Below are positions 1-64,000 of a stretch of 64,000 nucleotides of DNA, piece after piece. Position 1 is the first letter of the stretch. Each line of letters starts with the position of its first letter. Source of the stretch: Salinibacterium sp. UTAS2018. Lineage in GTDB: Bacteria; Actinomycetota; Actinomycetes; Actinomycetales; Microbacteriaceae. The notes beneath the pieces are model-generated. The model saw only the letters and a list, made by a program, of their open reading frames with translations. It searched no databases and had not been told where the DNA came from. The stretch spans positions 248,001 through 312,000 of the forward strand of contig NZ_CP035375.1 in assembly GCF_004118935.1 (NCBI RefSeq). The letters run 5' to 3'. The position numbers were made by a program, and so were the translations under genes.

Positions 1-2318
<2,318 letters not shown>

Positions 2319-2389
2319 CACCCCACCTCACTGGGCGACCTTAGGGTTGTCGAATGGTGACTGAGAAGAATTCTCGCGTCCACTTTGTG

Positions 2390-2412
2390 GTTCCCGATTT
2401 ACGGTCGGGAAC
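2390..2412 (+). other. Hairpin in the 23S-5S spacer
   Basis: An 8-bp perfect inverted repeat (GTTCCCGA at 2390-2397 and TCGGGAAC at 2405-2412) lies in the 180-nt spacer between 23S and 5S. It is probably an rRNA precursor-processing structure; no poly-T follows, so it is not a terminator. Nothing else is seen in the spacer. Confidence 0.35.
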
Positions 2413-2498
2413 TGCGCCCAGCACACACTGCTGAGCACCCACCTTGGTGGAATGCTCTGTGATGTGAACTGGCCCAGACTGATACATAAATCAATAGT

Positions 2499-2617
2499 GT
2501 TTCGGCGGCCATAGCGAGAGGGAAACGCCCGGTTACATTCCGAACCCGGAAGCTAAGACTCTCTGCGCCGATGGTACTGCAAGGGGGACCTTGTGGGAGA
2601 GTAGGACACCGCCGGAC
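2499..2617 (+). rRNA. 5S ribosomal RNA
   Basis: The 119-nt segment begins GTTTCGGCGGCCATAGCG and ends GTAGGACACCGCCGGAC. The ends pair (CGGCGG with CCGCCG), and the conserved CCCGGTTACATTCCGAACCCGG core lies inside. It sits 180 nt after 23S, as expected for an actinobacterial rrn operon. Ends were set from the terminal helix. Confidence 0.95.
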
Positions 2618-2632
2618 TTAAATTGTGAAATG

Positions 2633-2671
2633 GCCACCACTGTGTTTAATAGACACAGAGGTGGCTATTTT
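2633..2671 (+). terminator. rRNA operon terminator
   Basis: A 13-bp stem with one A-A mismatch (2633-2645 with 2653-2665, loop TTAATAG) is followed by TATTTT. It lies 15 nt past 5S and before the next gene, and is a clear intrinsic terminator. Confidence 0.85.
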
Positions 2672-2704
2672 GCGTTAAGTTCCACCCATATTCAGGAGCA
2701 ATTT

Positions 2705-4111
2705 GTGAGCGATTCGTCAGGTAACGACGGCCGGCGCGACAGCCGTCCCCACGGAAGCCGTTCAGGCGCGCCTCGATCCGGTGGACGACCCACCGGCGGA
2801 CGCCCCGGCGAAGGACGCCCGAGCGATGGAAGGCCACGCCGCGACAACGCTGCTGGCGGACCCGCTCGCGGTAAGCCCGCATCCAATTCAGACCGCCCGT
2901 GGCGCGACAAGCCAGCGGGCGAAGACCGTCGCCCCCGCCGTGACGGCGACAGCAGTGACCGTTCACCTCGCCGTGATTCCTCGGCAAGCGACGACCGCCG
3001 CCCGCCGCGCAGCAACGACAGCGATTCCCGGCCACAGCGTTCGGGAGATCGTGACTCGCGTCCACCACGTTCCGGCGATCGTCCCGATAGGGGAGACCGG
3101 CCGGCACGCCCGTTCCGTTCCGATGGCTCCGGGCGCCCCGAGCGCGGCGGACGTCCTGACCGCGGATCCGATCGCCGCGGTGGCCCCGACGAAAAACGAC
3201 TCTGGACCAAGGGCGGTGCGCCCGCACGAGGAGACCGTAACGCCAGCGAACGCGAGCCTGAAGAGGATCGCGATCCTTTCGGCATCCGCTCGGTTCGTGC
3301 GTTCCACCAGGCACCCGAGATTCCCGATGGAATCACGCCGAAAATGCTCGACCGTGTTGCCTCCAACGAGTTGAAGACCCTCAGCAAGGAGAATGCGGAA
3401 GGCGTCGCGCTTCACCTCGTGATGGTGTCGCAGCTCATTGAAGAAGACCCTGAGCTGGCTCATCAGCATGCTATTTCGGCCGCCCGCCGTGCCGGCCGTA
3501 TCGGCGTAGTTCGCGAGACTCTCGCGATCACTGCCTACGCCACTGGTGACTACGCGCTCGCTCTTCGCGAGCTGCGCACATACCGCCGTATTACGGGTCG
3601 CGATGACCAACTGCCCATGATGGTGGATAGCGAGCGTGGCCTCGAGCGCCCTGAGCGCGCTCTTGAACTCGGACGTTCGGTGAAGCGCGGCACTCTGTCG
3701 GTGCCCGTGCAGGTCGAACTGGCTATCGCGATGTCCGGTGCACGCCTCGACCTCGGTCAGGCCGAAGAAGCGCTCATTGAATTGCAAATCCCGCAGTTGG
3801 ACCCTACGACGGCGTTCACTTACAGCCCAGCACTCTTCGGCGCTTACGGAACTGTTCTTGAGGAACTGGGCCGTGATGATGAAGCTGCGACGTGGTTCGG
3901 CCGAGCGGATGTTGCGGCTGAGGCTCTCGGCGACGATGACGACGACATGATCGAGGTTATCGAAGAAGATATTGAATTTGACGACGAAGAAGTAGATGCG
4001 GCTGTCGTTTCTGACGAATCTAACTCCGAAACTGAGGGTACCGATGGGGCTGTGGACATCGCTGAAGAAGCGGACGGGAACGACAGCAAAAGCACCTCAG
4101 ATGAGCAGTAA
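2705..4111 (+). CDS. RG/D-rich low-complexity protein with TPR-like helical domain
   Basis: A protein of about 468 aa. Residues 1-180 are low-complexity, dense in Arg, Asp, Ser, Pro and Gly with recurrent DRRPRRD/SGDR-type units, and are probably disordered and possibly RNA-binding. Residues about 200-400 are alpha-helical with TPR-like spacing (RAGRIGVVRETLAITAYATGDY, ALRELRTYRRITG). The tail is very acidic. The GTG at 2705 is chosen because AGGAG precedes it at 2695; the first ATG of the frame (2591) lies inside 5S rRNA and the terminator. Similar proteins sit beside the HAD phosphatase and TlyA genes in actinobacteria, but no function is established. The 3' end overlaps the next start by 11 nt, implying translational coupling. 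Confidence 0.85.
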   Translation: MSDSSGNDGRRDSRPHGSRSGAPRSGGRPTGGRPGEGRPSDGRPRRDNAAGGPARGKPASNSDRPWRDKPAGEDRRPRRDGDSSDRSPRRDSSASDDRRPPRSNDSDSRPQRSGDRDSRPPRSGDRPDRGDRPARPFRSDGSGRPERGGRPDRGSDRRGGPDEKRLWTKGGAPARGDRNASEREPEEDRDPFGIRSVRAFHQAPEIPDGITPKMLDRVASNELKTLSKENAEGVALHLVMVSQLIEEDPELAHQHAISAARRAGRIGVVRETLAITAYATGDYALALRELRTYRRITGRDDQLPMMVDSERGLERPERALELGRSVKRGTLSVPVQVELAIAMSGARLDLGQAEEALIELQIPQLDPTTAFTYSPALFGAYGTVLEELGRDDEAATWFGRADVAAEALGDDDDDMIEVIEEDIEFDDEEVDAAVVSDESNSETEGTDGAVDIAEEADGNDSKSTSDEQ

Positions 4112-5099
4112 AACTCCTCTGACGGGCATCGATCTCGTACTCGCTGATCTGGATGGCGTGATCTACCGCGGCGCTGACGCGATTCCTCATGCCGTTGAGA
4201 GTATGAACGCGATTGAGGGCGCCCAGGTCGCTTACATCACGAACAATGCCTCGCGCACCGATGCATCCGTCGCTGAGCACTTGAGCGAGCTCGGTCTTAC
4301 CGTGGTTCCGCACGACGTTGTGACGTCGCCGCAAGCCGCCATGGGGTTGCTCCGTGACCTCGTACCCGCCGGCTCGACCATCATGGTTGTTGGTGGCGAC
4401 GGTCTCACTGACGAGCTTGAGAAGTCGGGTTTTGTCGTCACGCGATCAGCGGATGACTCGCCGGCGGCTGTTGTGCAGGGATTCGCTCCGCATGTGGGCT
4501 GGAAAGATCTCGCCGAAGCGTCGTTCGCTCTCAAGGGTGGCGACGACGGCATCCCGTGGATCGCGACCAACACTGACTGGACGATTCCGCAGGCTCGGGG
4601 CACCGCTCCCGGCAACGGAACGCTCGTCTCGGCCGTGCACTCTGCGGTGGGCCGTTTGCCAATCGTTGCTGGCAAGCCAGAGGTCGCTATTTTTGAAGAA
4701 GCATTCCGCCGTTACGAGTCGCGTTCGGCGCTCATGATTGGCGACCGCCTTGACACCGATATTCTCGGAGCCAATCGTGCCGGCATCCCGTCGCTGCTCG
4801 TGCTGACCGGAATCGACCAGGCCAAGCAAGTGCTGGCGTGCATTCCGGATGAGCGTCCGACGATGATCGTCGACGACCTGCGCGGACTGCTTGAGCCCTA
4901 CCCTGAAACTGTGGTCACGCACGACGGCGCTGCCGTAGTGACGACCGTCGGAACCGCGACTGTGCGCCTTGAGGCTCAGCGTTTGACAGTAACGGAGACC
5001 GGAACAGCGATCGACCGCTTGCGTGCCGGCGCTGCAGCAATTTGGAACTCGGGGAGCGCCATCTACGCCCTCGAAGTGCCCGCGGAGCTATATTCGTGA
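4101..5099 (+). CDS. HAD-superfamily phosphatase (NagD/phosphoglycolate-phosphatase-like)
   Basis: A 332-aa HAD hydrolase of subfamily IIA. The first motif, LVLADLDGVIYRG at about residues 11-23, gives the nucleophile Asp and the general acid/base Asp. ITNNASRT near residue 46 is the Thr/Ser motif, and GDRLDTDILGANRAG near residue 214 is the metal-binding motif. Members act on small phosphate esters (p-nitrophenylphosphate, glycerol phosphate, nucleotide monophosphates); the true substrate cannot be read from sequence. A C-terminal 60-residue extension follows the HAD core. The ATG at 4101 gives the normal N-terminus just before the DxD motif; upstream in-frame codons lie inside the previous gene. 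It is coupled to neighbours on both sides. Confidence 0.9.
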   Translation: MSSKTPLTGIDLVLADLDGVIYRGADAIPHAVESMNAIEGAQVAYITNNASRTDASVAEHLSELGLTVVPHDVVTSPQAAMGLLRDLVPAGSTIMVVGGDGLTDELEKSGFVVTRSADDSPAAVVQGFAPHVGWKDLAEASFALKGGDDGIPWIATNTDWTIPQARGTAPGNGTLVSAVHSAVGRLPIVAGKPEVAIFEEAFRRYESRSALMIGDRLDTDILGANRAGIPSLLVLTGIDQAKQVLACIPDERPTMIVDDLRGLLEPYPETVVTHDGAAVVTTVGTATVRLEAQRLTVTETGTAIDRLRAGAAAIWNSGSAIYALEVPAELYS

Positions 5100-5254
5100 G
5101 CATGGATGACGAATCGCCCGTTGACGGATTGATGTCACGGCTGAGCCTGATCGAGGATCAGCCGCTCGAAAGCCGCGCCGCCGCGTTCACTCAGATTCAT
5201 GACCAGTTACAGCAGCAGCTCGAGGGCAAGGACGCGTTCTCGCGCAATGGCTAG
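5096..5254 (+). CDS. Small acidic helical protein, unknown function
   Basis: A 52-aa ORF starting at GTG 5096 (GTGA overlap with the HAD stop; GGAG at 5084-5087). ATG 5102 is the alternative. The sequence is VSMDDESPVDGLMSRLSLIE followed by a helix with an LxxQLQQQLEG pattern. A short ORF of this type between the HAD phosphatase and tlyA is common in Microbacteriaceae, and the tight overlaps (8 nt with tlyA) support translation. No function is known. Confidence 0.7.
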   Translation: MSMDDESPVDGLMSRLSLIEDQPLESRAAAFTQIHDQLQQQLEGKDAFSRNG

Positions 5255-6041
5255 TATGCGGCTCGATGCAGCACTGGCTGCCCGCGGACTCGCTCGTTCG
5301 CGCACCCACGCGGCGAAGCTGATTGCGGATAACCTCGTGACGGTTTCCGGTGTCGCCCTACCCAAAGCGTCCACGCCGGTCACTGACGAGCATGCGATTG
5401 ACGTCGCCGAAACTGATCACTATGTGAGTCGCGCGGCGCACAAGCTTGTAGCGGGCCTTGACGCCTTCGGCATTGACGCGACTGACAAGCTCGCGCTCGA
5501 TGTTGGCGCCTCGACGGGGGGATTCACCCAGGTTTTGCTCGAACGGGGTGCTCGCGAGGTTATTGCGCTCGATGTCGGGCACGGGCAGCTCGTCGACCTG
5601 ATCCGCTCGGATGCCCGAGTGCGAGTGGTTGAGCGAGAGAACGCCCGCTATCTCACCGCTGAGTCGCTTGCAGAATTGAGCGGGACATCCGAAACTCCCA
5701 CGCTCGTGGTCTCCGACCTCTCGTTCATTTCGCTGCGCACTGTTCTGCCCGCGTTTTATGCTGCGGTGGGGGAGAGCGCTGACTACGTGTTGCTCGTGAA
5801 GCCGCAGTTCGAGGTGGGGCGCACGAATATTCGCGAGGGAATTGTTCACGGCTCAGCCCTGCGCGATGAAGCGATCATGGGTGTCTTATGGGCCGCGTGG
5901 GACGTGGGGCTCGGTACTGCCGGTGTCATCTCCTCACCAATCGCCGGTAACGCGGGAAACCGTGAATATCTTGTGTGGTTGAGCGCGCGGTCAGGGAGCA
6001 ATCCGACAGAATGGTTAACGCAGGTTTCTGCGATCGCTTAA
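5247..6041 (+). CDS. tlyA: TlyA-family rRNA 2'-O-methyltransferase
   Basis: About 264 aa. An N-terminal S4-type RNA-binding domain (RLDAALAARGLARSRTHAAKL, residues 4-60) precedes a FtsJ/RrmJ-like SAM methyltransferase with ALDVGASTGGFTQVLLERGA near residue 88 (SAM motif I). The C-terminal KPQFEVGR motif is typical of the family. In mycobacteria TlyA methylates C1409 of 16S and C1920 of 23S rRNA, and its loss gives capreomycin resistance. The start is ATG 5247 or 5256; both keep the S4 domain intact. Confidence 0.93.
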   Translation: MASMRLDAALAARGLARSRTHAAKLIADNLVTVSGVALPKASTPVTDEHAIDVAETDHYVSRAAHKLVAGLDAFGIDATDKLALDVGASTGGFTQVLLERGAREVIALDVGHGQLVDLIRSDARVRVVERENARYLTAESLAELSGTSETPTLVVSDLSFISLRTVLPAFYAAVGESADYVLLVKPQFEVGRTNIREGIVHGSALRDEAIMGVLWAAWDVGLGTAGVISSPIAGNAGNREYLVWLSARSGSNPTEWLTQVSAIA

Positions 6042-6095
6042 AGCCGTCACCGCGCGGTGGCGTAAAGATCAATCACTACGAATGAGAGGTGCACG

Positions 6096-7040
6096 GTGCA
6101 GTCCGAGAACTCTCATGCTTCTGAGCGTCACATTTTGGTCATCGCTCACACGGGACGCGCCGAGTCCCTGACCGCCGCGATCTCGGTGTGCCGTCAACTC
6201 ATTAGTGCGGGCATCGTTGTGGTCTTGGCCCCCGATAGCTACGAAACTATTTTGCACGCGGAGCCCGATCTCTCGCCCGTGCGCCGCCTCGGAAACGAGG
6301 TCGAAACCGGCGAACTCGAACTCGTCATCGTGCTCGGTGGCGATGGAACCATCCTTCGCGCCGCGGAACTGACGCGTGGCTGCAGCGCCCCGTTGCTCGG
6401 CGTGAATCTCGGCCACGTTGGATTCTTGGCCGAGAGCGAGCGAGAAGAGCTCACGTCGACAGTCGAACGTGCGCTGGCTCGTGATTACCTCGTTGAAGAG
6501 CGCATGACTCTTTCGGTGCGGGTGAAGGTCGACTCCGAGGTTGTCTACGAATCCTGGGCGCTCAACGAAGCGACGGTCGAAAAGGCCAGTCGCGAGCGGA
6601 TGCTCGAAGTAGTCATCGAAGTCGATGGTCGCCCCCTTTCATCGTTTGGCTGCGACGGCGTAGTGATGTCGACGCCCACCGGCTCCACCGCCTATGCGTT
6701 TTCGGCGGGAGGCCCGGTTGTGTGGCCGAGTCTCGACGCTTTGCTGCTCGTGCCGCTGAGCGCTCACGCCCTTTTTGCTCGTCCGCTCGTTGTCGGCCCG
6801 GATTCTGCACTGGCCGTCGAAGTGCTCGGACGCAATATGGGCATTGGGGTTTTGTGGTGCGATGGTCGCCGTGCTTTCGACCTGCCTCGCGGTGCCCGCG
6901 TAGTTGTGCGTCGTTCCCCGGTGCCAGTGCGTCTTGCCCGCCTCTCACAGGGCCCGTTCACTGATCGTCTCGTGAAAAAATTTAACCTGCCTGTCAACGG
7001 TTGGCGTGGGCCAGCATCGGAGGAAGGAACCCACTCGTGA
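6096..7040 (+). CDS. nadK: NAD kinase
   Basis: A 314-aa ATP- or polyphosphate-dependant NAD kinase that makes NADP. The diagnostic GGDGT motif is in VIVLGGDGTILRAAE near residue 80. ALNEA near residue 152 and TGSTAYAFSAGGPVV near residue 190 form the NAD site. The GTG at 6096 follows GAGAGG by 6 nt. The stop overlaps the recN start (GTGA), the usual tlyA-nadK-recN arrangement of actinobacteria. Confidence 0.95.
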   Translation: MQSENSHASERHILVIAHTGRAESLTAAISVCRQLISAGIVVVLAPDSYETILHAEPDLSPVRRLGNEVETGELELVIVLGGDGTILRAAELTRGCSAPLLGVNLGHVGFLAESEREELTSTVERALARDYLVEERMTLSVRVKVDSEVVYESWALNEATVEKASRERMLEVVIEVDGRPLSSFGCDGVVMSTPTGSTAYAFSAGGPVVWPSLDALLLVPLSAHALFARPLVVGPDSALAVEVLGRNMGIGVLWCDGRRAFDLPRGARVVVRRSPVPVRLARLSQGPFTDRLVKKFNLPVNGWRGPASEEGTHS

Positions 7041-8743
7041 TCGAAGAGATTTCCATCCGCGACCTCGGTGTTATCGCCTCGGCTCGACTGCCTTTGAGTC
7101 CGGGTTTCACCGCGCTCACGGGGGAGACCGGTGCCGGTAAGACAATGGTTGTGACGGCGCTCGGGCTGCTCCTGGGGGAGCGTGCCGACCCCACCTCGAT
7201 TCGGGCGGAAAGCAACCAAGCTTCTGTCGAGGGCCGCTGGGTTATTGATCCGGCATCGGCTGTTGCCGACCGCGTGCGCGACGCCGGTGGTGACCTCGAC
7301 GAAGGCGAACTTCTTCTCGTGCGCACGGTGGCTCGCGAAGGCCGCAGTCGCGCCGTGGTCGGTGGCCGCAGCGCCCCGGTTGGCGTGCTCACCGAACTTG
7401 GTGACCAGCTAGTTGTCGTGCACGGGCAGTCGGAACAAATTCGTCTCAAATCATCGACTGCGCAACGCAATGCGCTCGATCGCTTTGCTGGTGCGGAATT
7501 GGCGACTGTGCTCGAGCAGTATCAGGCCACGTTCCATCGGTGGCAGGCCGCTCAGGGCGAGCTCGACGTATTGATCGCGGAGAGCGACCTCCGCAGTCGT
7601 GAAGCGGACGAACTTCGTGTGGCTATCCAAGAAATCGAAGCGGCCGACGTGCGCCGTGGAGAAGACGTCGAACTTACCGAACGTGCCGATCGGCTCTCTA
7701 ACCTCGAAGGCCTCCGGCTCGCGGCTGAAGGCGCTCACGCGGTGCTGTCGGCGGATGCGGCGGACGAGGGCTCCGATGTGGTGGCGTTGCTTGCCAGTGC
7801 CCAGCGAGGGCTCGAGCGAGTTGCTGAGCACGACGCGCAACTGGGGTCTATCGCCGAAGCGCTAGCGGCAGCATCCATTACTCTCGGCGAGATTTCGACC
7901 GATCTTTCGGGCTACCTTGCCGGTCTGGATGCCGATGGCAGCCGTGAACTGGAGCAGGTTGAAGAACGCCGCAGCCAGCTTTCTGCTCTCATCCGCAAGC
8001 ACGGCGTGAGTCTCGACGATGTCGTCGATGTTCTTGATACCGGTAGCCAACGCCTTCTGGAGCTCGACAACGACTCCACCCGAATCGATGAATTGCGCGC
8101 GCAAGTTGAGGCCGATCAGAGCGAGCTCATCCAGCTCGCTTCAGGCGTCAGCGACGTGCGTACGACGAGTGCTGCGCGCCTCGCCTCCGAGGTGAGCAAC
8201 GAACTTACGCATCTGGCAATGGCGAATGCCGAAATCGTTGTGACCGTCGAAGACCGCAGTGACTATTCGCTCAGCGGTAAGGACGAAGTCGCGATTCTGC
8301 TGCGCCCCCACCCCGGCGCACCTCCACGGCCACTCGGTAAGGGCGCCTCGGGGGGAGAGCTCTCGCGCGTCATGCTGGCGATCGAAGTTGTTATCGCCGG
8401 CAACGACCCCGTGCCCACCTTCATCTTCGATGAGGTGGATGCCGGCGTCGGCGGTGCTGCCGCCATCGAAATCGGCAAGCGACTGGCTCAGCTCAGCCGC
8501 ACCGCCCAAGTGATTGTTGTCACCCACTTGGCACAGGTGGCCGCGTTTGCCGATAACCACCTCAGCGTCATTAAGGGCGATGATGGCTCGGTCACGGCAT
8601 CCAGCGTTCACAAACTCGAAGGCGAGGCGCGCATCGCTGAGATGGCGCGGTTGCTCTCGGGGCTTCCTGATTCAGAATCCGGCCTCGCTCATGCGCGCGA
8701 ACTGATTGAGACGGCACGCGAACTTGAGAATGCTGCGCCGTAG
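7037..8743 (+). CDS. recN: DNA repair ATPase RecN
   Basis: A 568-aa SMC-like repair protein. Walker A is TGETGAGKTM near residue 33. A long coiled-coil-forming centre runs from about 155 to 370. The C-terminal ABC signature GASGGELSRVMLAIE and Walker B VPTFIFDEVDAGVGG follow. RecN acts at double-strand breaks with RecA. Translation starts at GTG 7037 inside the nadK stop, preceded by GGAGGAAGG. Confidence 0.95.
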   Translation: MIEEISIRDLGVIASARLPLSPGFTALTGETGAGKTMVVTALGLLLGERADPTSIRAESNQASVEGRWVIDPASAVADRVRDAGGDLDEGELLLVRTVAREGRSRAVVGGRSAPVGVLTELGDQLVVVHGQSEQIRLKSSTAQRNALDRFAGAELATVLEQYQATFHRWQAAQGELDVLIAESDLRSREADELRVAIQEIEAADVRRGEDVELTERADRLSNLEGLRLAAEGAHAVLSADAADEGSDVVALLASAQRGLERVAEHDAQLGSIAEALAAASITLGEISTDLSGYLAGLDADGSRELEQVEERRSQLSALIRKHGVSLDDVVDVLDTGSQRLLELDNDSTRIDELRAQVEADQSELIQLASGVSDVRTTSAARLASEVSNELTHLAMANAEIVVTVEDRSDYSLSGKDEVAILLRPHPGAPPRPLGKGASGGELSRVMLAIEVVIAGNDPVPTFIFDEVDAGVGGAAAIEIGKRLAQLSRTAQVIVVTHLAQVAAFADNHLSVIKGDDGSVTASSVHKLEGEARIAEMARLLSGLPDSESGLAHARELIETARELENAAP

Positions 8744-8855
8744 TCGCTGATTACTTCGCGGCACGGCGGCGAGGAACGGGCCCGCTTCGGGTGTGGATAA
8801 CCTCAGCACGTTCGGCTCAAGCTGTTAAGCCGATAACGAAACGCCCTGAAGCGGC

Positions 8856-11226
<2,371 letters not shown>

Positions 11227-11249
11227 CCCCTCGCGGTAGGTTGAGCGAC

Positions 11250-12185
11250 ATGACCGAGCCGACGCCTCCCGTAGCGAAGAGCGCGATTGCCGTGGCCGCA
11301 GAGCGCTATCTGCGGCATCTTGCGATTGAGCGCGGGCTCTCGGCGAACACTCTCGCGGCCTATCGTCGCGACCTCGACACCTATCTCGGATTCTTGAGCG
11401 CTCGGGGCCTTGTCACGCCCGCTGCTGTGGGGGCGGATGACGTCACCGCTTTCGCGCACAGCTTGCGAGCCGACACCGAGCGACCGCTCGCGGCGTCGTC
11501 GGTCGCGCGCATGCTGTCGACAGTGCGCGGGCTGCATACCTTTTTTGTCGATGAATCGCTTGCCGTGGAGGATGTCGCTCACACGGTCGCGATTCCGAAG
11601 CAGCCGATGCGGTTGCCCAAGGCCATCACCATTGAACAAATGACGGCGGTGCTGGGGGCATTTCCCGGCGACGAGATCATCTCGCTGCGCAACACCGCGC
11701 TACTGGAGCTGCTGTACGCCACGGGAGCGCGTGTCTCGGAGGTCACCGCGCTCAACGTCGACGACATGATCGATGGCGACATTGTGCGCCTGCTGGGTAA
11801 GGGCAACAAGCAGCGCATCGTTCCGGTCGGCAGCTTTGCGCAAGCGGCGATCGAGAAGTATCTTGTGCGCGCTCGTCCCGTGCTGTCAGCCAAGGGCGCA
11901 TCCACGCCCGCGTTGTTTTTGGGAGCGCGCGGCGCCCGGCTATCGCGTCAGAACGTGTGGTTGATCATCCAGTCCGCGGCAGAACGAGCCGAGCTGGGAA
12001 TCGACATCTCTCCGCACACTTTCCGACACTCGTTTGCAACGCACTTGCTGTCGGGAGGAGCCGACGTGCGGGTAGTGCAGGAGTTGCTGGGGCACTCCTC
12101 GGTCGCCACCACGCAGATTTACACGATGGTCACCGCTGACACCTTGCGCGACATGTACACGACCGCGCACCCACGCGCCCGGTAG
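11250..12185 (+). CDS. xerD: Tyrosine recombinase XerD
   Basis: A 311-aa chromosome-dimer-resolution recombinase. The N-terminal SAM-like core-binding domain covers residues 12-105. The catalytic domain has R161 (GARVSEV), K185, H256-x-x-R259, H282 and the nucleophile Y291 (TQIYTMV). Its position next to parA, scpA and scpB marks it as the housekeeping enzyme rather than an element integrase. An alternative TTG start lies at 11241; the ATG fits XerD N-termini better. Confidence 0.93.
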   Translation: MTEPTPPVAKSAIAVAAERYLRHLAIERGLSANTLAAYRRDLDTYLGFLSARGLVTPAAVGADDVTAFAHSLRADTERPLAASSVARMLSTVRGLHTFFVDESLAVEDVAHTVAIPKQPMRLPKAITIEQMTAVLGAFPGDEIISLRNTALLELLYATGARVSEVTALNVDDMIDGDIVRLLGKGNKQRIVPVGSFAQAAIEKYLVRARPVLSAKGASTPALFLGARGARLSRQNVWLIIQSAAERAELGIDISPHTFRHSFATHLLSGGADVRVVQELLGHSSVATTQIYTMVTADTLRDMYTTAHPRAR

Positions 12186-12335
12186 CGGGGTAGCGAGGCG
12201 GCGGAGTAGCGGCGAGCCCGGTGTGTTGGTTGGGCGTGTCGCGCTCTCAAACCTTCAACCTTTGGTAGAGGCGACCCTGTCGTGTCCGCGCGTGGGAGAA
12301 CCGGCTGCAACGAAAGCGCGACGTAAACTTTTAGC

Positions 12336-13223
12336 ATGACAAAACAGCGTGAGAACGAATCGACGCTGGCAGGGTTGGATGTTCCGGCAATGGGCCCAAC
12401 CGGCCGCCCGATCACCAACTTTCCGGAACCCCCGCCGCTCGACGGCCACGGGCCCGCACGCATCATTTCTCTGTGCAACCAGAAGGGTGGCGTCGGCAAA
12501 ACAACGACCACTATCAACCTCGGCGCTTCATTCGCTGAGTATGGTCGCCGCGTTCTCGCCATCGACTTTGACCCGCAGGGTGCGCTCTCTGCTGGCCTCG
12601 GTGTTCCGACGCACGATGTGCCCACGATTTACGACCTGTTGCTCGGCTCCATCAAGAATCCGGCCGAAGCGATTGTTCACACGAACGTTCCCGGCCTCGA
12701 CGTCATCCCGGCCAACATCGACCTCTCGGCCGCTGAGGTGCACCTCGTCAATGAGGTCGCTCGCGAAACTATCTTGGCCCGCGTTCTTCGCAAGGTTAGT
12801 GACGACTACGACGTCATCCTGATCGACTGCCAGCCCTCACTCGGCTTGCTCACTGTCAACGCGCTTACGGCCGCCCACGGCGTGCTTATCCCGCTGGAGT
12901 GCGAGTTCTTCGCCCTGCGCGGTGTCGCTCTGCTCGTGGAGACGATCGAAAAGGTTCAGGATCGGCTCAACCCGGCGATCAAGCTCGACGGCATCTTGGC
13001 CACCATGTTCGACGCTCGCACCCTCCACTCGCGTGAAGTACTCGAGCGCGTTGTCGAAAACTTCGGTGACGATGTTCTTGAGACCGTCATTGGTCGCACG
13101 GTGAAGTTCCCGGATGCCAGCGTTGCCGGAGCCCCCATCACAACTTTCGCCCCCGACCACTCAGCGGCACACTCGTACCGCCAAGTGGCGCGAGAGCTGA
13201 TTGCCCGTGGCGCCGTCGCCTAG
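12336..13223 (+). CDS. parA: ParA/Soj-family ATPase
   Basis: A 295-aa deviant-Walker ATPase. QKGGVGKTTT at about residues 49-58 carries the signature lysine, FDPQGALS is the A' motif, and VILIDCQPSLG is Walker B. It lies directly upstream of scpA/scpB and is a second Soj-like protein of actinobacteria rather than the oriC-linked copy. Roles in chromosome segregation or condensation are inferred. A TAAACT -10-like box at 12324-12329 lies 7 nt before the ATG with no Shine-Dalgarno, suggesting a leaderless transcript. Confidence 0.92.
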   Translation: MTKQRENESTLAGLDVPAMGPTGRPITNFPEPPPLDGHGPARIISLCNQKGGVGKTTTTINLGASFAEYGRRVLAIDFDPQGALSAGLGVPTHDVPTIYDLLLGSIKNPAEAIVHTNVPGLDVIPANIDLSAAEVHLVNEVARETILARVLRKVSDDYDVILIDCQPSLGLLTVNALTAAHGVLIPLECEFFALRGVALLVETIEKVQDRLNPAIKLDGILATMFDARTLHSREVLERVVENFGDDVLETVIGRTVKFPDASVAGAPITTFAPDHSAAHSYRQVARELIARGAVA

Positions 13224-14073
13224 CGGCGTCGAGGCGCCTTCGGCACACGGCGCCGACGAAATCGAGACTCCCGCAGAAGGATTCTCGGTTTCTCTCAGCA
13301 ACTTCAACGGTCCTTTCGACCTGCTGCTCTCGCTCATCACCAAACACGAACTCGACATCACCGAGGTCTCGCTCTCGAGGATCACTGACGAGTTCATCGC
13401 GTACCTCCGTAATTTTCAGTCGCCCGATGGCTCGGATGACATCGACGAACTCGATCAGGCCAGCGAATTCTTGGTGGTTGCTGCCACGCTGCTCGACCTG
13501 AAGGTGGCGGGACTCCTGCCTCAGGGGGAGCTCGTAGACGCCGAAGACTTTGCCCTTCTTGAAGCGCGTGACCTGCTTTTCGCTCGCCTGTTGCAGTACC
13601 GCGCCTTCAAGCAGGCCAGTGACTGGTTTGGCTCGCACTTTGAGGTTGAAGCCACGCGGACGGTTCGGTCAGTTCGTTTGGAGGAGAAGTACCGCACTCA
13701 AACTCCCGAGCTCGTGTGGACCCTCAGCCTCGATGATTTTGCTGCCCTCGCGACGCTGGCGTTCACGCCGCGAGAGATTCCGAGCGTGGGGCTCGACCAT
13801 TTGCACGCCCCGCTCATCAGCATCCGAGAGCAGGCGGCGCACGTCGTCGCGCTGTTGCGCGCGGGGGAGCCGATGACGTTCCGTCAGCTCATCGCCGGCG
13901 CCGAGCTCAAGGGCGTGGTCATTGCCCGCTTCTTGGCGGTGCTGGAGCTGTATCGCGGCTCGAACGTGGCGTTCGAGCAGATCGAACCCTTGGGCGAACT
14001 CACCGTCCGTTGGACAGCGGAACACTGGTCAGACGATAGCCTCGCTAATCTGGGAGCTGATTATGGAAACTGA
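13201..14073 (+). CDS. scpA: Segregation and condensation protein A
   Basis: About 290 aa, a kleisin subunit of the SMC condensin. The N-terminal motif FNGPFDLLLSLITKHELDITEVSL is diagnostic, and a C-terminal winged-helix with VVIARFLAVLELYR binds the SMC head. The start is TTG 13201 or GTG 13207, both inside the parA end. It overlaps scpB by 11 nt, the normal coupled arrangement. Confidence 0.93.
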   Translation: MPVAPSPSGVEAPSAHGADEIETPAEGFSVSLSNFNGPFDLLLSLITKHELDITEVSLSRITDEFIAYLRNFQSPDGSDDIDELDQASEFLVVAATLLDLKVAGLLPQGELVDAEDFALLEARDLLFARLLQYRAFKQASDWFGSHFEVEATRTVRSVRLEEKYRTQTPELVWTLSLDDFAALATLAFTPREIPSVGLDHLHAPLISIREQAAHVVALLRAGEPMTFRQLIAGAELKGVVIARFLAVLELYRGSNVAFEQIEPLGELTVRWTAEHWSDDSLANLGADYGN

Positions 14074-14701
14074 CACCGCGACGACTGAAAATCTGCCCAC
14101 CGAGCAGCCCGACACCGAGCCGACAGCAGAAGAACTCGCCGCCGGCCCCGTTGTTGATCTCGCTCGCGGCCTTGAAGCGATCTTTATGGTGGCCGATCAG
14201 CCGCAAAGCATCGTGAGCCTGGCGACCGCGCTGAACGCTCCCGTGGCCGCGATCCGCCAGACGATCACCGCGCTGCGGGCTGATTTTGACGGCGAAGGCG
14301 CGGGCCCCCGTCGTGGTTTTGAGCTTCGCGAAGTGGGCGGTGGCTGGCGCATCTACGTGCGCGCCGACTACGACGCGGCGGTGCGAGACTTCGTTTATAC
14401 GCAGAATCCGTCGCGCTTGAGTCAGGCCGCGTTGGAGACTCTCGCAGTGATTGCGTACAAGCAACCGATCAGTCGTGGGGCAATTGCTGCCGTGCGCGCG
14501 GTGAATGTTGACTCAGTAGTGCGTACACTGCTGAGCCGAGGACTTATTACGGAGGCGTTTACCGACAACGAGACGGGCGCCATCCATTACGAAACAACGG
14601 AGCTCATGCTCGTGCAATTGGGGATCAACTCCATTGCCGAATTGCCTCCCATCTCGCCACTTTTATCTGATGGTTCGGACGGTTTTGATGAACAACGCTA
14701 A
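14063..14701 (+). CDS. scpB: Segregation and condensation protein B
   Basis: A 212-aa protein with tandem winged helices: LARGLEAIFMVADQPQS near residue 35 and LSQAALETLAVIAYKQPISRG near residue 115 are hallmark segments. It dimerises on ScpA and regulates the SMC complex. The N-terminal 30 residues are acidic and disordered. ATG 14063 lies 11 nt inside scpA. Confidence 0.94.
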   Translation: METDTATTENLPTEQPDTEPTAEELAAGPVVDLARGLEAIFMVADQPQSIVSLATALNAPVAAIRQTITALRADFDGEGAGPRRGFELREVGGGWRIYVRADYDAAVRDFVYTQNPSRLSQAALETLAVIAYKQPISRGAIAAVRAVNVDSVVRTLLSRGLITEAFTDNETGAIHYETTELMLVQLGINSIAELPPISPLLSDGSDGFDEQR

Positions 14702-15461
14702 TGGCGCAGGCGCCACTCACCCCGAGGGCGAACGCCTTCAAAAAGTAATGGCCGCGGCAGGAGTTGCCTCCCGCCGGGTGTCAGAAGATTTGATCTACCA
14801 GGGCCGTGTTGCGGTCAATGGCAAGGTTGTCGAAGAAGCTGGTCGCCGCGTCAAGCCGACCGACCGCGTCACGGTGGATGGCTCAGCCATTCAGCTCGAC
14901 ACCACCAAGCGCTACGTCATGCTCAATAAGCCTGTTGGCGTCGTGAGCTCTATGGCAGACGAGGGCGGTCGCGCCGACCTGCAGCAGTTCACCGGCAACT
15001 ACGACGAGCGACTCTTCAACGTGGGCCGTCTCGACGTGCAGACGTCTGGACTCATCGTGCTTACCAACGACGGCGAACTCGCGCACGTGCTCGCGCATCC
15101 CTCGTTCGGTGTTACGAAGACCTACATTGCCAAGGTTGAAGGTGTAGTGAGCGCTCAAACAGTCTCGCAACTCACCAAGGGCATCGAGCTCGAAGACGGA
15201 GTGATCGCCGCCGACAAGGCTCGCGTCATCGGCCGCGCCGTGAACGACGAGTCCATGATTGAGCTCACCCTTCACTCGGGCCGCAACCGCATCGTGCGAC
15301 GGATGATGGAGGCCGCTGGCCACCCCGTTGTCGAACTCGTTCGTCGCCAGTTCGGTCCGCTCAACCTCGGAAGTCTTGGAGTGGGCAAGACTCGTAACCT
15401 CACCAAGGTGGAGCTGGGTGCGGTTTTGACGATCGCCCGTGACGCCGAGGAGCGCTCGTGA
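14688..15461 (+). CDS. rluB: 23S rRNA pseudouridine synthase RluB-like
   Basis: A 257-aa RsuA/RluB-family pseudouridine synthase. An N-terminal S4 domain (RLQKVMAAAGVASRRVSEDLI) precedes the catalytic motif NVGRLDVQTSGLIVLTNDG, whose Asp is the nucleophile. SGRNRIVRRMMEAAGHPV near the C-terminus is also typical. It follows scpB with a 14-nt overlap, a standard bacterial cluster. Confidence 0.93.
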   Translation: MNNANGAGATHPEGERLQKVMAAAGVASRRVSEDLIYQGRVAVNGKVVEEAGRRVKPTDRVTVDGSAIQLDTTKRYVMLNKPVGVVSSMADEGGRADLQQFTGNYDERLFNVGRLDVQTSGLIVLTNDGELAHVLAHPSFGVTKTYIAKVEGVVSAQTVSQLTKGIELEDGVIAADKARVIGRAVNDESMIELTLHSGRNRIVRRMMEAAGHPVVELVRRQFGPLNLGSLGVGKTRNLTKVELGAVLTIARDAEERS

Positions 15462-16540
15462 ATCTAGGCCGCATCACCGGGCAAGTTCGCATCGTTGGTG
15501 CGGGGCTGCTCGGTGCCAGCATCGGCCACGGCTTGCGGGCCAAGGGTGTAGACGTGATTCTGCACGATGCGTCGCGCAGTAACGCGACGCTCGCCATCGA
15601 CTACGGCGCTGGTCGTGCACCGCAGGCGGACGATAAGCCCACGCTCGTGATCGTGGCGGTTCCGCCCGACGTCACGGCAGAGGTTGTCGCGCGCGAACTC
15701 ATGGCGTGGCCGCAAGCCACGGTGACGGATGTCGCGAGCGTCGCGGTATCCGTGTTGGACGAGCTCATCGCCCTCGGTGTCGATCTTGATCGTTTTGTTG
15801 GTTCTCATCCGCTAGCGGGACGCGAACGTGGTGGCGCTATTTCGGCGCGCGCCGACCTGTTTATTGGTCGCCCCTGGGTGATTGGCCGTGGGACGCCATT
15901 TAACCGTCGAGCGGTCGAAGATCTCGTGATCGAGCTGGGCGCGATTCCGGTGCTGATGTCGGCATCGGAGCACGATGATGCGGTGGCTTTGGTCTCGCAT
16001 GTGCCGCAGATCGTCTCCAGTCTGCTTGCTCACCGTTTGGCCGACGCTTCCGACGAGGCTGTAGGCCTCGCCGGTCAGGGGCTGCGCGACACAACTCGCA
16101 TTGCTTCAAGTGCCCCGGAACTGTGGGTTCAGATTTTGAGCGCGAATGCTGGCCCCGTCGCAGAGATTCTTCGGGAACTGCAGAGCGAACTCAGCGGCGC
16201 GATCACCGCCCTTGAAAATCCGGATGCACCGGGTTCACGCCGCGCTCTCGCCGAAGTGCTGGCAGGTGGTAATGCTGGAGTGGCACGAATTCCCGGCAAG
16301 CACGGAACGAGCAAGAGCTTTAGCCAACTCGTCGTGATGGTGGATGACAAGCCCGGTGAGCTTGCCCGCCTACTCACCGAAATCGGCGAGGCCGATGTCA
16401 ACATGGAAGACTTGAGGCTGGAACACTCACCCGGCGCACAATTTGGTCTGGCTGAGATCTCGGTACTGCCGGAGAAAAAAAGCACATTGGCCCGCGAGCT
16501 CTCGTCTCGCGGTTGGAAGATTGCAGGGGCTTTCGCGTGA
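15458..16540 (+). CDS. tyrA: Prephenate dehydrogenase
   Basis: A 360-aa tyrosine-biosynthesis enzyme. The NAD-binding Rossmann motif is [15 protein letters not shown] at about residues 12-26, and [13 protein letters not shown] near residue 115 is the conserved prephenate-site loop. A C-terminal ACT-like regulatory domain starts near [16 protein letters not shown] (residue about 290). It starts at GTG 15458 overlapping rluB by 4 nt. Dehydrogenase on prephenate rather than arogenate is inferred. Confidence 0.9.
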
Positions 16541-17211
16541 ATAAGAATCCGTCGTTTGTTGTTGTGGCTGTGGATGGCCCCGCTGGCAGCGGAAAGTCGA
16601 GTGTGTCTAAGGCCACCGCTCGCGAACTTGGTTTTGACTATCTCGACACCGGTGCCGCGTACCGCGGTTTCGCGCTGCACTGCCTCGAGCGCGGTGTAGA
16701 CACCCTGGGCCCCAGTGACGTAATCGAAACGCTCCCGCGGTTCGAGTACTCCATCGGTATCGACCCCGACAACTACTTTGTGAAGGTCGACTCGGAGATC
16801 GTGACCAACGACATCCGCGAACCTCGTATCACCGGGGTTGTCTCGAACATCGCCCGGGTTCCCGAGGTGCGTCAGTACATGGTCGACCTGTTCCGCAGCA
16901 TCATTGCCGGCAGCGAAAAACCCGGAATTGTGGTCGAAGGACGAGACATCACGACGGTGGTGGCACCGGATGCTCAAGCGCGAATTCTGCTCACAGCCAG
17001 CGAAGAAGCTAGGATGGAACGTCGTGCGGCTGAACTCTCCGGAGAATCGAGCGCGACAACGGCGCAACAACTCAGTTATCGAGATGCGCAGGACTCCAAA
17101 GTCGTGGACTTCATGAACGCCGCCGATGGAGTCATCACCATTGACTCCACCAATCTTGACTTCGATCAAACCGTGACGGCCGTCGCGAGTTTCGTTCGCT
17201 CCAGTATGTAA
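16537..17211 (+). CDS. cmk: Cytidylate kinase
   Basis: A 224-aa (d)CMP kinase. The P-loop is [16 protein letters not shown], the CMP-binding region is [11 protein letters not shown], and [15 protein letters not shown] is the Asp-rich substrate motif. It starts at GTG 16537 in the tyrA stop and is followed 14 nt later by der. The cmk-der pair is conserved in actinobacteria. Confidence 0.95.
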
Positions 17212-17225
17212 ACAAAGGACTACCC

Positions 17226-18746
17226 ATGGCCGATCATTCGCCCGCCGCAGACGATTTTCCCGAGCTGAACCCGGATCTCGTCGAGCGACTTTCCGGCATG
17301 GACGAAGAAGAGGCTGCCCAGCGCACCTCCGCCCTTCGCGCCGGATTGAGCGACTACGACCTCGACGACGATGACATTCAGGTTCTGGATTCTGCATCCG
17401 ACGACCCGGATGCCATCTACTACCTTCCCGCTTTGCCCGTTCTCGCGATCGTTGGTCGCCCGAACGTCGGCAAGTCGGCTCTCGTTAACCGAATCATCGG
17501 TCGTCGTGAAGCCGTTGTCGAGGACACCCCCGGTGTTACTCGCGACCGCGTGAACTACAAGGCCGAGTGGAACAACCGTCACTTCACGATCGTGGACACC
17601 GGTGGGTGGGAGCCCGACGCTAAGGGCATCGACGCTTCGGTTGCTGCCCAGGCTGAGATCGCTATCGACCTCGCCGACGCTGTTCTCTTCGTAGTGGATG
17701 CCACGGTTGGCCCCACCTCGACCGACGAGCACGTTGTGCGCATGCTTCGCGCCACTAACAAGCCCGTGATTTTGGTTGCCAACAAGGTTGACGACGTTCA
17801 TCAGGAATCGGATGCCGCGTCGCTCTGGAGCCTCGGCCTCGGTCAGCCGTGGCCGTCATCCGCCGTTCACGGCCGCGGTGTTGCTGACCTTCTCGACCAC
17901 GTGCTCACGGTGCTGCCGAAGATCTCGAATGTAGCCAAGGAAGAAGTGGGTGGCCCGCGCCGCGTTGCTATCCTCGGTCGCCCGAACGTGGGCAAGTCGA
18001 GCCTTCTCAACAAGACCGCCGGTGAAGAGCGCGTTGTTGTCAACGAACTCGCGGGCACGACTCGCGACCCGGTCGACGAGCAGATCGAGCTCGGCGGAAA
18101 GTTCTGGCGCTTCGTCGACACCGCCGGCATCCGCCGTCGTGTTGCTCTTGCCCAGGGTGCAGATTTCTACGCCACGCTGCGCACGAGTGCCGCACTGGAA
18201 AAGGCTGAAGTTGCCGTTGTGATCTTCGACGTGAGCCAGCCGCTCAGCGTTCAAGACCTCAAGATTGTTGACCTCGTGCTCGAATCGGGCCGTGCGCTCG
18301 TTCTGGCCTTCAACAAGTGGGACCTTCTCGACGACGAACGTCGCGACCTGCTCGAGCGTGAAATCGACAAGGACCTCGCGCACGTTGCGTGGGCTCCTCG
18401 CGTAAACATCTCGGCCAAGACCGGTCGTCACATGGAGAAGCTGGTTCCGGCTCTCGAGCTGGCGTTGGAGTCGTGGGATACCCGCATTGCGACCGGTAAG
18501 TTCAACGCGCTTCTGGCTGAACTCACGCAGGAGCACCCTCACCCGCTTCGTGGTGGCAAGCAGCCGCGCATCCTCTTTGGTACGCAGGCATCGAGCCGCC
18601 CGCCAACGTTCGTGCTCTTCACGACCGGATTCTTGGACCCGCAGTACCGTCGATTCATTACGCGTCGACTGCGCGAGATCTTCGGCTTCGATGGCAGCCC
18701 CATCCAGGTCAACATGCGTGTGCGTGAGAAGCGCAAGCGCAAGTAG
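17226..18746 (+). CDS. der: Ribosome-assembly GTPase Der (EngA)
   Basis: A 506-aa tandem GTPase. Two G1 motifs, [12 protein letters not shown] near residue 78 and [12 protein letters not shown] near residue 253, have matching DTGGWE and DTAGIR G3 motifs and NKVD/NKWD G4 motifs. A C-terminal KH-like domain ends in a basic REKRKRK tail. It acts in 50S maturation. About 70 acidic residues precede the first G domain, as in many actinobacterial orthologues. AAAGGA lies 6 nt before the ATG. Confidence 0.97.
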
Positions 18747-18762
18747 GTTCGGCGTAACGACT

Positions 18763-18802
18763 AAACGGCGAGTCATTCTCCTGGGAGAGTGACTCGCCGT
18801 TT
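18763..18802. terminator. Bidirectional intrinsic terminator between der and the MFS gene
   Basis: A perfect 13-bp inverted repeat (AAACGGCGAGTCA at 18763-18775 and TGACTCGCCGTTT at 18790-18802) lies between convergent genes. A-tract and T-tract flanks make it usable in both directions. Confidence 0.8.
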
Positions 18803-18856
18803 GGCGTTAACCAGCGCGTGAGCGGATGCCGGTGGGCTGCCGCTCACGCTCGAGCG

Positions 18857-20392
18857 TTAGTGTGCGACCGGTGCGACGTTCGCGTCGGCATCCGCCTCGG
18901 CGTCAACCTCGGCGTCGTTGCGCTTGACGAAGAACGTGGCGACGATCGCGAACAGCGAGATGATTCCGCCGGCCATGAAGGCGAGACGAACGCCCCCGGC
19001 GAGAGCCTCGGTATCGGGTGCCCCTTCGGCGGCCAGCGCGACGGACTGCACGGTGAGCAGCGCGATGAACAGCGCGGTACCGGCGGCGCCCGCGAGCTGC
19101 TGCACAGTGCCGATGGTGGCGCTTCCGTGTGAGTACAGATGCGGCTTGAGGCTGCCCAGTGCCGACGTGAAGAGCGGCGTGAACATGAAGGCCAGGCCAA
19201 TGCTCATGGGAACGTGAATGGCGACGACCATGAACGGCGAGCTGTTCTCCGAGAGCATCGTGAAGCTCCAGAGGGCGGCGCTCACGACGATGGCACCGGG
19301 GATCATGAGCGGGCGCGGGCCAACTTTGTCGTAGAGGCGGCCCACAATCGGTCCGAGAATTCCCATCATGAGGCTACCGGGCAGCACGAGAAGGCCACTC
19401 TGGATGGGCTCGAGGCCGAGCACGTCTTGAGTGAACATGGGGAGCAGGATGATGGTGCCGAACAGGGCGGCCATCATGACCATCATGAGGCCGATCGAGA
19501 TCGCGAACCCGGGGGCGGCGAAAGTGCGAAGGTCGAGCAGTGCACTGTCGGTCTTCTGCAGCGTGAGCTGGCGCATGATGAATAGCGCGAGGCTGATGGC
19601 TCCGGCAGCGATGGGGATAGCGGGGGCAACCAGCACCTCTCCGCTGGCTGATTCGCCGAGGCTGGAGAGGCCGTAGATGAGTCCCGCAAAGGCGACGGCG
19701 GAGAGGATGACCGAGGGTACATCGATCGACACCTTGCGGGGATCCGTGACGTTGCGCACCTTGGTGATGCCGAGGATGAGTGCGGTGACCGAGATGGGGA
19801 TCATGACGATGAAAACCCAGCGCCAGTCGAAGACGGCCAGGACGAGACCGGCGACGGTCGGGCCGACGGCGGGAGCCATCGACATGACGATCGAGACGTT
19901 ACCCATCGTCTTACCGCGGGTGGCCGGGGGGACGAGAGTCATGACGGTGGTCATGAGAAGCGGCAGCATGATGGCCGTACCCGAGGCTTGAACGACGCGA
20001 CCGACGATGAGGATCGCGAAGGTGGGGGCGATCGCGCCCAGAAGTGTGCCCGCGGTGAAGAGCGTCATGGCAGCGATGAAGATGCTGCGGGTCGTGAAGC
20101 GTTGGATAAGGAATCCGGTAATCGGAATCACTACCGCCATCGTAAGCATGAACGACGTTGACAACCACTGCGCGGTGCTCGGCTCGATCTTGAGGTCTTC
20201 CATGATGCGGGGGATGGCAACGACGAGCGACGTCTCGTTGAGGAACACCACGAAGGTTGCCGCGAGCATGAGCGCGATGACGAGACGGTTGCGACCGCTG
20301 TTGTCGACGGCGCCCGCCGCAGAGCTCGACGATGAGCTCGCTCCGGGTGGGGCGAGGGGAATACTGCCGGTAATCGGCGCGGTGCTGGTCAT
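18857..20392 (-). CDS. DHA2-type MFS multidrug efflux transporter
   Basis: About 511 aa with around 14 hydrophobic segments, matching the EmrB/QacA drug:H+ antiporter family. The first helix carries FVVFLNETSLVVAIPRIMEDLK (motif D1-like), and WLSTSFMLTMAVVIPITGFL and GRVVQASGTAIMLPLLMTT follow the family pattern. The N-terminal 40 residues are Ser/Ala-rich and cytosolic. The start ATG 20392 is chosen with AGG 8 nt upstream; a longer frame to 20467 lacks a ribosome site. The substrate is unknown and no adjacent regulator is seen. Confidence 0.9.
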   Translation of the reverse strand: MTSTAPITGSIPLAPPGASSSSSSAAGAVDNSGRNRLVIALMLAATFVVFLNETSLVVAIPRIMEDLKIEPSTAQWLSTSFMLTMAVVIPITGFLIQRFTTRSIFIAAMTLFTAGTLLGAIAPTFAILIVGRVVQASGTAIMLPLLMTTVMTLVPPATRGKTMGNVSIVMSMAPAVGPTVAGLVLAVFDWRWVFIVMIPISVTALILGITKVRNVTDPRKVSIDVPSVILSAVAFAGLIYGLSSLGESASGEVLVAPAIPIAAGAISLALFIMRQLTLQKTDSALLDLRTFAAPGFAISIGLMMVMMAALFGTIILLPMFTQDVLGLEPIQSGLLVLPGSLMMGILGPIVGRLYDKVGPRPLMIPGAIVVSAALWSFTMLSENSSPFMVVAIHVPMSIGLAFMFTPLFTSALGSLKPHLYSHGSATIGTVQQLAGAAGTALFIALLTVQSVALAAEGAPDTEALAGGVRLAFMAGGIISLFAIVATFFVKRNDAEVDAEADADANVAPVAH

Positions 20393-20675
20393 GAAAATCC
20401 TGTCGTGTCTCAAGCGGTAGGACGAAGCAGCAGCCGGGGTCGAAAGGGCGCACAAATCAGTCGTCATCTTTATTCTTGCTCAGTGCAACGACATCCGACA
20501 GCAAAATAATCCCGATTGCGTGGAGTCGGCGGCAAACCGGCTCACGGCGCGGCGGATGCGGGGCATAAGCAGGCGGTATGCGGGTGGGAAGTGGTCCAGG
20601 AGTGGGCTACTGAGGTGGGCGCAGTACCACTGCCCGAGGATCCGCGTGAACCGCTATCGTGGAGGCACAACTTGT

Positions 20676-20748
20676 GACACGGGGTGCCCTGCGGGGCTGA
20701 GAACACACCCGTCGAACCTGATCTAGTTAGAACTAGCGAAGGGATGTC
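20676..20748 (+). promoter_or_regulatory. TPP riboswitch (THI element)
   Basis: Hallmark segments appear in order: GGGGTGCCC, GGCTGAGA, ACCCGTCGAACCTGATCT, a short CTAGTTAGAACTAG hairpin and GCGAAGGGA. GACA at 20676 can pair with TGTC at 20745 to form P1. The element ends 5 nt before the thiM start and contains its AAGGGA ribosome site, so thiamine pyrophosphate binding most likely blocks translation initiation of the thiM-thiE-thiD operon. Confidence 0.93.
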
Positions 20749-20752
20749 GTGC

Positions 20753-21562
20753 ATGTCGCGTACGCCACCAAACTTTTTGACCGCCACCCAAGACGCGCTC
20801 GAGGCGGTGAGATCGACATCGCCGCTCGTGCAGTGCATCACCAATAGTGTGGTGGTGGGCTTCACCGCTAACGCTCTGCTCGCTGTCGGAGCGGCGCCGG
20901 CCATGGTGGATATTCCGGAAGAAGCCGGTATGTTCGCGGGGGTGGCGTCCGGAGTGCTCATCAATCTCGGTACCTGTCGTGAAGAGCAGCGCGCCGCGGC
21001 GCTGGAGGCAGCACCGGCCGCCAACGCTGCGGGAACGCCGTGGGTTCTCGACCCCGTGGCTATCGGTGCTCTGCCCGTGCGGACTCCGTTGGCGTATCGA
21101 CTGCGTGATCTGGGGCCGTCGATTGTGCGGGGCAATGCCTCCGAGATTTTGGCGCTCGCCGAGCTTGGTGCCGGCGGCCGGGGTGTCGACAGCACGAGCA
21201 GTGTGGATGCCGCACTCACCGCCGCGCAGATGCTCGCGCGGGTGACCGGCGGCGCTGTCGCGGTATCGGGAGCGACTGACCTCGTGACCGATGGCGTGAG
21301 TGTTGTGCGACTGACCAACGGGCATCCGGTGCTGACGAAGGTGACGGGTGGCGGCTGTGCTCTTGGAGCGATCATGGCGGCGTTTGCGGCGGTGACTCCG
21401 GATGCGTTGACCGCGGCAGTAGCGGCGACGAGCGTGTACACGGTAGCGGCTGATCTCGCGGCAGAGCGTTCGGCATTGCCGGGAAGCTTCGCTGTGGCTC
21501 TGCTGGACGCACTGAGCGAAGTGTCAGTAGACGACATTGCAGAACGGGCGGTGATCGCGTGA
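20753..21562 (+). CDS. thiM: Hydroxyethylthiazole kinase
   Basis: A 269-aa thiazole salvage kinase. [28 protein letters not shown] near residue 22 is the substrate-binding signature, and [17 protein letters not shown] near residue 196 is the ATP/anion hole, with Cys next to the catalytic region. It is the first gene after the TPP riboswitch. ATG 20753 is preferred over 20744 because AAGGGA is then 8 nt upstream. Confidence 0.93.
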
Positions 21563-22275
21563 GCGGCGTGCGAGAGAACGGGAGAGCGGTAGGCAACGGT
21601 TTTCGCGAGAGCTTCGACCTCTCGACCTATCTCGTGACGGACTCAGCCCAGGCCCGCGCGGCCGGACATGACCTTGTCGACCTCGTCTATGAGGCCGTCG
21701 CCGGGGGAGTCACCGTCGTGCAGATTCGCGAGAAGGACACTCCCGCCCACGAATTTCTCGACATCGTCCTGAGGGTTTCCACTGCTGTGGCCCGAAAGGT
21801 GCCCGTGCTCGTCAATGACCGTGTCGACGTGTACCTGGCGGCCCGCGAGATGGGTGCCAAAGTGGCCGGAGTGCATGTGGGGCAGAACGACTTGCCCGTG
21901 TCATCAGTTCGAGCCCTTGTCGGGCCGGATGCCATTGTCGGATTGAGCGCTTCTACCGAGGACCAGCTGTTTGCGGCGGGGGTGCGCTCGGCCGGGGTGG
22001 ACTACGTCGGCATTGGTGCGCTGAACCCGACGACGACCAAGAAGGATGCTCCGGATGCTCTGGGACATGCCCGCATGGCCGAGCTCGTCGCAGTCAGCAA
22101 ACTGCCGACTGTTGCTATTGGCGGTATTGGGCTTGAGGATCTTCCGTTGTTACGGGCCGCTGGTGCTGACGGTGCTGCGGTGGTGTCCGCTATTTGTGGG
22201 GCGGCCGATCCGCGAGAAGCAGCACGGGCGCTCGCCGCAGCGTGGGCTGGAGTTCGAGCGGGGGAGACGGCGTGA
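21559..22275 (+). CDS. thiE: Thiamine-phosphate synthase
   Basis: A 238-aa TIM-barrel enzyme joining HMP-PP and thiazole phosphate. LYLVTD-type start ([11 protein letters not shown]), [10 protein letters not shown] (pyrophosphate binding), [23 protein letters not shown] and [21 protein letters not shown] follow the family order. The N-terminal 20 residues are extra. GTGA overlap with thiM and with the next gene indicates coupled translation. Confidence 0.93.
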
Positions 22276-23837
22276 GTGACGTTGCGGGTATGGGAGAGAA
22301 CGTGAGTGTGAGTTCAGGCGTTGGTGCGGGTGCAGGTGCTGATACGAGTGGCGTGCGCGTACCGCGAGTACTGAGCATCGCCGGAAGCGATCCTTCGGGT
22401 GGGGCCGGCATCCAGGCTGACCTCAAGTCGATCGCGGCCAATGGCGGCTACGGCATGGCGGCGATCACGGCGCTGACGGCCCAGAACACGCAGGGCGTGA
22501 GTGGCGTGCATGTGCCGCCGGCCTCGTTTCTGAAAGAGCAGTTGGATGCCGTCAGTGACGACGTCACGATCGATGCGGTGAAGATTGGGATGCTTGGCAC
22601 TCCCGAGGTCGTCGCTGTCGTGCAGCAGTGGCTGGCGCGGGTGAAGCCACCGCTCATTGTGCTCGACCCAGTGATGGTCGCCACGAGTGGGGATCGCCTG
22701 CTGGATACCGAAGCTGAGCTGGCGCTGCGCGAACTCGTGCGGGTCAGCGATCTGGTGACGCCGAACATTCCCGAGCTCGCGATTATTGCGGGAGAGCCTG
22801 CCGCCGAGACCTGGGACGAGGTGCTGGCGCAGGCGGGGCGAGTCTCTGCCTCCTACGGGGTGCGCGTACTAGCCAAGGGTGGTCACTTGAGCGGAGCTGA
22901 GGCTCCGGATGCGCTCGTGGATGCTCGTTTCGGGAACGAACCGGTCGTGACTGAGTTTGCCGGCATCCGTCTAGAGACCACGAACACGCACGGAACGGGC
23001 TGTTCGCTCTCGAGTGCGCTCGCGACGCGCATTGCGGCGACCGGCGATTGGGCTGCCGCGGTGGGGGAATCGAAGCGGTGGTTGAGCGAGAGCATCCGTG
23101 CCGGTGCAGCGCTACAGGTGGGCGGTGGGCATGGGCCCGTCAACCACTTTGCGGGGCTGTGGGCTCGCGGGGGCGTAGAGACGGCGCCAACGGCGGCAGA
23201 GGTGCGGGAGCACTGGTGGGCTGAGATTGCGGGCATCCGCGCTCAGATCGACAACGGTGACTTTGTGCGGGCGCTGGGGGATGGTTCCCTCGAGCGGGGC
23301 GACTTTGTCTGGTACCTGGCTCAGGATGCGCTTTACCTGCGCGACTATGCGCGGGCGCTCGCCGAAGCCGCCCGGCTGGCACCTACCGCTGCGGAGCAAG
23401 CCTTCTGGGCATCGAGTGCCGAGGGCTGCATCGTGACGGAACTGCAGTTGCACGAGTCATGGTCTCCTTCCGGTGAGGTATTTGCTGCTTCGCCCAGTGC
23501 GACCACCACCGGGTACCTCAACCACCTGCTGGCGACAGCTGCCCGCGGTGACTACGCCGTGCTCGCTGCCGCCCTTCTGCCCTGTTTCTGGGTGTACCAC
23601 GACGTCGGTTCGCGCCTGCACCCGCTCGCGCACGCCGAGCACCCCTACGCCGACTGGTTGACCACCTATGCCGATGACGCGTTCACGGATGCCACGGAGC
23701 AGGCCATCACGATAGTGACGGCGCTCGCCGCAGACGCCACCCCGCCAGTTCGGGATGCGATGCTGGGCGCTTTCGTGGCGTCAACGGAGCATGAACGCGA
23801 GTTCTTCGCTGCCGCGCACGGGGTTACCGCGAATTGA
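22272..23837 (+). CDS. thiD: ThiD-TenA fusion: HMP/HMP-phosphate kinase with thiaminase-like domain
   Basis: A 521-aa two-domain protein. Residues about 38-295 are a ribokinase-fold HMP(-P) kinase (VLSIAGSDPSGGAGIQADLKS; THGTGCSLSSALATR with the catalytic Cys/anion hole). Residues about 305-521 are a TENA/THI-4 domain (HWWAEIAGIR, FVWYLAQDALYLRDYARALAEAA, and LPCFWVYHDVG with the Cys used by class I TenA). Salvage of thiamine breakdown products and HMP phosphorylation would be combined in one chain. The first 35 residues are Gly/Ala/Ser-rich. Confidence 0.92.
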   Translation: MSDVAGMGENVSVSSGVGAGAGADTSGVRVPRVLSIAGSDPSGGAGIQADLKSIAANGGYGMAAITALTAQNTQGVSGVHVPPASFLKEQLDAVSDDVTIDAVKIGMLGTPEVVAVVQQWLARVKPPLIVLDPVMVATSGDRLLDTEAELALRELVRVSDLVTPNIPELAIIAGEPAAETWDEVLAQAGRVSASYGVRVLAKGGHLSGAEAPDALVDARFGNEPVVTEFAGIRLETTNTHGTGCSLSSALATRIAATGDWAAAVGESKRWLSESIRAGAALQVGGGHGPVNHFAGLWARGGVETAPTAAEVREHWWAEIAGIRAQIDNGDFVRALGDGSLERGDFVWYLAQDALYLRDYARALAEAARLAPTAAEQAFWASSAEGCIVTELQLHESWSPSGEVFAASPSATTTGYLNHLLATAARGDYAVLAAALLPCFWVYHDVGSRLHPLAHAEHPYADWLTTYADDAFTDATEQAITIVTALAADATPPVRDAMLGAFVASTEHEREFFAAAHGVTAN

Positions 23838-23910
23838 TTTCGCGCTCGTCGGCGCTTTGACCCCCAATGTGAACACGAGCCCTCAAATTCCGCGTTAGGA
23901 TAGTGGAGTT

Positions 23911-23954
23911 GTCGCGGGCTGTAGCGCAGCTTGGTAGCGCACCTGACTGGGGGT
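23911..23954 (+). pseudogene. Truncated tRNA-Pro copy (5' half), direct repeat of tRNA-Pro
   Basis: Forty-four bases are identical to 24002-24045: four flanking bases plus the 5' half of tRNA-Pro through the anticodon. The 3' half is replaced by unrelated sequence, so no acceptor stem can form. A TAGGAT -10-like box at 23896-23901 lies just upstream. It looks like a footprint of a site-specific integration or a partial duplication at this attachment site. Confidence 0.85.
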
Positions 23955-24005
23955 TAAGTGGTTTACCACTCTTCGGTCGGCACAAACAACTGAAAATCAA
24001 CGTCG

Positions 24006-24079
24006 CGGGCTGTAGCGCAGCTTGGTAGCGCACCTGACTGGGGGTCAGGGGGTCGCAGGTTCAAATCCTGTCAGCCCGA
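24006..24079 (+). tRNA. tRNA-Pro (anticodon GGG)
   Basis: A complete cloverleaf: acceptor CGGGCTG pairs with CAGCCCG, the anticodon arm is CCTGA-CTGGGGG-TCAGG giving anticodon GGG, and the T-arm contains GGTTCAAATCC. CCA is not encoded. It forms the left junction of the integrated element: the integrase lies 196 nt downstream, and the left side carries a duplicated 5' half. Confidence 0.95.
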
Positions 24080-24083
24080 CGGA

Positions 24084-24119
24084 AAATCCCTGATGAGAAG
24101 CAATTTTCATCAGGGATTT
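24084..24119 (+). terminator. tRNA-Pro terminator hairpin
   Basis: A 13-bp perfect stem (AAATCCCTGATGA at 24084-24096 with TCATCAGGGATTT at 24107-24119) is followed by GTTGTTT, starting 5 nt after the tRNA. Confidence 0.75.
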
Positions 24120-24142
24120 GTTGTTTCTGTGGACGGTTTTCG

Positions 24143-24248
24143 CTGGTCCCCCTCTGGTCCCCTTCGGTCGGTGTGCGTGGTCGACCTGTGTAGAACAGAA
24201 TCCGCCGGGATGCCCTGTCTGTGGATAAGGGGACCAAAAAGGGACCAG
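24143..24248. repeat. Repeated TGGTCCC / GGGACCA sites, candidate integrase arm sites
   Basis: CTGGTCCCC occurs at 24143-24151 and 24154-24162. Inverted copies follow: GGGGACCA at 24229-24236 and GGGACCAG at 24241-24248. They lie between the tRNA attachment core and the integrase stop, where tyrosine integrases usually have arm-type binding sites. The role is inferred. Confidence 0.45.
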
Positions 24249-24275
24249 AACGATGAAAACCCACGGCGGAGCCGG

Positions 24276-25508
24276 TCACAGTCCGCGTCCGGTGCCTTGC
24301 CGTGGCCGTCCTGAAGTGTTCGGGCGGGTGTCTCTGCTGAGGAAGGCGTTGGCTTGTTCTGCGGCGGATGCGAGGTGGCGGTCATCGGGGTGAAGGTAGC
24401 CGCGAGTGGTCTCGATCGAGGCGTGTCCGAGGATCTCTTGGAGGACGTGGAGGGGAACTCCGGCGTCGGCGAGCCAGGTGGCACCGGTGTGTCGGAGGCC
24501 GTGTCGGGTGAGGTTGGGCAGGCCGAGGTCAGCAACGACCAGGTCCCAGCTGGTGGCGTCGCGAACGGTGGCTGTCGTGAGGAAGCCGCCACGCGGACCG
24601 ACGAGTAGTGGCGCTTCCGGCTGCTTGAACGCGCAGAGTCGTGTCAGGACCGGCCGGAGTGGGTCGAGAATCGGCACGCGACGCTCTTTGCGGCTTTTGG
24701 TCGGCTTAGTGATGAGGCCGCCCCTGCCGGGGAAGACCTGTCTTCGGATGATGACGAGGTTTTTGTTGAAGTCCACGTCGCCAACTTGAAGTCCGGAGAC
24801 TTCTGAAGAGCGTGCTGCCAGCAGAGCTGCGAGCATCACGAAGTCTGAATAGGACTGATGGACGGCGCCGCAGGCGGAGGCGAGCTGGTTCAGTTTCTGC
24901 AGGTCAGGGATCGCGTGCGCGCGCGGGGCAGCATCTTCGGCGGGTTGGGTTCGGAAGGCGTTTCGGTGGAGACTCCGCTTCGCTCGGTGCTTGGCGGGGT
25001 TGATTGTGATCAGGCCATCGCGAACGGCTTCGTCGAGCACCCGCACGAGTGGCGCGATGGTGTTCTTGATCGTCGATGCGCCGTATTGCTTCTCCCAGTC
25101 ATCGATCGTGCGGTCGATCATTCCCGCGGTGATTTGCGCGACGGGCAGATGGCCGAGCGCCGGAAGCACGCGTAGCCGAAGACCGTAGCGGTAGTTGTCT
25201 CCGGTGGAGGTCATATCGAGGCCGCGTGCCCATCGATCGCCGATCGAGGTGAAGAACTCCAGGAGCGTCATGGAGACGTCCATTCCCTTGACCGAAGAAT
25301 TCCGGAGCCTTTCGAAGAATGCCCGTGCGGTTGCCTCGTCCTTCACAATCTCGGTACGGATCACGCGCTGCTTGGTGAGCGGATCGGTCCAGCGTGCCCG
25401 CGCTCGAATTCCGTAGGAACGTCGTTCCATGTCGGTGGAGATCCTCACCCCGATCGGGGGCACCGGACGGGGTGAGGACTCTGGCATCGGCTCAGCTGGG
25501 CGAGCCAT
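24276..25508 (-). CDS. Tyrosine-recombinase integrase of the element
   Basis: A 410-aa phage/ICE-type integrase. Residues 25-75 form a possible arm-binding domain, 80-170 the core-binding domain and 200-390 the catalytic domain, with R233 (ARSSEVSGL), H336-x-x-R339 (TRHGLRHTG), H362 (LGHASIETT) and nucleophile Y371. It is transcribed toward tRNA-Pro(GGG), as expected for an element integrated there. Its start overlaps the HTH gene upstream by 17 nt, so the two are co-translated. Confidence 0.93.
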   Translation of the reverse strand: MARPAEPMPESSPRPVPPIGVRISTDMERRSYGIRARARWTDPLTKQRVIRTEIVKDEATARAFFERLRNSSVKGMDVSMTLLEFFTSIGDRWARGLDMTSTGDNYRYGLRLRVLPALGHLPVAQITAGMIDRTIDDWEKQYGASTIKNTIAPLVRVLDEAVRDGLITINPAKHRAKRSLHRNAFRTQPAEDAAPRAHAIPDLQKLNQLASACGAVHQSYSDFVMLAALLAARSSEVSGLQVGDVDFNKNLVIIRRQVFPGRGGLITKPTKSRKERRVPILDPLRPVLTRLCAFKQPEAPLLVGPRGGFLTTATVRDATSWDLVVADLGLPNLTRHGLRHTGATWLADAGVPLHVLQEILGHASIETTRGYLHPDDRHLASAAEQANAFLSRDTRPNTSGRPRQGTGRGL

Positions 25509-25710
25509 GGTGCGGCTCCAAGTTCTGCAGCCACTCGTTGATCGCTTCGAGTCTGTATCGGGCGATACCGCCGAGCTTGATGAATGGTGGTCCGGTCTCC
25601 GCGGAGCGCCATCGAGACAAAGTCGACTCGGAGACCTTCAGATACGAGGCGACCTCTCGGCTATCCAGCAATGGCGAGACTGACGCGGTCGCTTCGGCTG
25701 TGTCGCTCAT
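25492..25710 (-). CDS. Excisionase-like HTH protein
   Basis: A 72-aa MerR/AlpA-type winged-helix protein: LLDSREVASYLKVSESTLSRWR followed by GPPFIKLGGIARYRLEAINEWL. Proteins of this size next to an integrase usually act as recombination directionality factors or regulators of int. ATGA overlap with the gene upstream. Confidence 0.8.
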   Translation of the reverse strand: MSDTAEATASVSPLLDSREVASYLKVSESTLSRWRSAETGPPFIKLGGIARYRLEAINEWLQNLEPHHGSPS

Positions 25711-26270
25711 GACTCGTCCAGAGGAGGGTTTCCGAGTGAACGGTAGAACTCGTCTTCAGCTGCCTGACGTCGCTGAACGTCATCAACGACGAACTCGACG
25801 AAGTCGGCTTCCCGGTCGGTGATCATCGCTTCTTCGGAGGGAATGGACGGCTCTTCCCCAGGCCAGGTGGCTTGCCGTGTGGGGCGATCACGATCGAGTC
25901 GGGTCCCGGAAGTAGTCACTGAGTCCCGGAGGCGGAGGCGAGCATCCGCAAAGTCGCGATGCCACCCCAACGGTGCGGATCCATTTTGGTTTGGGTCGTA
26001 GGCGCACAGCCAGTGCAGGTGCAGCGCGGACAGCTCCCACACGAGTTCGGGGTGACGATGCCAGTACGGCGGGATCACTGCGGCTGGGAGTCCGTAAGTG
26101 CGGCGGAGCCAGTCGACCCAGCGATTCAGCTCCAGCCACTCAACCTCCGCGTCATTCGCGGTGAGGAGATTCCAGTTGATCGGATGCGGTGGTTCAGCGA
26201 CGAAAGATTCGTCGTCGTCATCCGCATCGCGCCCTTCGTGTGCTTCAGCTGTGGGAACGAAGTCAGTCAC
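25707..26270 (-). CDS. DUF4913-like protein of conjugative elements
   Basis: A 187-aa soluble protein. An acidic N-terminus precedes a conserved-looking block with WVDWLRRTYGLPAAVIPPYWHRH and LVWELSALHLHWLCAYDP (residues about 52-92), the pattern of DUF4913. These proteins are common in actinobacterial plasmids and ICEs and have no assigned function. The GTG start at 26270 has AGGAG 8 nt upstream. It lies 15 nt after ssb in the same operon. Confidence 0.7.
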   Translation of the reverse strand: MTDFVPTAEAHEGRDADDDDESFVAEPPHPINWNLLTANDAEVEWLELNRWVDWLRRTYGLPAAVIPPYWHRHPELVWELSALHLHWLCAYDPNQNGSAPLGWHRDFADARLRLRDSVTTSGTRLDRDRPTRQATWPGEEPSIPSEEAMITDREADFVEFVVDDVQRRQAAEDEFYRSLGNPPLDES

Positions 26271-26285
26271 GATGACCGCTCCTAC

Positions 26286-26750
26286 TCAGATGCTGACCGC
26301 AGGAGCGGCATTTGACTGCGCTCGCGCTCGGGCAGGTGCTTCAAAAGGGGAGGCATCACTACCGGTCGCCTCACGCAGGTTGCTGTCGCGATGAGGTCCG
26401 CGATCGACCTCGTATTGGGTGCGTGCTATGTCGTGACCGAAGCGGGAGACGATGAACTCCTCGGCTGCGACAGTCTGGCCGTCCTTCTCGTAGCTGTACT
26501 CGCGTACGCGCCCAGTGGCGATGAACTTGTCGCCCTTGTGGAATCGCGCGATTCCTTCTTCGGCTGCGCGCCGGAAGGCACTCATGTCGTGGAAGGACGG
26601 GTCGAGCTGCGTGAAACTTCCGTCTGGGGTCTGCTGCGAATGCTCTATGCCGATCCGCGCGTAGAACCGGGCGGTGCCGTCCTCGGTGTGGGTCAGACGG
26701 GGCTCGGTCGCGATGAATCCTGTGATGGCTTGCTGGGTGTCGATGGACAT
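26286..26750 (-). CDS. ssb: Single-stranded DNA-binding protein (element copy)
   Basis: A 154-aa OB-fold SSB. ITGFIATEPRLTHTEDGTARFYARIGIE, a short insert and FHKGDKFIATGRVREYSYEKDGQTVAAEEFIVSRFGHDI cover the fold. The C-terminus lacks the acidic DDDIPF-type tip of housekeeping SSBs, so it is a divergent element-borne copy, likely used during single-strand DNA transfer. AAAGGAG precedes ATG 26750 by 6 nt. Confidence 0.85.
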   Translation of the reverse strand: MSIDTQQAITGFIATEPRLTHTEDGTARFYARIGIEHSQQTPDGSFTQLDPSFHDMSAFRRAAEEGIARFHKGDKFIATGRVREYSYEKDGQTVAAEEFIVSRFGHDIARTQYEVDRGPHRDSNLREATGSDASPFEAPARARAQSNAAPAVSI

Positions 26751-26832
26751 GACGACTCCTTTATCTGTCGGGGTGGCCATCGGATGTGATGGCCGCTGCA
26801 ACAGACAGGTGCGCGCTGCGCCCCAGCGCGGT

Positions 26833-28614
26833 TCATGGCGTCGCAGGGCGTTCCAAGAGCGATTCAACCGCCGCACGATCTGCTTTGAGCTGTTCACCGT
26901 CGGAGCGCTTGGGCCAGGGATGGAGGTCAGTGATGATCGGTGGCGCCGACCGGAGCAAGATGACCCCGGTGCCAAACGGCAACGTACGAATGCGGTCGGG
27001 CGGCAGGATCGGTACGCGACGGATGGAACGCTGGTTGGAGCGCGAGCCATGGTCCCCGAGAGTGATGGAGTCGGTGAACTCGTCTCGTTCGCCGATCAGT
27101 GTCGAGAGGTCTTGGAGATCGCGTGAGTTCGAGGCGCCGCCAAGGATAATCTTTGCGATACTGGCGTCCCAGATCGCTGCCGCTTTGTGCTCTGACCATT
27201 TGTCCCGCGCCTGGGCAAGGGATTGAAGCACCGGCATCGTTGTGATGCCGGTGCCGCCACCTTCCGCCATGAGTGTGGGCAGCGAGGGTAGTGGCGCGAG
27301 GTTTCCGATTTCGTCGAGCGCAAAAAGCAGCGGTGGGTCGAGCCGTGCGCCGGGTGATCGAGCGGCCATTCGGCGGGCGGTCTCGACAAGGTCTTCGACG
27401 AATGCTGCGACGAGAGCTGCACTGTTCCCGGCCCCAACGCCGGTCGCCAGAAGATACAGCGTGCCACGGTCGCGGATGAAGCTCTCGGGATCGAACTGCT
27501 CGCCTTCTTCAGGGCTGACGGCATCAAGCACTCTGGGGTCGGCCAGCGCTGACAGTGCGAGCGAAACGCCCTGCCAGATGCTGTCGCGTGTGCGCGGGTC
27601 GGCGTCGAGCGTTGCCTCCAGCGAATCTGCCCAGCCTGTGGCAGCCAACGGTGAGCCCGTCAGGATGGCGACCGCCTCTGCTGCCGCCGATGGGTCGAGA
27701 GTCCACCGGAACAGCTCAGCCGGACTTCGATGATCGAGCGCGGCCGCGTGAAGGAGCACCTGCAGAGCGATGCGTGTCTTTCCCTCCCAGAACCCTCCGC
27801 CCTCGACGCCGCCAGCGGATAGCTCGGTGGCCGCTGCAAGACCAGTGGCTCGGATCATTGCGGTCAACGGGTCCTCGCAGCCCCGAATAGGCGACCACCG
27901 CAGCCCAGCGGGGACCCCTTCAGCAAGATGCTGTGGATCGAATACAGCGACGGGACCGACCCGCTCACGTACCCGCATTGTTGCCGTCAAATTGTCGGGC
28001 CGGGTCGACGTCGTCACCACTGAACCCGGCGCGTCGAGAATCGCTGGGATCACAATGTGCAAACCCTTACCCGAACGCGGCGGACCGATGAGAAGGATCG
28101 AGTCTTCGACGCTGGCCCATACCTGCTTGCCGTGCGAGCGCCCGAGCAGGTAGCCCACGTCCTCGGGCTTTGGCTGATCCAGCGAAGGGCGCAGCGTCAC
28201 AGCCCGGCGCAGGAGCGCCTTCGTGGATGCACTGGTCACCACCTCGTGACTGCTGGCAGTTCCCGCGAGGCGCCGTGGATCGGCATCGACGTTGTGCGAG
28301 TGCCCACGCCAGAGTACCCAAGCCCACCCGATAGCGCTGCCGAGCATGAGGAGAAGCAGTATTGCAATTGACCAGTAGAGGATCGTGTTTAGCCCTTGCG
28401 CCTCTAACACCTCGGCCGGGTGTGCCGGATTGAACAGCAAGGCAACTCCGCCTGCAATTCCCACTTGAGGCTGGCCAGAGCCAGAGAGGAATGCCGCAAC
28501 GGCCCCCGCAACTCGCAAGACGACGGAGACCCCGAAGACTGCGATCAACGCGATCATTAGGAAGTTGGTCAGCTCATCGCCGAAGCCCCGACCCTCACCG
28601 TGTGGGGTGCTCAC
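26833..28614 (-). CDS. VirD4/TraG-like type IV coupling protein
   Basis: A 593-aa conjugation ATPase that brings the DNA substrate to the transfer channel. Two N-terminal membrane segments lie at about 17-43 and 78-102. Walker A is LLIGPPRSGKGLH (177-184 core), and Walker B is LLFALDEIGNLAPLPSLPTLM, followed by the family segment GGGTGITTMPVLQSLAQARDKW. GTG 28614 overlaps the upstream stop (GTGA). The membrane position and NTP-loop context make it a T4CP rather than an FtsK translocase. Confidence 0.9.
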   Translation of the reverse strand: MSTPHGEGRGFGDELTNFLMIALIAVFGVSVVLRVAGAVAAFLSGSGQPQVGIAGGVALLFNPAHPAEVLEAQGLNTILYWSIAILLLLMLGSAIGWAWVLWRGHSHNVDADPRRLAGTASSHEVVTSASTKALLRRAVTLRPSLDQPKPEDVGYLLGRSHGKQVWASVEDSILLIGPPRSGKGLHIVIPAILDAPGSVVTTSTRPDNLTATMRVRERVGPVAVFDPQHLAEGVPAGLRWSPIRGCEDPLTAMIRATGLAAATELSAGGVEGGGFWEGKTRIALQVLLHAAALDHRSPAELFRWTLDPSAAAEAVAILTGSPLAATGWADSLEATLDADPRTRDSIWQGVSLALSALADPRVLDAVSPEEGEQFDPESFIRDRGTLYLLATGVGAGNSAALVAAFVEDLVETARRMAARSPGARLDPPLLFALDEIGNLAPLPSLPTLMAEGGGTGITTMPVLQSLAQARDKWSEHKAAAIWDASIAKIILGGASNSRDLQDLSTLIGERDEFTDSITLGDHGSRSNQRSIRRVPILPPDRIRTLPFGTGVILLRSAPPIITDLHPWPKRSDGEQLKADRAAVESLLERPATP

Positions 28615-29204
28615 GATGGAAAAGTTTTGGTGACGATGACGCCGGAGACGCGTCCGATGAGCAATATCTCCAATCGGTGGTCGACGAGTTGGCTCACATC
28701 GATGACCGCACGGGCGCTCCCGCCAGCAGATCTTTGAGCACTGGAGAGTGACATCGCGACCGTGACATCTTCGCCGGGGATAAAACCGGACCCGGTGACC
28801 TCGATGAGCTGAGGCGTGGGGCCGTGCCGCGCTCGCCGCGTCGTGCTGAGCGACTGAACGTCGGCGATGGCTTGTTCTCGCCGCACCGCATGCAAGATGT
28901 CGGTGAACACGGAGCCATCGAACTCGTGCACTTCGACTCGGACGGTGTGCGTGCGGTGGTCGGAGATTGCGTCGAGAAGATCTCCAAAGAGCGCCCGATT
29001 CCAAGAGGCATCCGGCGTTGAAGGCGGGAAGTCGCGCCCGTTGTAGATGACGCGCATCACGCCGCGCTCGTCGACATTGATGCGGGCAAGTGGAAGGTCG
29101 ACGGGTGGTTCGGATGGAGTCTCTCCGGCCTTGCGATTGATCATGCCAGGCAGGTGCGCGACACCCATCCCGTTCGGTCTTACGTCAGTTTGGCACTCGT
29201 TCAC
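28611..29204 (-). CDS. Conserved-element protein, unknown function
   Basis: A 197-aa soluble protein translated just ahead of the coupling protein (GTGA overlap). A central RVEVHEFDGSVFTDIL segment and a beta-rich C-terminus (VTGSGFIPGEDVTVAMSLSS, DHRLEILLIGRVSGVIVTKTF) are visible. No catalytic motif is recognised. Its place suggests a transfer accessory role. The start may be ATG 29204 or the internal ATG near 29168. Confidence 0.65.
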   Translation of the reverse strand: MNECQTDVRPNGMGVAHLPGMINRKAGETPSEPPVDLPLARINVDERGVMRVIYNGRDFPPSTPDASWNRALFGDLLDAISDHRTHTVRVEVHEFDGSVFTDILHAVRREQAIADVQSLSTTRRARHGPTPQLIEVTGSGFIPGEDVTVAMSLSSAQRSAGGSARAVIDVSQLVDHRLEILLIGRVSGVIVTKTFPS

Positions 29205-29240
29205 ACTTGAGCCTAGGAATCGCTATCGCAAATACGACAC

Positions 29241-29277
29241 TTACGGTACAGTTGCAGCAGTTAGCTACAATTGCAGC
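29241..29277 (+). promoter_or_regulatory. Promoter/operator region of the kinase-PIN cluster
   Basis: TACAAT at 29266-29271 resembles a -10 box with a weak TTACGG -35 at 29241. Two near-identical 12-mers, TACAGTTGCAGC (29247-29258) and TACAATTGCAGC (29266-29277), start 19 nt apart and cover the promoter. They are candidate operators for the HTH protein encoded 13 nt downstream. Confidence 0.5.
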
Positions 29278-29289
29278 GATGGAGGTGAC

Positions 29290-29718
29290 ATGTCTGAGTA
29301 CGAAGAGAACTCGACCGACGCGCTGCGCAGAGCGCTTCAAGGGTCTAGCGATCCCGTGGCTGTAACGCTCACGATCTCGCGCACAACCGCTGAGAATGTA
29401 CTGCGGCTCCTTGAGGCAGAGCACGGCGCCGGTGCCGTGGTCGTTCCTGTCAAAGAGCTCTACACAACTACAGAAGCCTCGACCATGCTCGGCATCTCTC
29501 GTGCGACGCTGATGAAACTGATTGATTCAGGCAACATCGAAGCGGTGAAAGTCGGTACACATAGCCGCATACCTGCTGATGAACTGGTTGCCTTTCAGCG
29601 TGCTCGCCAGGTGAGCCAGGCGCGGGCGGCAGAACTACTCACCGAGTTCTCCTCTCGTTCGGCCGCCAGTTTCCATAGCAACGTTACTTTCCGCGCGAGC
29701 GGTGAAGGGGAGGACTGA
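29290..29718 (+). CDS. Antitoxin-like HTH protein (excisionase family)
   Basis: A 142-aa protein with a MerR/excisionase-type helix-turn-helix: [24 protein letters not shown] followed by [21 protein letters not shown] (residues 56-102). The N-terminus ([17 protein letters not shown]) is helical. Actinobacterial antitoxins paired with PIN toxins have this same layout, and the next gene does carry a PIN domain. GGAGG lies 4 nt before the ATG. A role as DNA-binding repressor and possible PIN antagonist is inferred. Confidence 0.8.
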
Positions 29719-29719
29719 A

Positions 29720-32377
29720 GTGGCGAATCCGCGGGTCCACGAGATTGCCTACGAGCTTGGCGTTGACGCGAGTGTCGCGCTCACGAGGCTCAAGGAAATG
29801 GGTGAGTTTGTGAAGGGGCCGTCTTCATCGATCAGTCCACCTGTGGCGCGAAGGCTGCGCATGGTTCTGGCTGCTGAGGGCAGCGCGTCAGCTGCTCCAG
29901 CGCCACGCACGCCAAAAGCTCCCGGGGCAGGACCTGCGCCAACAGTGCGCCCGCCGATCGGCGCAACTCCGACTCTGCGCTCCGTAGATCCCCTCGGCGC
30001 AACCGTCCTGGCGCCCGAAGACTTCGTCGCGACTGGCCATCGGCTCTTCATCGATACGAACGTCTTCATGGACACCGATACTGAACGCTCAGCAGGTCTT
30101 AAGAAGCTTTTCGAGCGTTGCAAGGATGTAGCCATCGGAAACGGCAACGGGATCGTCGTCCCGTCCAAGGTGGTCGATGAGCTTTATAAGCAAAGCAGTC
30201 TGGATGTCACTCTGTTCACTGAGGAGCGTGCGGCCGCAGTGCATCGTGCTGGCCAGTGGCTCACGGCGTTGGAGTCTGGCGCCGCCCACGGGCTCATCCG
30301 CAAGGATCTTGGCGACGGATCGAACCGTTACGCAGACGACTTGTTCGTCGATCTCTTCACCCATTTCAGCGACCGATACGACATGTGCTTGTTGACCAAC
30401 GACATCACGCTGCGCCTACGCATCAGGTTGCTCGCGTCCGAAGCGAAGCATCAGCTTGTGGCGGGCACCATAGGTGCTGATGGCCGGATCGCAGTGGACA
30501 CCGATCAGGACTTGTACGAACGCGCCGCTAGGAAACTCGCCCGGATCACCCGGCACGTCGAGGAGGGGCTCGCAAAACCCAAGGACTACGCCGAAGTGGA
30601 GATGCTCGCGCCCCTGTTGAGGAATTTCAGACACACATTCGGTGTCGCCGATACCGCCCCGAAGCTTGGTGACCGGCGCGACACGAGGGTGGCGACGGGT
30701 TCCGCTCCACAACAAGCGGCCGGGGCCTTCAAGCGTGTCATGACGCTCAAGCCGAAGGACCAGTTGCTTGGAGCTGCTTTCATCCCCAGCGCCGGTGACA
30801 GAGTAATTGCAGAGTCACCACACTCCCGAACCGCGCTCGTCTTGGGTGACCTGCTCGGCGAGGGCGGCGAGGGGTCTGTCTATGCCGTCCAGGACGACCA
30901 AAGCCAGGTCGTCAAGATCTTCGACAAGGACCATCGAACCGAACATCGAAAGGCGAAGCTCGATCTCCTAATCTCCCACGAACTTGAATTGCAAGGCATC
31001 GGGTTCCCGACGGACATTATCACGAACAGCGACGGCGACTTCGTAGGATACGCAATGCCGCGGGCCTCCGGGAAAGAGCTCCAGGCGACAATCATGCGTC
31101 CAGCTCGATTCAGACGGGTGTACCCAACCTGGACCAAAGCGGATCTCGTGGATGTCTGTGTTTCTTTTCTGGAGAAGGTCGCCTACCTTCACTCGTTGAA
31201 CATCCTGCTCGGAGACATCAACCCGAAGAATCTCATGGTCGATGAGCACAAGAACGTCTGGATCATTGACGCCGACTCGTGGCAAGTAGAGGGGTATCCC
31301 TGCCCCGTGGGGACGGCCATGTTTACGGCATCCTCAATCACGGGAGACTACGCAGAGGCACTGCGCACCGTCGAAGAGGAACGGTTCGCGGTCGCAACGA
31401 TGCTCTTCATGATTCTCATCACGGGCCAGTTCCCTTACGCACGTGCTGGAGCAGATGGCGGCGACTTCGTGGCCTTGATCAAGGAAGGAAAGTTCGCATT
31501 TCAGTTCCAGGGAGCGTCCGACCAGGACCAGCCCGAGGGGAACTGGAAGTTCATGTGGAGCCACCTCCCTTTTCAGGTCAAGCGATTGTTCTGGAACACG
31601 TTCCAGCGTCAGGGTGGTTCACGCTACGATCGGCGCCCAACAGCGATTGAGTGGCTCGCAGCATTTCACGACTACCGCAACTTTTTTGGTGGCAACGACG
31701 ACTTCGACCTGATGTCGAACGACGTTTACCCGTTCCGATTCCGTGCGTTCCGTCCGGACACACCTATCCGCGACTGCCAGCAGTGTCAGCGGCCGAACGC
31801 AATCGTCGGTAGGTGGGACGAAGAGAGCCACTCATACTACGAACCCAGCGTTTGCTATGACTGCAACCAGAGTAAATCGAGATGCGCGGACTGCGGCAAG
31901 CCGAAACCTGCCGACGCGCTCAAGGACGGCCGTTGCTACGACTGCAACCGCACACGCAACTACGCGACGTGCGATACCTGCAAAAGGGAAGTTGCCCGGA
32001 CCTACCTAGTCAACGGCCAATGCTCAAACTGTCAGCCAGTTCCGTGTAAGGACTGCAAGACGCTGACCGCGAAAACCGAACTCACATATGGGCGCTGCGC
32101 TGCGTGCGTCAAGAAGGCCGCGGAGCTCAACCCCAAGAGACTCTGCATCGAGTGTCACCAGCCGTTCATCACTTTCGATCATGAGCGGTGGTTCATCTCC
32201 AAAGGGCTCGATATCCCGAAGTCTCACCAAGCTGCGACAAAGAAGCCTTGTCCGCCGCGACAGACTGCCTCGCGCCCATCGCGCACTACCACGAGGTCTG
32301 CGACCGCTCCCACGACCTCATCTGCAGCGTCCAAGACGAGCCTCTGGCAGCGCTTCGTCGCGTGGCTGAATTCTTGA
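29720..32377 (+). CDS. IF2N-PIN-protein kinase-zinc ribbon fusion protein
   Basis: An 885-aa multidomain protein. Residues 1-50 resemble the IF2 N-terminal domain ([20 protein letters not shown]). Residues about 108-245 are a PIN-type nuclease with acidic residues D112 (FIDTNVFMD), E154, D206/D207 and D228 (LTNDITLR). Residues about 372-660 are a kinase domain: glycine loop [11 protein letters not shown] from G380, K399 (VVKIF), catalytic D499/N504 (GDINPKN) and D517 in IIDADSW, where DFG becomes DAD as in YegI-like kinases. Residues about 683-830 hold many CxxC pairs, a zinc-ribbon array. The tail is Ser/Thr-rich. GTG 29720 follows GGGGAGG by 7 nt. It is co-transcribed with VWA and PP2C genes. 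The biological role is unknown; defence or stress signalling with RNA cleavage is inferred. Confidence 0.85.
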
Positions 32378-32416
32378 TCAACACGAAAAATCCAACATCA
32401 ACAGGAAGGTAAACCC

Positions 32417-33097
32417 ATGGCACTCAATATTGGCGCCGACGACCTCGTCGAGAACCCAACTCCGCGTGTCCCCGTAGCTCTCTGCCTCGACACGAGCGGA
32501 TCAATGATGGGAGACAAAATTCGCGAACTCGTCCAGGGCGTCAACCTGTTCTATGACGCGATTGACGAAGATGACGATGCTCACGATGCCGCCGAGGTAA
32601 GCATTGTCGAGTTCAACTCTGCTGCAAATCTCATTCAGGAGTTCGCCAGCATCGAGCGGCTCAGCCGGATTGATGCCATCGACGCTACGGGAGGTACGGC
32701 GCTTGGAGAGGGAGTAAATCTTGCACTAGACACGCTTGAGAAGCGCAAATCTACATACTCCAATGCGGGCGTCCTGTACTACCAGCCCTGGCTTGTTCTG
32801 ATGACCGACGGCCAGCCGAACGGGCGTTCCGACGAGCTCGAACGCGCAGTCCAGCGCGTAACCGAACTCGTCGCCCAGAAGAAGCTCACCGTCTTCCCGA
32901 TCGGAATCGGCGCGGACGCCGACATGGATGTGCTGGCACGATTCAGCCCGAACCGACCGCCGCTCCGACTCCGAGGGCTTAGCTTCAAAGAGTTCTTCGA
33001 GTGGCTGTCAAAGTCTGTTTCTCGCGTCTCGCGGTCCACGCCGGGTGACACGGTCAAGCTTGACCTTGAGGGCTTGGCAGGCTGGGCGGAGTTGTAA
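32417..33097 (+). CDS. von Willebrand factor A protein (TerY/YegL-like)
   Basis: A 226-aa stand-alone VWA domain. The full metal-ion-dependent adhesion site is present: D25-x-S27-x-S29 (CLDTSGSM), T93 (ATGGTALGEG) and D130 (LMTDGQPNGRS). This fits the TerY/YegL group, whose genes accompany a kinase and a PP2C phosphatase; members probably act as scaffold or binding partner. It lies 39 nt after the kinase gene and abuts the phosphatase gene with no gap. Confidence 0.92.
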   Translation: MALNIGADDLVENPTPRVPVALCLDTSGSMMGDKIRELVQGVNLFYDAIDEDDDAHDAAEVSIVEFNSAANLIQEFASIERLSRIDAIDATGGTALGEGVNLALDTLEKRKSTYSNAGVLYYQPWLVLMTDGQPNGRSDELERAVQRVTELVAQKKLTVFPIGIGADADMDVLARFSPNRPPLRLRGLSFKEFFEWLSKSVSRVSRSTPGDTVKLDLEGLAGWAEL

Positions 33098-33853
33098 ATG
33101 TTCAACGAGTTCCATCATCAAGCTCGTGGTCGAGGACACGCGCTCGACGGCACGCGGGGACAGGATCGGACGCAGTATCTTTCGCGGGGCGGCGTCCAAG
33201 CGATCTGTCTCGCTGACGGTGCCGGGTCTGCCTCGCACTCCGAATTTGGTGCGCAAGCAGTGGTAGATGAAGGATGCGTCGCGCTGGTCGAGCAGTTCGA
33301 CCGACTTGTGGCCAGCACCGATGGCGGACAAGTCAAGATCGAGCTTCTAGCGCGGCTCCTCGCCAAGGTCACCACGGTCGCCGAGCGTCACGGCCATGAC
33401 GTGCACGACTTCGCCTCCACCTTTCTCGGCGTTGCGGTTTCTGGTGATCAGTTCCTCGGCGCGCATGTGGGCGATGGGGTTATTGGATACCTCAAGGACG
33501 GGGAACTGCATGTCATCTCCGCTCCAGACAACAGCGAGTTCGCCAATCAAACGACCTTCGTGACCTCTTCGGGAGCCGCAGTGTCGATGCGACTCTTTCG
33601 CGGCTCGCTGCAAGGGGTGACCGGGTTCATCCTTATGAGTGACGGCGCTGGGGAGAGCCTGTTCAACGCTCGCACGCGTCAGCTGGCGGACGCGTGTACC
33701 AAGATCATCGTGGCCGTTGGGAATACGCCCGCAAGGCTGAGCAAGAACTCGAAGCCGAAGAAGCAGTTACGGAAGCTCGTAGACGTTAGAGTGCGCAACG
33801 CGACCAAGGATGACTGTGCCATAGGCGTCCTGGGCCGACCGGAACTCGTATAA
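33098..33853 (+). CDS. PP2C-family protein phosphatase (YegK/PphC-like)
   Basis: A 251-aa metal-dependent Ser/Thr phosphatase of the PP2C_2 type. Metal ligands appear in order: D40 (LADGAGSASHSEFGA), D126 (HVGDGVIGYL), D182 (LMSDGAGESLF) and D238/D239 (TKDDCAIGVL). It would reverse phosphorylation by the kinase two genes upstream. ATG follows the VWA stop directly. The gene ends 28 nt before the convergent ATPase gene. Confidence 0.92.
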   Translation: MFNEFHHQARGRGHALDGTRGQDRTQYLSRGGVQAICLADGAGSASHSEFGAQAVVDEGCVALVEQFDRLVASTDGGQVKIELLARLLAKVTTVAERHGHDVHDFASTFLGVAVSGDQFLGAHVGDGVIGYLKDGELHVISAPDNSEFANQTTFVTSSGAAVSMRLFRGSLQGVTGFILMSDGAGESLFNARTRQLADACTKIIVAVGNTPARLSKNSKPKKQLRKLVDVRVRNATKDDCAIGVLGRPELV

Positions 33854-33881
33854 GCCCGAGCGATCAAGACTTCCGAAGCTG

Positions 33882-35390
33882 TCAATCCTCGTGGAGAGCA
33901 CGGCGACCTCCAATCATGCGGCTAGTGGTATCGAAGAGTTCCAGCTCCCCGGGGTGGAGCTGGTGCTGGCAAACGAAGGAACGATCCTTGATTCGCCAGA
34001 GCCCCTGTCCGACACCGAGACCCGGCAGCAGCTTCTGTTCGGTCCCTGTCAGGCCGAGCGCTCTTGCAGTGGCGCCGAGCTGATCGGATTCCTGCCGATA
34101 GATGATTCGCGTTTCGGCGTTGGCGAGAAGGCTGCTTGCCAGGGCTCGCATCGCGGAGCCCTGGTCGCCGACATTCTCCAAGTCGGTCAGCTTGTGGAAG
34201 ATCAGCATGTTCGCGATCCCGTAGTGGCGAGCGAGCCGCCAGTGCGCATCCATACGGCGCAACAACGCCGGATGCGACATGAGGCGCCATGCCTCATCGT
34301 AGATGCACCAACGCTGGCCACCGTTTGGGTCGAGCAGGGCGGATTCCATCCACGCCGACGAACAGGTCATGAGCACTGAGGTCAGAGTCGAGTTCTCTGT
34401 CACTCTCGATAGGTCAAGGGAGATCATCGGTAGCGTCGGATCGAATCTCACCGTCGACGGGCCGTCGAAGAGCCCGGCGAGGTCACCGGCGACAAGGCGC
34501 CGCAGGGCATGCCCGACGAGACGCCCGTCTTCGGCGAGGCGTCCGTTCGGATCTGCCTGTGCTGTCGGGGCAAGGATGTGTTCAACGATCATTGGAAGGA
34601 TCGGTACGTCGTTGCTGCGCACGACTTCGGTCAGGGCAGTGTCAATCGCCGTGTGCTCCAAAGGCGTGAGCGGTCGAGTGAGGACTGTTTCGGCGAGCGC
34701 GCCGATCAGGTCGCGTCGTCGTGAGCTGACCGTGGATGCCCAGCTTTCATCGCTCATTCCTGCCGGTCGATAGCCTTCGTCCAGCGGATTCAGCCGAGCG
34801 GCAAGCCCATGACCGAGCACGATCGCCCGACCGCCCACAGCCTCAGCGACCGCAGTGTGCTCGCCCTTGGGGTCGCCGGGGACGTAGACGCGACGACCGA
34901 ACGGAATGGATCGCGTGTAGAGGCTCTTGGCCAAGCTGGATTTTCCGGATCCGACAATGCCCGCGAGCACGACATTCGGCGCGGTGATGATGCCGCGCGC
35001 GTAGAGCACCCATGGGTCATAGACGAAGGAGCCGCCGGAGTACAGGTCTTGGCCGACGAAGACTCCGTCGGATCCGAGTCCACCTTCGGCCAGGAATGGA
35101 TACGCGCCAGCAAGAGTTGCCGACGTGTCTTGATGCCGTGGCAGGCGAAGTCGTCCGGGTGAACGCAGCTGCGCTGGTCCTGGTTCGCCTGCTGGCGCAA
35201 TGTAGGTGGTTGCCCGACGCTCAGCCAGATCGGCGGCGCACTTTGCGCGGGATGCCTGATGCTCCGCTCTCGTCTGTTCCGCTTGCAACTTCGAGGCAGC
35301 CTGCCTGCGCTGCTTACGCACTCTCCGCTTTTCGGATGCTGGAGCGACGAGAACCGAAGTATGCAAGCGCTCAGCATCATCGTGGCTCAT
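33882..35390 (-). CDS. VirB4/TraC-like conjugation ATPase
   Basis: A 502-aa P-loop ATPase. After a charged coiled-coil N-terminus (about 18-60), the nucleotide-binding core has Walker A GIVGSGKSSLAKS (144-156) and Walker B RWCIYDEAWRLM near 350. The C-terminal LPGLGVGQGLWRIKDRSFVCQHQLHP segment is typical of VirB4-type ATPases in actinobacterial elements. It powers pilus or channel assembly. ATGA overlap with the upstream gene. Confidence 0.88.
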   Translation of the reverse strand: MSHDDAERLHTSVLVAPASEKRRVRKQRRQAASKLQAEQTRAEHQASRAKCAADLAERRATTYIAPAGEPGPAQLRSPGRLRLPRHQDTSATLAGAYPFLAEGGLGSDGVFVGQDLYSGGSFVYDPWVLYARGIITAPNVVLAGIVGSGKSSLAKSLYTRSIPFGRRVYVPGDPKGEHTAVAEAVGGRAIVLGHGLAARLNPLDEGYRPAGMSDESWASTVSSRRRDLIGALAETVLTRPLTPLEHTAIDTALTEVVRSNDVPILPMIVEHILAPTAQADPNGRLAEDGRLVGHALRRLVAGDLAGLFDGPSTVRFDPTLPMISLDLSRVTENSTLTSVLMTCSSAWMESALLDPNGGQRWCIYDEAWRLMSHPALLRRMDAHWRLARHYGIANMLIFHKLTDLENVGDQGSAMRALASSLLANAETRIIYRQESDQLGATARALGLTGTEQKLLPGLGVGQGLWRIKDRSFVCQHQLHPGELELFDTTSRMIGGRRALHED

Positions 35391-36169
35391 ATTCCCAGAC
35401 CCCGCTGCCTCTTGACCGCAGTAATGCTGGCAGGCTCAAACCAAGATGCTCGCTGTGCACCGTGAGTGCGGCTCGGTGCCGACCGAGCAGAGAAGCTTCG
35501 AACGTCATCGGGCAGTTGATCTACCGTGTCCACCGTGTGGATCCGGTAAAGCGCGACGTGCGCGAAGGCGTGACTGTAGACGAGGTGGTAATCGTCGTCG
35601 TGTAGTTCACGCTCAAGTGGGCCGCTCGGCGGAACGTCGTAGACGTATCCGTTCTCCATCGCTGCGCTGGTGGTCTCGTCACCGAAGTCCCAGCGCTTCA
35701 GATGGTCGAGCCCGGCGAGAGCACCGTCGGCGTCGATCATGTTCAGCACCGCGTCCGCCTCTTGACCTTGCATGAAGACGACATTGATCCAACGAGCGAC
35801 AGTCGGTGCTTCGCTGGCTGGAACTTCGCGCCAAACAACGCGACTCGCCGCACCCGCTGCGGCGTCGAGCCGTTCCTCTGCCTGGTCGATCAGGGTCGCC
35901 GCCTGATGGAGTTCAGCAGCGGCTGCCAGCGCATCCTTGGATCCGATGGCGTGGTCACCGTGGTCGTCAAACGCGCGCGGGCGATTCTCGATGTGGGCTG
36001 CAGCGAGCTGATCGAGAACCTGCTTGAGTGATCGCACTCCTGACAGCAGGTCGCCGAGAACGGCGTACAGATCCTGCGGACTTTCGAACGTGCGCGTTGC
36101 GTGCGCGAGCCCGCGTGGTGCCCCGGATGCTTCCCCGGCGTCAGCGCCGGGATCGTAGAACGTGGGCAT
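35387..36169 (-). CDS. Transfer-region protein, unknown function
   Basis: A 260-aa soluble protein. The N-terminal half is helical (DLYAVLGDLLSGVRSLKQVLDQLAAAHIEN and a second helix DQAEERLDAAAGAAS); the C-terminal half is compact (DDDYHLVYSHAFAHVALYRI). ATG 36169 has GGGAGG 6 nt upstream; a longer frame to 36322 has no ribosome site. It is coupled to the VirB4-like gene (ATGA), so it probably serves the transfer machine. Confidence 0.7.
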   Translation of the reverse strand: MPTFYDPGADAGEASGAPRGLAHATRTFESPQDLYAVLGDLLSGVRSLKQVLDQLAAAHIENRPRAFDDHGDHAIGSKDALAAAAELHQAATLIDQAEERLDAAAGAASRVVWREVPASEAPTVARWINVVFMQGQEADAVLNMIDADGALAGLDHLKRWDFGDETTSAAMENGYVYDVPPSGPLERELHDDDYHLVYSHAFAHVALYRIHTVDTVDQLPDDVRSFSARSAPSRTHGAQRASWFEPASITAVKRQRGLGI

Positions 36170-36435
36170 GATGGCCTCCCAAGGCAGTGGAGTGATACCC
36201 AGGAGGTGCACGCACCGATCCCTTACCGTGGAGGCCCTAGCGCGGTTGGTCAATCGAGCGGTACGAGAACGATCAACATCAGGTTGGCTACTTGTATCGG
36301 TGCGCTTGCGCCGACGTGCCACGATGATCGTGCTTGCTCACCGGCTCGGTTCTCACTACGGCGCGGTAGGCACAAGAACCACTAGAACGCCACCGTCAAA
36401 CATGCTGTCTGGAGATCATCGCCTGCGGGCAATTA

Positions 36436-36858
36436 CTAGAGTTCTATGACTTTCCCACTCTTTAGAAACTCCTGGACGACCAGACTCGGGCTCTTCAGAT
36501 CCTTGAACGGACTTGTCTGAGCCAGCTCCGTGATCGCGGCAAGTAGCTCAGATACCTGCGCACCCGAGTCTTCCTGATCCGATACGAGAGCGGAGTCCAG
36601 GTTGTCGAACAAGCGACGGAAGTTCTCACGCCGTTCGTCGAAGGTTCGGTCTAGCGCTGTGAGTAAAAAATCTCGCTGCACGTGGATGATTTCGAGTTGG
36701 CTCTGTTCCCAAGCGCGAATTTCCTCGCGACGAGTCTTCTCCTGGGCAATAACCTGGACCCACTCGGTTGCCGAGGAGATAACAAGGTTGAAAGTGTCCA
36801 CCACCATCGCTGGACCAGGTTTGGGTAACATCGCTGCCACAGCTTTTGATGCGCTCAT
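36436..36858 (-). CDS. Helical coiled-coil protein paired with a membrane protein
   Basis: A 140-aa protein, mostly helical. A middle stretch rich in E, R and Q (QEKTRREEIRAWEQSQLEIIHVQRDFLLTALDRTFDERRENFRRLF) should form a coiled coil. It overlaps the upstream gene by 4 nt (ATGA), so the two products probably form a complex. No family recognised. It belongs to a cargo block between transfer genes. Confidence 0.7.
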   Translation of the reverse strand: MSASKAVAAMLPKPGPAMVVDTFNLVISSATEWVQVIAQEKTRREEIRAWEQSQLEIIHVQRDFLLTALDRTFDERRENFRRLFDNLDSALVSDQEDSGAQVSELLAAITELAQTSPFKDLKSPSLVVQEFLKSGKVIEL

Positions 36859-37853
36859 GCGTACTTCCTCAGTATTTTGATCGATGCCTCGGTGAGTTCC
36901 CCGGAGCTGGGGTCGAGGACGGGCGTGTTTAGGATCTCCTTGACCGCAGTCACCAACTGGAAAGCACGCAAGAATTCACTTGCGTGCTGATCCGAGTCAA
37001 AATCGACTGATTCCAACGTGACGAGTGCAGCGCTGGCGCGATCGGCCAGCCTTCCTAGGAGGTCACGCAGTTCCTCAATGCGTTCCTGGACTGCCCCGAG
37101 AAGTTCTTGCGCAAGCGCGATCCGCTCAACCTCAAGAGCGACCAAGGCAGCGAATTTTCTGGACTTTGTCTTTGCCTTGGACCCGACAATGCCCATGGTA
37201 AATCCGCCGATAAGGAGCACTGGAACGGCCGCGGTGAGGCTGAGAACGGCGGCTCCAGCTGCCATTCCACCTCCACCAGCGGCGATCGTGCCGCCACCAA
37301 TCGCGGCCAAGGTAGCGTTTTGAGCTGCAACACCGCTTAGCGACGCGATGGCAGTGCCAGTGCCCGCCGACGCAAATGTCGAGACACCCCAGAGGGCAGC
37401 AGCTGGTGCAGCAGCCCCAGCGCCAACCGCACTCACCACGCCGGTGACGCCTGTGGTGATGTTCTGAGCGCCCGACACGTACTTCGGGATATTTGGAATG
37501 CGAATGCGCACGCCGTCAACCTTCTTGAAGTTGAGTCGCTTCACCCGTGCTTCGTTTCGCTCTAGCCAGTCAGCGAATCGGCCAATATTTTCTCGATGGA
37601 CCATGATCTGGAATTCGCCGTAGCTACGCGCAGCTGCTTCCGTGTCGAGGCGAACAATCTCACAGTCAGCCAAAGCAGAGTCGAGCTTTTTAGCAGCTTC
37701 CTTTCGCACACCCCGACCCTGGGACAGGTCGACGGCGCCCTTGGCTGCCGCAGCGATGGCTGCCGCAGCACCGACACCGAGTGGTACCAGAACCTTCGGC
37801 CCCGCCTTAAGGAGTCTGGGAGCGCCTTTCAGTGCTAGCTCGACGAATCCCAT
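36855..37853 (-). CDS. Glycine-zipper membrane protein, possible pore-former
   Basis: A 332-aa protein. A short N-terminal hydrophobic stretch (VLVPLGVGAAAAIAAAAKG, 22-40) is followed by a soluble helical part (50-130). Next comes a long Gly/Ala-rich hydrophobic region (about 135-225: GVVSAVGAGAAAPAAALWG, AAIGGGTIAAGGGGMAAGAA, AAVPVLLIGGFTMGIVG), then a basic KAKTKSRK stop and a helical C-terminus. This resembles glycine-zipper membrane-inserting proteins; a toxin or effector role is only inferred. ATG 37853 with GGAG upstream, or GTG 37856. Confidence 0.7.
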   Translation of the reverse strand: MGFVELALKGAPRLLKAGPKVLVPLGVGAAAAIAAAAKGAVDLSQGRGVRKEAAKKLDSALADCEIVRLDTEAAARSYGEFQIMVHRENIGRFADWLERNEARVKRLNFKKVDGVRIRIPNIPKYVSGAQNITTGVTGVVSAVGAGAAAPAAALWGVSTFASAGTGTAIASLSGVAAQNATLAAIGGGTIAAGGGGMAAGAAVLSLTAAVPVLLIGGFTMGIVGSKAKTKSRKFAALVALEVERIALAQELLGAVQERIEELRDLLGRLADRASAALVTLESVDFDSDQHASEFLRAFQLVTAVKEILNTPVLDPSSGELTEASIKILRKYA

Positions 37854-38125
37854 CACGCTCCTTATTTTTGAGTCTGCTCAATGCTACTGGGCACGTTGGT
37901 GCCCCAGAGTTGCCGGAGAATTGCGTCGCCGGGCACGGTAGATCGAACCATGGCGGCTCTTCGCAATCGAGGGTGTAGTTCGCGGGCTCCTCTGCTTGCG
38001 CTTGCTCCCTCAAGCTAGAGGTGAGGTCCGACATCGAGCGCTACGTCCGAAGCAGCTCAGCCAGCCTGAACGCCGCGATGGGGCCGCAGTGAAGAAGGCA
38101 CGGTCCGCAATGGGAGGATTGGAGC

Positions 38126-39127
38126 ATGCGCATCATGGACTCACTCGAAACGGGAACGTTGAATGCTGCGCGGCGGATGAAGGCGCTCGCCCGCAATGGC
38201 TACGAGCAGGAGGATCTCGGGTCTGTTGCGCGCGATGTAGCCGCATTGTGGGAGCGGTCACTCAAGGCCGCAGATCTGAACTGGACCGGAAAGCACCTCT
38301 TTGCGATTACGCAATTGATTCAGGCGGCCGACTGGCAAGGCGCAGCGTCTTTAGACGTTATTCGGCAAGCGGCGAACGCCGACAAGCATGACGCGAGCCC
38401 CAACCATGAGTATGACGAACTCCTGAGCGCGTTGAACGCTCTCGGCAGCAGCCTCGATACGCTCGCCGAAGTTACACCGGGCCTCCTGAACGAGCTTCCT
38501 GCGACTCTCCGCGTGCGCAGGTTGGTCTGTGCCGTGTACGAGGTCTTTCACGCGGGCGAAACGATCTACTCGTTTCTTGCCGCCGACGAGACAGACTCTT
38601 GGCGCACGGCGGACGGGCTCGACGAGTTCCAAGTGGAGAACCGGCACACAAGTGAAATCGAGACCCAGCTCGCTGCTCTCTCGTCATACACGCTGAACCC
38701 AGCCGGGCTTGACGACCTCAAGAAGTCGCTGCTCGAGTCAGATAGTGAACTCTGGCAGATCATGCGCATGGATGCCAGCTACCAACAGATCCACGACATC
38801 TTGGCCCCGTACCAGCACAAACTACCGTTGCTTCCGGGTCTCCACCGTGAGGACGAGGAAGGCAATGTTGTCGCAACAATTGCTCAAGCCCTCATTGCCG
38901 GAGCCTCGCCGGTAGTCGGTCCGCGTAGTCCGGTACACATCACCTCCGTTCGCGCCGCGCTCCTTGCGGTATTCGCACAAGTGCCATCACGACTGAAACC
39001 ACTTCGCGTCGACCGATGTACGCCACAGGAGTACAGAAGTCTTGCGCGCAACTGCGTGGCGTTCGATGATGCCCTCGGCGTTATGGTCACCGATCGCGGC
39101 GTGCTTCTCATCCGCACTGGTCGGTAG
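38126..39127 (+). CDS. Unknown helical protein, HEPN-like feature
   Basis: A 333-aa plus-strand gene divergent from the membrane pair. The N-terminal 115 residues are helical and include VIRQAANADKHDASPNHEYDE, where an Arg and a Lys-His pair seven residues on recall the R-x(4-6)-H motif of HEPN RNases, although the spacing is not exact. The C-terminal part ends in a small beta-rich module (ALGVMVTDRGVLLIRTG). No family recognised. ATG 38126 or ATG 38135 as start. It is probably cargo, flanked on both sides by minus-strand transfer genes. Confidence 0.65.
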   Translation: MRIMDSLETGTLNAARRMKALARNGYEQEDLGSVARDVAALWERSLKAADLNWTGKHLFAITQLIQAADWQGAASLDVIRQAANADKHDASPNHEYDELLSALNALGSSLDTLAEVTPGLLNELPATLRVRRLVCAVYEVFHAGETIYSFLAADETDSWRTADGLDEFQVENRHTSEIETQLAALSSYTLNPAGLDDLKKSLLESDSELWQIMRMDASYQQIHDILAPYQHKLPLLPGLHREDEEGNVVATIAQALIAGASPVVGPRSPVHITSVRAALLAVFAQVPSRLKPLRVDRCTPQEYRSLARNCVAFDDALGVMVTDRGVLLIRTGR

Positions 39128-39261
39128 CAAGCACACTGACCGAAGTGAGTTCCGGTACGACCTTCGATCCGGACGCCTCCCGCATAGTCACTTGGCCAAG
39201 CAACTGATTCGTCATTCGCAGGCGCGGGCGTAGGCCGCTATTTGCATGCTCTGTGCAAGGT

Positions 39262-40728
39262 TCACACCACACGACAGAGCGGCAGCGCCGCAGCAGTGAA
39301 CCCTTGGGCCTGTTGTCCAACAAGGAGTCGCGTTTCGCAAGAAGCCTGAATCGCGGCCTGCTCGATCGCGGCGACTGCGGCATCCAGGTCGTCGGCTGTT
39401 CGTGCTGAGACCGAGATGAGTCCGGTGTAACGCAGGACGCCGTGCCCGGCGGTGAGGTCAGCTTCCTGCTGGAGAACGTCCTGAAACTCAGCGGTCTGCG
39501 AGGCATCCTCTATCTGCCCGATGCGCTGTCGTTGGGCTGCGTCCGAGATGTACTCCGTCTTCTTTTTTCGAATGTCGCGTGACGCCTGGTCGGAGCGCAT
39601 CGGTGTGCATAGCAGCGAGAAGGACCGCTGTATCCCGGTCGACAGGAGCACTGGTGCCAAGAAGCCTGGATAGACCATCGACCTCGGCCACTCTGAGATC
39701 CACAAAACCGCGTGGAAGGCCGAGTCTGTGCGTAGCCGAGACCAGGATTCGTTCACTGCGACCGGACCCGCGGTGGCGAGCGACTGGCCGAGTTCGCCGT
39801 GCCGTTCAAGCGTCGCGGCGACTGCCGGGTCGTATGCCGAACGCAGGATGACGGCGATCTCGCCACACGTCAACCACGATGAGGGCGCGAGGTCTGCTGA
39901 GCGCAGCGCGGCGACCAACGTAGACATCTCCTGGCGAAGAACAGCCGCAGCGCCACGGATGCCGCCACCGGCAGTGCGGATCTGTCGTGCCGATACCTGC
40001 ATATCGAGCGCGAGGGAGAGCGTGGTGGCGTGGCGTTCTCCAGCGGGTCCTGCACGGTCGATGAGTTCGGCGTACGTCGTCGAGGCCCAGGAGTCATCTG
40101 CGCTGCCGTGCGATGCCCACCATTCGGCGAGCCCCGTGCCGGAGTCAGGGAGGGTGCGCTCAAGAACTTGCAGCATTGAGAGGCGCCCGGATCTGCACAC
40201 GGTCGCGAGCACACGACCCCAAGAAGAGACACGCCGTTCCTGCTCACCGGGATCGAGGAGCGCGAACGCTGGGTGCGAGACCACAATGATGGCCGTGAGA
40301 GTGCCGGCGGTGGGGTCATGAATCATTCCGGCACCAGTGATCGGGTCGTCGTACTCGCGCAGCCGTGCCATGTCGCCGGGTAGTGCGAGCGAGCCCGCAG
40401 GCCGCGGCTTTACAACGCGTCGCCGGTAGAGCAGCTGTCCACCGGTGGTTTTCCACATCCACCAAAAGGCAACGGGAATCCATTCGACGATCGGACGCCC
40501 AGCGATCCGGATCCACACCACGGATGCGGCACAGAGCCATACGGGTGCCGACAACGCGATGAGCATGCCGCCTCCGGCATAGAAAGCCCACACAAGCGTG
40601 GTCACACCAATTCCGAGCGCGACCAGCTGGGAAAGGGATAGTCCGAGCAGGATGCCCCTTCGTGTCAGTCGGGAGAATTTCACCGGAATGAGGTCCCCGG
40701 CTCGTTGATTGTCGTAGTCCTTTAGCAT
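39262..40728 (-). CDS. SCO6880-family conjugation protein
   Basis: A 488-aa protein matching the SCO6880 family found with VirB4-like ATPases in actinobacterial plasmids and ICEs. After RLTRRGILLGLSLSQL there are two membrane helices (about 28-70), then a PrgI-like segment (RIAGRPIVEWIPVAFWWMWK) and a long cytoplasmic part (HATTLSLALDMQVSARQIR). In related elements the VirB4-like ATPase follows directly; here about 3 kb of other genes intervene. It starts 6 nt from the VirB6-like stop. Confidence 0.85.
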   Translation of the reverse strand: MLKDYDNQRAGDLIPVKFSRLTRRGILLGLSLSQLVALGIGVTTLVWAFYAGGGMLIALSAPVWLCAASVVWIRIAGRPIVEWIPVAFWWMWKTTGGQLLYRRRVVKPRPAGSLALPGDMARLREYDDPITGAGMIHDPTAGTLTAIIVVSHPAFALLDPGEQERRVSSWGRVLATVCRSGRLSMLQVLERTLPDSGTGLAEWWASHGSADDSWASTTYAELIDRAGPAGERHATTLSLALDMQVSARQIRTAGGGIRGAAAVLRQEMSTLVAALRSADLAPSSWLTCGEIAVILRSAYDPAVAATLERHGELGQSLATAGPVAVNESWSRLRTDSAFHAVLWISEWPRSMVYPGFLAPVLLSTGIQRSFSLLCTPMRSDQASRDIRKKKTEYISDAAQRQRIGQIEDASQTAEFQDVLQQEADLTAGHGVLRYTGLISVSARTADDLDAAVAAIEQAAIQASCETRLLVGQQAQGFTAAALPLCRVV

Positions 40729-40734
40729 GGTCAG

Positions 40735-42078
40735 CTATTCCTTCCCAGATCGTGGCTGCTGGGTTCTGGGTGGTGCTGGATCTGATCGCGGTGCGGGAGG
40801 TTGAGGCGTGGAATGAGGCGCGGGTGCAGCCGCACCCGAACCACCTGCACCGGCAGCCGCAGTTTCGGCCGTGCCACCAACAGCGACTCCGAGCTGAGGC
40901 CCGGCAGTAGCGGCAGCTTTGACGATCTCCGCGCCAATGACCGCTGCCGCTGCGGGACCAGCAGCTGCGGCAGCGCCACCGGCACCTGCACTGGCTCCCG
41001 CGCCCGCTCCGGCAGCTGATCCGCCGGACGTCGCCCCACCTGAAGCAGACGTGCTGAGTGAAGCGGTTGCTGCTGGAGCGGCGTTGGATGTCCCGCCACC
41101 ACCGGAGCCACCGTCGAGAACTTTCTTCACTCCGTCGCTCTGAGGCTTCGACGGCACTGGCACGGGCCGGTTGACTGCGCTCTTTGCCTCCTGCTCGCTT
41201 CCCATCGCGTGGTACATGTCGAAGCCAAGGAACGAAATGAACCGATAAACCATGTACGGCGCAAAGGCTGCGATGAACAGCAGCACGATGCCTGAGATGG
41301 GTTCAGTCACGGCCGACAAGTCAGCCTCAATCGGGGTCGACACCTGCGTGATTGCAATCAAGAACACGACGACGAGCACGAGCTTGGATACGATCAGCGC
41401 AACCACGAAAGCCGCCCATTTTCCGATCCATCCACGGGTGACGTCCCATGCAGCGCCTGCAAATGCGATGGGCGCGAGCACGATCGCGACGAGCAGCAGA
41501 GCCTTGCGGATCAGGAGCGAGAACCACACGATAGCGACCGCACAGATCATGAGTCCGGCGAAGAAGATCGTGACGATCGCACCGACCCCGGGAGCGGCGA
41601 TATTGATTGTGGTGAGTCCAGCGGCGAGGAGTGCGATCTTGTCGCCCATGGTGGCGGTGGTTTCTCCGGCGGCCTGAACAACCCCGATACACAGCTGATC
41701 CACGATCTCCAGCGCCGTCGCCGTCAAGGTGATGACGACGAACGACCCCAGAACCGCTTTGGCTGCGCCGAGTGCTGCACGCGAAAGTGCGGCGGGTTCG
41801 CGCCGGATGAGACCGAGGATGAGCTGGAAGCAGAAGAACAGCAGCACGATGAAGACGCCGATGCCGAAGAGCAGGTTGTAGACGTCCAGGTAGCCCGGGG
41901 ATTGGACGTCAACCAGGGTTGTGCTATCGAAGACGGTCCACATGGTTTCGATGAGCCATCCGGCAGCTTGCCCCATCGTGGAGGCGAGCCAGTCGAATGG
42001 CGCCGACACGAGGGTCGCTGCACCTTCACCGACGGCATCACACACGTTGGAGATGACAGGAATATCGCAGACACTCAT
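40735..42078 (-). CDS. VirB6/TrbL-like channel protein
   Basis: A 447-aa polytopic protein. Hydrophobic segments at about 55-80, 95-120, 145-205 and 215-290 give 6-7 transmembrane helices, matching the VirB6/TrbL inner-membrane channel component. Residues about 320-447 are a low-complexity Ala/Gly/Ser/Pro tail, cytosolic or periplasmic. ATG 42078 follows GGGAGG by 7 nt; the longer frame to 42192 lacks one. Confidence 0.85.
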   Translation of the reverse strand: MSVCDIPVISNVCDAVGEGAATLVSAPFDWLASTMGQAAGWLIETMWTVFDSTTLVDVQSPGYLDVYNLLFGIGVFIVLLFFCFQLILGLIRREPAALSRAALGAAKAVLGSFVVITLTATALEIVDQLCIGVVQAAGETTATMGDKIALLAAGLTTINIAAPGVGAIVTIFFAGLMICAVAIVWFSLLIRKALLLVAIVLAPIAFAGAAWDVTRGWIGKWAAFVVALIVSKLVLVVVFLIAITQVSTPIEADLSAVTEPISGIVLLFIAAFAPYMVYRFISFLGFDMYHAMGSEQEAKSAVNRPVPVPSKPQSDGVKKVLDGGSGGGGTSNAAPAATASLSTSASGGATSGGSAAGAGAGASAGAGGAAAAAGPAAAAVIGAEIVKAAATAGPQLGVAVGGTAETAAAGAGGSGAAAPAPHSTPQPPAPRSDPAPPRTQQPRSGKE

Positions 42079-42116
42079 CGCAGGCCTCCCGGAAGTATCG
42101 GATGAACGGATGGGTC

Positions 42117-42449
42117 TCAGACCTGCTGTCCGACGTTCCAGAAGAAGTTGATGAGGGTCACCGATGCACCGCAGATGACGGCCGCGCCGCACGAAATGAG
42201 CACGCCGAGTTTGCCGCGAGAGGCGAGGTGCGGGTTGGACGAGTTCGACCCAAAGCCCCAGACGATCGCCGAGATGATCAGCGCGAGCACGGAGAGGATC
42301 AGGCCGATCGTCATGACGGCTCCGACGATGGTGCGCAGCTGGGCGATCCCTGGCAGCCCCGAATCGTTCGGGGTGATATCGATGTCCATTGGCACCAGGG
42401 CTAAAAGCTGCGTCGGTATCTGCAGCAACGTAGAGGGGAAACCGAACAC
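42117..42449 (-). CDS. Pilin-like small membrane protein (DUF6112 type), copy 1
   Basis: A 110-aa protein with two transmembrane helices (TIVGAVMTIGLILSVLALIISAIVWGF and LGVLISCGAAVICGASVTLINFFW) joined by a short loop, the VirB2/TrbC-like pilin shape. It aligns by eye over its C-terminal 75 residues with the product at 43353-43619. GTG 42449 has AAGGAG 6 nt upstream. The 275 bp upstream of the gene hold no other feature seen. Confidence 0.8.
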   Translation of the reverse strand: MFGFPSTLLQIPTQLLALVPMDIDITPNDSGLPGIAQLRTIVGAVMTIGLILSVLALIISAIVWGFGSNSSNPHLASRGKLGVLISCGAAVICGASVTLINFFWNVGQQV

Positions 42450-42725
42450 GGCGTGCTCCTTGAGATAAATCTGCCTTAGGCGGATGACGAAACAGTGTCG
42501 CTAACCAGGTGCACCGTGTCTCCCGTCTCTCGCGCCAAGCACCGGCCAGTAGCTTGTTTTGACCGAGACTTACAAGTGGATTCTCTAGTTGTTTGTTTGA
42601 TGGCCAGCTTTCGACTCGACAATTGGGCCTTCCCTTGGAGAATGAGGCCGCCTGAATGGCCGTAAGTTCGAATGATTCACTAGTGTTTGTTCAGATAGTA
42701 AATCCACCCCGAAAGGATGTCTCTG

Positions 42726-43025
42726 ATGGTCAGAGCTGACCACAATCCAGCGCAAGCGGAAGCCGATATGCAACGACGGCAAGAGGAGGCGAGTCGAACT
42801 GACGACGCAAGAGACGAGGCACAGGCCCTTGTTGACGACCTGGATCATGAGATTGATGCCGCCCATGCTGCAGGGGATGATTCTGCCGTCTCAGAGCTAC
42901 AAGATCGACATGAACAGGCGGAGCGTGATCTTGAAGCTGCGGAGCAAGAGTTTGAGTCGGCGATGAACCAACTTGGGCAAGATATGCAGTTTTGGTATGA
43001 GGAGGACGACGATGATGAGGAATAA
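42726..43025 (+). CDS. Small acidic coiled-coil protein
   Basis: A 99-aa plus-strand protein, almost entirely helical and charged (heptad-like ARDEAQALVDDLDHEID, AERDLEAAEQEFESAMNQL), ending in an acidic DDDDEE run. ATG 42726 has GAAAGG 9 nt upstream; ATG 42717 abuts it too closely. No function known. With the following zinc-ribbon gene it forms a small plus-strand pair within minus-strand transfer genes. Confidence 0.6.
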   Translation: MVRADHNPAQAEADMQRRQEEASRTDDARDEAQALVDDLDHEIDAAHAAGDDSAVSELQDRHEQAERDLEAAEQEFESAMNQLGQDMQFWYEEDDDDEE

Positions 43026-43049
43026 CTTGTCGAAGAATAGAGTGCAGAA

Positions 43050-43241
43050 ATGAGTAGATTCCCAGATGTAGATTGGTTTTGCGACCGGTGCAATGAACAT
43101 CTGAATTATCAGGATGGATTCGACGACAGCAAGTACACGTGGAAGTGCACTGGCTGCGGTCACAAGAACAGCAGTTCTAAGGACAACATTTTCGATTCCC
43201 CCGAGGACTACCTTGGCGGAGCTGATCCAATCAAGTACTGA
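43050..43241 (+). CDS. Small zinc-ribbon protein
   Basis: A 63-aa protein with two CxxC knuckles (WFCDRCNEHLN and WKCTGCGHKN) that should bind one zinc. The MSRFPDVDWFCD start and FDDSKYTWKC middle are a pattern seen in small proteins of many Firmicutes and their elements, so horizontal origin is plausible. Function unknown. Its stop codon lies inside the heptamer repeat. Confidence 0.75.
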   Translation: MSRFPDVDWFCDRCNEHLNYQDGFDDSKYTWKCTGCGHKNSSSKDNIFDSPEDYLGGADPIKY

Positions 43242-43275
43242 GTACTGAGTACTGAGTACTGAGTACTGAGTACTG
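43234..43275. repeat. Six tandem AGTACTG heptamers
   Basis: Six exact consecutive copies of AGTACTG (42 bp). The array covers the stop codon and the 3' end of the zinc-ribbon gene. It is too short and lacks spacers for CRISPR; replication slippage is the likely origin, and copy number could vary among strains. Confidence 0.9.
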
Positions 43276-43352
43276 AGCATCGGGCAGTGAGGCGAGCCCG
43301 CCAACGGTAGACACCGTGTGTGGCGTGCGTATGAGACTTGAACTTCGCGAGG

Positions 43353-43619
43353 TCACAACTGCTCACCGAGCTGGATGAGCCAGTTCATCCACGTCACGCC
43401 GCCGCCAGCGAGGATCGCGGCACCCAGCGCGATGAAGACCCCGGCACTCGCCTTTGCCGCGACCGTAGGGTTTCCGGTGGAAGTGGCGATGGCCCAGAGG
43501 AATGCACTGACGATGATCATGAGTACGGCAACAATCAGGATGATCGTGAGCATCGCTCCGATGACGACCTTGAGATCACCGATGCCGCTCAGGCTGTCGA
43601 AGTCTGGAAACACATTCAT
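43353..43619 (-). CDS. Pilin-like small membrane protein (DUF6112 type), copy 2
   Basis: An 88-aa protein with two transmembrane helices (VVIGAMLTIILIVAVLMIIVSAFLWAI and ASAGVFIALGAAILAGGGVTWMNWL). It is paralogous to the product at 42117-42449 (shared I-x-G-A-x-x-T-I, S-A-x-x-W and NP-x-x-A patterns). A conjugative pilin or channel component is the likely role. It directly follows the M23 peptidase gene. Confidence 0.85.
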   Translation of the reverse strand: MNVFPDFDSLSGIGDLKVVIGAMLTIILIVAVLMIIVSAFLWAIATSTGNPTVAAKASAGVFIALGAAILAGGGVTWMNWLIQLGEQL

Positions 43620-44800
43620 CAGCGGCCGCCTTTGATCGCGGAGCATCCAGCCCCTGCGGTTGCTTCTGGGAGGGCAGCAGCATCGTGGTCGTTGAGCCAC
43701 TTCGCCCCGTCAACGGCCGCAGCGTTCGTGCCACCTGGTCGGACCTCGAAGTGCAGGTGCGATCCGGTCGAGCGCCCAGCCGAACCGACGTCACCGATGT
43801 ATTGACCGGCGACGACGTATTCGCCTGCGGTGGAGTGGATGCCGTTCTCCCACATATGCGCGTATGCAGTCGCGATCATTTCTCCATCAATGCGGTGCTC
43901 GATCACGATGAGCCCGCCGTAACTGCCTGAGACCTCAGCGACAGTTACGAGACCATCGGCTGCTGCAAGTATGTGGGTACCGGCAGTGGCAGCGAGGTCG
44001 GTGCCGGAATGGAAGGCGCTCTCCCCGGTGAATGGGTCAACGCGCGGCCCAAAGTCGCCAGTGAGCACCCACGAGCCTTCTGGCAGCGGAAACACGACGG
44101 GCGAAGATTTTGTCACGGCGCCTGGCGGGGGAGGCGCGGGCGTTGAGGAAGGCGATGTGCCGCTGGCGAGAGTCGTGAGGATCTTCTCCGCGACGGGCTC
44201 GTAGTTGTTGTACCGGTCAGGGTAGGCCGACACCTCGACCGCTTGCGCGGCTTCGCCCTTACCCATGCTCTGCCATCCAGGGATATCGAGGAGCCCGCGG
44301 GGCGACGGGTAGTTGGGGCCCGATGGTCCACCGAAGAACGCGGCGGCTTGGTACTGGGGATCCATCAGCTCAGCTGCGGAGCCCCAACCCGATTGTGGGC
44401 GCATTTGAAACGGCCCGAGCGAGTCATGATCGGACCCGTTTCCATCGTTCGGAAAGTCCCCGGACTCTGGGTAAGTGCGTGTGTTCGCGAGCTGCCGCAG
44501 TGTCGACTCGGTGAGTGCGGCCATGATCGCGATCTGGATGCCATCTCGGGTGACCCCCTCGACCCGTGAGCCCACGGTGATGATCGTTGCCGCGTGCGTC
44601 AGCTGCTGCTTGCTGAGGGTAAACGTCTCGCCATTCGCTGTTGTCACCAGGAGAGAGTCCGGCACGGTGCCTAGGGTGTGTCCTGACGAGGAGAGGCACG
44701 CAATCACTGCAGGATTCATCACGAGGCCGACGGTGACGAGCCCGAGGGTTGGTGCTAAGAACATTAGGGCGATGACTGCGATCGCGAGCTTTTTCAGCAT
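43619..44800 (-). CDS. Bifunctional cell-wall hydrolase: transglycosylase-like plus M23 peptidase
   Basis: A 393-aa exported protein. An N-terminal signal or membrane anchor (LAIAVIALMFLAPTLGLVTVGL) is followed by a lysozyme-like domain (MAALTESTLRQL with E98 as candidate acid, LGPFQMRPQSGWG). A Pro-rich linker near 218-228 leads to an M23 LytM domain with H264/D268 (HSGTDLA), H315 and HLH 348-350. It opens peptidoglycan for the transfer apparatus, as VirB1 does. ATG 44800 has TAGGAG 9 nt upstream. Confidence 0.9.
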   Translation of the reverse strand: MLKKLAIAVIALMFLAPTLGLVTVGLVMNPAVIACLSSSGHTLGTVPDSLLVTTANGETFTLSKQQLTHAATIITVGSRVEGVTRDGIQIAIMAALTESTLRQLANTRTYPESGDFPNDGNGSDHDSLGPFQMRPQSGWGSAAELMDPQYQAAAFFGGPSGPNYPSPRGLLDIPGWQSMGKGEAAQAVEVSAYPDRYNNYEPVAEKILTTLASGTSPSSTPAPPPPGAVTKSSPVVFPLPEGSWVLTGDFGPRVDPFTGESAFHSGTDLAATAGTHILAAADGLVTVAEVSGSYGGLIVIEHRIDGEMIATAYAHMWENGIHSTAGEYVVAGQYIGDVGSAGRSTGSHLHFEVRPGGTNAAAVDGAKWLNDHDAAALPEATAGAGCSAIKGGR

Positions 44801-44811
44801 GATTATGGCTC

Positions 44812-45495
44812 CTAACGCAGCGGATTGTTCAGCTGTGAGAGCCGCAAGACGTAGCAACTGCCATCGGGTGGGCAGGCGATGAAGATCGTGAAGGCGACCT
44901 CTTGCTCGGCGCTGACTTGGTCGCCGTTCCAGTTACCGGAGCGATGTCGGATTCCCTCGATTGTGAACGCGGTGGCGTCTTCGGGAAGCTGGTCAGGGCG
45001 AGCCTGTGCAAGCGCGTCGGCCCACGCATCCGGCACGTAAGCGGACGTGATCTCCAAGTATTGGTTCGTTGCGTACTGACGCAGCTGCAGCCACGCGTGC
45101 TGGGTGGGCAAGTACGTTGCAATGTCGGCTGCTAGCCCGGGCTGCTCGGCACTGGTGGGGTCGGCCACATCGAGGATGACGGCGGTATATTCCAACGGCA
45201 AGAACCCGCTGCCGGTGTCCCACGTGAACAGCGCAGTCGCGACGCTGCGCGAGAAGGCCTCCGCATCGATGTTGCGGGGGATCGCCGGGATCCGAAGCAC
45301 CGGGGTCTCCCGCACATGCGAAGGCTCGGTGGTTGGCTCAACAGTCGAAGAGACTGTGCCGGTCGGCTCGCTGGGCTCGCGGGATCCGATGAGGAACCCA
45401 TAGGCTCCAATGCCGGCGATGAGGAGCGCCACCACAGCGGTGGCGACGAGTGTGACAATGGTGCGGCGTGAACGGGGTGCAGGCAGAAGCTTCAT
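44812..45495 (-). CDS. Membrane-anchored conjugation protein (VirB8-position)
   Basis: A 227-aa protein with one N-terminal membrane helix (VTLVATAVVALLIAGIGAYGFLI, 14-36), a Thr/Glu-rich linker and an extracellular domain of about 150 residues (AFSRSVATALFTWDTGSGFLPL, ATNQYLEITSAYVPDAW). This NTF2-like size and topology fit the VirB8/TcpC class, but the assignment is by shape and context only. Eleven nt before the M23 gene. Confidence 0.65.
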   Translation of the reverse strand: MKLLPAPRSRRTIVTLVATAVVALLIAGIGAYGFLIGSREPSEPTGTVSSTVEPTTEPSHVRETPVLRIPAIPRNIDAEAFSRSVATALFTWDTGSGFLPLEYTAVILDVADPTSAEQPGLAADIATYLPTQHAWLQLRQYATNQYLEITSAYVPDAWADALAQARPDQLPEDATAFTIEGIRHRSGNWNGDQVSAEQEVAFTIFIACPPDGSCYVLRLSQLNNPLR

Positions 45496-45525
45496 GCTGG
45501 GTAGGTGCGCAGCACTTTCTCGGCA

Positions 45526-46542
45526 TTAGATCGCCCGGAGATTCCTCGTCTGCGTTGAAGGCTCAGCGCCAGTGATTTCGATGTCGCGCGCTGTCCGGAG
45601 TTGTTCGGCAAAGTGTGAGGTCGCGTCAACGACGCGGAGGAACATCTCGATCTCTATATCGCTGAGCTGGCGAGCGAGGGTGCCAGAGTCGAAGTGCCGC
45701 CACCATCCATCGAGTTCGTTCCACGTCACCACGAACGCCCGAACTGGCCAGGGCTCGTCGCTGTCAATGGGCGCCGTTCTGGGGCTCGGCGAGGGACGAC
45801 GCTTCTGACGCGGCATGCTCTTGATGCGTGCCAGCGCGGCCTCCGCCAGCTGCGCTACGTCCTCGGCCGGTGCGTCTGACTGAGCCCCTAACACGAGCTG
45901 CCGTGCGCGTTCATAACTGGGATGCACGGGTGCGCCGGACCCGATGAGTTCAAGCTCAGCTGCGACACCCTCTCGCACCGACTCTGTCTGATTCTCATCG
46001 TCAGCGAGCTGTTGCAGGTAGTTGATCTTCTCCAGCGTGGTGTGTGACGCGCCATCCGGGATCATCGAGGCGGCCTGCGCACGGGAATCTCCGAGCGACT
46101 CCGACGGTGCCGCAAAATTTGCGTCACCGTCAGTTCCCGGCTGGTTTTCGTGGCTGAACCGTGAAGCTTCCTGACGGCGAGCGGCATCCTCAGCCATCAG
46201 TGTCTTGATCTCCCGATAGAGCGCGGCACTCTCCAGCTGGGTGAGCGGCTTGTGCAGCACGTTGTCGTCCTGCTCGGCAAGGAGGTGCGCGAGATCGCCC
46301 GAGATGCCGGACCGCACCCAGACCTTGACGTGCTGCCATCCGAGCTGCTTTATCGCAGCCAATCGTCGCGCACCGCAGACCAGAATCCCGTCAGGGGTGA
46401 CCGTGATCGGTTGCAGCAGGCCATCGCGCTCGATTGACGCGGAGAGCGATCCGAGGTCGCCGAGCCCAATGCGGTGACGGCGTCCGACCTGGATCGAGCC
46501 GACTGCCCGGTCCAGCTCGATATGGCCGTCGCGTGTACTCAT
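45526..46542 (-). CDS. ParB/Spo0J-type DNA-binding protein
   Basis: A 338-aa protein. The N-terminal ParB nuclease/CTPase-like domain spans about residues 10-95 (SLSASIERDGLLQPITVTPDGILVCGARRLAAIKQLGW). A helical region with LTQLESAALYREIKTLMAEDAARRQ follows, then an HTH-like stretch. The C-terminal 120 residues are specific to this protein. No ParA partner adjoins it, so maintenance or regulation of the element is the likely role. ATGA overlap with the upstream gene. Confidence 0.85.
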   Translation of the reverse strand: MSTRDGHIELDRAVGSIQVGRRHRIGLGDLGSLSASIERDGLLQPITVTPDGILVCGARRLAAIKQLGWQHVKVWVRSGISGDLAHLLAEQDDNVLHKPLTQLESAALYREIKTLMAEDAARRQEASRFSHENQPGTDGDANFAAPSESLGDSRAQAASMIPDGASHTTLEKINYLQQLADDENQTESVREGVAAELELIGSGAPVHPSYERARQLVLGAQSDAPAEDVAQLAEAALARIKSMPRQKRRPSPSPRTAPIDSDEPWPVRAFVVTWNELDGWWRHFDSGTLARQLSDIEIEMFLRVVDATSHFAEQLRTARDIEITGAEPSTQTRNLRAI

Positions 46543-47396
46543 CGTGTGTTCCCATGAGTGGGCGCCGACATCGCAACAATCATTACAAGGTCGTCGTCAC
46601 CGAGGAGCGTCGGGAGTGTTTCGCCGACGAGGAGGCGGAGCAGGATGCCGCGGCCGGTGCTTGTCGCCCGGTATGCAGGGTGCGGATGCCCAAGCAGCAT
46701 GTGCAGAAGCGACGACCATGAGTCGGCGGGTAAGTCGAGAAGCGCGCGTGCGTGCTTGTCCCGGCGCAGCAGCTCGTAAGCGCTTTGTCGAGACCCGATT
46801 CGTGCCACCGCGCTGCACACATGTTCGATCGCTTCGCGGGCGGTGCTTTCGGGCCACCCCAAGATCGTGAACAGGGTGATCGCGCGGTCGATCGCGCGCC
46901 GGGCTGTATCGGTGTCGCGCGCAGTGTTGGGGTCGTCGTCTTCAATGATTGGATACCGATCGACGACGTGGAATGCCGGGTGATAGTCGGCGAGTGGATT
47001 CTCCCGGTCGGCAAAACGCTCAGGGTCGTGGAACGCAGATATGTGCGGGCGACGTGCTTGATGCGTCGCGCAGAGCAACCCCTGCCCGCGTTCCTCGGCG
47101 ATGCAGGTCACCTGAACGCCACGCGTGACAACAGCCCAAGGATCGATGGCCTCGCGAGCGGATCGAGTCCGCATGACGTCGAATGCTGCCGATGCTGCCT
47201 CCCATGGATCGAGGCCATGCTTTCGAGCCAACGCCGCATATTTGTCCGCGGCGAAAGCTGCGAGTTCGGCAGCGACGCGGTCGTGCTCCCACGCGCGAGC
47301 ACCTGCGTGGTGCAATCGATGCAGCAAGGCACGAAGCCCCTCGCTCGTCGTATAGTCCTCACGTGGTTGCCGGGTCGAGCTGTTGGTATCGATCAT
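46539..47396 (-). CDS. Element-conserved soluble protein, unknown function
   Basis: A 285-aa protein without a recognised catalytic motif. It contains DPWEAASAAFDVMRTRSAREAIDPWAVVTRGVQVTCIAEERG, similar to segments in proteins encoded near parB in actinobacterial mobile elements, and a helical C-terminus. ATG 47396 has AGGAGG upstream; 4-nt overlap with parB suggests functional linkage. Confidence 0.7.
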   Translation of the reverse strand: MIDTNSSTRQPREDYTTSEGLRALLHRLHHAGARAWEHDRVAAELAAFAADKYAALARKHGLDPWEAASAAFDVMRTRSAREAIDPWAVVTRGVQVTCIAEERGQGLLCATHQARRPHISAFHDPERFADRENPLADYHPAFHVVDRYPIIEDDDPNTARDTDTARRAIDRAITLFTILGWPESTAREAIEHVCSAVARIGSRQSAYELLRRDKHARALLDLPADSWSSLLHMLLGHPHPAYRATSTGRGILLRLLVGETLPTLLGDDDLVMIVAMSAPTHGNTR

Positions 47397-47454
47397 GGTG
47401 TGGGCACCTCCTGACAAGCAGGTACGCGCCCGCTCCCTAGCGGGGTCCTGGATG

Positions 47455-47862
47455 TCAACGAAGTGCCCATGAGATGCCGTGCCCGACGATCAGGGTGTCC
47501 CGATCGCGCCTCGCTCGGCCCCTCGTCTGGAGCTGCCATGTCCGAACGCGGACAACGGGGGGGAGGCGCCGGACTCTCTCTGCAACACCTCGGGCGCTGG
47601 TCGCGGTCGCCTGGTACGTGCGACGTCGAAGCTCGGCCTGGAAGTTGATCCCTGCCCCGGCAACGCGCGACCCTCCGCGCACCATCAGATCAGTCGGCCG
47701 CACCCACTCGACTCCGCGGCCGCGGTAGAACGCGGGGTCGATTCCAGCGCCATTGCGATGACCTTGAACGCTCGCTGCCTCAACTGCTTCCGGCGCGCTC
47801 GCAATCGTCACGGAATGTTCATCGGCGACGACAGCCCTGCCATCCTTTTCTACATCGTTCAT
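47455..47862 (-). CDS. Small element protein, unknown function
   Basis: A 135-aa basic protein with RGVEWVRPTDLMVRGGSRVAGAGINFQAELRRRTYQ in its middle, a pattern recurring in actinobacterial mobile-element proteins, and an Arg-rich C-terminus. ATGA overlap with the DUF2637 gene shows operon membership. No function can be assigned. Confidence 0.65.
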   Translation of the reverse strand: MNDVEKDGRAVVADEHSVTIASAPEAVEAASVQGHRNGAGIDPAFYRGRGVEWVRPTDLMVRGGSRVAGAGINFQAELRRRTYQATATSARGVAERVRRLPPVVRVRTWQLQTRGRARRDRDTLIVGHGISWALR

Positions 47863-48476
47863 TTCAATTCCTCCTCGTGCGGCGTTGTGGATGCGGGCGC
47901 CATGGTGCGCTCCTGATCGAGCGGGTTGTTGGCGAACCAGCGACCCACAGTCGAAGGGTGCACACTCAGCTCACGCGCGATCCTCTTGTTCGACCACCCC
48001 TCCGTGCGTAAAGCCACCGCAGACTCCTGGGGCGAGGTCTGCGTCGTGGTCTTGCGAGCGGCTTCGGGACGCTCGGGAATGCGGATGAGGAGCGCGGTGA
48101 GGTGAGTGATCGCCAGCAAGACCAGCGGTGGAACGGCCGCCACCGCCGCGGCGAGAAGGCTCGGAACATCGGCATCCGCCGCGACGACCGCGTGAATCGA
48201 ATTGGCTGTCACCGACACGGCCGCGGCTCCAGCCAGCAGAGTCCACGGGTACCAGGCGGCGCGTGCTCCGGCCAGAGCGACGACGGCGACGGTCGATACG
48301 ACGATGACGCCGTCGACAATGAGCGGCCACGCCCAGGCTTGCCCAGCACCAATCCCTGAACGGGCGGCAAGGTCAGCAAGCGAGGTGAATGACAGCCAGA
48401 AAGCTCCCGCGGCAATGAAGACGGTGCCTGCGACGGCCGTCATGACGGCCCATCGTCGCGCGTTGAAATCACTCAT
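47859..48476 (-). CDS. DUF2637 membrane protein with C-terminal HTH (SpdB-like)
   Basis: A 205-aa protein. Four hydrophobic segments cover residues about 8-125 (VMTAVAGTVFIAAGAFWLSF, WPLIVDGVIVVSTVAVVAL, WTLLAGAAAVSVTANSIHAV, VPPLVLLAITHLTALL), matching DUF2637, the family of Streptomyces plasmid spread proteins. Residues about 145-190 form a helix-turn-helix (ALRTEGWSNKRIARELSVHPSTVGRWF). ATGA overlaps on both sides. Confidence 0.85.
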   Translation of the reverse strand: MSDFNARRWAVMTAVAGTVFIAAGAFWLSFTSLADLAARSGIGAGQAWAWPLIVDGVIVVSTVAVVALAGARAAWYPWTLLAGAAAVSVTANSIHAVVAADADVPSLLAAAVAAVPPLVLLAITHLTALLIRIPERPEAARKTTTQTSPQESAVALRTEGWSNKRIARELSVHPSTVGRWFANNPLDQERTMAPASTTPHEEELK

Positions 48477-49396
48477 GCCAGTGCCCGTGGGTTTGATGCG
48501 GGCGGTGGCCGATCGCGTGACGTTGTCGCGCTGGCCGGTATCGATCGCTGCGGAGGTGCACCCTGCACCGCCCGGTATGCAGACCGGACGGTTGTCGCAG
48601 TTTCGCGCTGGCTGAGACCGGCCTGTTCGGCGGCGGCGCTGAGCGCGTCGAGCGCCTCGCTGGTCGGCACCATGTGCTCGGCCATCTTGCAAGCGGCCCA
48701 GAAGAGCCCATGGTTGCGTTCGCCTTCCTGGCGTCGCGCAACCCATTCGGCCAGCCGTTGCACGTCAACGGACTGTTGCGTCGACTGCCCACTTCGACGT
48801 GACTTATCACGTGGCGGTGGATCGAGATGGTCGCGGAGACGCTGCGAATCGAGTGCACGACCTGGTGCACTAGCCAACTGGAGGACCTCATATCGTTGCG
48901 TCGACCCGGCGAGGGTGCGCAGCGACGGCGGGATGATGACATAGCCCCCGTCACCGCGGAAGTCGATTCCAGTCCGTGCGGATTGCCAGGAGCGCTGCTC
49001 GCTGTTTCCGTCCGACGGGAAGAAGAGGTGCAGCCCGCCGGATGGAGTCCTGACTGTGGCTTCCCAACCTTCAATCAGTCCGTCGCGCTTGGCGCCATCG
49101 AGTGCGTTGTAACCGTTGACGGAGCCGTGCACGTCTACGTCGATCACAACAAGGCCTGTGGCGGCGCCGGTTGGCATCCCGATATTTGCTGAGGGCATTG
49201 CTGCCCACCAGCGATTAACCAACTCGGGATCGTTGCTGGCCGAATGAAACCCTCCCGCAACGGCGGGGCGCTTCCCGCCCGCGACGCAGGGAAACACGGG
49301 GACGCCGGAAGCTGCGAACGCGAGCGCGCTCTGACGGAGGGAGACCCAGCGACCAATGTGATCGAGCGTCGTCACGAATGCTTCCGGCGTATTCAT
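48473..49396 (-). CDS. Bifunctional DNA primase/polymerase (Prim-Pol)
   Basis: A 307-aa replication enzyme. The Prim-Pol domain (residues 25-190) has the catalytic D86-x-D88 in GLVVIDVDVHG and the RTPSGGLHLFF motif (H123), and GYVIIPPS. The C-terminus is a helical PriCT-like part (RNHGLFWAACKMAEH). It would prime or copy element DNA after transfer. It lacks a fused helicase. Confidence 0.88.
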   Translation of the reverse strand: MNTPEAFVTTLDHIGRWVSLRQSALAFAASGVPVFPCVAGGKRPAVAGGFHSASNDPELVNRWWAAMPSANIGMPTGAATGLVVIDVDVHGSVNGYNALDGAKRDGLIEGWEATVRTPSGGLHLFFPSDGNSEQRSWQSARTGIDFRGDGGYVIIPPSLRTLAGSTQRYEVLQLASAPGRALDSQRLRDHLDPPPRDKSRRSGQSTQQSVDVQRLAEWVARRQEGERNHGLFWAACKMAEHMVPTSEALDALSAAAEQAGLSQRETATTVRSAYRAVQGAPPQRSIPASATTSRDRPPPASNPRALA

Positions 49397-50484
49397 CGCA
49401 GCTCTCGCATGTCGGCCAACGCCACCTGGTGTGACGCCGCGGCGGCCATGGTTGAGAGTGAAGCGCCTGTGCGTTCTACTGCCTTGGAGCTGTGACGAGT
49501 CGATTCCCGATCAAGCCCCGGAGGTGTGCCGTCACCGGTCAACTGCGTGTCGAGTGGATCGAGAATTTTCATCGCTGTCGCACGGACTCGCTCACCGGTC
49601 GCCCGAACAATCTTCGACGGTTCCTCGCCATCGACTTGAGCCGCCCACGTCGAGACATAGGGGATCGTGTAGACGGTGGTATCCATGCCGTGCGCCGCGC
49701 CCACCATGAGCGCTACTGACTCGGCCTCGACTTCACCAATGCCTCGGTGCTGACGTGCATCTCCCTGATCAGGCCCGTGCATGAGGACATGTGCGAGTTC
49801 GTGAGCTAGCGTCTTCACTTGAGCTGCCGGATCCATGTTCTCGCGGACGCTGACTGTTTTCTCCGCATAGTCGGTCACGCCGTTCGCGCCATAGATCAAG
49901 CCCGCGTGCGCCACGCCATGCACCTGGAATCCGGCTGCTTCGATCTGCTGCACGATTCCCTCCCGGAGCCCCGAAGGAGCCTCGCCCTGCAGCAGTTTCG
50001 CCGTCGGCGGTGCCGGGACCGGATCGCCCGAGGTCTGTGCGGCATCCCAGACGTAGGCGGGGCGGACGCCGACCATCTTCGACCGAACTTGCTCACCAGG
50101 GCGAGGCTTCTCGTACCGGTTGAGTCGTCGCCACGATGTCGGGTCAGATGGCGATGACGAGGCGAAGCGGCCGGTGACTGGAGCGAGAATCTGATAGCCC
50201 GGCTGACCCTTCTCGACCTGGTGTCCGAGCTGCTGCCACTGTTTGTATCCGGCCACGTACGAAGGCATCGGATCCGGCACCAGACCTGCCTCATGCGCCG
50301 CGGTGTGCTGCATCCAGATCAGCAGTGTGTTGTTGAACGAGCGACTGCGGAACCGAGCCGCGAAGGCGATCGCCTTGGCCCAGTCTTCGCCAGATACCAG
50401 CTGATCGACAGCCTCAGTCAGCTTCTCGTGCAACTCATCGAGCTTTGCCTCCCGCGCTTCGCGGCGATCGTCTGTCGATGCCAT
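49393..50484 (-). CDS. ArdC-like antirestriction protein with zinc peptidase motif
   Basis: A 363-aa protein. An ArdC N-terminal ssDNA-binding domain (about 15-135: DQLVSGEDWAKAIAFAARFRSRSFNNTLLIW) is followed by an IrrE/M78-type metallopeptidase domain with HELAH at 228-232 and a downstream GEVEAESVALMVG. ArdC of plasmids protects incoming DNA from restriction. It is the first gene of the long minus-strand operon, as early-expressed antirestriction genes often are. GAGGAGG lies 7 nt before ATG 50484. Confidence 0.87.
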   Translation of the reverse strand: MASTDDRREAREAKLDELHEKLTEAVDQLVSGEDWAKAIAFAARFRSRSFNNTLLIWMQHTAAHEAGLVPDPMPSYVAGYKQWQQLGHQVEKGQPGYQILAPVTGRFASSSPSDPTSWRRLNRYEKPRPGEQVRSKMVGVRPAYVWDAAQTSGDPVPAPPTAKLLQGEAPSGLREGIVQQIEAAGFQVHGVAHAGLIYGANGVTDYAEKTVSVRENMDPAAQVKTLAHELAHVLMHGPDQGDARQHRGIGEVEAESVALMVGAAHGMDTTVYTIPYVSTWAAQVDGEEPSKIVRATGERVRATAMKILDPLDTQLTGDGTPPGLDRESTRHSSKAVERTGASLSTMAAAASHQVALADMRELR

Positions 50485-50709
50485 TGACCCGCCTCCTCTT
50501 CGATGCGCCATGACGCACAAGCGTGTGGCGATACACCTGTGAGGTGAGCGAGGATCCCCAAGTCGCGGTGACGCGGAGCGGCATACTCGCCGGGATGTCA
50601 TGAGCGTGCTGTGACTACGCGCGACTGAGTGAACGAGCATCATCGCCTCGAATCTGGGCATGGTCCGCCTCCCTTTGAGCAGCGGTACCATCACGCCGAA
50701 TCATTAAGG

Positions 50710-50812
50710 TTGAGCATGCTCAAATGGCTTAGGTCTTCCGTTCTAACATGACAATTGAGCATGCGCAACCCTTGATTTGTGCATGCTCAACGGCTATGTT
50801 GAGCATGCGCAA
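50710..50812. promoter_or_regulatory. Four-operator divergent switch region
   Basis: Four 14-mers lie in 103 bp: TTGAGCATGCTCAA (50710-50723, perfect palindrome), TTGAGCATGCGCAA (50755-50768), TTGTGCATGCTCAA (50777-50790) and TTGAGCATGCGCAA (50799-50812). A plus-strand promoter TTGATT-17-TATGTT (50772-50800) overlaps the third and fourth sites, and a minus-strand promoter TTGCGC-16-TTAGAA (50768-50741) overlaps the second. This is probably the control switch of the element, read by the XRE-like protein encoded next. The rest of the gene-free stretch 50485-50873 shows nothing else. Confidence 0.8.
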
Positions 50813-50873
50813 CACCCCGCCGGGGTGGCCGTCGCCGATACCTACCCGTCCCGACGGAAGGGGGTCAGCACAA

Positions 50874-51305
50874 ATGACCGAAAACGAGAGCAAAGCCGCC
50901 GCCGCGGATCTCGCGAAACGCCTGCGGCTGCTGCTTGACGTTGCGATCACCGAGTCCGGTGTTGAACCCACGTATTCGCAGATCGCCGCCTACCTAGGCG
51001 AACGCGGCACCAACCTGTCGAGATCGCGGTGGACCTACATGGTGAATGGCCATCGGTATGTGCAAGACCCCGAGATATTCGAAGGGCTCGCAGCGTTCTT
51101 CGATGTCGACGCTGACTTCCTTGTCGGTTCTGATGGGGCCGAGGTTCCGCCGCGAGTGAGCGCACAGCTCGATCTTGTGCGCTCAATGAGGGCGGCGAAG
51201 GTTAAGTCGTACGCGGCCCGCACCCTAGGAGATATTTCGCCGAAAGCTCTCCAAGCCATCAGCCGGTTCCTAGATGAAGAAATGGCACACACAATCGAGC
51301 AGTGA
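50874..51305 (+). CDS. XRE-like transcriptional regulator of the element
   Basis: A 143-aa regulator. A helix-turn-helix of the XRE/EspR kind spans about residues 28-85 (TYSQIAAYLGERGTNLSRSRWTYMVNGHR, LAAFFDVDADFLVG). A helical C-terminus follows (SAQLDLVRSMRAAKVKSYAAR). ATG 50874 has GGAAGGGGG about 10 nt upstream. Its neighbour encodes an ImmA/IrrE protease, which suggests a repressor/antirepressor pair like ImmR-ImmA of ICEBs1. Confidence 0.85.
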   Translation: MTENESKAAAADLAKRLRLLLDVAITESGVEPTYSQIAAYLGERGTNLSRSRWTYMVNGHRYVQDPEIFEGLAAFFDVDADFLVGSDGAEVPPRVSAQLDLVRSMRAAKVKSYAARTLGDISPKALQAISRFLDEEMAHTIEQ

Positions 51306-51362
51306 CGGTGCCCCGGTGCGGAACAACGCCGGTAGATGCTCTCGAAGGAGGGTGAGCAGAGC

Positions 51363-51827
51363 ATGAATATCGAACTGACCGTGTCTACGGCTGTCGCTGA
51401 TCTTGCTCTGGGCGGAGTCTTCACTTTCGACGCCTTGTTCGACGCTGTGCGGCAGCGCAGACAACGGAAGCTGCGGGTCGTTGAGCTTGCTGAACTTGGC
51501 GACCATGATGGCATTTGCGCCGTCTGGCTGACTACCGATACTGAGGATCTGATCCTCCACGCCCACAGTGACTCGGTTCTGCACCGACAGCAGTTCGTTC
51601 TGCATGAGTTCGCTCACATGATTCTTGGGCACTGCGACGGTGACGAGTGCTCCGAGGTGGATGCCCTGCTTCCCGATATCCCACCGCACACGCGTGGTCG
51701 CTTGCTCAGGCGCCAGGACCTCGACACAGGCGCTGAGATCGCTGCAGAGTCGTTGGCTGACCGGCTCGCGGCAGGGATCCGCGGTTCGGCCTTCGCGGAG
51801 TCTCGCTACTCGGAGATATTCGCATGA
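51363..51827 (+). CDS. ImmA/IrrE-type metallopeptidase
   Basis: A 154-aa protein with the zinc-binding motif HEFAH at residues 81-85 (QQFVLHEFAHMILGHCDGDE) and a downstream EIAAESLADRLA that may give the third ligand. Proteases of this family cut or inactivate the cognate repressor to induce the element. ATG 51363 with GGAGGG upstream; ATG 51336 is possible. Four-nt overlap with the next gene. Confidence 0.88.
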   Translation: MNIELTVSTAVADLALGGVFTFDALFDAVRQRRQRKLRVVELAELGDHDGICAVWLTTDTEDLILHAHSDSVLHRQQFVLHEFAHMILGHCDGDECSEVDALLPDIPPHTRGRLLRRQDLDTGAEIAAESLADRLAAGIRGSAFAESRYSEIFA

Positions 51828-52840
51828 TTCAGACGCTCGTCGCTGCGCTCATGTGGGTGCTTGTGGCGAGCCTGCTCATCCTGCGGCGCGGGCGCACAGA
51901 CCGCAGCATCACGTATTCTGCGCTCACCATAGCTATCGCGATGACACTCAACGTCGATGCGATCTACGTCGTCGTCGATCGAGTTCTTGGCGCAACCAAC
52001 CTGGCCACGCTGCTCTCAGATGTTCTCCTGATGATCGGCCTCTTTTTCCTTGGCCGGGCAGCTATGAAAGCGGGGGAGTATCGCCCTCGTTTGGTGCGCG
52101 CGGCCGTTGGTCGCTCCGCACTGTTCATCGCACTCCTTGGCGCCTCAGTGGCCTTCACTCTCATCGATCGAGGGCCAACGACGGTCAATTTTATGATTGC
52201 TCTCGGCGCCCAACCGTGGGCCGCGACGTATTCGATCGTCGCTTTCACGTACTGCGGGATCGTCGTTGCCGCGATGCTCGCGTTGGCGACACGTCAGTTC
52301 CGGCTTGGCGATGGCATCCAGCGCATTCCGCCGGCGCTGCTGTTCATTGGCTCCGCTTCGGGCGTCGCACTCTGCGTGGTGGTGATCGTTATGGATGTTG
52401 CTCACATCTCAGGCAACCTCGAACTCATGAACGCGGTCGGCGCAACGTATGGGCCGCTATCTCTACTTGCGTTTGTTTTTCTGTGCGCCGGATTCGTAGG
52501 ACAACCACTGGTCCGATACGTGCGAGATCGCGCCAGACATGCGCAGACATCTGAGATGGTGAGAGAGCTGGATCCGCTCTGGCGTCGAGCAACACTCGTG
52601 CGGCCGGGACTCAGCGGCACGAACTCGCTCGGGTCGAGCCTGGATGACCCAGAGGTTCGCCTCCATCGCGAGATCGTCGAGATCCGTGACGCAATGATCG
52701 ATCCACGCGTCTCTTTTGAAGTCACTGGACCCGATCGTGCATTGCTGGAGCGAGCCGAGGCTCACCTCTTGGGGGCTGATGCGCGCGGCGCACTTGAATC
52801 TGTGCCTGGTCGCCCTGCACGCGAACGAGGACAGGTATGA
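51824..52840 (+). CDS. Polytopic membrane protein, MAB_1171c-like
   Basis: A 338-aa protein. About seven hydrophobic segments occupy residues 1-235 (LVAALMWVLVASLLIL, LSDVLLMIGLFFLG, SALFIALLGASVAF, and PPALLFIGSASGVALCVVVIVM), followed by a cytoplasmic tail of about 100 residues (LDPLWRRATLVRPGL). The arrangement after an ImmA-type protease matches the MAB_1171c family, annotated as putative transporters without tested function. ATGA overlaps bracket it. Confidence 0.75.
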   Translation: MIQTLVAALMWVLVASLLILRRGRTDRSITYSALTIAIAMTLNVDAIYVVVDRVLGATNLATLLSDVLLMIGLFFLGRAAMKAGEYRPRLVRAAVGRSALFIALLGASVAFTLIDRGPTTVNFMIALGAQPWAATYSIVAFTYCGIVVAAMLALATRQFRLGDGIQRIPPALLFIGSASGVALCVVVIVMDVAHISGNLELMNAVGATYGPLSLLAFVFLCAGFVGQPLVRYVRDRARHAQTSEMVRELDPLWRRATLVRPGLSGTNSLGSSLDDPEVRLHREIVEIRDAMIDPRVSFEVTGPDRALLERAEAHLLGADARGALESVPGRPARERGQV

Positions 52841-53979
52841 GACGGATCATCGCTGCGGGCGCGGCGCTGCTTACCGCGGGGGGTCTGAGTCTCGGATGGA
52901 CTATCGCCCGGAGGCTGACCGCACGGGTAGGCCCAAGGAACTTCGACCTGACCATCCGCGATGTGGAGGTTGATGGAGATCGGCGACTACTGGTCCTCGA
53001 CCGCACACGCGAGACTGCCGCGCGCGGTGTCTACAACCTGTGGTTCGAGACGGGCGATTGGGTGCGAATATCCGACGAAGTGCTCGATCGAGGCTCTGGC
53101 CAGATCGCTCGAGTTGTGACGGATGCGATGCACGACTTCCTACCTTCCGCTGGAGACCGCTTTTCGTGGAGCGGGATCTACTTCGCAAACCCAGCCGATG
53201 CAGGCCTCAGCGCCAGGGAGATCTCGATCAACACACCTGCTGGCGCAGCTTCGGCATGGCTCATTGAGGGCAAAGAGGACTGCTCGACCTGGGCGATCCA
53301 CATCCACGGTCTGGGGAGCAGCCGGACCGGAACGTTGCGCGGTGTTCAAGTTGCCACGGAGCAGGGTTACACCTCGCTCATCATCAGCTACCGCAACGAC
53401 GGCGAAGGACCCCGACTTGGCGCTGGGTGCTCAACGCTTGGCTTCACGGAGCGCGAGGATGCCGAAGCCGCAGTCGATTTCGCGGTCCAGAACGGCGCGC
53501 AACGGATCGTGCTGTTCGGATGGTCGGTGGGTGCCGCGATCGCACTACAAGTTGCCAACCGCACGCAAGAGCGCGGTGTGATCGCGGGACTCGTTTTGGA
53601 CTCTCCAGTTCTCAACTGGATCGACGTGATCAAAGCGAACTGTGCACGAAGTGGATTGCCCGCAGTGGCAGGTCATCTCGCGACCCCGTGGTTGACGCTG
53701 GACCCGCTCGCCCGCATGGTCGGGCTGCCGGGTGCCATCCCCCTTCGGGAGCTTGATTGGGTGCAGCGCGCCGAAGAGCTCACCGTTCCCATGCTGATCC
53801 TGCACGGCACCAGAGACGACTCAGCCCTCATCAGTGTCTCGGTGACACTCCGCGATCGACGTCCTGACCTTGTCCAACTGGAGTCTTTTGACGCAGGGCA
53901 CACGCTTGCATGGAACTCCGCCCCGGAACGGTGGCGCTCTGCCGTCGGCTCTTGGCTCGCGAACCGCATCACCGACTGA
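52837..53979 (+). CDS. Membrane-anchored alpha/beta hydrolase
   Basis: A 380-aa serine hydrolase with an N-terminal hydrophobic anchor or signal (IIAAGAALLTAGGLSLGWTIA). The catalytic triad can be read: S230 in GWSVGAA, D328 in HGTRDDS and H355 in DAGHTLAW; the oxyanion loop HIHGLGSS is near 155. It is coupled by ATGA to the membrane protein and protease, so it is part of the regulatory operon. The substrate is unknown. Confidence 0.85.
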   Translation: MRRIIAAGAALLTAGGLSLGWTIARRLTARVGPRNFDLTIRDVEVDGDRRLLVLDRTRETAARGVYNLWFETGDWVRISDEVLDRGSGQIARVVTDAMHDFLPSAGDRFSWSGIYFANPADAGLSAREISINTPAGAASAWLIEGKEDCSTWAIHIHGLGSSRTGTLRGVQVATEQGYTSLIISYRNDGEGPRLGAGCSTLGFTEREDAEAAVDFAVQNGAQRIVLFGWSVGAAIALQVANRTQERGVIAGLVLDSPVLNWIDVIKANCARSGLPAVAGHLATPWLTLDPLARMVGLPGAIPLRELDWVQRAEELTVPMLILHGTRDDSALISVSVTLRDRRPDLVQLESFDAGHTLAWNSAPERWRSAVGSWLANRITD

Positions 53980-54105
53980 TGGGTGCCGCGCCCGGCTCCA
54001 TCGTGATGGTTGGCCCGATTACACCGGTAAAAACCCTACTCAACCCGCTGTCACTCCGATATCATCGGGAATGTCGGCCTGCGCGGGTCGAGACGGAGGA
54101 GAGAC

Positions 54106-54306
54106 GTGACTGAGCCATGGATGTCTGCCGACGACATTGCGACGTATCTTGGCGTCACCAAGGACACCGTCTACACCTGGATCGCCGAGAAGGGGATGCC
54201 CGCCCACAAGATCGGCCGTCTGTGGAAGTTCCAGGCGAGCGAGGTCGACGATTGGGTTAGGGGCGGCAGCGCGGTCGGAAACGTGCGTGACGGGGCGGAG
54301 GGCTAA
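54106..54306 (+). CDS. Small HTH protein of the restriction island
   Basis: A 66-aa excisionase/MerR-type helix-turn-helix protein: WMSADDIATYLGVTKDTVYTWI and KIGRLWKFQASEVDDWV. GTG 54106 has GGAGGAGA upstream. It is the first gene of the plus-strand restriction operon and is likely its transcriptional regulator. A small CCGAT-ATC-ATCGG inverted repeat at 54056-54068 could be its site. Confidence 0.8.
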   Translation: MTEPWMSADDIATYLGVTKDTVYTWIAEKGMPAHKIGRLWKFQASEVDDWVRGGSAVGNVRDGAEG

Positions 54307-54310
54307 CAGC

Positions 54311-57300
54311 TTGCGCATCATCAATAACGTCACCGACCTCCTTGGAGATGATCTCAAGGCCGAGATCACCCCGGGTTCCAAAGTTCGTATCGCCGCATCG
54401 ACGTTCTCGATCTTCGCATTCGAGGCCCTCCGTAAGGAGCTGGAGCAGGTTTCAGAGCTGGAGTTTATTTTCACGACGCCAGCGTTCGTTACGGAGAAGA
54501 TGACGGACAAGCTCCGCAAGGAGCGCCGCGAATTCTTCATCCCAGCTGGTCATGCTGAGTCGAGCCTGTCTGGCTCGGAGTTTGAGATTAGGCTGCGTAA
54601 CCAGCTCACCCAACGCGCGGTCGCGAAGGAATGTGCGGACTGGGTGCGCCGCAAGGTCACGTTCCGATCGAACGCAACCAGCAATCCAATGCAGCAGTTC
54701 GCGGTCGTTGGTGACAGCGCTGCTTACACATCCCTGCAGGGCTTCACCACGGCGGACCTTGGTTACGAGCGGGGCAACGCTGTGTCAAACATGGTGCAAC
54801 GCGTTGACGAAGCTCCGATGACCTCCCAATACCTCCAGCTTTTTGACCAAATTTGGCACAATCCCGACCAGCTCGACGATGTTACCCAGACGGTCCATGA
54901 CCACATCGCCAGCGTGTATGCGGAGAACGCTCCAGCGCGCATCTACTTCCTCGTGCTGTACAACCTATTTGCCGAATTCCTCGACGACATCAACGAAGAT
55001 GTCCTGCCGAATGACCGCACCGGATACCAAGACACGAAGGTCTGGCAGAGTCTCTACAATTTCCAGCGCGATGCAGCGACAGGGATCATCAACAAGCTGG
55101 AGACCTACAACGGCTGCATCCTCGCTGACAGTGTCGGTCTGGGTAAGACCTTCACTGCATTGGCAGTAATCAAGTACTACGAGCTGCGCAACAAATCGGT
55201 GCTCGTGCTTGCGCCGAAGAAACTCTCCGAGAACTGGACAAACTACAACGCGAATCTCACGACGAATATTTTTGCCGCGGATCGGTTCAACTACGACGTC
55301 CTCGCGCATACCGACCTGTCACGGACCCGCGGTGAGTCGCTCGGCCTGAGGCTGGATCGGATCAACTGGGGCAACTACGACTTGGTCGTCATCGATGAGT
55401 CGCACAACTTCCGTAACGCCGACTATGCCGAGGAGAAGGAGTCGCGCTATCAGCGGCTCATGCGGCAGGTCATTCGAGAAGGAGTCAAGACCAAGGTGCT
55501 GATGCTCTCGGCAACCCCGGTAAATAATCGCTTCAACGACCTGAAGAATCAGCTCCAACTCGCCTACGAGGGAGAATCCGAAAATCTCGCTCAGCATCTG
55601 AACCTCTCCACTACCGTCGAGAAAGTCTTCAGCGACGCGCAGCGGGTCTTTAACGAGTGGTCCAAACTCGACACTCAAGATCGCACCACGGATCGTATCC
55701 TCAAGATGCTCGATTTCGACTTCTTCGAACTGCTTGACGCGGTGACGATCGCTCGCTCACGCAAGCACATCCAGGCGTTCTACGACACCACCGAGATCGG
55801 CGCCTTCCCTGAACGCCGCACACCACTTTCTATCCGCGAACCACTCACCGACCTCGCGGACGTTCCGGGTTTCAACGAAATCTTCGAGCAGCTCCAAGCG
55901 CTCACCCTTGCCGTATATACACCGCTCGCATATGTGTTTCCGAGCCGACGCGCCAAATATGAAGACTTGTACAACGTCACAGCTGGTAGCGCCCGCTCCA
56001 ACCTTGGCCAAGCTGGGCGCGAGCAAGGTCTCAAGAAGCTCATGACTGTGAACCTTCTCAAGCGACTGGAGAGTTCGGTCGAAGCCTTCCGCCTGACCGT
56101 AAGCAAGATCGAGGAGTCAGTGGACCGCACCCTGCGGCGCCTCGATTCTCACGCAGGAGCGCTCGCTGATCTGAGCGCTGATCTCACCGGGCTTGACTTC
56201 GACCTCGATGATGAAGACGACGCAAACGTCGAAGCCATCTCGTTCGGGGAGAAGATCAAGATCGACCTCGATGACCTAGACATCGAGTCCTGGCAGCGGG
56301 ATCTATGGAACGACCGCGAAACCCTGCGAGAGTTGCTTGACGAGATGCGCAAGGTTACTCCGACCCACGACTTGAAACTCGAGAGAATCAAGCAACTCAT
56401 CGCCAACAAGGTGGCCGATCCGATAAACCCCGGCAACCGTAAGGTGCTGGTCTTCTCTGCCTTCGCCGACACCGCGAACTACCTCTACCGTGAACTCGCT
56501 CCTGTGCTCGCCAATGCGGGGCTGGAGACGGCGGTCATTACCGGCGGCAGCCACGGCGCCAAAGCCACTCTCGGCACCGGGTTCGACTTCCAGCAGGTCA
56601 TGGCCATGTTCTCGCCCAAGTCGAAGCAACGCCACCTCACCATGCCTAATGAGACTCGGGAGTTGGACGTCCTTATCGGCACCGATGTCATCAGTGAGGG
56701 GCAAAACCTCCAGGACTGCGACTTTCTCATCAACTACGACATCCACTGGAACCCGGTTCGCATCATCCAGCGGTTTGGGCGTATCGACCGCATCGGCTCC
56801 ACCAACGCTCAGATACAGCTGGTCAACTTCTGGCCCGATATTTCGCTCGACGAGTACATCAACCTCAAAGAGCGCGTCGAGAACCGCATGGTTATCGCTG
56901 ACCTTGCAAGCACGGCCGACGATAACGTGCTCACCCTGGAAAACTCCGATGCAGCGTTCCGCAAAGAACAGCTCCGTAAGCTCCAGGACGAAGTCATCGA
57001 ACTTGAGGACGTGCGCACCGGCGTCTCGATCACCGACCTCGGACTCAACGATTTTCGGATGGACCTGCTTGGTTACATCAAGGAAAACGGAGACCTCGCT
57101 GCCGTTCCCAAGGGCCTGCACGCCGTCGTTCCTGCCGACCCCGCGAAGGGCCTCAAGCCGGGCGTCATCTTTGCGCTGCGCAGCGTGAACGCCGACGATG
57201 CTCAGCTCACTGGAAAGAGCGGCAATCGTGGTAACCGGCTCCACCCGCACTATCTCGTCTACCTGGATGACCAAGGCAATGTCATCGCCGACCACACCGA

Positions 57301-57622
57301 GGCTAAACACCTACTCGACCTGCTCCGCGCCGGATGCCGACCCTACAGCGAGCCTGTCCCTGAGGTCGTACACGCGTTCAACGCTGCTACGGGTGAAGGT
57401 GCGCAGATGAGCAAGTACTCCGAGCTTTTGACCGACGCGATCCACTCGATGATCGACGTTACAGAGGAACGCGACATCGACAGCCTCTTCACTGGCGGCC
57501 AAACTACCGCGCTGACACAGTCCATTGCTGGCCTCGATGACTTCGAACTGACCGCATTCGTCGCCATCGTGGAGCCCGCCACTTCGCACTCTGAGCCAGC
57601 CGACGGGGGAACCGATGGTTGA
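54311..57622 (+). CDS. SNF2-type helicase with N-terminal PLD-like domain
   Basis: A 1103-aa helicase. The first 200 residues resemble a degenerate phospholipase-D-like fold (AASTFSIFAFEALRKELEQ; GDSAAYTSLQGFTTADLGYERGN), with no intact HxK. Superfamily 2 motifs follow: DSVGLGKTFTA near 273, VVIDESHNF near 361, LMLSATPVNN, and the C-terminal LIGTDVISEGQNLQDCDFLIN and IIQRFGRIDRIGS. Genes of this type accompany type III-like methylase/helicase pairs. TTG 54311 has GGAGGG 8 nt upstream. Confidence 0.85.
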   Translation: MRIINNVTDLLGDDLKAEITPGSKVRIAASTFSIFAFEALRKELEQVSELEFIFTTPAFVTEKMTDKLRKERREFFIPAGHAESSLSGSEFEIRLRNQLTQRAVAKECADWVRRKVTFRSNATSNPMQQFAVVGDSAAYTSLQGFTTADLGYERGNAVSNMVQRVDEAPMTSQYLQLFDQIWHNPDQLDDVTQTVHDHIASVYAENAPARIYFLVLYNLFAEFLDDINEDVLPNDRTGYQDTKVWQSLYNFQRDAATGIINKLETYNGCILADSVGLGKTFTALAVIKYYELRNKSVLVLAPKKLSENWTNYNANLTTNIFAADRFNYDVLAHTDLSRTRGESLGLRLDRINWGNYDLVVIDESHNFRNADYAEEKESRYQRLMRQVIREGVKTKVLMLSATPVNNRFNDLKNQLQLAYEGESENLAQHLNLSTTVEKVFSDAQRVFNEWSKLDTQDRTTDRILKMLDFDFFELLDAVTIARSRKHIQAFYDTTEIGAFPERRTPLSIREPLTDLADVPGFNEIFEQLQALTLAVYTPLAYVFPSRRAKYEDLYNVTAGSARSNLGQAGREQGLKKLMTVNLLKRLESSVEAFRLTVSKIEESVDRTLRRLDSHAGALADLSADLTGLDFDLDDEDDANVEAISFGEKIKIDLDDLDIESWQRDLWNDRETLRELLDEMRKVTPTHDLKLERIKQLIANKVADPINPGNRKVLVFSAFADTANYLYRELAPVLANAGLETAVITGGSHGAKATLGTGFDFQQVMAMFSPKSKQRHLTMPNETRELDVLIGTDVISEGQNLQDCDFLINYDIHWNPVRIIQRFGRIDRIGSTNAQIQLVNFWPDISLDEYINLKERVENRMVIADLASTADDNVLTLENSDAAFRKEQLRKLQDEVIELEDVRTGVSITDLGLNDFRMDLLGYIKENGDLAAVPKGLHAVVPADPAKGLKPGVIFALRSVNADDAQLTGKSGNRGNRLHPHYLVYLDDQGNVIADHTEAKHLLDLLRAGCRPYSEPVPEVVHAFNAATGEGAQMSKYSELLTDAIHSMIDVTEERDIDSLFTGGQTTALTQSIAGLDDFELTAFVAIVEPATSHSEPADGGTDG

Positions 57623-58280
57623 TTTGCTGTACAGCTGGCCTGCCGCTGCGAAGTTCGGCAGCCGTGTGCCTAAGGAGAAGTTCTACGCGCACGGCAGTGT
57701 GAGCACTGCGGTGCGCGAGAAGTTTGTGTCTGAGGTCCAGCGAATCACCTGGGCCTACAAGCTTGCTGAATCCACCATCAACCTCCCCGGTAGTGCGGCC
57801 GTGCCCGAGATTCAGATCTTTCATATCGACACCAAGACTGGCGACGTCGCCGACCAGGTGCTGTCTGCGATCGACAAGGCGATTCAATTCCCGATCATCT
57901 TCGAGGTCACAAGAACAACGGCAGGGGAACCACAAGTTCGGATGGCCGCGGCACATAAACTGCTTAGCCCAGGCGCTCCGAAACTCAGCACCTACTACTC
58001 GACTAGTTGGCTCTCTGCTGACGCAGAGCGACAGTCCCTCCCTACCGCAATCCGCCTGCCCACTCTCTACGCAGCGATCCTGGAACCTTTGATGCCAGTG
58101 ACGGTGCGCCAGGGCGAGGAAATGTCAGAGGTTGCCGACAGGCTGGCAACAGTGCGGAAACTCGAACGCGAGATCACCGCCTTGGAGCGCAAACTCCATA
58201 CTGAGCCGCAGCTCAACCGCAAGATCGAGCTACGCCGCACCCTCAAGACTAGACAACAAGAACTCGAACAGCAGAGGTAA
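57615..58280 (+). CDS. DUF4391-like protein of the restriction island
   Basis: A 221-aa protein of the DUF4391 kind: VPKEKFYAHGSVSTAVREKFVSEVQRITWAYKL near the N-terminus, a central EIQIFHIDTKTGDVADQVLSAIDKAIQFPIIFEV, and a C-terminal coiled coil (RLATVRKLEREITALERKL). It regularly lies between such helicase and methylase genes; function unknown. Overlaps the helicase by 8 nt and precedes the methyltransferase by 3 nt. Confidence 0.8.
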   Translation: MVDLLYSWPAAAKFGSRVPKEKFYAHGSVSTAVREKFVSEVQRITWAYKLAESTINLPGSAAVPEIQIFHIDTKTGDVADQVLSAIDKAIQFPIIFEVTRTTAGEPQVRMAAAHKLLSPGAPKLSTYYSTSWLSADAERQSLPTAIRLPTLYAAILEPLMPVTVRQGEEMSEVADRLATVRKLEREITALERKLHTEPQLNRKIELRRTLKTRQQELEQQR

Positions 58281-58283
58281 CCC

Positions 58284-60284
58284 GTGGAGAAACTACGAAT
58301 GACGTCGCCAAACCTAACCGACACCAATATCGACAAGCTCGCCGAGCTGTTCCCGACCGTCATCACCGAGTCCGTCGACGTTGACGGCAACGTCAAGATG
58401 GCGGTCGACTTCGATCTGTTACGCCAAGAACTATCGGATAGCCTCGTGGAAGGGCCGCAGGAGCGCTACCGGCTCGACTGGCCGGGCAAGCGCGCGGCAG
58501 CAATGGCCGCTAATGCACCTATTGCCAAGACTCTCCGGCCTGTCCGTGACGAGTCTGTGGACTTCGATACCACCAAGAATGTCTTCATCGAAGGCGACAA
58601 CCTCGATGCTCTCAAGCTGTTACAGGAGTCATACCTTGGCAAAGTCAAGCTGATTTATATCGACCCGCCCTACAACACGGGAAATGACTTTGTGTACAGC
58701 GATTCATTCGCCGCGACCAAGGCAGAAGAACTTCTGCGCTCAGGCCAGATTAGCGAAGACGGAGTTCCGCTTGTCTCGAACCCAAAAGCGAACGGTCGGT
58801 ACCATTCCAGCTGGCTCACCATGTTGCTGCCGCGCCTGAAACTGGCCCGTAACCTGCTTTCCGACGACGGCGTGCTCGCTATCTCCATCGATGAAAATGA
58901 GCATGCCAACTTGGTGAATCTCGGTTCCGAGGTTTTTGGTACCGACGCGTATGTCGGCGAGATCGTACTAAAGAACAGCAGTAAAAACGACCAGAGCTAC
59001 ATCTCAATGCAGCACGAGTACATCGTCTTCTTCGTAAAGAACAAGACTGTGAACATTGGTGATTGGACTGAGCGCAAAGAGGGCTTGGAGAAGATCTACG
59101 CCGCATTTGAGGGCTTCCGGAAACAGTTCGGAGAAGACTGGGCAGCCATTAACTCGGCGGCGAAGGCTTGGTACAAGACGTTTCCGGCTTCCGATCCCGT
59201 GTATGGCAACAAGCATTACGACTCGATGGATGCAAAAGGCGTCTACTTCGGAAGTGATATCTCGGGCCCAAACGACGGGCAGTACGTCTATGACGTCATT
59301 CACCCCGTGACTGGCAAGCCATGCAAGCAGCCATCGCGCGGATGGGTCTTTCCTCCCGAGTCTATGAAGGAAAAGATTGCTGAGGGGCGCGTTCATTTTG
59401 GGCCAGACCACACCACGGTCCCGAAGCTGAAAACGTACCTGAAGCAAGCTGAGACTCAAAGCCTCACCAGCGTTAGATTCGTCGACGGTCGTGCCGCGTC
59501 AAAGCGGCTCGCGCTCCTTTTCGGGGAGAAGGTCTTCACCAATCCCAAGGACGAATTGCTCCTACGCGATATCTACCGGGCGGTCGGCGTTTCAGGAGAA
59601 GACATAGTTTTGGACATGTTCTCGGGGTCAGGTTCGGCCCTTCACGCCGTATGGGAGCTAAACCGCACGTCGGGCAGTGCCGTTTGCTTCATCGGTATCC
59701 AGCTAGCCGAAGACCTGAACGCATCGCTCAAGACGGCCAAGGGTGCCGCCAAGTTGATTACGGCCAACGCGATCAAATTGCTTGGCAAGCTCGATAAGCC
59801 GGCGACCGTCGCCGAGATCGGAAAGCAGCGCCTCCGCCTGGCCGGGGACACGCTCCGGGGCACGGCCAAGGGGTTGGACTTCGGCTTCAGAGTACTGAAA
59901 CTAGACACCACCAACATGACGGACGTCCTTCGTTCCCCAGATGACACTGACCAGTTGGCGCTCAAGCAGCTTGAGGGGAGCGTGAAATCCGACCGTTCAG
60001 CTGAAGATTTACTCTTTCAGGTGCTCCTCGACTGGGGTCTCGACTTGACGATGCCCATCGTCGTCGAACAGATCCACGATCGTCAAGTGTTCACTGTTGA
60101 AGACGGTGCGCTGATCGCATGCTTCGACAGCGAGGTAACTCCGGAGATTGTCCACGCGATCTCGCGGCGGCAGCCGCTACGTGCGGTCTTCCGTGATTCG
60201 GGCTTCGCATCGGATGATGCTCGGATCAACGCAGAGCAGGTCTTTCGTGAGGTGTCCCCAGCGACCGACGTGAAGGCGATCTGA
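58284..60284 (+). CDS. Type III-like N6-adenine DNA methyltransferase (Mod)
   Basis: A 666-aa beta-class adenine methyltransferase: catalytic motif IV DPPYNTG at 127-133 precedes SAM motif I DMFSGSG at 444-450. The middle region (about 200-430) should hold the target-recognition domain, and the extra C-terminal part (about 530-666) is where Mod contacts Res. GTG 58284. Together with the next gene it forms a Mod-Res pair that methylates one strand of an asymmetric site. Confidence 0.92.
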   Translation: MEKLRMTSPNLTDTNIDKLAELFPTVITESVDVDGNVKMAVDFDLLRQELSDSLVEGPQERYRLDWPGKRAAAMAANAPIAKTLRPVRDESVDFDTTKNVFIEGDNLDALKLLQESYLGKVKLIYIDPPYNTGNDFVYSDSFAATKAEELLRSGQISEDGVPLVSNPKANGRYHSSWLTMLLPRLKLARNLLSDDGVLAISIDENEHANLVNLGSEVFGTDAYVGEIVLKNSSKNDQSYISMQHEYIVFFVKNKTVNIGDWTERKEGLEKIYAAFEGFRKQFGEDWAAINSAAKAWYKTFPASDPVYGNKHYDSMDAKGVYFGSDISGPNDGQYVYDVIHPVTGKPCKQPSRGWVFPPESMKEKIAEGRVHFGPDHTTVPKLKTYLKQAETQSLTSVRFVDGRAASKRLALLFGEKVFTNPKDELLLRDIYRAVGVSGEDIVLDMFSGSGSALHAVWELNRTSGSAVCFIGIQLAEDLNASLKTAKGAAKLITANAIKLLGKLDKPATVAEIGKQRLRLAGDTLRGTAKGLDFGFRVLKLDTTNMTDVLRSPDDTDQLALKQLEGSVKSDRSAEDLLFQVLLDWGLDLTMPIVVEQIHDRQVFTVEDGALIACFDSEVTPEIVHAISRRQPLRAVFRDSGFASDDARINAEQVFREVSPATDVKAI

Positions 60285-60289
60285 TCGGG

Positions 60290-63200
60290 ATGAAACTACA
60301 GTTCAAGGTCCAGCAGTATCAGACCGAAGCCGTCGACTCGATCGTGGATGTCTTTGAAGGTCAGCCCAAGCATGACGGCATCTCATATCGAATCGACCCC
60401 GGCATGGTGGCGCCTGCGTTAAACCCAACGTTGTTCGAGACAAATGAGACGCCTGACTCTGGTCTTCGGAACGCCGAGATCGCGCTCTCCTCAGCCCAAT
60501 TGTTGGAGGGTATCCACAGAGTGCAGCGGTCTCGCAATCTGCCGGTGTCGTCGAAGGTCATGGAAAGTAGGGCCGCCCCCGGCGCGCCTAGCCTCACAGT
60601 GGAGATGGAGACAGGAACCGGCAAGACTTACGTCTACATAAAGACGATGATGGAACTGCACAAGCGGTATGGCTGGTCGAAGTATATTGTCGTGGTCCCC
60701 TCGGTTGCGATCCGCGAAGGGGTAAAGAAGTCCTTCGACGTGACGGCCGACCATTTCCAACAGTCTTACGGGACCAAACCTCGCTCATTCATCTATAACT
60801 CATCTCAGTTGCACGAGCTAGAGCGTTTCAGCTCCGACTCGGGGGTGCAGGTGATGATCATCAACATCCAGGCATTCAACACAACAGGAAAAGATCAGCG
60901 TCGTATCTACGACGTGCTCGATGATTTCCAGTCACGAAAGCCGATCGACGTGATCAAGGCGAATCGACCGATCGTGATTATCGACGAGCCTCAGCGATTT
61001 GGTGAAGAGTTTGACACCAAGTCAGGAAAACCAAAGAAGCCGTCGACCTCGATTCAATCTCTAGCTGAGTTCAACGCGCTCATGGTTCTGCGCTACTCGG
61101 CCACACACAAGCCCCATCACGACTACACCAAGGTCGTTCGACTAGACGCCCTAGACGCCTACAACCAAAAGTTAGTCAAGAAGATTTCAGTTCGGGGCAT
61201 CACAGTCAAAGGTCTCGCTGGATCAAGCGCGTATCTCTATCTTGATGCGATCGAGATTGCTAAGGGAGCGAAGCCCCGTGCTCGGATTGAGATCGAAGTG
61301 CAGCCCAAGGGCGGACCGATCAAGCGCATGGTCAAACGAGTCGAGAAGGGCACGAATCTTCACGATCTCTCAGGCGGTCTCGAAGCGTACAAGCCTGACG
61401 GGAAGGCGCTCATCGTCAATGACATCGATGCGAACCGCGACGTTATCGAACTGAGTAACGGCGACGTCGTTATCGCGGGGCAACTCGCCGACCGCGACGT
61501 CACGGAGGAGACGAAGCGGCGCATCCAGATTCGTGAGGTCATTCGTGCTCATTTAGACAAGGAACGCGAACTGTTCAGCCAAGGCATCAAGGTACTCTCA
61601 CTATTCTTCATCGATGAGGTCGCCAAGTACCGCAACTACGAACGGGAAGATACCCTCGGCGACTACGCCCGCGTGTTCGAGGAAGAGTTCACGGCGATTC
61701 GCGACGAGGTGCTCGGCGAGTTGGCAATCGACGACGCGACGGAGGAGTACCAAGAGTACTTGCGGCGCGACACGGTTGGCCGGGTGCACGAAGGCTACTT
61801 CTCGATCGACAAGTCGAGCAAGCGTCAGATCGACGGTAAGGTCTCCGGCCGCGGTGACGACAAGGGCCAGTCCACGGACACGGATGCGTACGATCTGATC
61901 CTCAAAGACAAGGAGCGTCTGCTCTCGTTCGAGGAACCGGTACGGTTCCTCTTTTCCCACTCGGCGCTTCGAGAGGGATGGGACAACCCCAATGTGTTCG
62001 TGATGGGCATGCTTAAGAAGAGCGACAACACCGTGTCCCGTCGTCAAGAGATCGGCCGTGGCCTGCGCCTCGCCGTCGACCAGCATGGCGAACGCATGGA
62101 CAACCCCGCCACGGTGCACAACATCAACAAGCTGACGGTGGTCACCGACGAGTCGTATACCGATTTCGTTGCAGGGCTCCAGAAAGAGATAGCCGAATCG
62201 CTTGCGGCGCGGCCGCGCAAGGCCAGCGTCAAGTTCTTCATCGGCAAGACCATCACGACACTGTCCGGTGAATCTCCGGTTGAGGAGGCCGTGGCGCAAG
62301 CTCTCTACAAGTACCTGATCAAGAACGACTACCTCAACGACGATGACACTGTCTCTGACGCATATATGCAGGCAAAAGAGTCTGGGACGCTCGCAGAGCC
62401 TACCTCCGAGGTGCTGCGACCCGTCATTGATTTCTGCTGGCCGCTCGTGGACGCGCTCTATCTTGACGTGTCGATGATCGGCGAGGACGCACGCAAGCCG
62501 AAGAAGATCCCGCTCAACGACGCCAACTTCGCCAAGAAAGAGTTCCAGGAGCTCTGGGGCCGCATCAACCATAGGGCGGTCTATCAGGTCGAGTTCGACT
62601 CAGCGGAACTGATTCAGAAGGCCGTCGGCCACCTCGACAAACACCTGAACGTCGCCGCGATGCAGTACATCGTCCAGACGGGGCAGCAGCGCGATGAGCT
62701 TGAGGCAGCTGACCTGACGAGCGGTTCCGGATTCGCAGTGTCGACTACGCAGACTCACACCGAGACGGTGAGCGCGGGCTCACAGGTGAAGTACGACCTG
62801 TTGGGCGAGATTACGGAGAAGACCCAGCTCACCCGCCGCACAGTCGCCGCGATTCTGAGAGGCGTGGCACCGGGCACGTTCGGGAAGTTCCGATTAAATC
62901 CTGAGCAGTTCATCACGGAGGCTGCGCGGCTGATCAACGAGCAGAAAGCGACTGTCATCGTCGAACACCTGGCGTACGACACGCTAGAGGACCGGTTCGA
63001 CTCGGCGATCTTCACCGAGAATCAAACCGCGCAGGACTTCCGCAAGGCGGGCGCCAAGCTCAAGAAACACGTCTACGACTTCGTGGTGACGGACTCGAAG
63101 ATTGAGCGAGCGTTCGTCACGGAACTGGACACCAGTACGGAGGTCGCTGTTTACGCGAAGCTTCCACGCGGGTTCTTCATCCCGACCCCTGTCGGTGATT

Positions 63201-63427
63201 ACAATCCGGACTGGGCGATCGCGTTCACAGAAGGCAGCGTCAAGCACGTCTACTTTGTGGCTGAAACCAAAGGCTCTCTTTCGACCCTTCAGCTCAAGGG
63301 CATGGAGGACGCCAAGATCGAGTGTGCTCGGAAGTTCTTCGCGTCTCTCAACGCCAAGAACGGTAAGGACGTCAAGTACGACGTCGTCACTGACTACACC
63401 GAGCTGATGCAGCTCGTCAGCGCCTAG
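60290..63427 (+). CDS. Type III-like restriction enzyme Res subunit
   Basis: A 1045-aa ATP-dependent restriction subunit. SF2 motifs: METGTGKTYVY (motif I, 108-113), IIDEPQRFG (motif II as DEPQ, 232-235), a SATHKPHH motif III near 275, LREGWDNPNVF and RRQEIGRGLRLA (motif VI near 585). A C-terminal PD-(D/E)xK nuclease is visible as YNPDWAIAF and VYFVAETKG near residues 970-995. It starts 5 nt after mod. Confidence 0.92.
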   Translation: MKLQFKVQQYQTEAVDSIVDVFEGQPKHDGISYRIDPGMVAPALNPTLFETNETPDSGLRNAEIALSSAQLLEGIHRVQRSRNLPVSSKVMESRAAPGAPSLTVEMETGTGKTYVYIKTMMELHKRYGWSKYIVVVPSVAIREGVKKSFDVTADHFQQSYGTKPRSFIYNSSQLHELERFSSDSGVQVMIINIQAFNTTGKDQRRIYDVLDDFQSRKPIDVIKANRPIVIIDEPQRFGEEFDTKSGKPKKPSTSIQSLAEFNALMVLRYSATHKPHHDYTKVVRLDALDAYNQKLVKKISVRGITVKGLAGSSAYLYLDAIEIAKGAKPRARIEIEVQPKGGPIKRMVKRVEKGTNLHDLSGGLEAYKPDGKALIVNDIDANRDVIELSNGDVVIAGQLADRDVTEETKRRIQIREVIRAHLDKERELFSQGIKVLSLFFIDEVAKYRNYEREDTLGDYARVFEEEFTAIRDEVLGELAIDDATEEYQEYLRRDTVGRVHEGYFSIDKSSKRQIDGKVSGRGDDKGQSTDTDAYDLILKDKERLLSFEEPVRFLFSHSALREGWDNPNVFVMGMLKKSDNTVSRRQEIGRGLRLAVDQHGERMDNPATVHNINKLTVVTDESYTDFVAGLQKEIAESLAARPRKASVKFFIGKTITTLSGESPVEEAVAQALYKYLIKNDYLNDDDTVSDAYMQAKESGTLAEPTSEVLRPVIDFCWPLVDALYLDVSMIGEDARKPKKIPLNDANFAKKEFQELWGRINHRAVYQVEFDSAELIQKAVGHLDKHLNVAAMQYIVQTGQQRDELEAADLTSGSGFAVSTTQTHTETVSAGSQVKYDLLGEITEKTQLTRRTVAAILRGVAPGTFGKFRLNPEQFITEAARLINEQKATVIVEHLAYDTLEDRFDSAIFTENQTAQDFRKAGAKLKKHVYDFVVTDSKIERAFVTELDTSTEVAVYAKLPRGFFIPTPVGDYNPDWAIAFTEGSVKHVYFVAETKGSLSTLQLKGMEDAKIECARKFFASLNAKNGKDVKYDVVTDYTELMQLVSA

Positions 63428-63438
63428 GAGAAGACTCG

Positions 63439-64000
63439 ATGTCGTTCCAGACCCCGCGCAGTATTGAAGAGATGCTCACCGCGATTCATAAGCGGGACTA
63501 TCTGATGCCCGCGATCCAGCGCGAGTTCGTCTGGGGTACCGGCCAGATCGTGCAGCTCTTCGACAGCCTGATGCGGGGCTACCCGGTCGGCTCATTCCTG
63601 CTCTGGGACGTGCAACCTGAGACAGCACAGTCATACACCTTCTACGAGTTTCTGACGAACTTCCACGAGCGAGATAACCCCTACGCCGACAAAGCCACGG
63701 TCGTATCTGGTCGCGGGACGACCGCGGTACTCGACGGACAGCAGCGGCTCACCTCGCTGAACATTGCTCTTTACGGGAGCTACGCAGAGAAGAAGAAGTA
63801 TGCGTGGTGGAACAGCACTGATGCGTTCCCTGTCAAGAGGCTGTACCTCAACCTCGCTGAGGATCCGGCCGATGAAGAGCTGGGTCTGAAGTACGACCTG
63901 CGGTTCCTCAGTGACAAAGAAGCCGTTGCTAAGAACGGCGAAGAAGGCATGTGGTTCCGCGTCGGAGCGGTGCTTGACCTCGCTAACTCCGGCCCGGCCA
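63439..64000 (+). CDS. DUF262 (GmrSD/ParB-like) protein, 3' end outside window
   Basis: The first 187 residues are present. They show the DUF262 signature: RDYLMPAIQREFVWGTGQIVQLFDSLMRGYPVGSFLLW and VLDGQQRLTSLNIALYG (the DGQQR motif). In GmrSD-type IV systems this domain is the GmrS-like NTPase/nuclease, often joined to DUF1524. It begins 11 nt after res, so it belongs to the restriction operon. Confidence 0.88.
   Translation, partial: MSFQTPRSIEEMLTAIHKRDYLMPAIQREFVWGTGQIVQLFDSLMRGYPVGSFLLWDVQPETAQSYTFYEFLTNFHERDNPYADKATVVSGRGTTAVLDGQQRLTSLNIALYGSYAEKKKYAWWNSTDAFPVKRLYLNLAEDPADEELGLKYDLRFLSDKEAVAKNGEEGMWFRVGAVLDLANSGPA

What the first reader, a model, noticed from the sequence alone, without database searches (positions are those of the whole stretch)
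29290..33853. Four-gene HTH / PIN-kinase-zinc ribbon / VWA / PP2C system
A kinase, a VWA protein and a PP2C phosphatase in tandem match the YegI-YegL-YegK (TerY-P-type) triad. Here the kinase chain also carries an IF2N-like N-terminus, a PIN nuclease with all four acidic residues, and a CxxC array. An antitoxin-like HTH gene precedes it. A phospho-switch would directly control an RNase, with the HTH protein as repressor/antitoxin. I know of no described system with this combination. Its place in an ICE points to defence or addiction.
Basis: partly seen in the sequence, partly recalled or inferred. Interest (0 to 1): 0.88.

Follow-up and report, generated by a model that had tools for sequence, protein, structure and literature searches.

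The report
PIN nuclease-kinase defence-like cassette (TerY-P variant)
A four-gene cassette in a conjugative element encodes one long protein that is both a predicted RNA-cutting enzyme and a protein kinase, beside its own phosphatase and a scaffold protein; the same layout occurs in distant bacteria and looks like an apparently undescribed, self-armed branch of a known phage-defence family.

The parts
29290..29718 (+). HTH_17 (excisionase/MerR-like) DNA-binding protein, antitoxin-like
   Evidence: Pfam HTH_17 2.1e-13; homologue upstream of the PIN-kinase in 7 of 12 other loci; 5 of 7 other plasmid relatives opened directly precede a PIN_3 gene
29720..32377 (+). 885-aa IF2N-PIN-kinase-zinc-ribbon protein
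29720..29887 (+). IF2N domain (residues 1-56), 41 of 53 identical to the presumed IF-2 of several Microbacteriaceae
   Evidence: Pfam IF2_N 7e-6, marginal; identities; pLDDT 89-97 over residues 1-50
30014..30499 (+). PIN nuclease domain (about residues 99-260); D112, E154, D206, D228
30830..31684 (+). Ser/Thr kinase domain (about residues 371-655); K399, D499, N504, D517
   Evidence: Pfam Pkinase 2.1e-9; residues invariant in 121 of 121 and 120 of 120; Foldseek kinase fold 3.2e-10
31775..32257 (+). Cysteine-pair (zinc-ribbon) array and final treble-clef-like element
   Evidence: conserved cysteines; zf_Tbcl above cut-off in L083, P0163, P0216, P0134
32417..33097 (+). TerY-like VWA protein with intact MIDAS (D25, S27, S29, T94, D131)
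   Evidence: Pfam VWA 3.5e-12; motif invariant in 13 of 13 loci, window included
33098..33853 (+). PP2C phosphatase; D23, D40, D126, D182, D239 intact
   Evidence: Pfam PP2C_2 2.6e-39; invariant in 13 of 13 loci, window included
24006..24080 (+). tRNA-Pro (ggg), probable integration site of the element
   Evidence: ARAGORN; second attachment site not located
24276..25508 (-). tyrosine integrase
   Evidence: Pfam Phage_integrase 3.8e-23
26833..29004 (-). TraG/TraD-type coupling protein (left flank of the cassette)
   Evidence: Pfam TraG-D_C 4.2e-27
33882..35390 (-). conjugation ATPase, VirB4-like (right flank); weakly matched
   Evidence: AAA_10 0.015, below cut-off; homologues near the cassette in L003, L004, L177

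Best explanation
It is an effector-bearing branch of the TerY-P defence family, carried as cargo of a conjugative element. The kinase, PP2C and VWA proteins form a reversible phosphorylation switch; the RNase it governs is fused to the kinase as an N-terminal PIN domain. On infection or stress the switch shifts, PIN cleaves RNA (tRNA, rRNA or mRNA) and growth or phage production stops; PP2C resets it and VWA scaffolds the complex. Optional N-terminal IF2N or S1 domains probably place the nuclease on the translation machinery, and where the HTH gene is present it represses the operon and may restrain PIN, as its relatives beside PIN_3 genes probably do. Shown here: architecture, conserved active sites, conserved neighbours, clade, mobile and defence-gene context. 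Inferred: all activities, phospho-gating, trigger, RNA target and defence role.
For: PIN fold and unvaried acidic residues (weakly 71); kinase, MIDAS and PP2C sites intact; kinase-VWA-PP2C order in 12 of 12 other loci; PIN kinases one clade against PIN-less TerY-P-like kinases, support 0.983; PIN region in about 107 of the 120 best proteins found with the kinase region alone; sporadic presence: 3 of 100 family, 2 of 149 order, 1 of 118 class genomes, own genome counted in each; mobile context: tRNA-Pro, integrase and conjugation genes here, a conjugative plasmid; defence genes: Type III R-M further along the window, LmuA/B/C near the cassette in L177 and TmtA beside it in L006. Published: TerY-P protects P. 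aeruginosa PAO1 against phage (PMC10889362, passages); PIN catalytic residues are required in two phage-defence systems (PMC13092281, passages).
Against: No activity, toxicity or phage assay for this clade is known to me. PADLOC gave only weak generic kinase and HTH matches to the four genes; STK_OB, which I recall as the TerY-P kinase model, scored 0.041, and VWA had none. Of nine flanking proteins that I picked for PADLOC, five from three loci had no match at 1e-5. Kinase control of PIN is inferred only from fusion and gene association. About 13 of the 120 listed kinases show no PIN region (P0265 has a different N-terminus; many others are short and may be truncated). The right end of the element is not located, so the R-M genes may lie outside it.
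Confidence: 0.52

Rival explanations
1. Addiction module of the conjugative element: HTH is the antitoxin, PIN the toxin, and kinase/PP2C/VWA tune release, so that loss of the element kills the cell.
For: HTH relatives directly precede PIN_3 genes in 5 of 7 plasmid cases opened; location among conjugation genes and on a conjugative plasmid.
Against: 5 of 12 PIN-kinase loci lack the HTH homologue, so PIN seems tolerated without it; an 885-aa multi-domain toxin is unlike known type II toxins (recalled).
Confidence: 0.17
2. Stress-regulated RNA processing: kinase and PP2C tune an RNase that trims rRNA or mRNA (compare the kinase Rio1 and the nuclease Nob1 in eukaryotic ribosome maturation; PMC6934326, start of abstract in the listing), with no role in phage defence.
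For: Closest folds are SMG6 and Utp24 PIN domains; IF2N or S1 before PIN in some members.
Against: Sporadic, mobile distribution and defence neighbours in some loci are unlike housekeeping RNases.
Confidence: 0.15
3. The kinase acts on a separate host target (for example a translation factor) and PIN is an RNA-binding or independently regulated partner, not controlled by phosphorylation.
For: TerY-P-like kinases exist without PIN; the linker between PIN and kinase is poorly predicted (residues 314-331).
Against: Acidic residues unvaried over very distant homologues argue for catalysis; PIN is kept with the kinase in about 107 of 120.
Confidence: 0.12

Closest known systems
TerY-P triad (TerY-like VWA, PP2C, Ser/Thr kinase with C-terminal zinc ribbon or OB fold)
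   Same: Same three protein types, zinc ribbon after the kinase, mobile and defence context; described in PMC11090510 (passages); tested against phage in PMC10889362 (passages)
   Different: Here the kinase gene comes first, carries an N-terminal PIN nuclease, falls in a separate kinase clade, and is often preceded by an HTH gene
E. coli YegI-PphC(YegK)-YegL
   Same: YegI kinase region homologous (about 28-30% identity, about 1e-13) and dephosphorylated by a PP2C (PMC13232886, passages)
   Different: The match is confined to the kinase region (query 445-660); no PIN or zinc array matched
CoCoNuT Type II/III-A systems
   Same: TerY-P triad associated with predicted RNA-targeting HEPN nucleases (PMC11090510, passages)
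   Different: There the nuclease is a separate protein with other core genes; here a PIN nuclease is in the kinase chain
HTH_17-PIN_3 and VapBC-type toxin-antitoxin pairs
   Same: DNA-binding gene directly upstream of a PIN gene; the HTH proteins are homologous
   Different: PIN here matches PIN_4/PIN_12 rather than PIN_3 models and sits inside a kinase; the HTH is absent in part of the clade
IRE1 / RNase L (kinase-RNase fusions of eukaryotes)
   Same: Kinase and RNase in one chain, used in stress and antiviral responses (PMC3710099, passages)
   Different: RNase is a C-terminal KEN/HEPN domain; analogy only

Membership tests
TerY-P triad | TerY-like VWA with MIDAS | tested here: met
TerY-P triad | adjacent PP2C phosphatase | tested here: met
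TerY-P triad | Ser/Thr kinase with C-terminal zinc ribbon | tested here: met
   Pkinase, conserved cysteine pairs, zf_Tbcl in homologues
TerY-P triad | kinase falls within the PIN-less TerY-P/YegI-like kinases | tested here: inconclusive
   homologous, but on the other side of a branch with support 0.983 in an unrooted tree
TerY-P defence system with STK_OB (PADLOC) | match to the STK_OB model | tested here: inconclusive
   E 0.041, kinase region only
TerY-P defence system | protection against phage | not testable with these tools
   needs a plaque assay
Type II toxin-antitoxin (HTH-PIN) | PIN nuclease with its acidic residues | tested here: met
Type II toxin-antitoxin (HTH-PIN) | antitoxin gene always paired | tested here: not met
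   7 of 12 other loci have the HTH homologue
Type II toxin-antitoxin (HTH-PIN) | toxicity relieved by the partner | not testable with these tools
   needs expression tests
IRE1/RNase L | KEN (HEPN) RNase fused to the kinase | tested here: not met
   the fused nuclease domain is PIN

The most novel reading that the evidence does not exclude
A bacterial functional counterpart of IRE1/RNase L: a single-chain kinase-RNase, reset by its own phosphatase, whose nuclease is delivered to initiating ribosomes by translation modules (IF2N resembling the local lineage's own IF-2, or S1), so that translation is shut down by ribosome-directed RNA cleavage on infection. IF2N may alternatively be a decoy for phage proteins that attack IF-2.
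Probability: 0.28. Interest if true: 0.87.

Novelty: new variant of a known kind. Interest (0 to 1): 0.7.

Why it matters
TerY-P modules have been shown to stop phages, but in what I could read their output is only hypothesised. A widespread sister clade with a nuclease fused to the kinase names a probable output (RNA cleavage) and makes the switch testable with point mutants in one protein. Optional IF2N and S1 modules point to the translation machinery as the place of action. By the source names seen, the clade includes Actinomycetota, Bacillota, Fusobacteriota, Pseudomonadota and a Prevotella MAG, mostly under generic names such as 'protein kinase domain-containing protein'.

Tried and rejected
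IF2N as a core feature: rejected. Pfam IF2_N is precomputed for 9 of the 120 proteins listed; a profile that I built from nine of these N-termini hits 11 of 121 rows, window included. S1 is precomputed for 8 of the 120 and was placed before PIN in the two rescanned. Repeated capture of IF2N from host IF-2: suggested by identities (41 of 53 to several Microbacteriaceae, 37 of 52 to the genome's own copy; P0013 type 58-70% to other actinomycetes in the 25 best rows) and by tree placement, but a single origin was not rejected (AU p 0.126; 9 kinase rows against 51 others; three long or partial kinase rows dropped). An earlier IQ-TREE run timed out. That these host proteins are IF-2 I take from the domain and open frames mostly of about 900-1000 aa; no family search was run on them. 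PIN counted by my own profile (116 of 120) overcounts, because N-terminal pieces under 50 residues were included; I use the aligned rows (108 of 117, one a duplicate, hence 107 of 120). L127 reads 'noPIN' with my first PIN profile but passes Pfam PIN_4 (8.8e-7). Right end of the element: the tRNA-Pro 3' end with up to 3 mismatches over 39 bases occurs once in the genome, so no second attachment site was found; a shorter repeat was not sought. I did not look for a relaxase. Promoter and terminator scan: nothing found. Viral contigs with the window protein alone: none. IF2N against PDB sequences: only weak matches, among them IF-2 at E 0.84. Structural comparison with viral proteins gave kinase-type matches. 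Literature: the listings of searches (several of them capped) showed no paper on a PIN-kinase-VWA-PP2C module; passages of seven papers were seen. The TerY-P paper of 2012 and Gao 2020 were not read and could mention it. A search on IF2N and 30S found nothing; any role of IF2N at the 30S subunit is recalled.
Full report
What is there. The window carries four co-directional genes at 29290-33853, on the strand opposite to the flanking conjugation genes. HTH 29290-29718; kinase chain 29720-32377 (885 aa; GAGGA precedes the GTG; the mechanical ORF begins at 29702); VWA 32417-33097; PP2C starts directly after the VWA stop. Pfam supports HTH_17, Pkinase, VWA and PP2C_2 well, IF2_N marginally, and PIN_4 below cut-off. 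GC is 0.58-0.60 across 29-34 kb against 0.61-0.66 at 20-29 kb; 36-39 kb is as low as the cassette, so this is no strong sign.

Neighbours. I examined 12 loci other than the window that hold a PIN-kinase: L003-L007 (the five long hits among 79 genome loci; the other 74 match only about residues 1-105, the IF2N piece), plasmid loci L082-L084, L175-L177 (the longer versions of L091, L174 and L090) and viral-contig locus L127. In 12 of 12 the order is PIN-kinase, VWA, PP2C. A homologue of the window's HTH gene precedes 7 of 12 (L003-L007, L082, L177). L084 has instead a gene with an HTH_3 match below cut-off and a PIN-like part that seems to lack the third acidic residue. L083, L127, L175 and L176 show none (L127 by eye only).

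Contrast with PIN-less TerY-P-like loci. Five plasmid loci of distant kinases (L085-L089) have VWA, PP2C, kinase in that order (the VWA of L089 is annotated as hypothetical and found by profile), and no PIN. Of 58 PIN-less loci (plasmids, short genome loci, viral contigs) 17 are V-P-K and 25 P-K; the other 16 are different orders, kinase alone, or without a scored kinase. A FastTree of kinase domains put 33 PIN kinases (13 loci including the window, 20 database proteins that I chose) on one side and 55 PIN-less ones on the other, support 0.983, none misplaced. The tree is unrooted.

Retrieval bias. Because the first two protein searches used queries with PIN, I searched with the kinase region of L127 alone (823 hits, the best 120 listed). 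Of the 120, 72 have PIN_4 precomputed and about 107 align over the PIN region; about 13 do not, and 11 of the N-terminal pieces are under 50 residues long. So PIN is the rule in this kinase clade, at least among the best hits.

The N-terminal slot. IF2_N is precomputed for 9 of 120 proteins, and a profile built from such N-termini hits 11 of 121 rows, window included. S1 is precomputed for 8 of the 120 and placed before PIN in the two rescanned. P0071 has a DnaJ_C-like piece below cut-off. In 92 of 121 rows fewer than 50 residues precede the PIN aspartate, counting the printed bins up to 40-49 and leaving out 4 rows at 50-59 (75 + 7 + 6 + 4 + 3 = 95 with all bins under 50). In the second set 41 of 120 have 70 or more residues before PIN, IF2N-like by eye; Pfam confirms P0216 (5.5e-9) but not P0163 (0.054) or P0204 (no match). 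L004 has two IF2N copies in tandem and L007 one after the kinase, just below cut-off. The window's IF2N is 41 of 53 identical to the presumed IF-2 of several Microbacteriaceae. Independent captures are suggested, but one origin is not rejected (AU p 0.126).

The HTH gene. tblastn found 9 plasmid records: one is the Paenarthrobacter cassette itself; I opened 7 of the other 8. In 5 of 7 the next gene is a PIN_3 protein (four above Pfam's cut-off; L179 below it, annotated as PIN), in 2 it is not. This supports 'antitoxin-like' by association.

Element and context. tRNA-Pro at 24006-24080 lies next to a tyrosine integrase, followed by TraG/TraD, a VirB4-like ATPase (weak), M23 peptidase, ArdC-like and prim-pol genes and a ParB-like match below cut-off: an ICE-like element whose right end I did not find. 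At 54-64 kb are an SNF2/HKD helicase, a Type III methyltransferase and restriction enzyme, and the start of an HEC-05 gene; whether they belong to the element is open. Relatives of the window's conjugation genes lie on both sides of the cassette in L004 and upstream of it in L177, in other arrangements. L177 has LmuA, LmuC and LmuB starting about 1.3 kb downstream, and L006 a TmtA homologue beside the cassette: 4 of 9 flanking proteins that I picked, from 2 of 5 loci, matched PADLOC at 1e-5. The family is sporadic: long matches in 3 of 100, 2 of 149 and 1 of 118 genomes at family, order and class level, the own genome counted each time and the sets overlapping.

Mechanism. Intact catalytic sites in kinase and PIN, and intact PP2C and VWA metal-site residues in 13 of 13 loci, fusion of RNase and kinase, and constant linkage make a phospho-controlled RNase the simplest reading. 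TerY-P has been shown to protect P. aeruginosa against phage (PMC10889362, passages). PIN catalytic residues are required in two systems of PMC13092281 (passages). Phospho-control, target and trigger are inference.

Known or new. The CoCoNuT paper (PMC11090510, passages) describes TerY-P as VWA, PP2C and kinase with zinc ribbon, and mentions OB-fold versions; no PIN fusion is in the passages I saw. PMC7159879 (passages) reports kinase-zinc ribbon genes with PP2C and VWA in some GAP1-N2 neighbourhoods, and PIN domains in other systems, not together in the passages seen. I file the module as a new variant of a known kind; IRE1/RNase L is an analogy of what it may work like.

Noticed in passing
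L128-L173 (IMG/VR viral contigs): 46 viral-contig loci matched by a TerY-P-like kinase search, many on contigs over 100 kb; in 45 a kinase ORF without PIN was seen, often with PP2C and sometimes VWA upstream: TerY-P-like modules in large phages.
   Followed up: partly
L084:4304-5212: Fusobacterium gene upstream of the PIN-kinase: HTH_3 (below cut-off) plus a PIN-like part that seems to lack the third acidic residue, a possible dedicated partner of the active PIN.
   Followed up: partly
L177:11386-14857: Lamassu-type LmuA-LmuC-LmuB about 1.3 kb downstream of a PIN-kinase cassette, in a region with relatives of the window's conjugation genes.
   Followed up: yes
window 54137-64000: SNF2/HKD helicase, Type III methyltransferase and restriction enzyme, and the start of an HEC-05 gene (DUF262-like by recall).
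   Followed up: partly
P0243; P0273, P0281, P0288 and others: Related kinases with extra precomputed domains: trypsin-like peptidase (P0243) or Sel1 repeats, suggesting further variety.
   Followed up: no
L083:9445-10101; P0071 N-terminus: DnaJ-domain match in the gene after PP2C in the Lysinibacillus locus and a DnaJ_C-like piece before PIN in P0071, both below Pfam cut-off: possible chaperone link.
   Followed up: no
window 36436-37856: Two adjacent reverse-strand genes (140 and 333 aa) without a Pfam family above cut-off.
   Followed up: no
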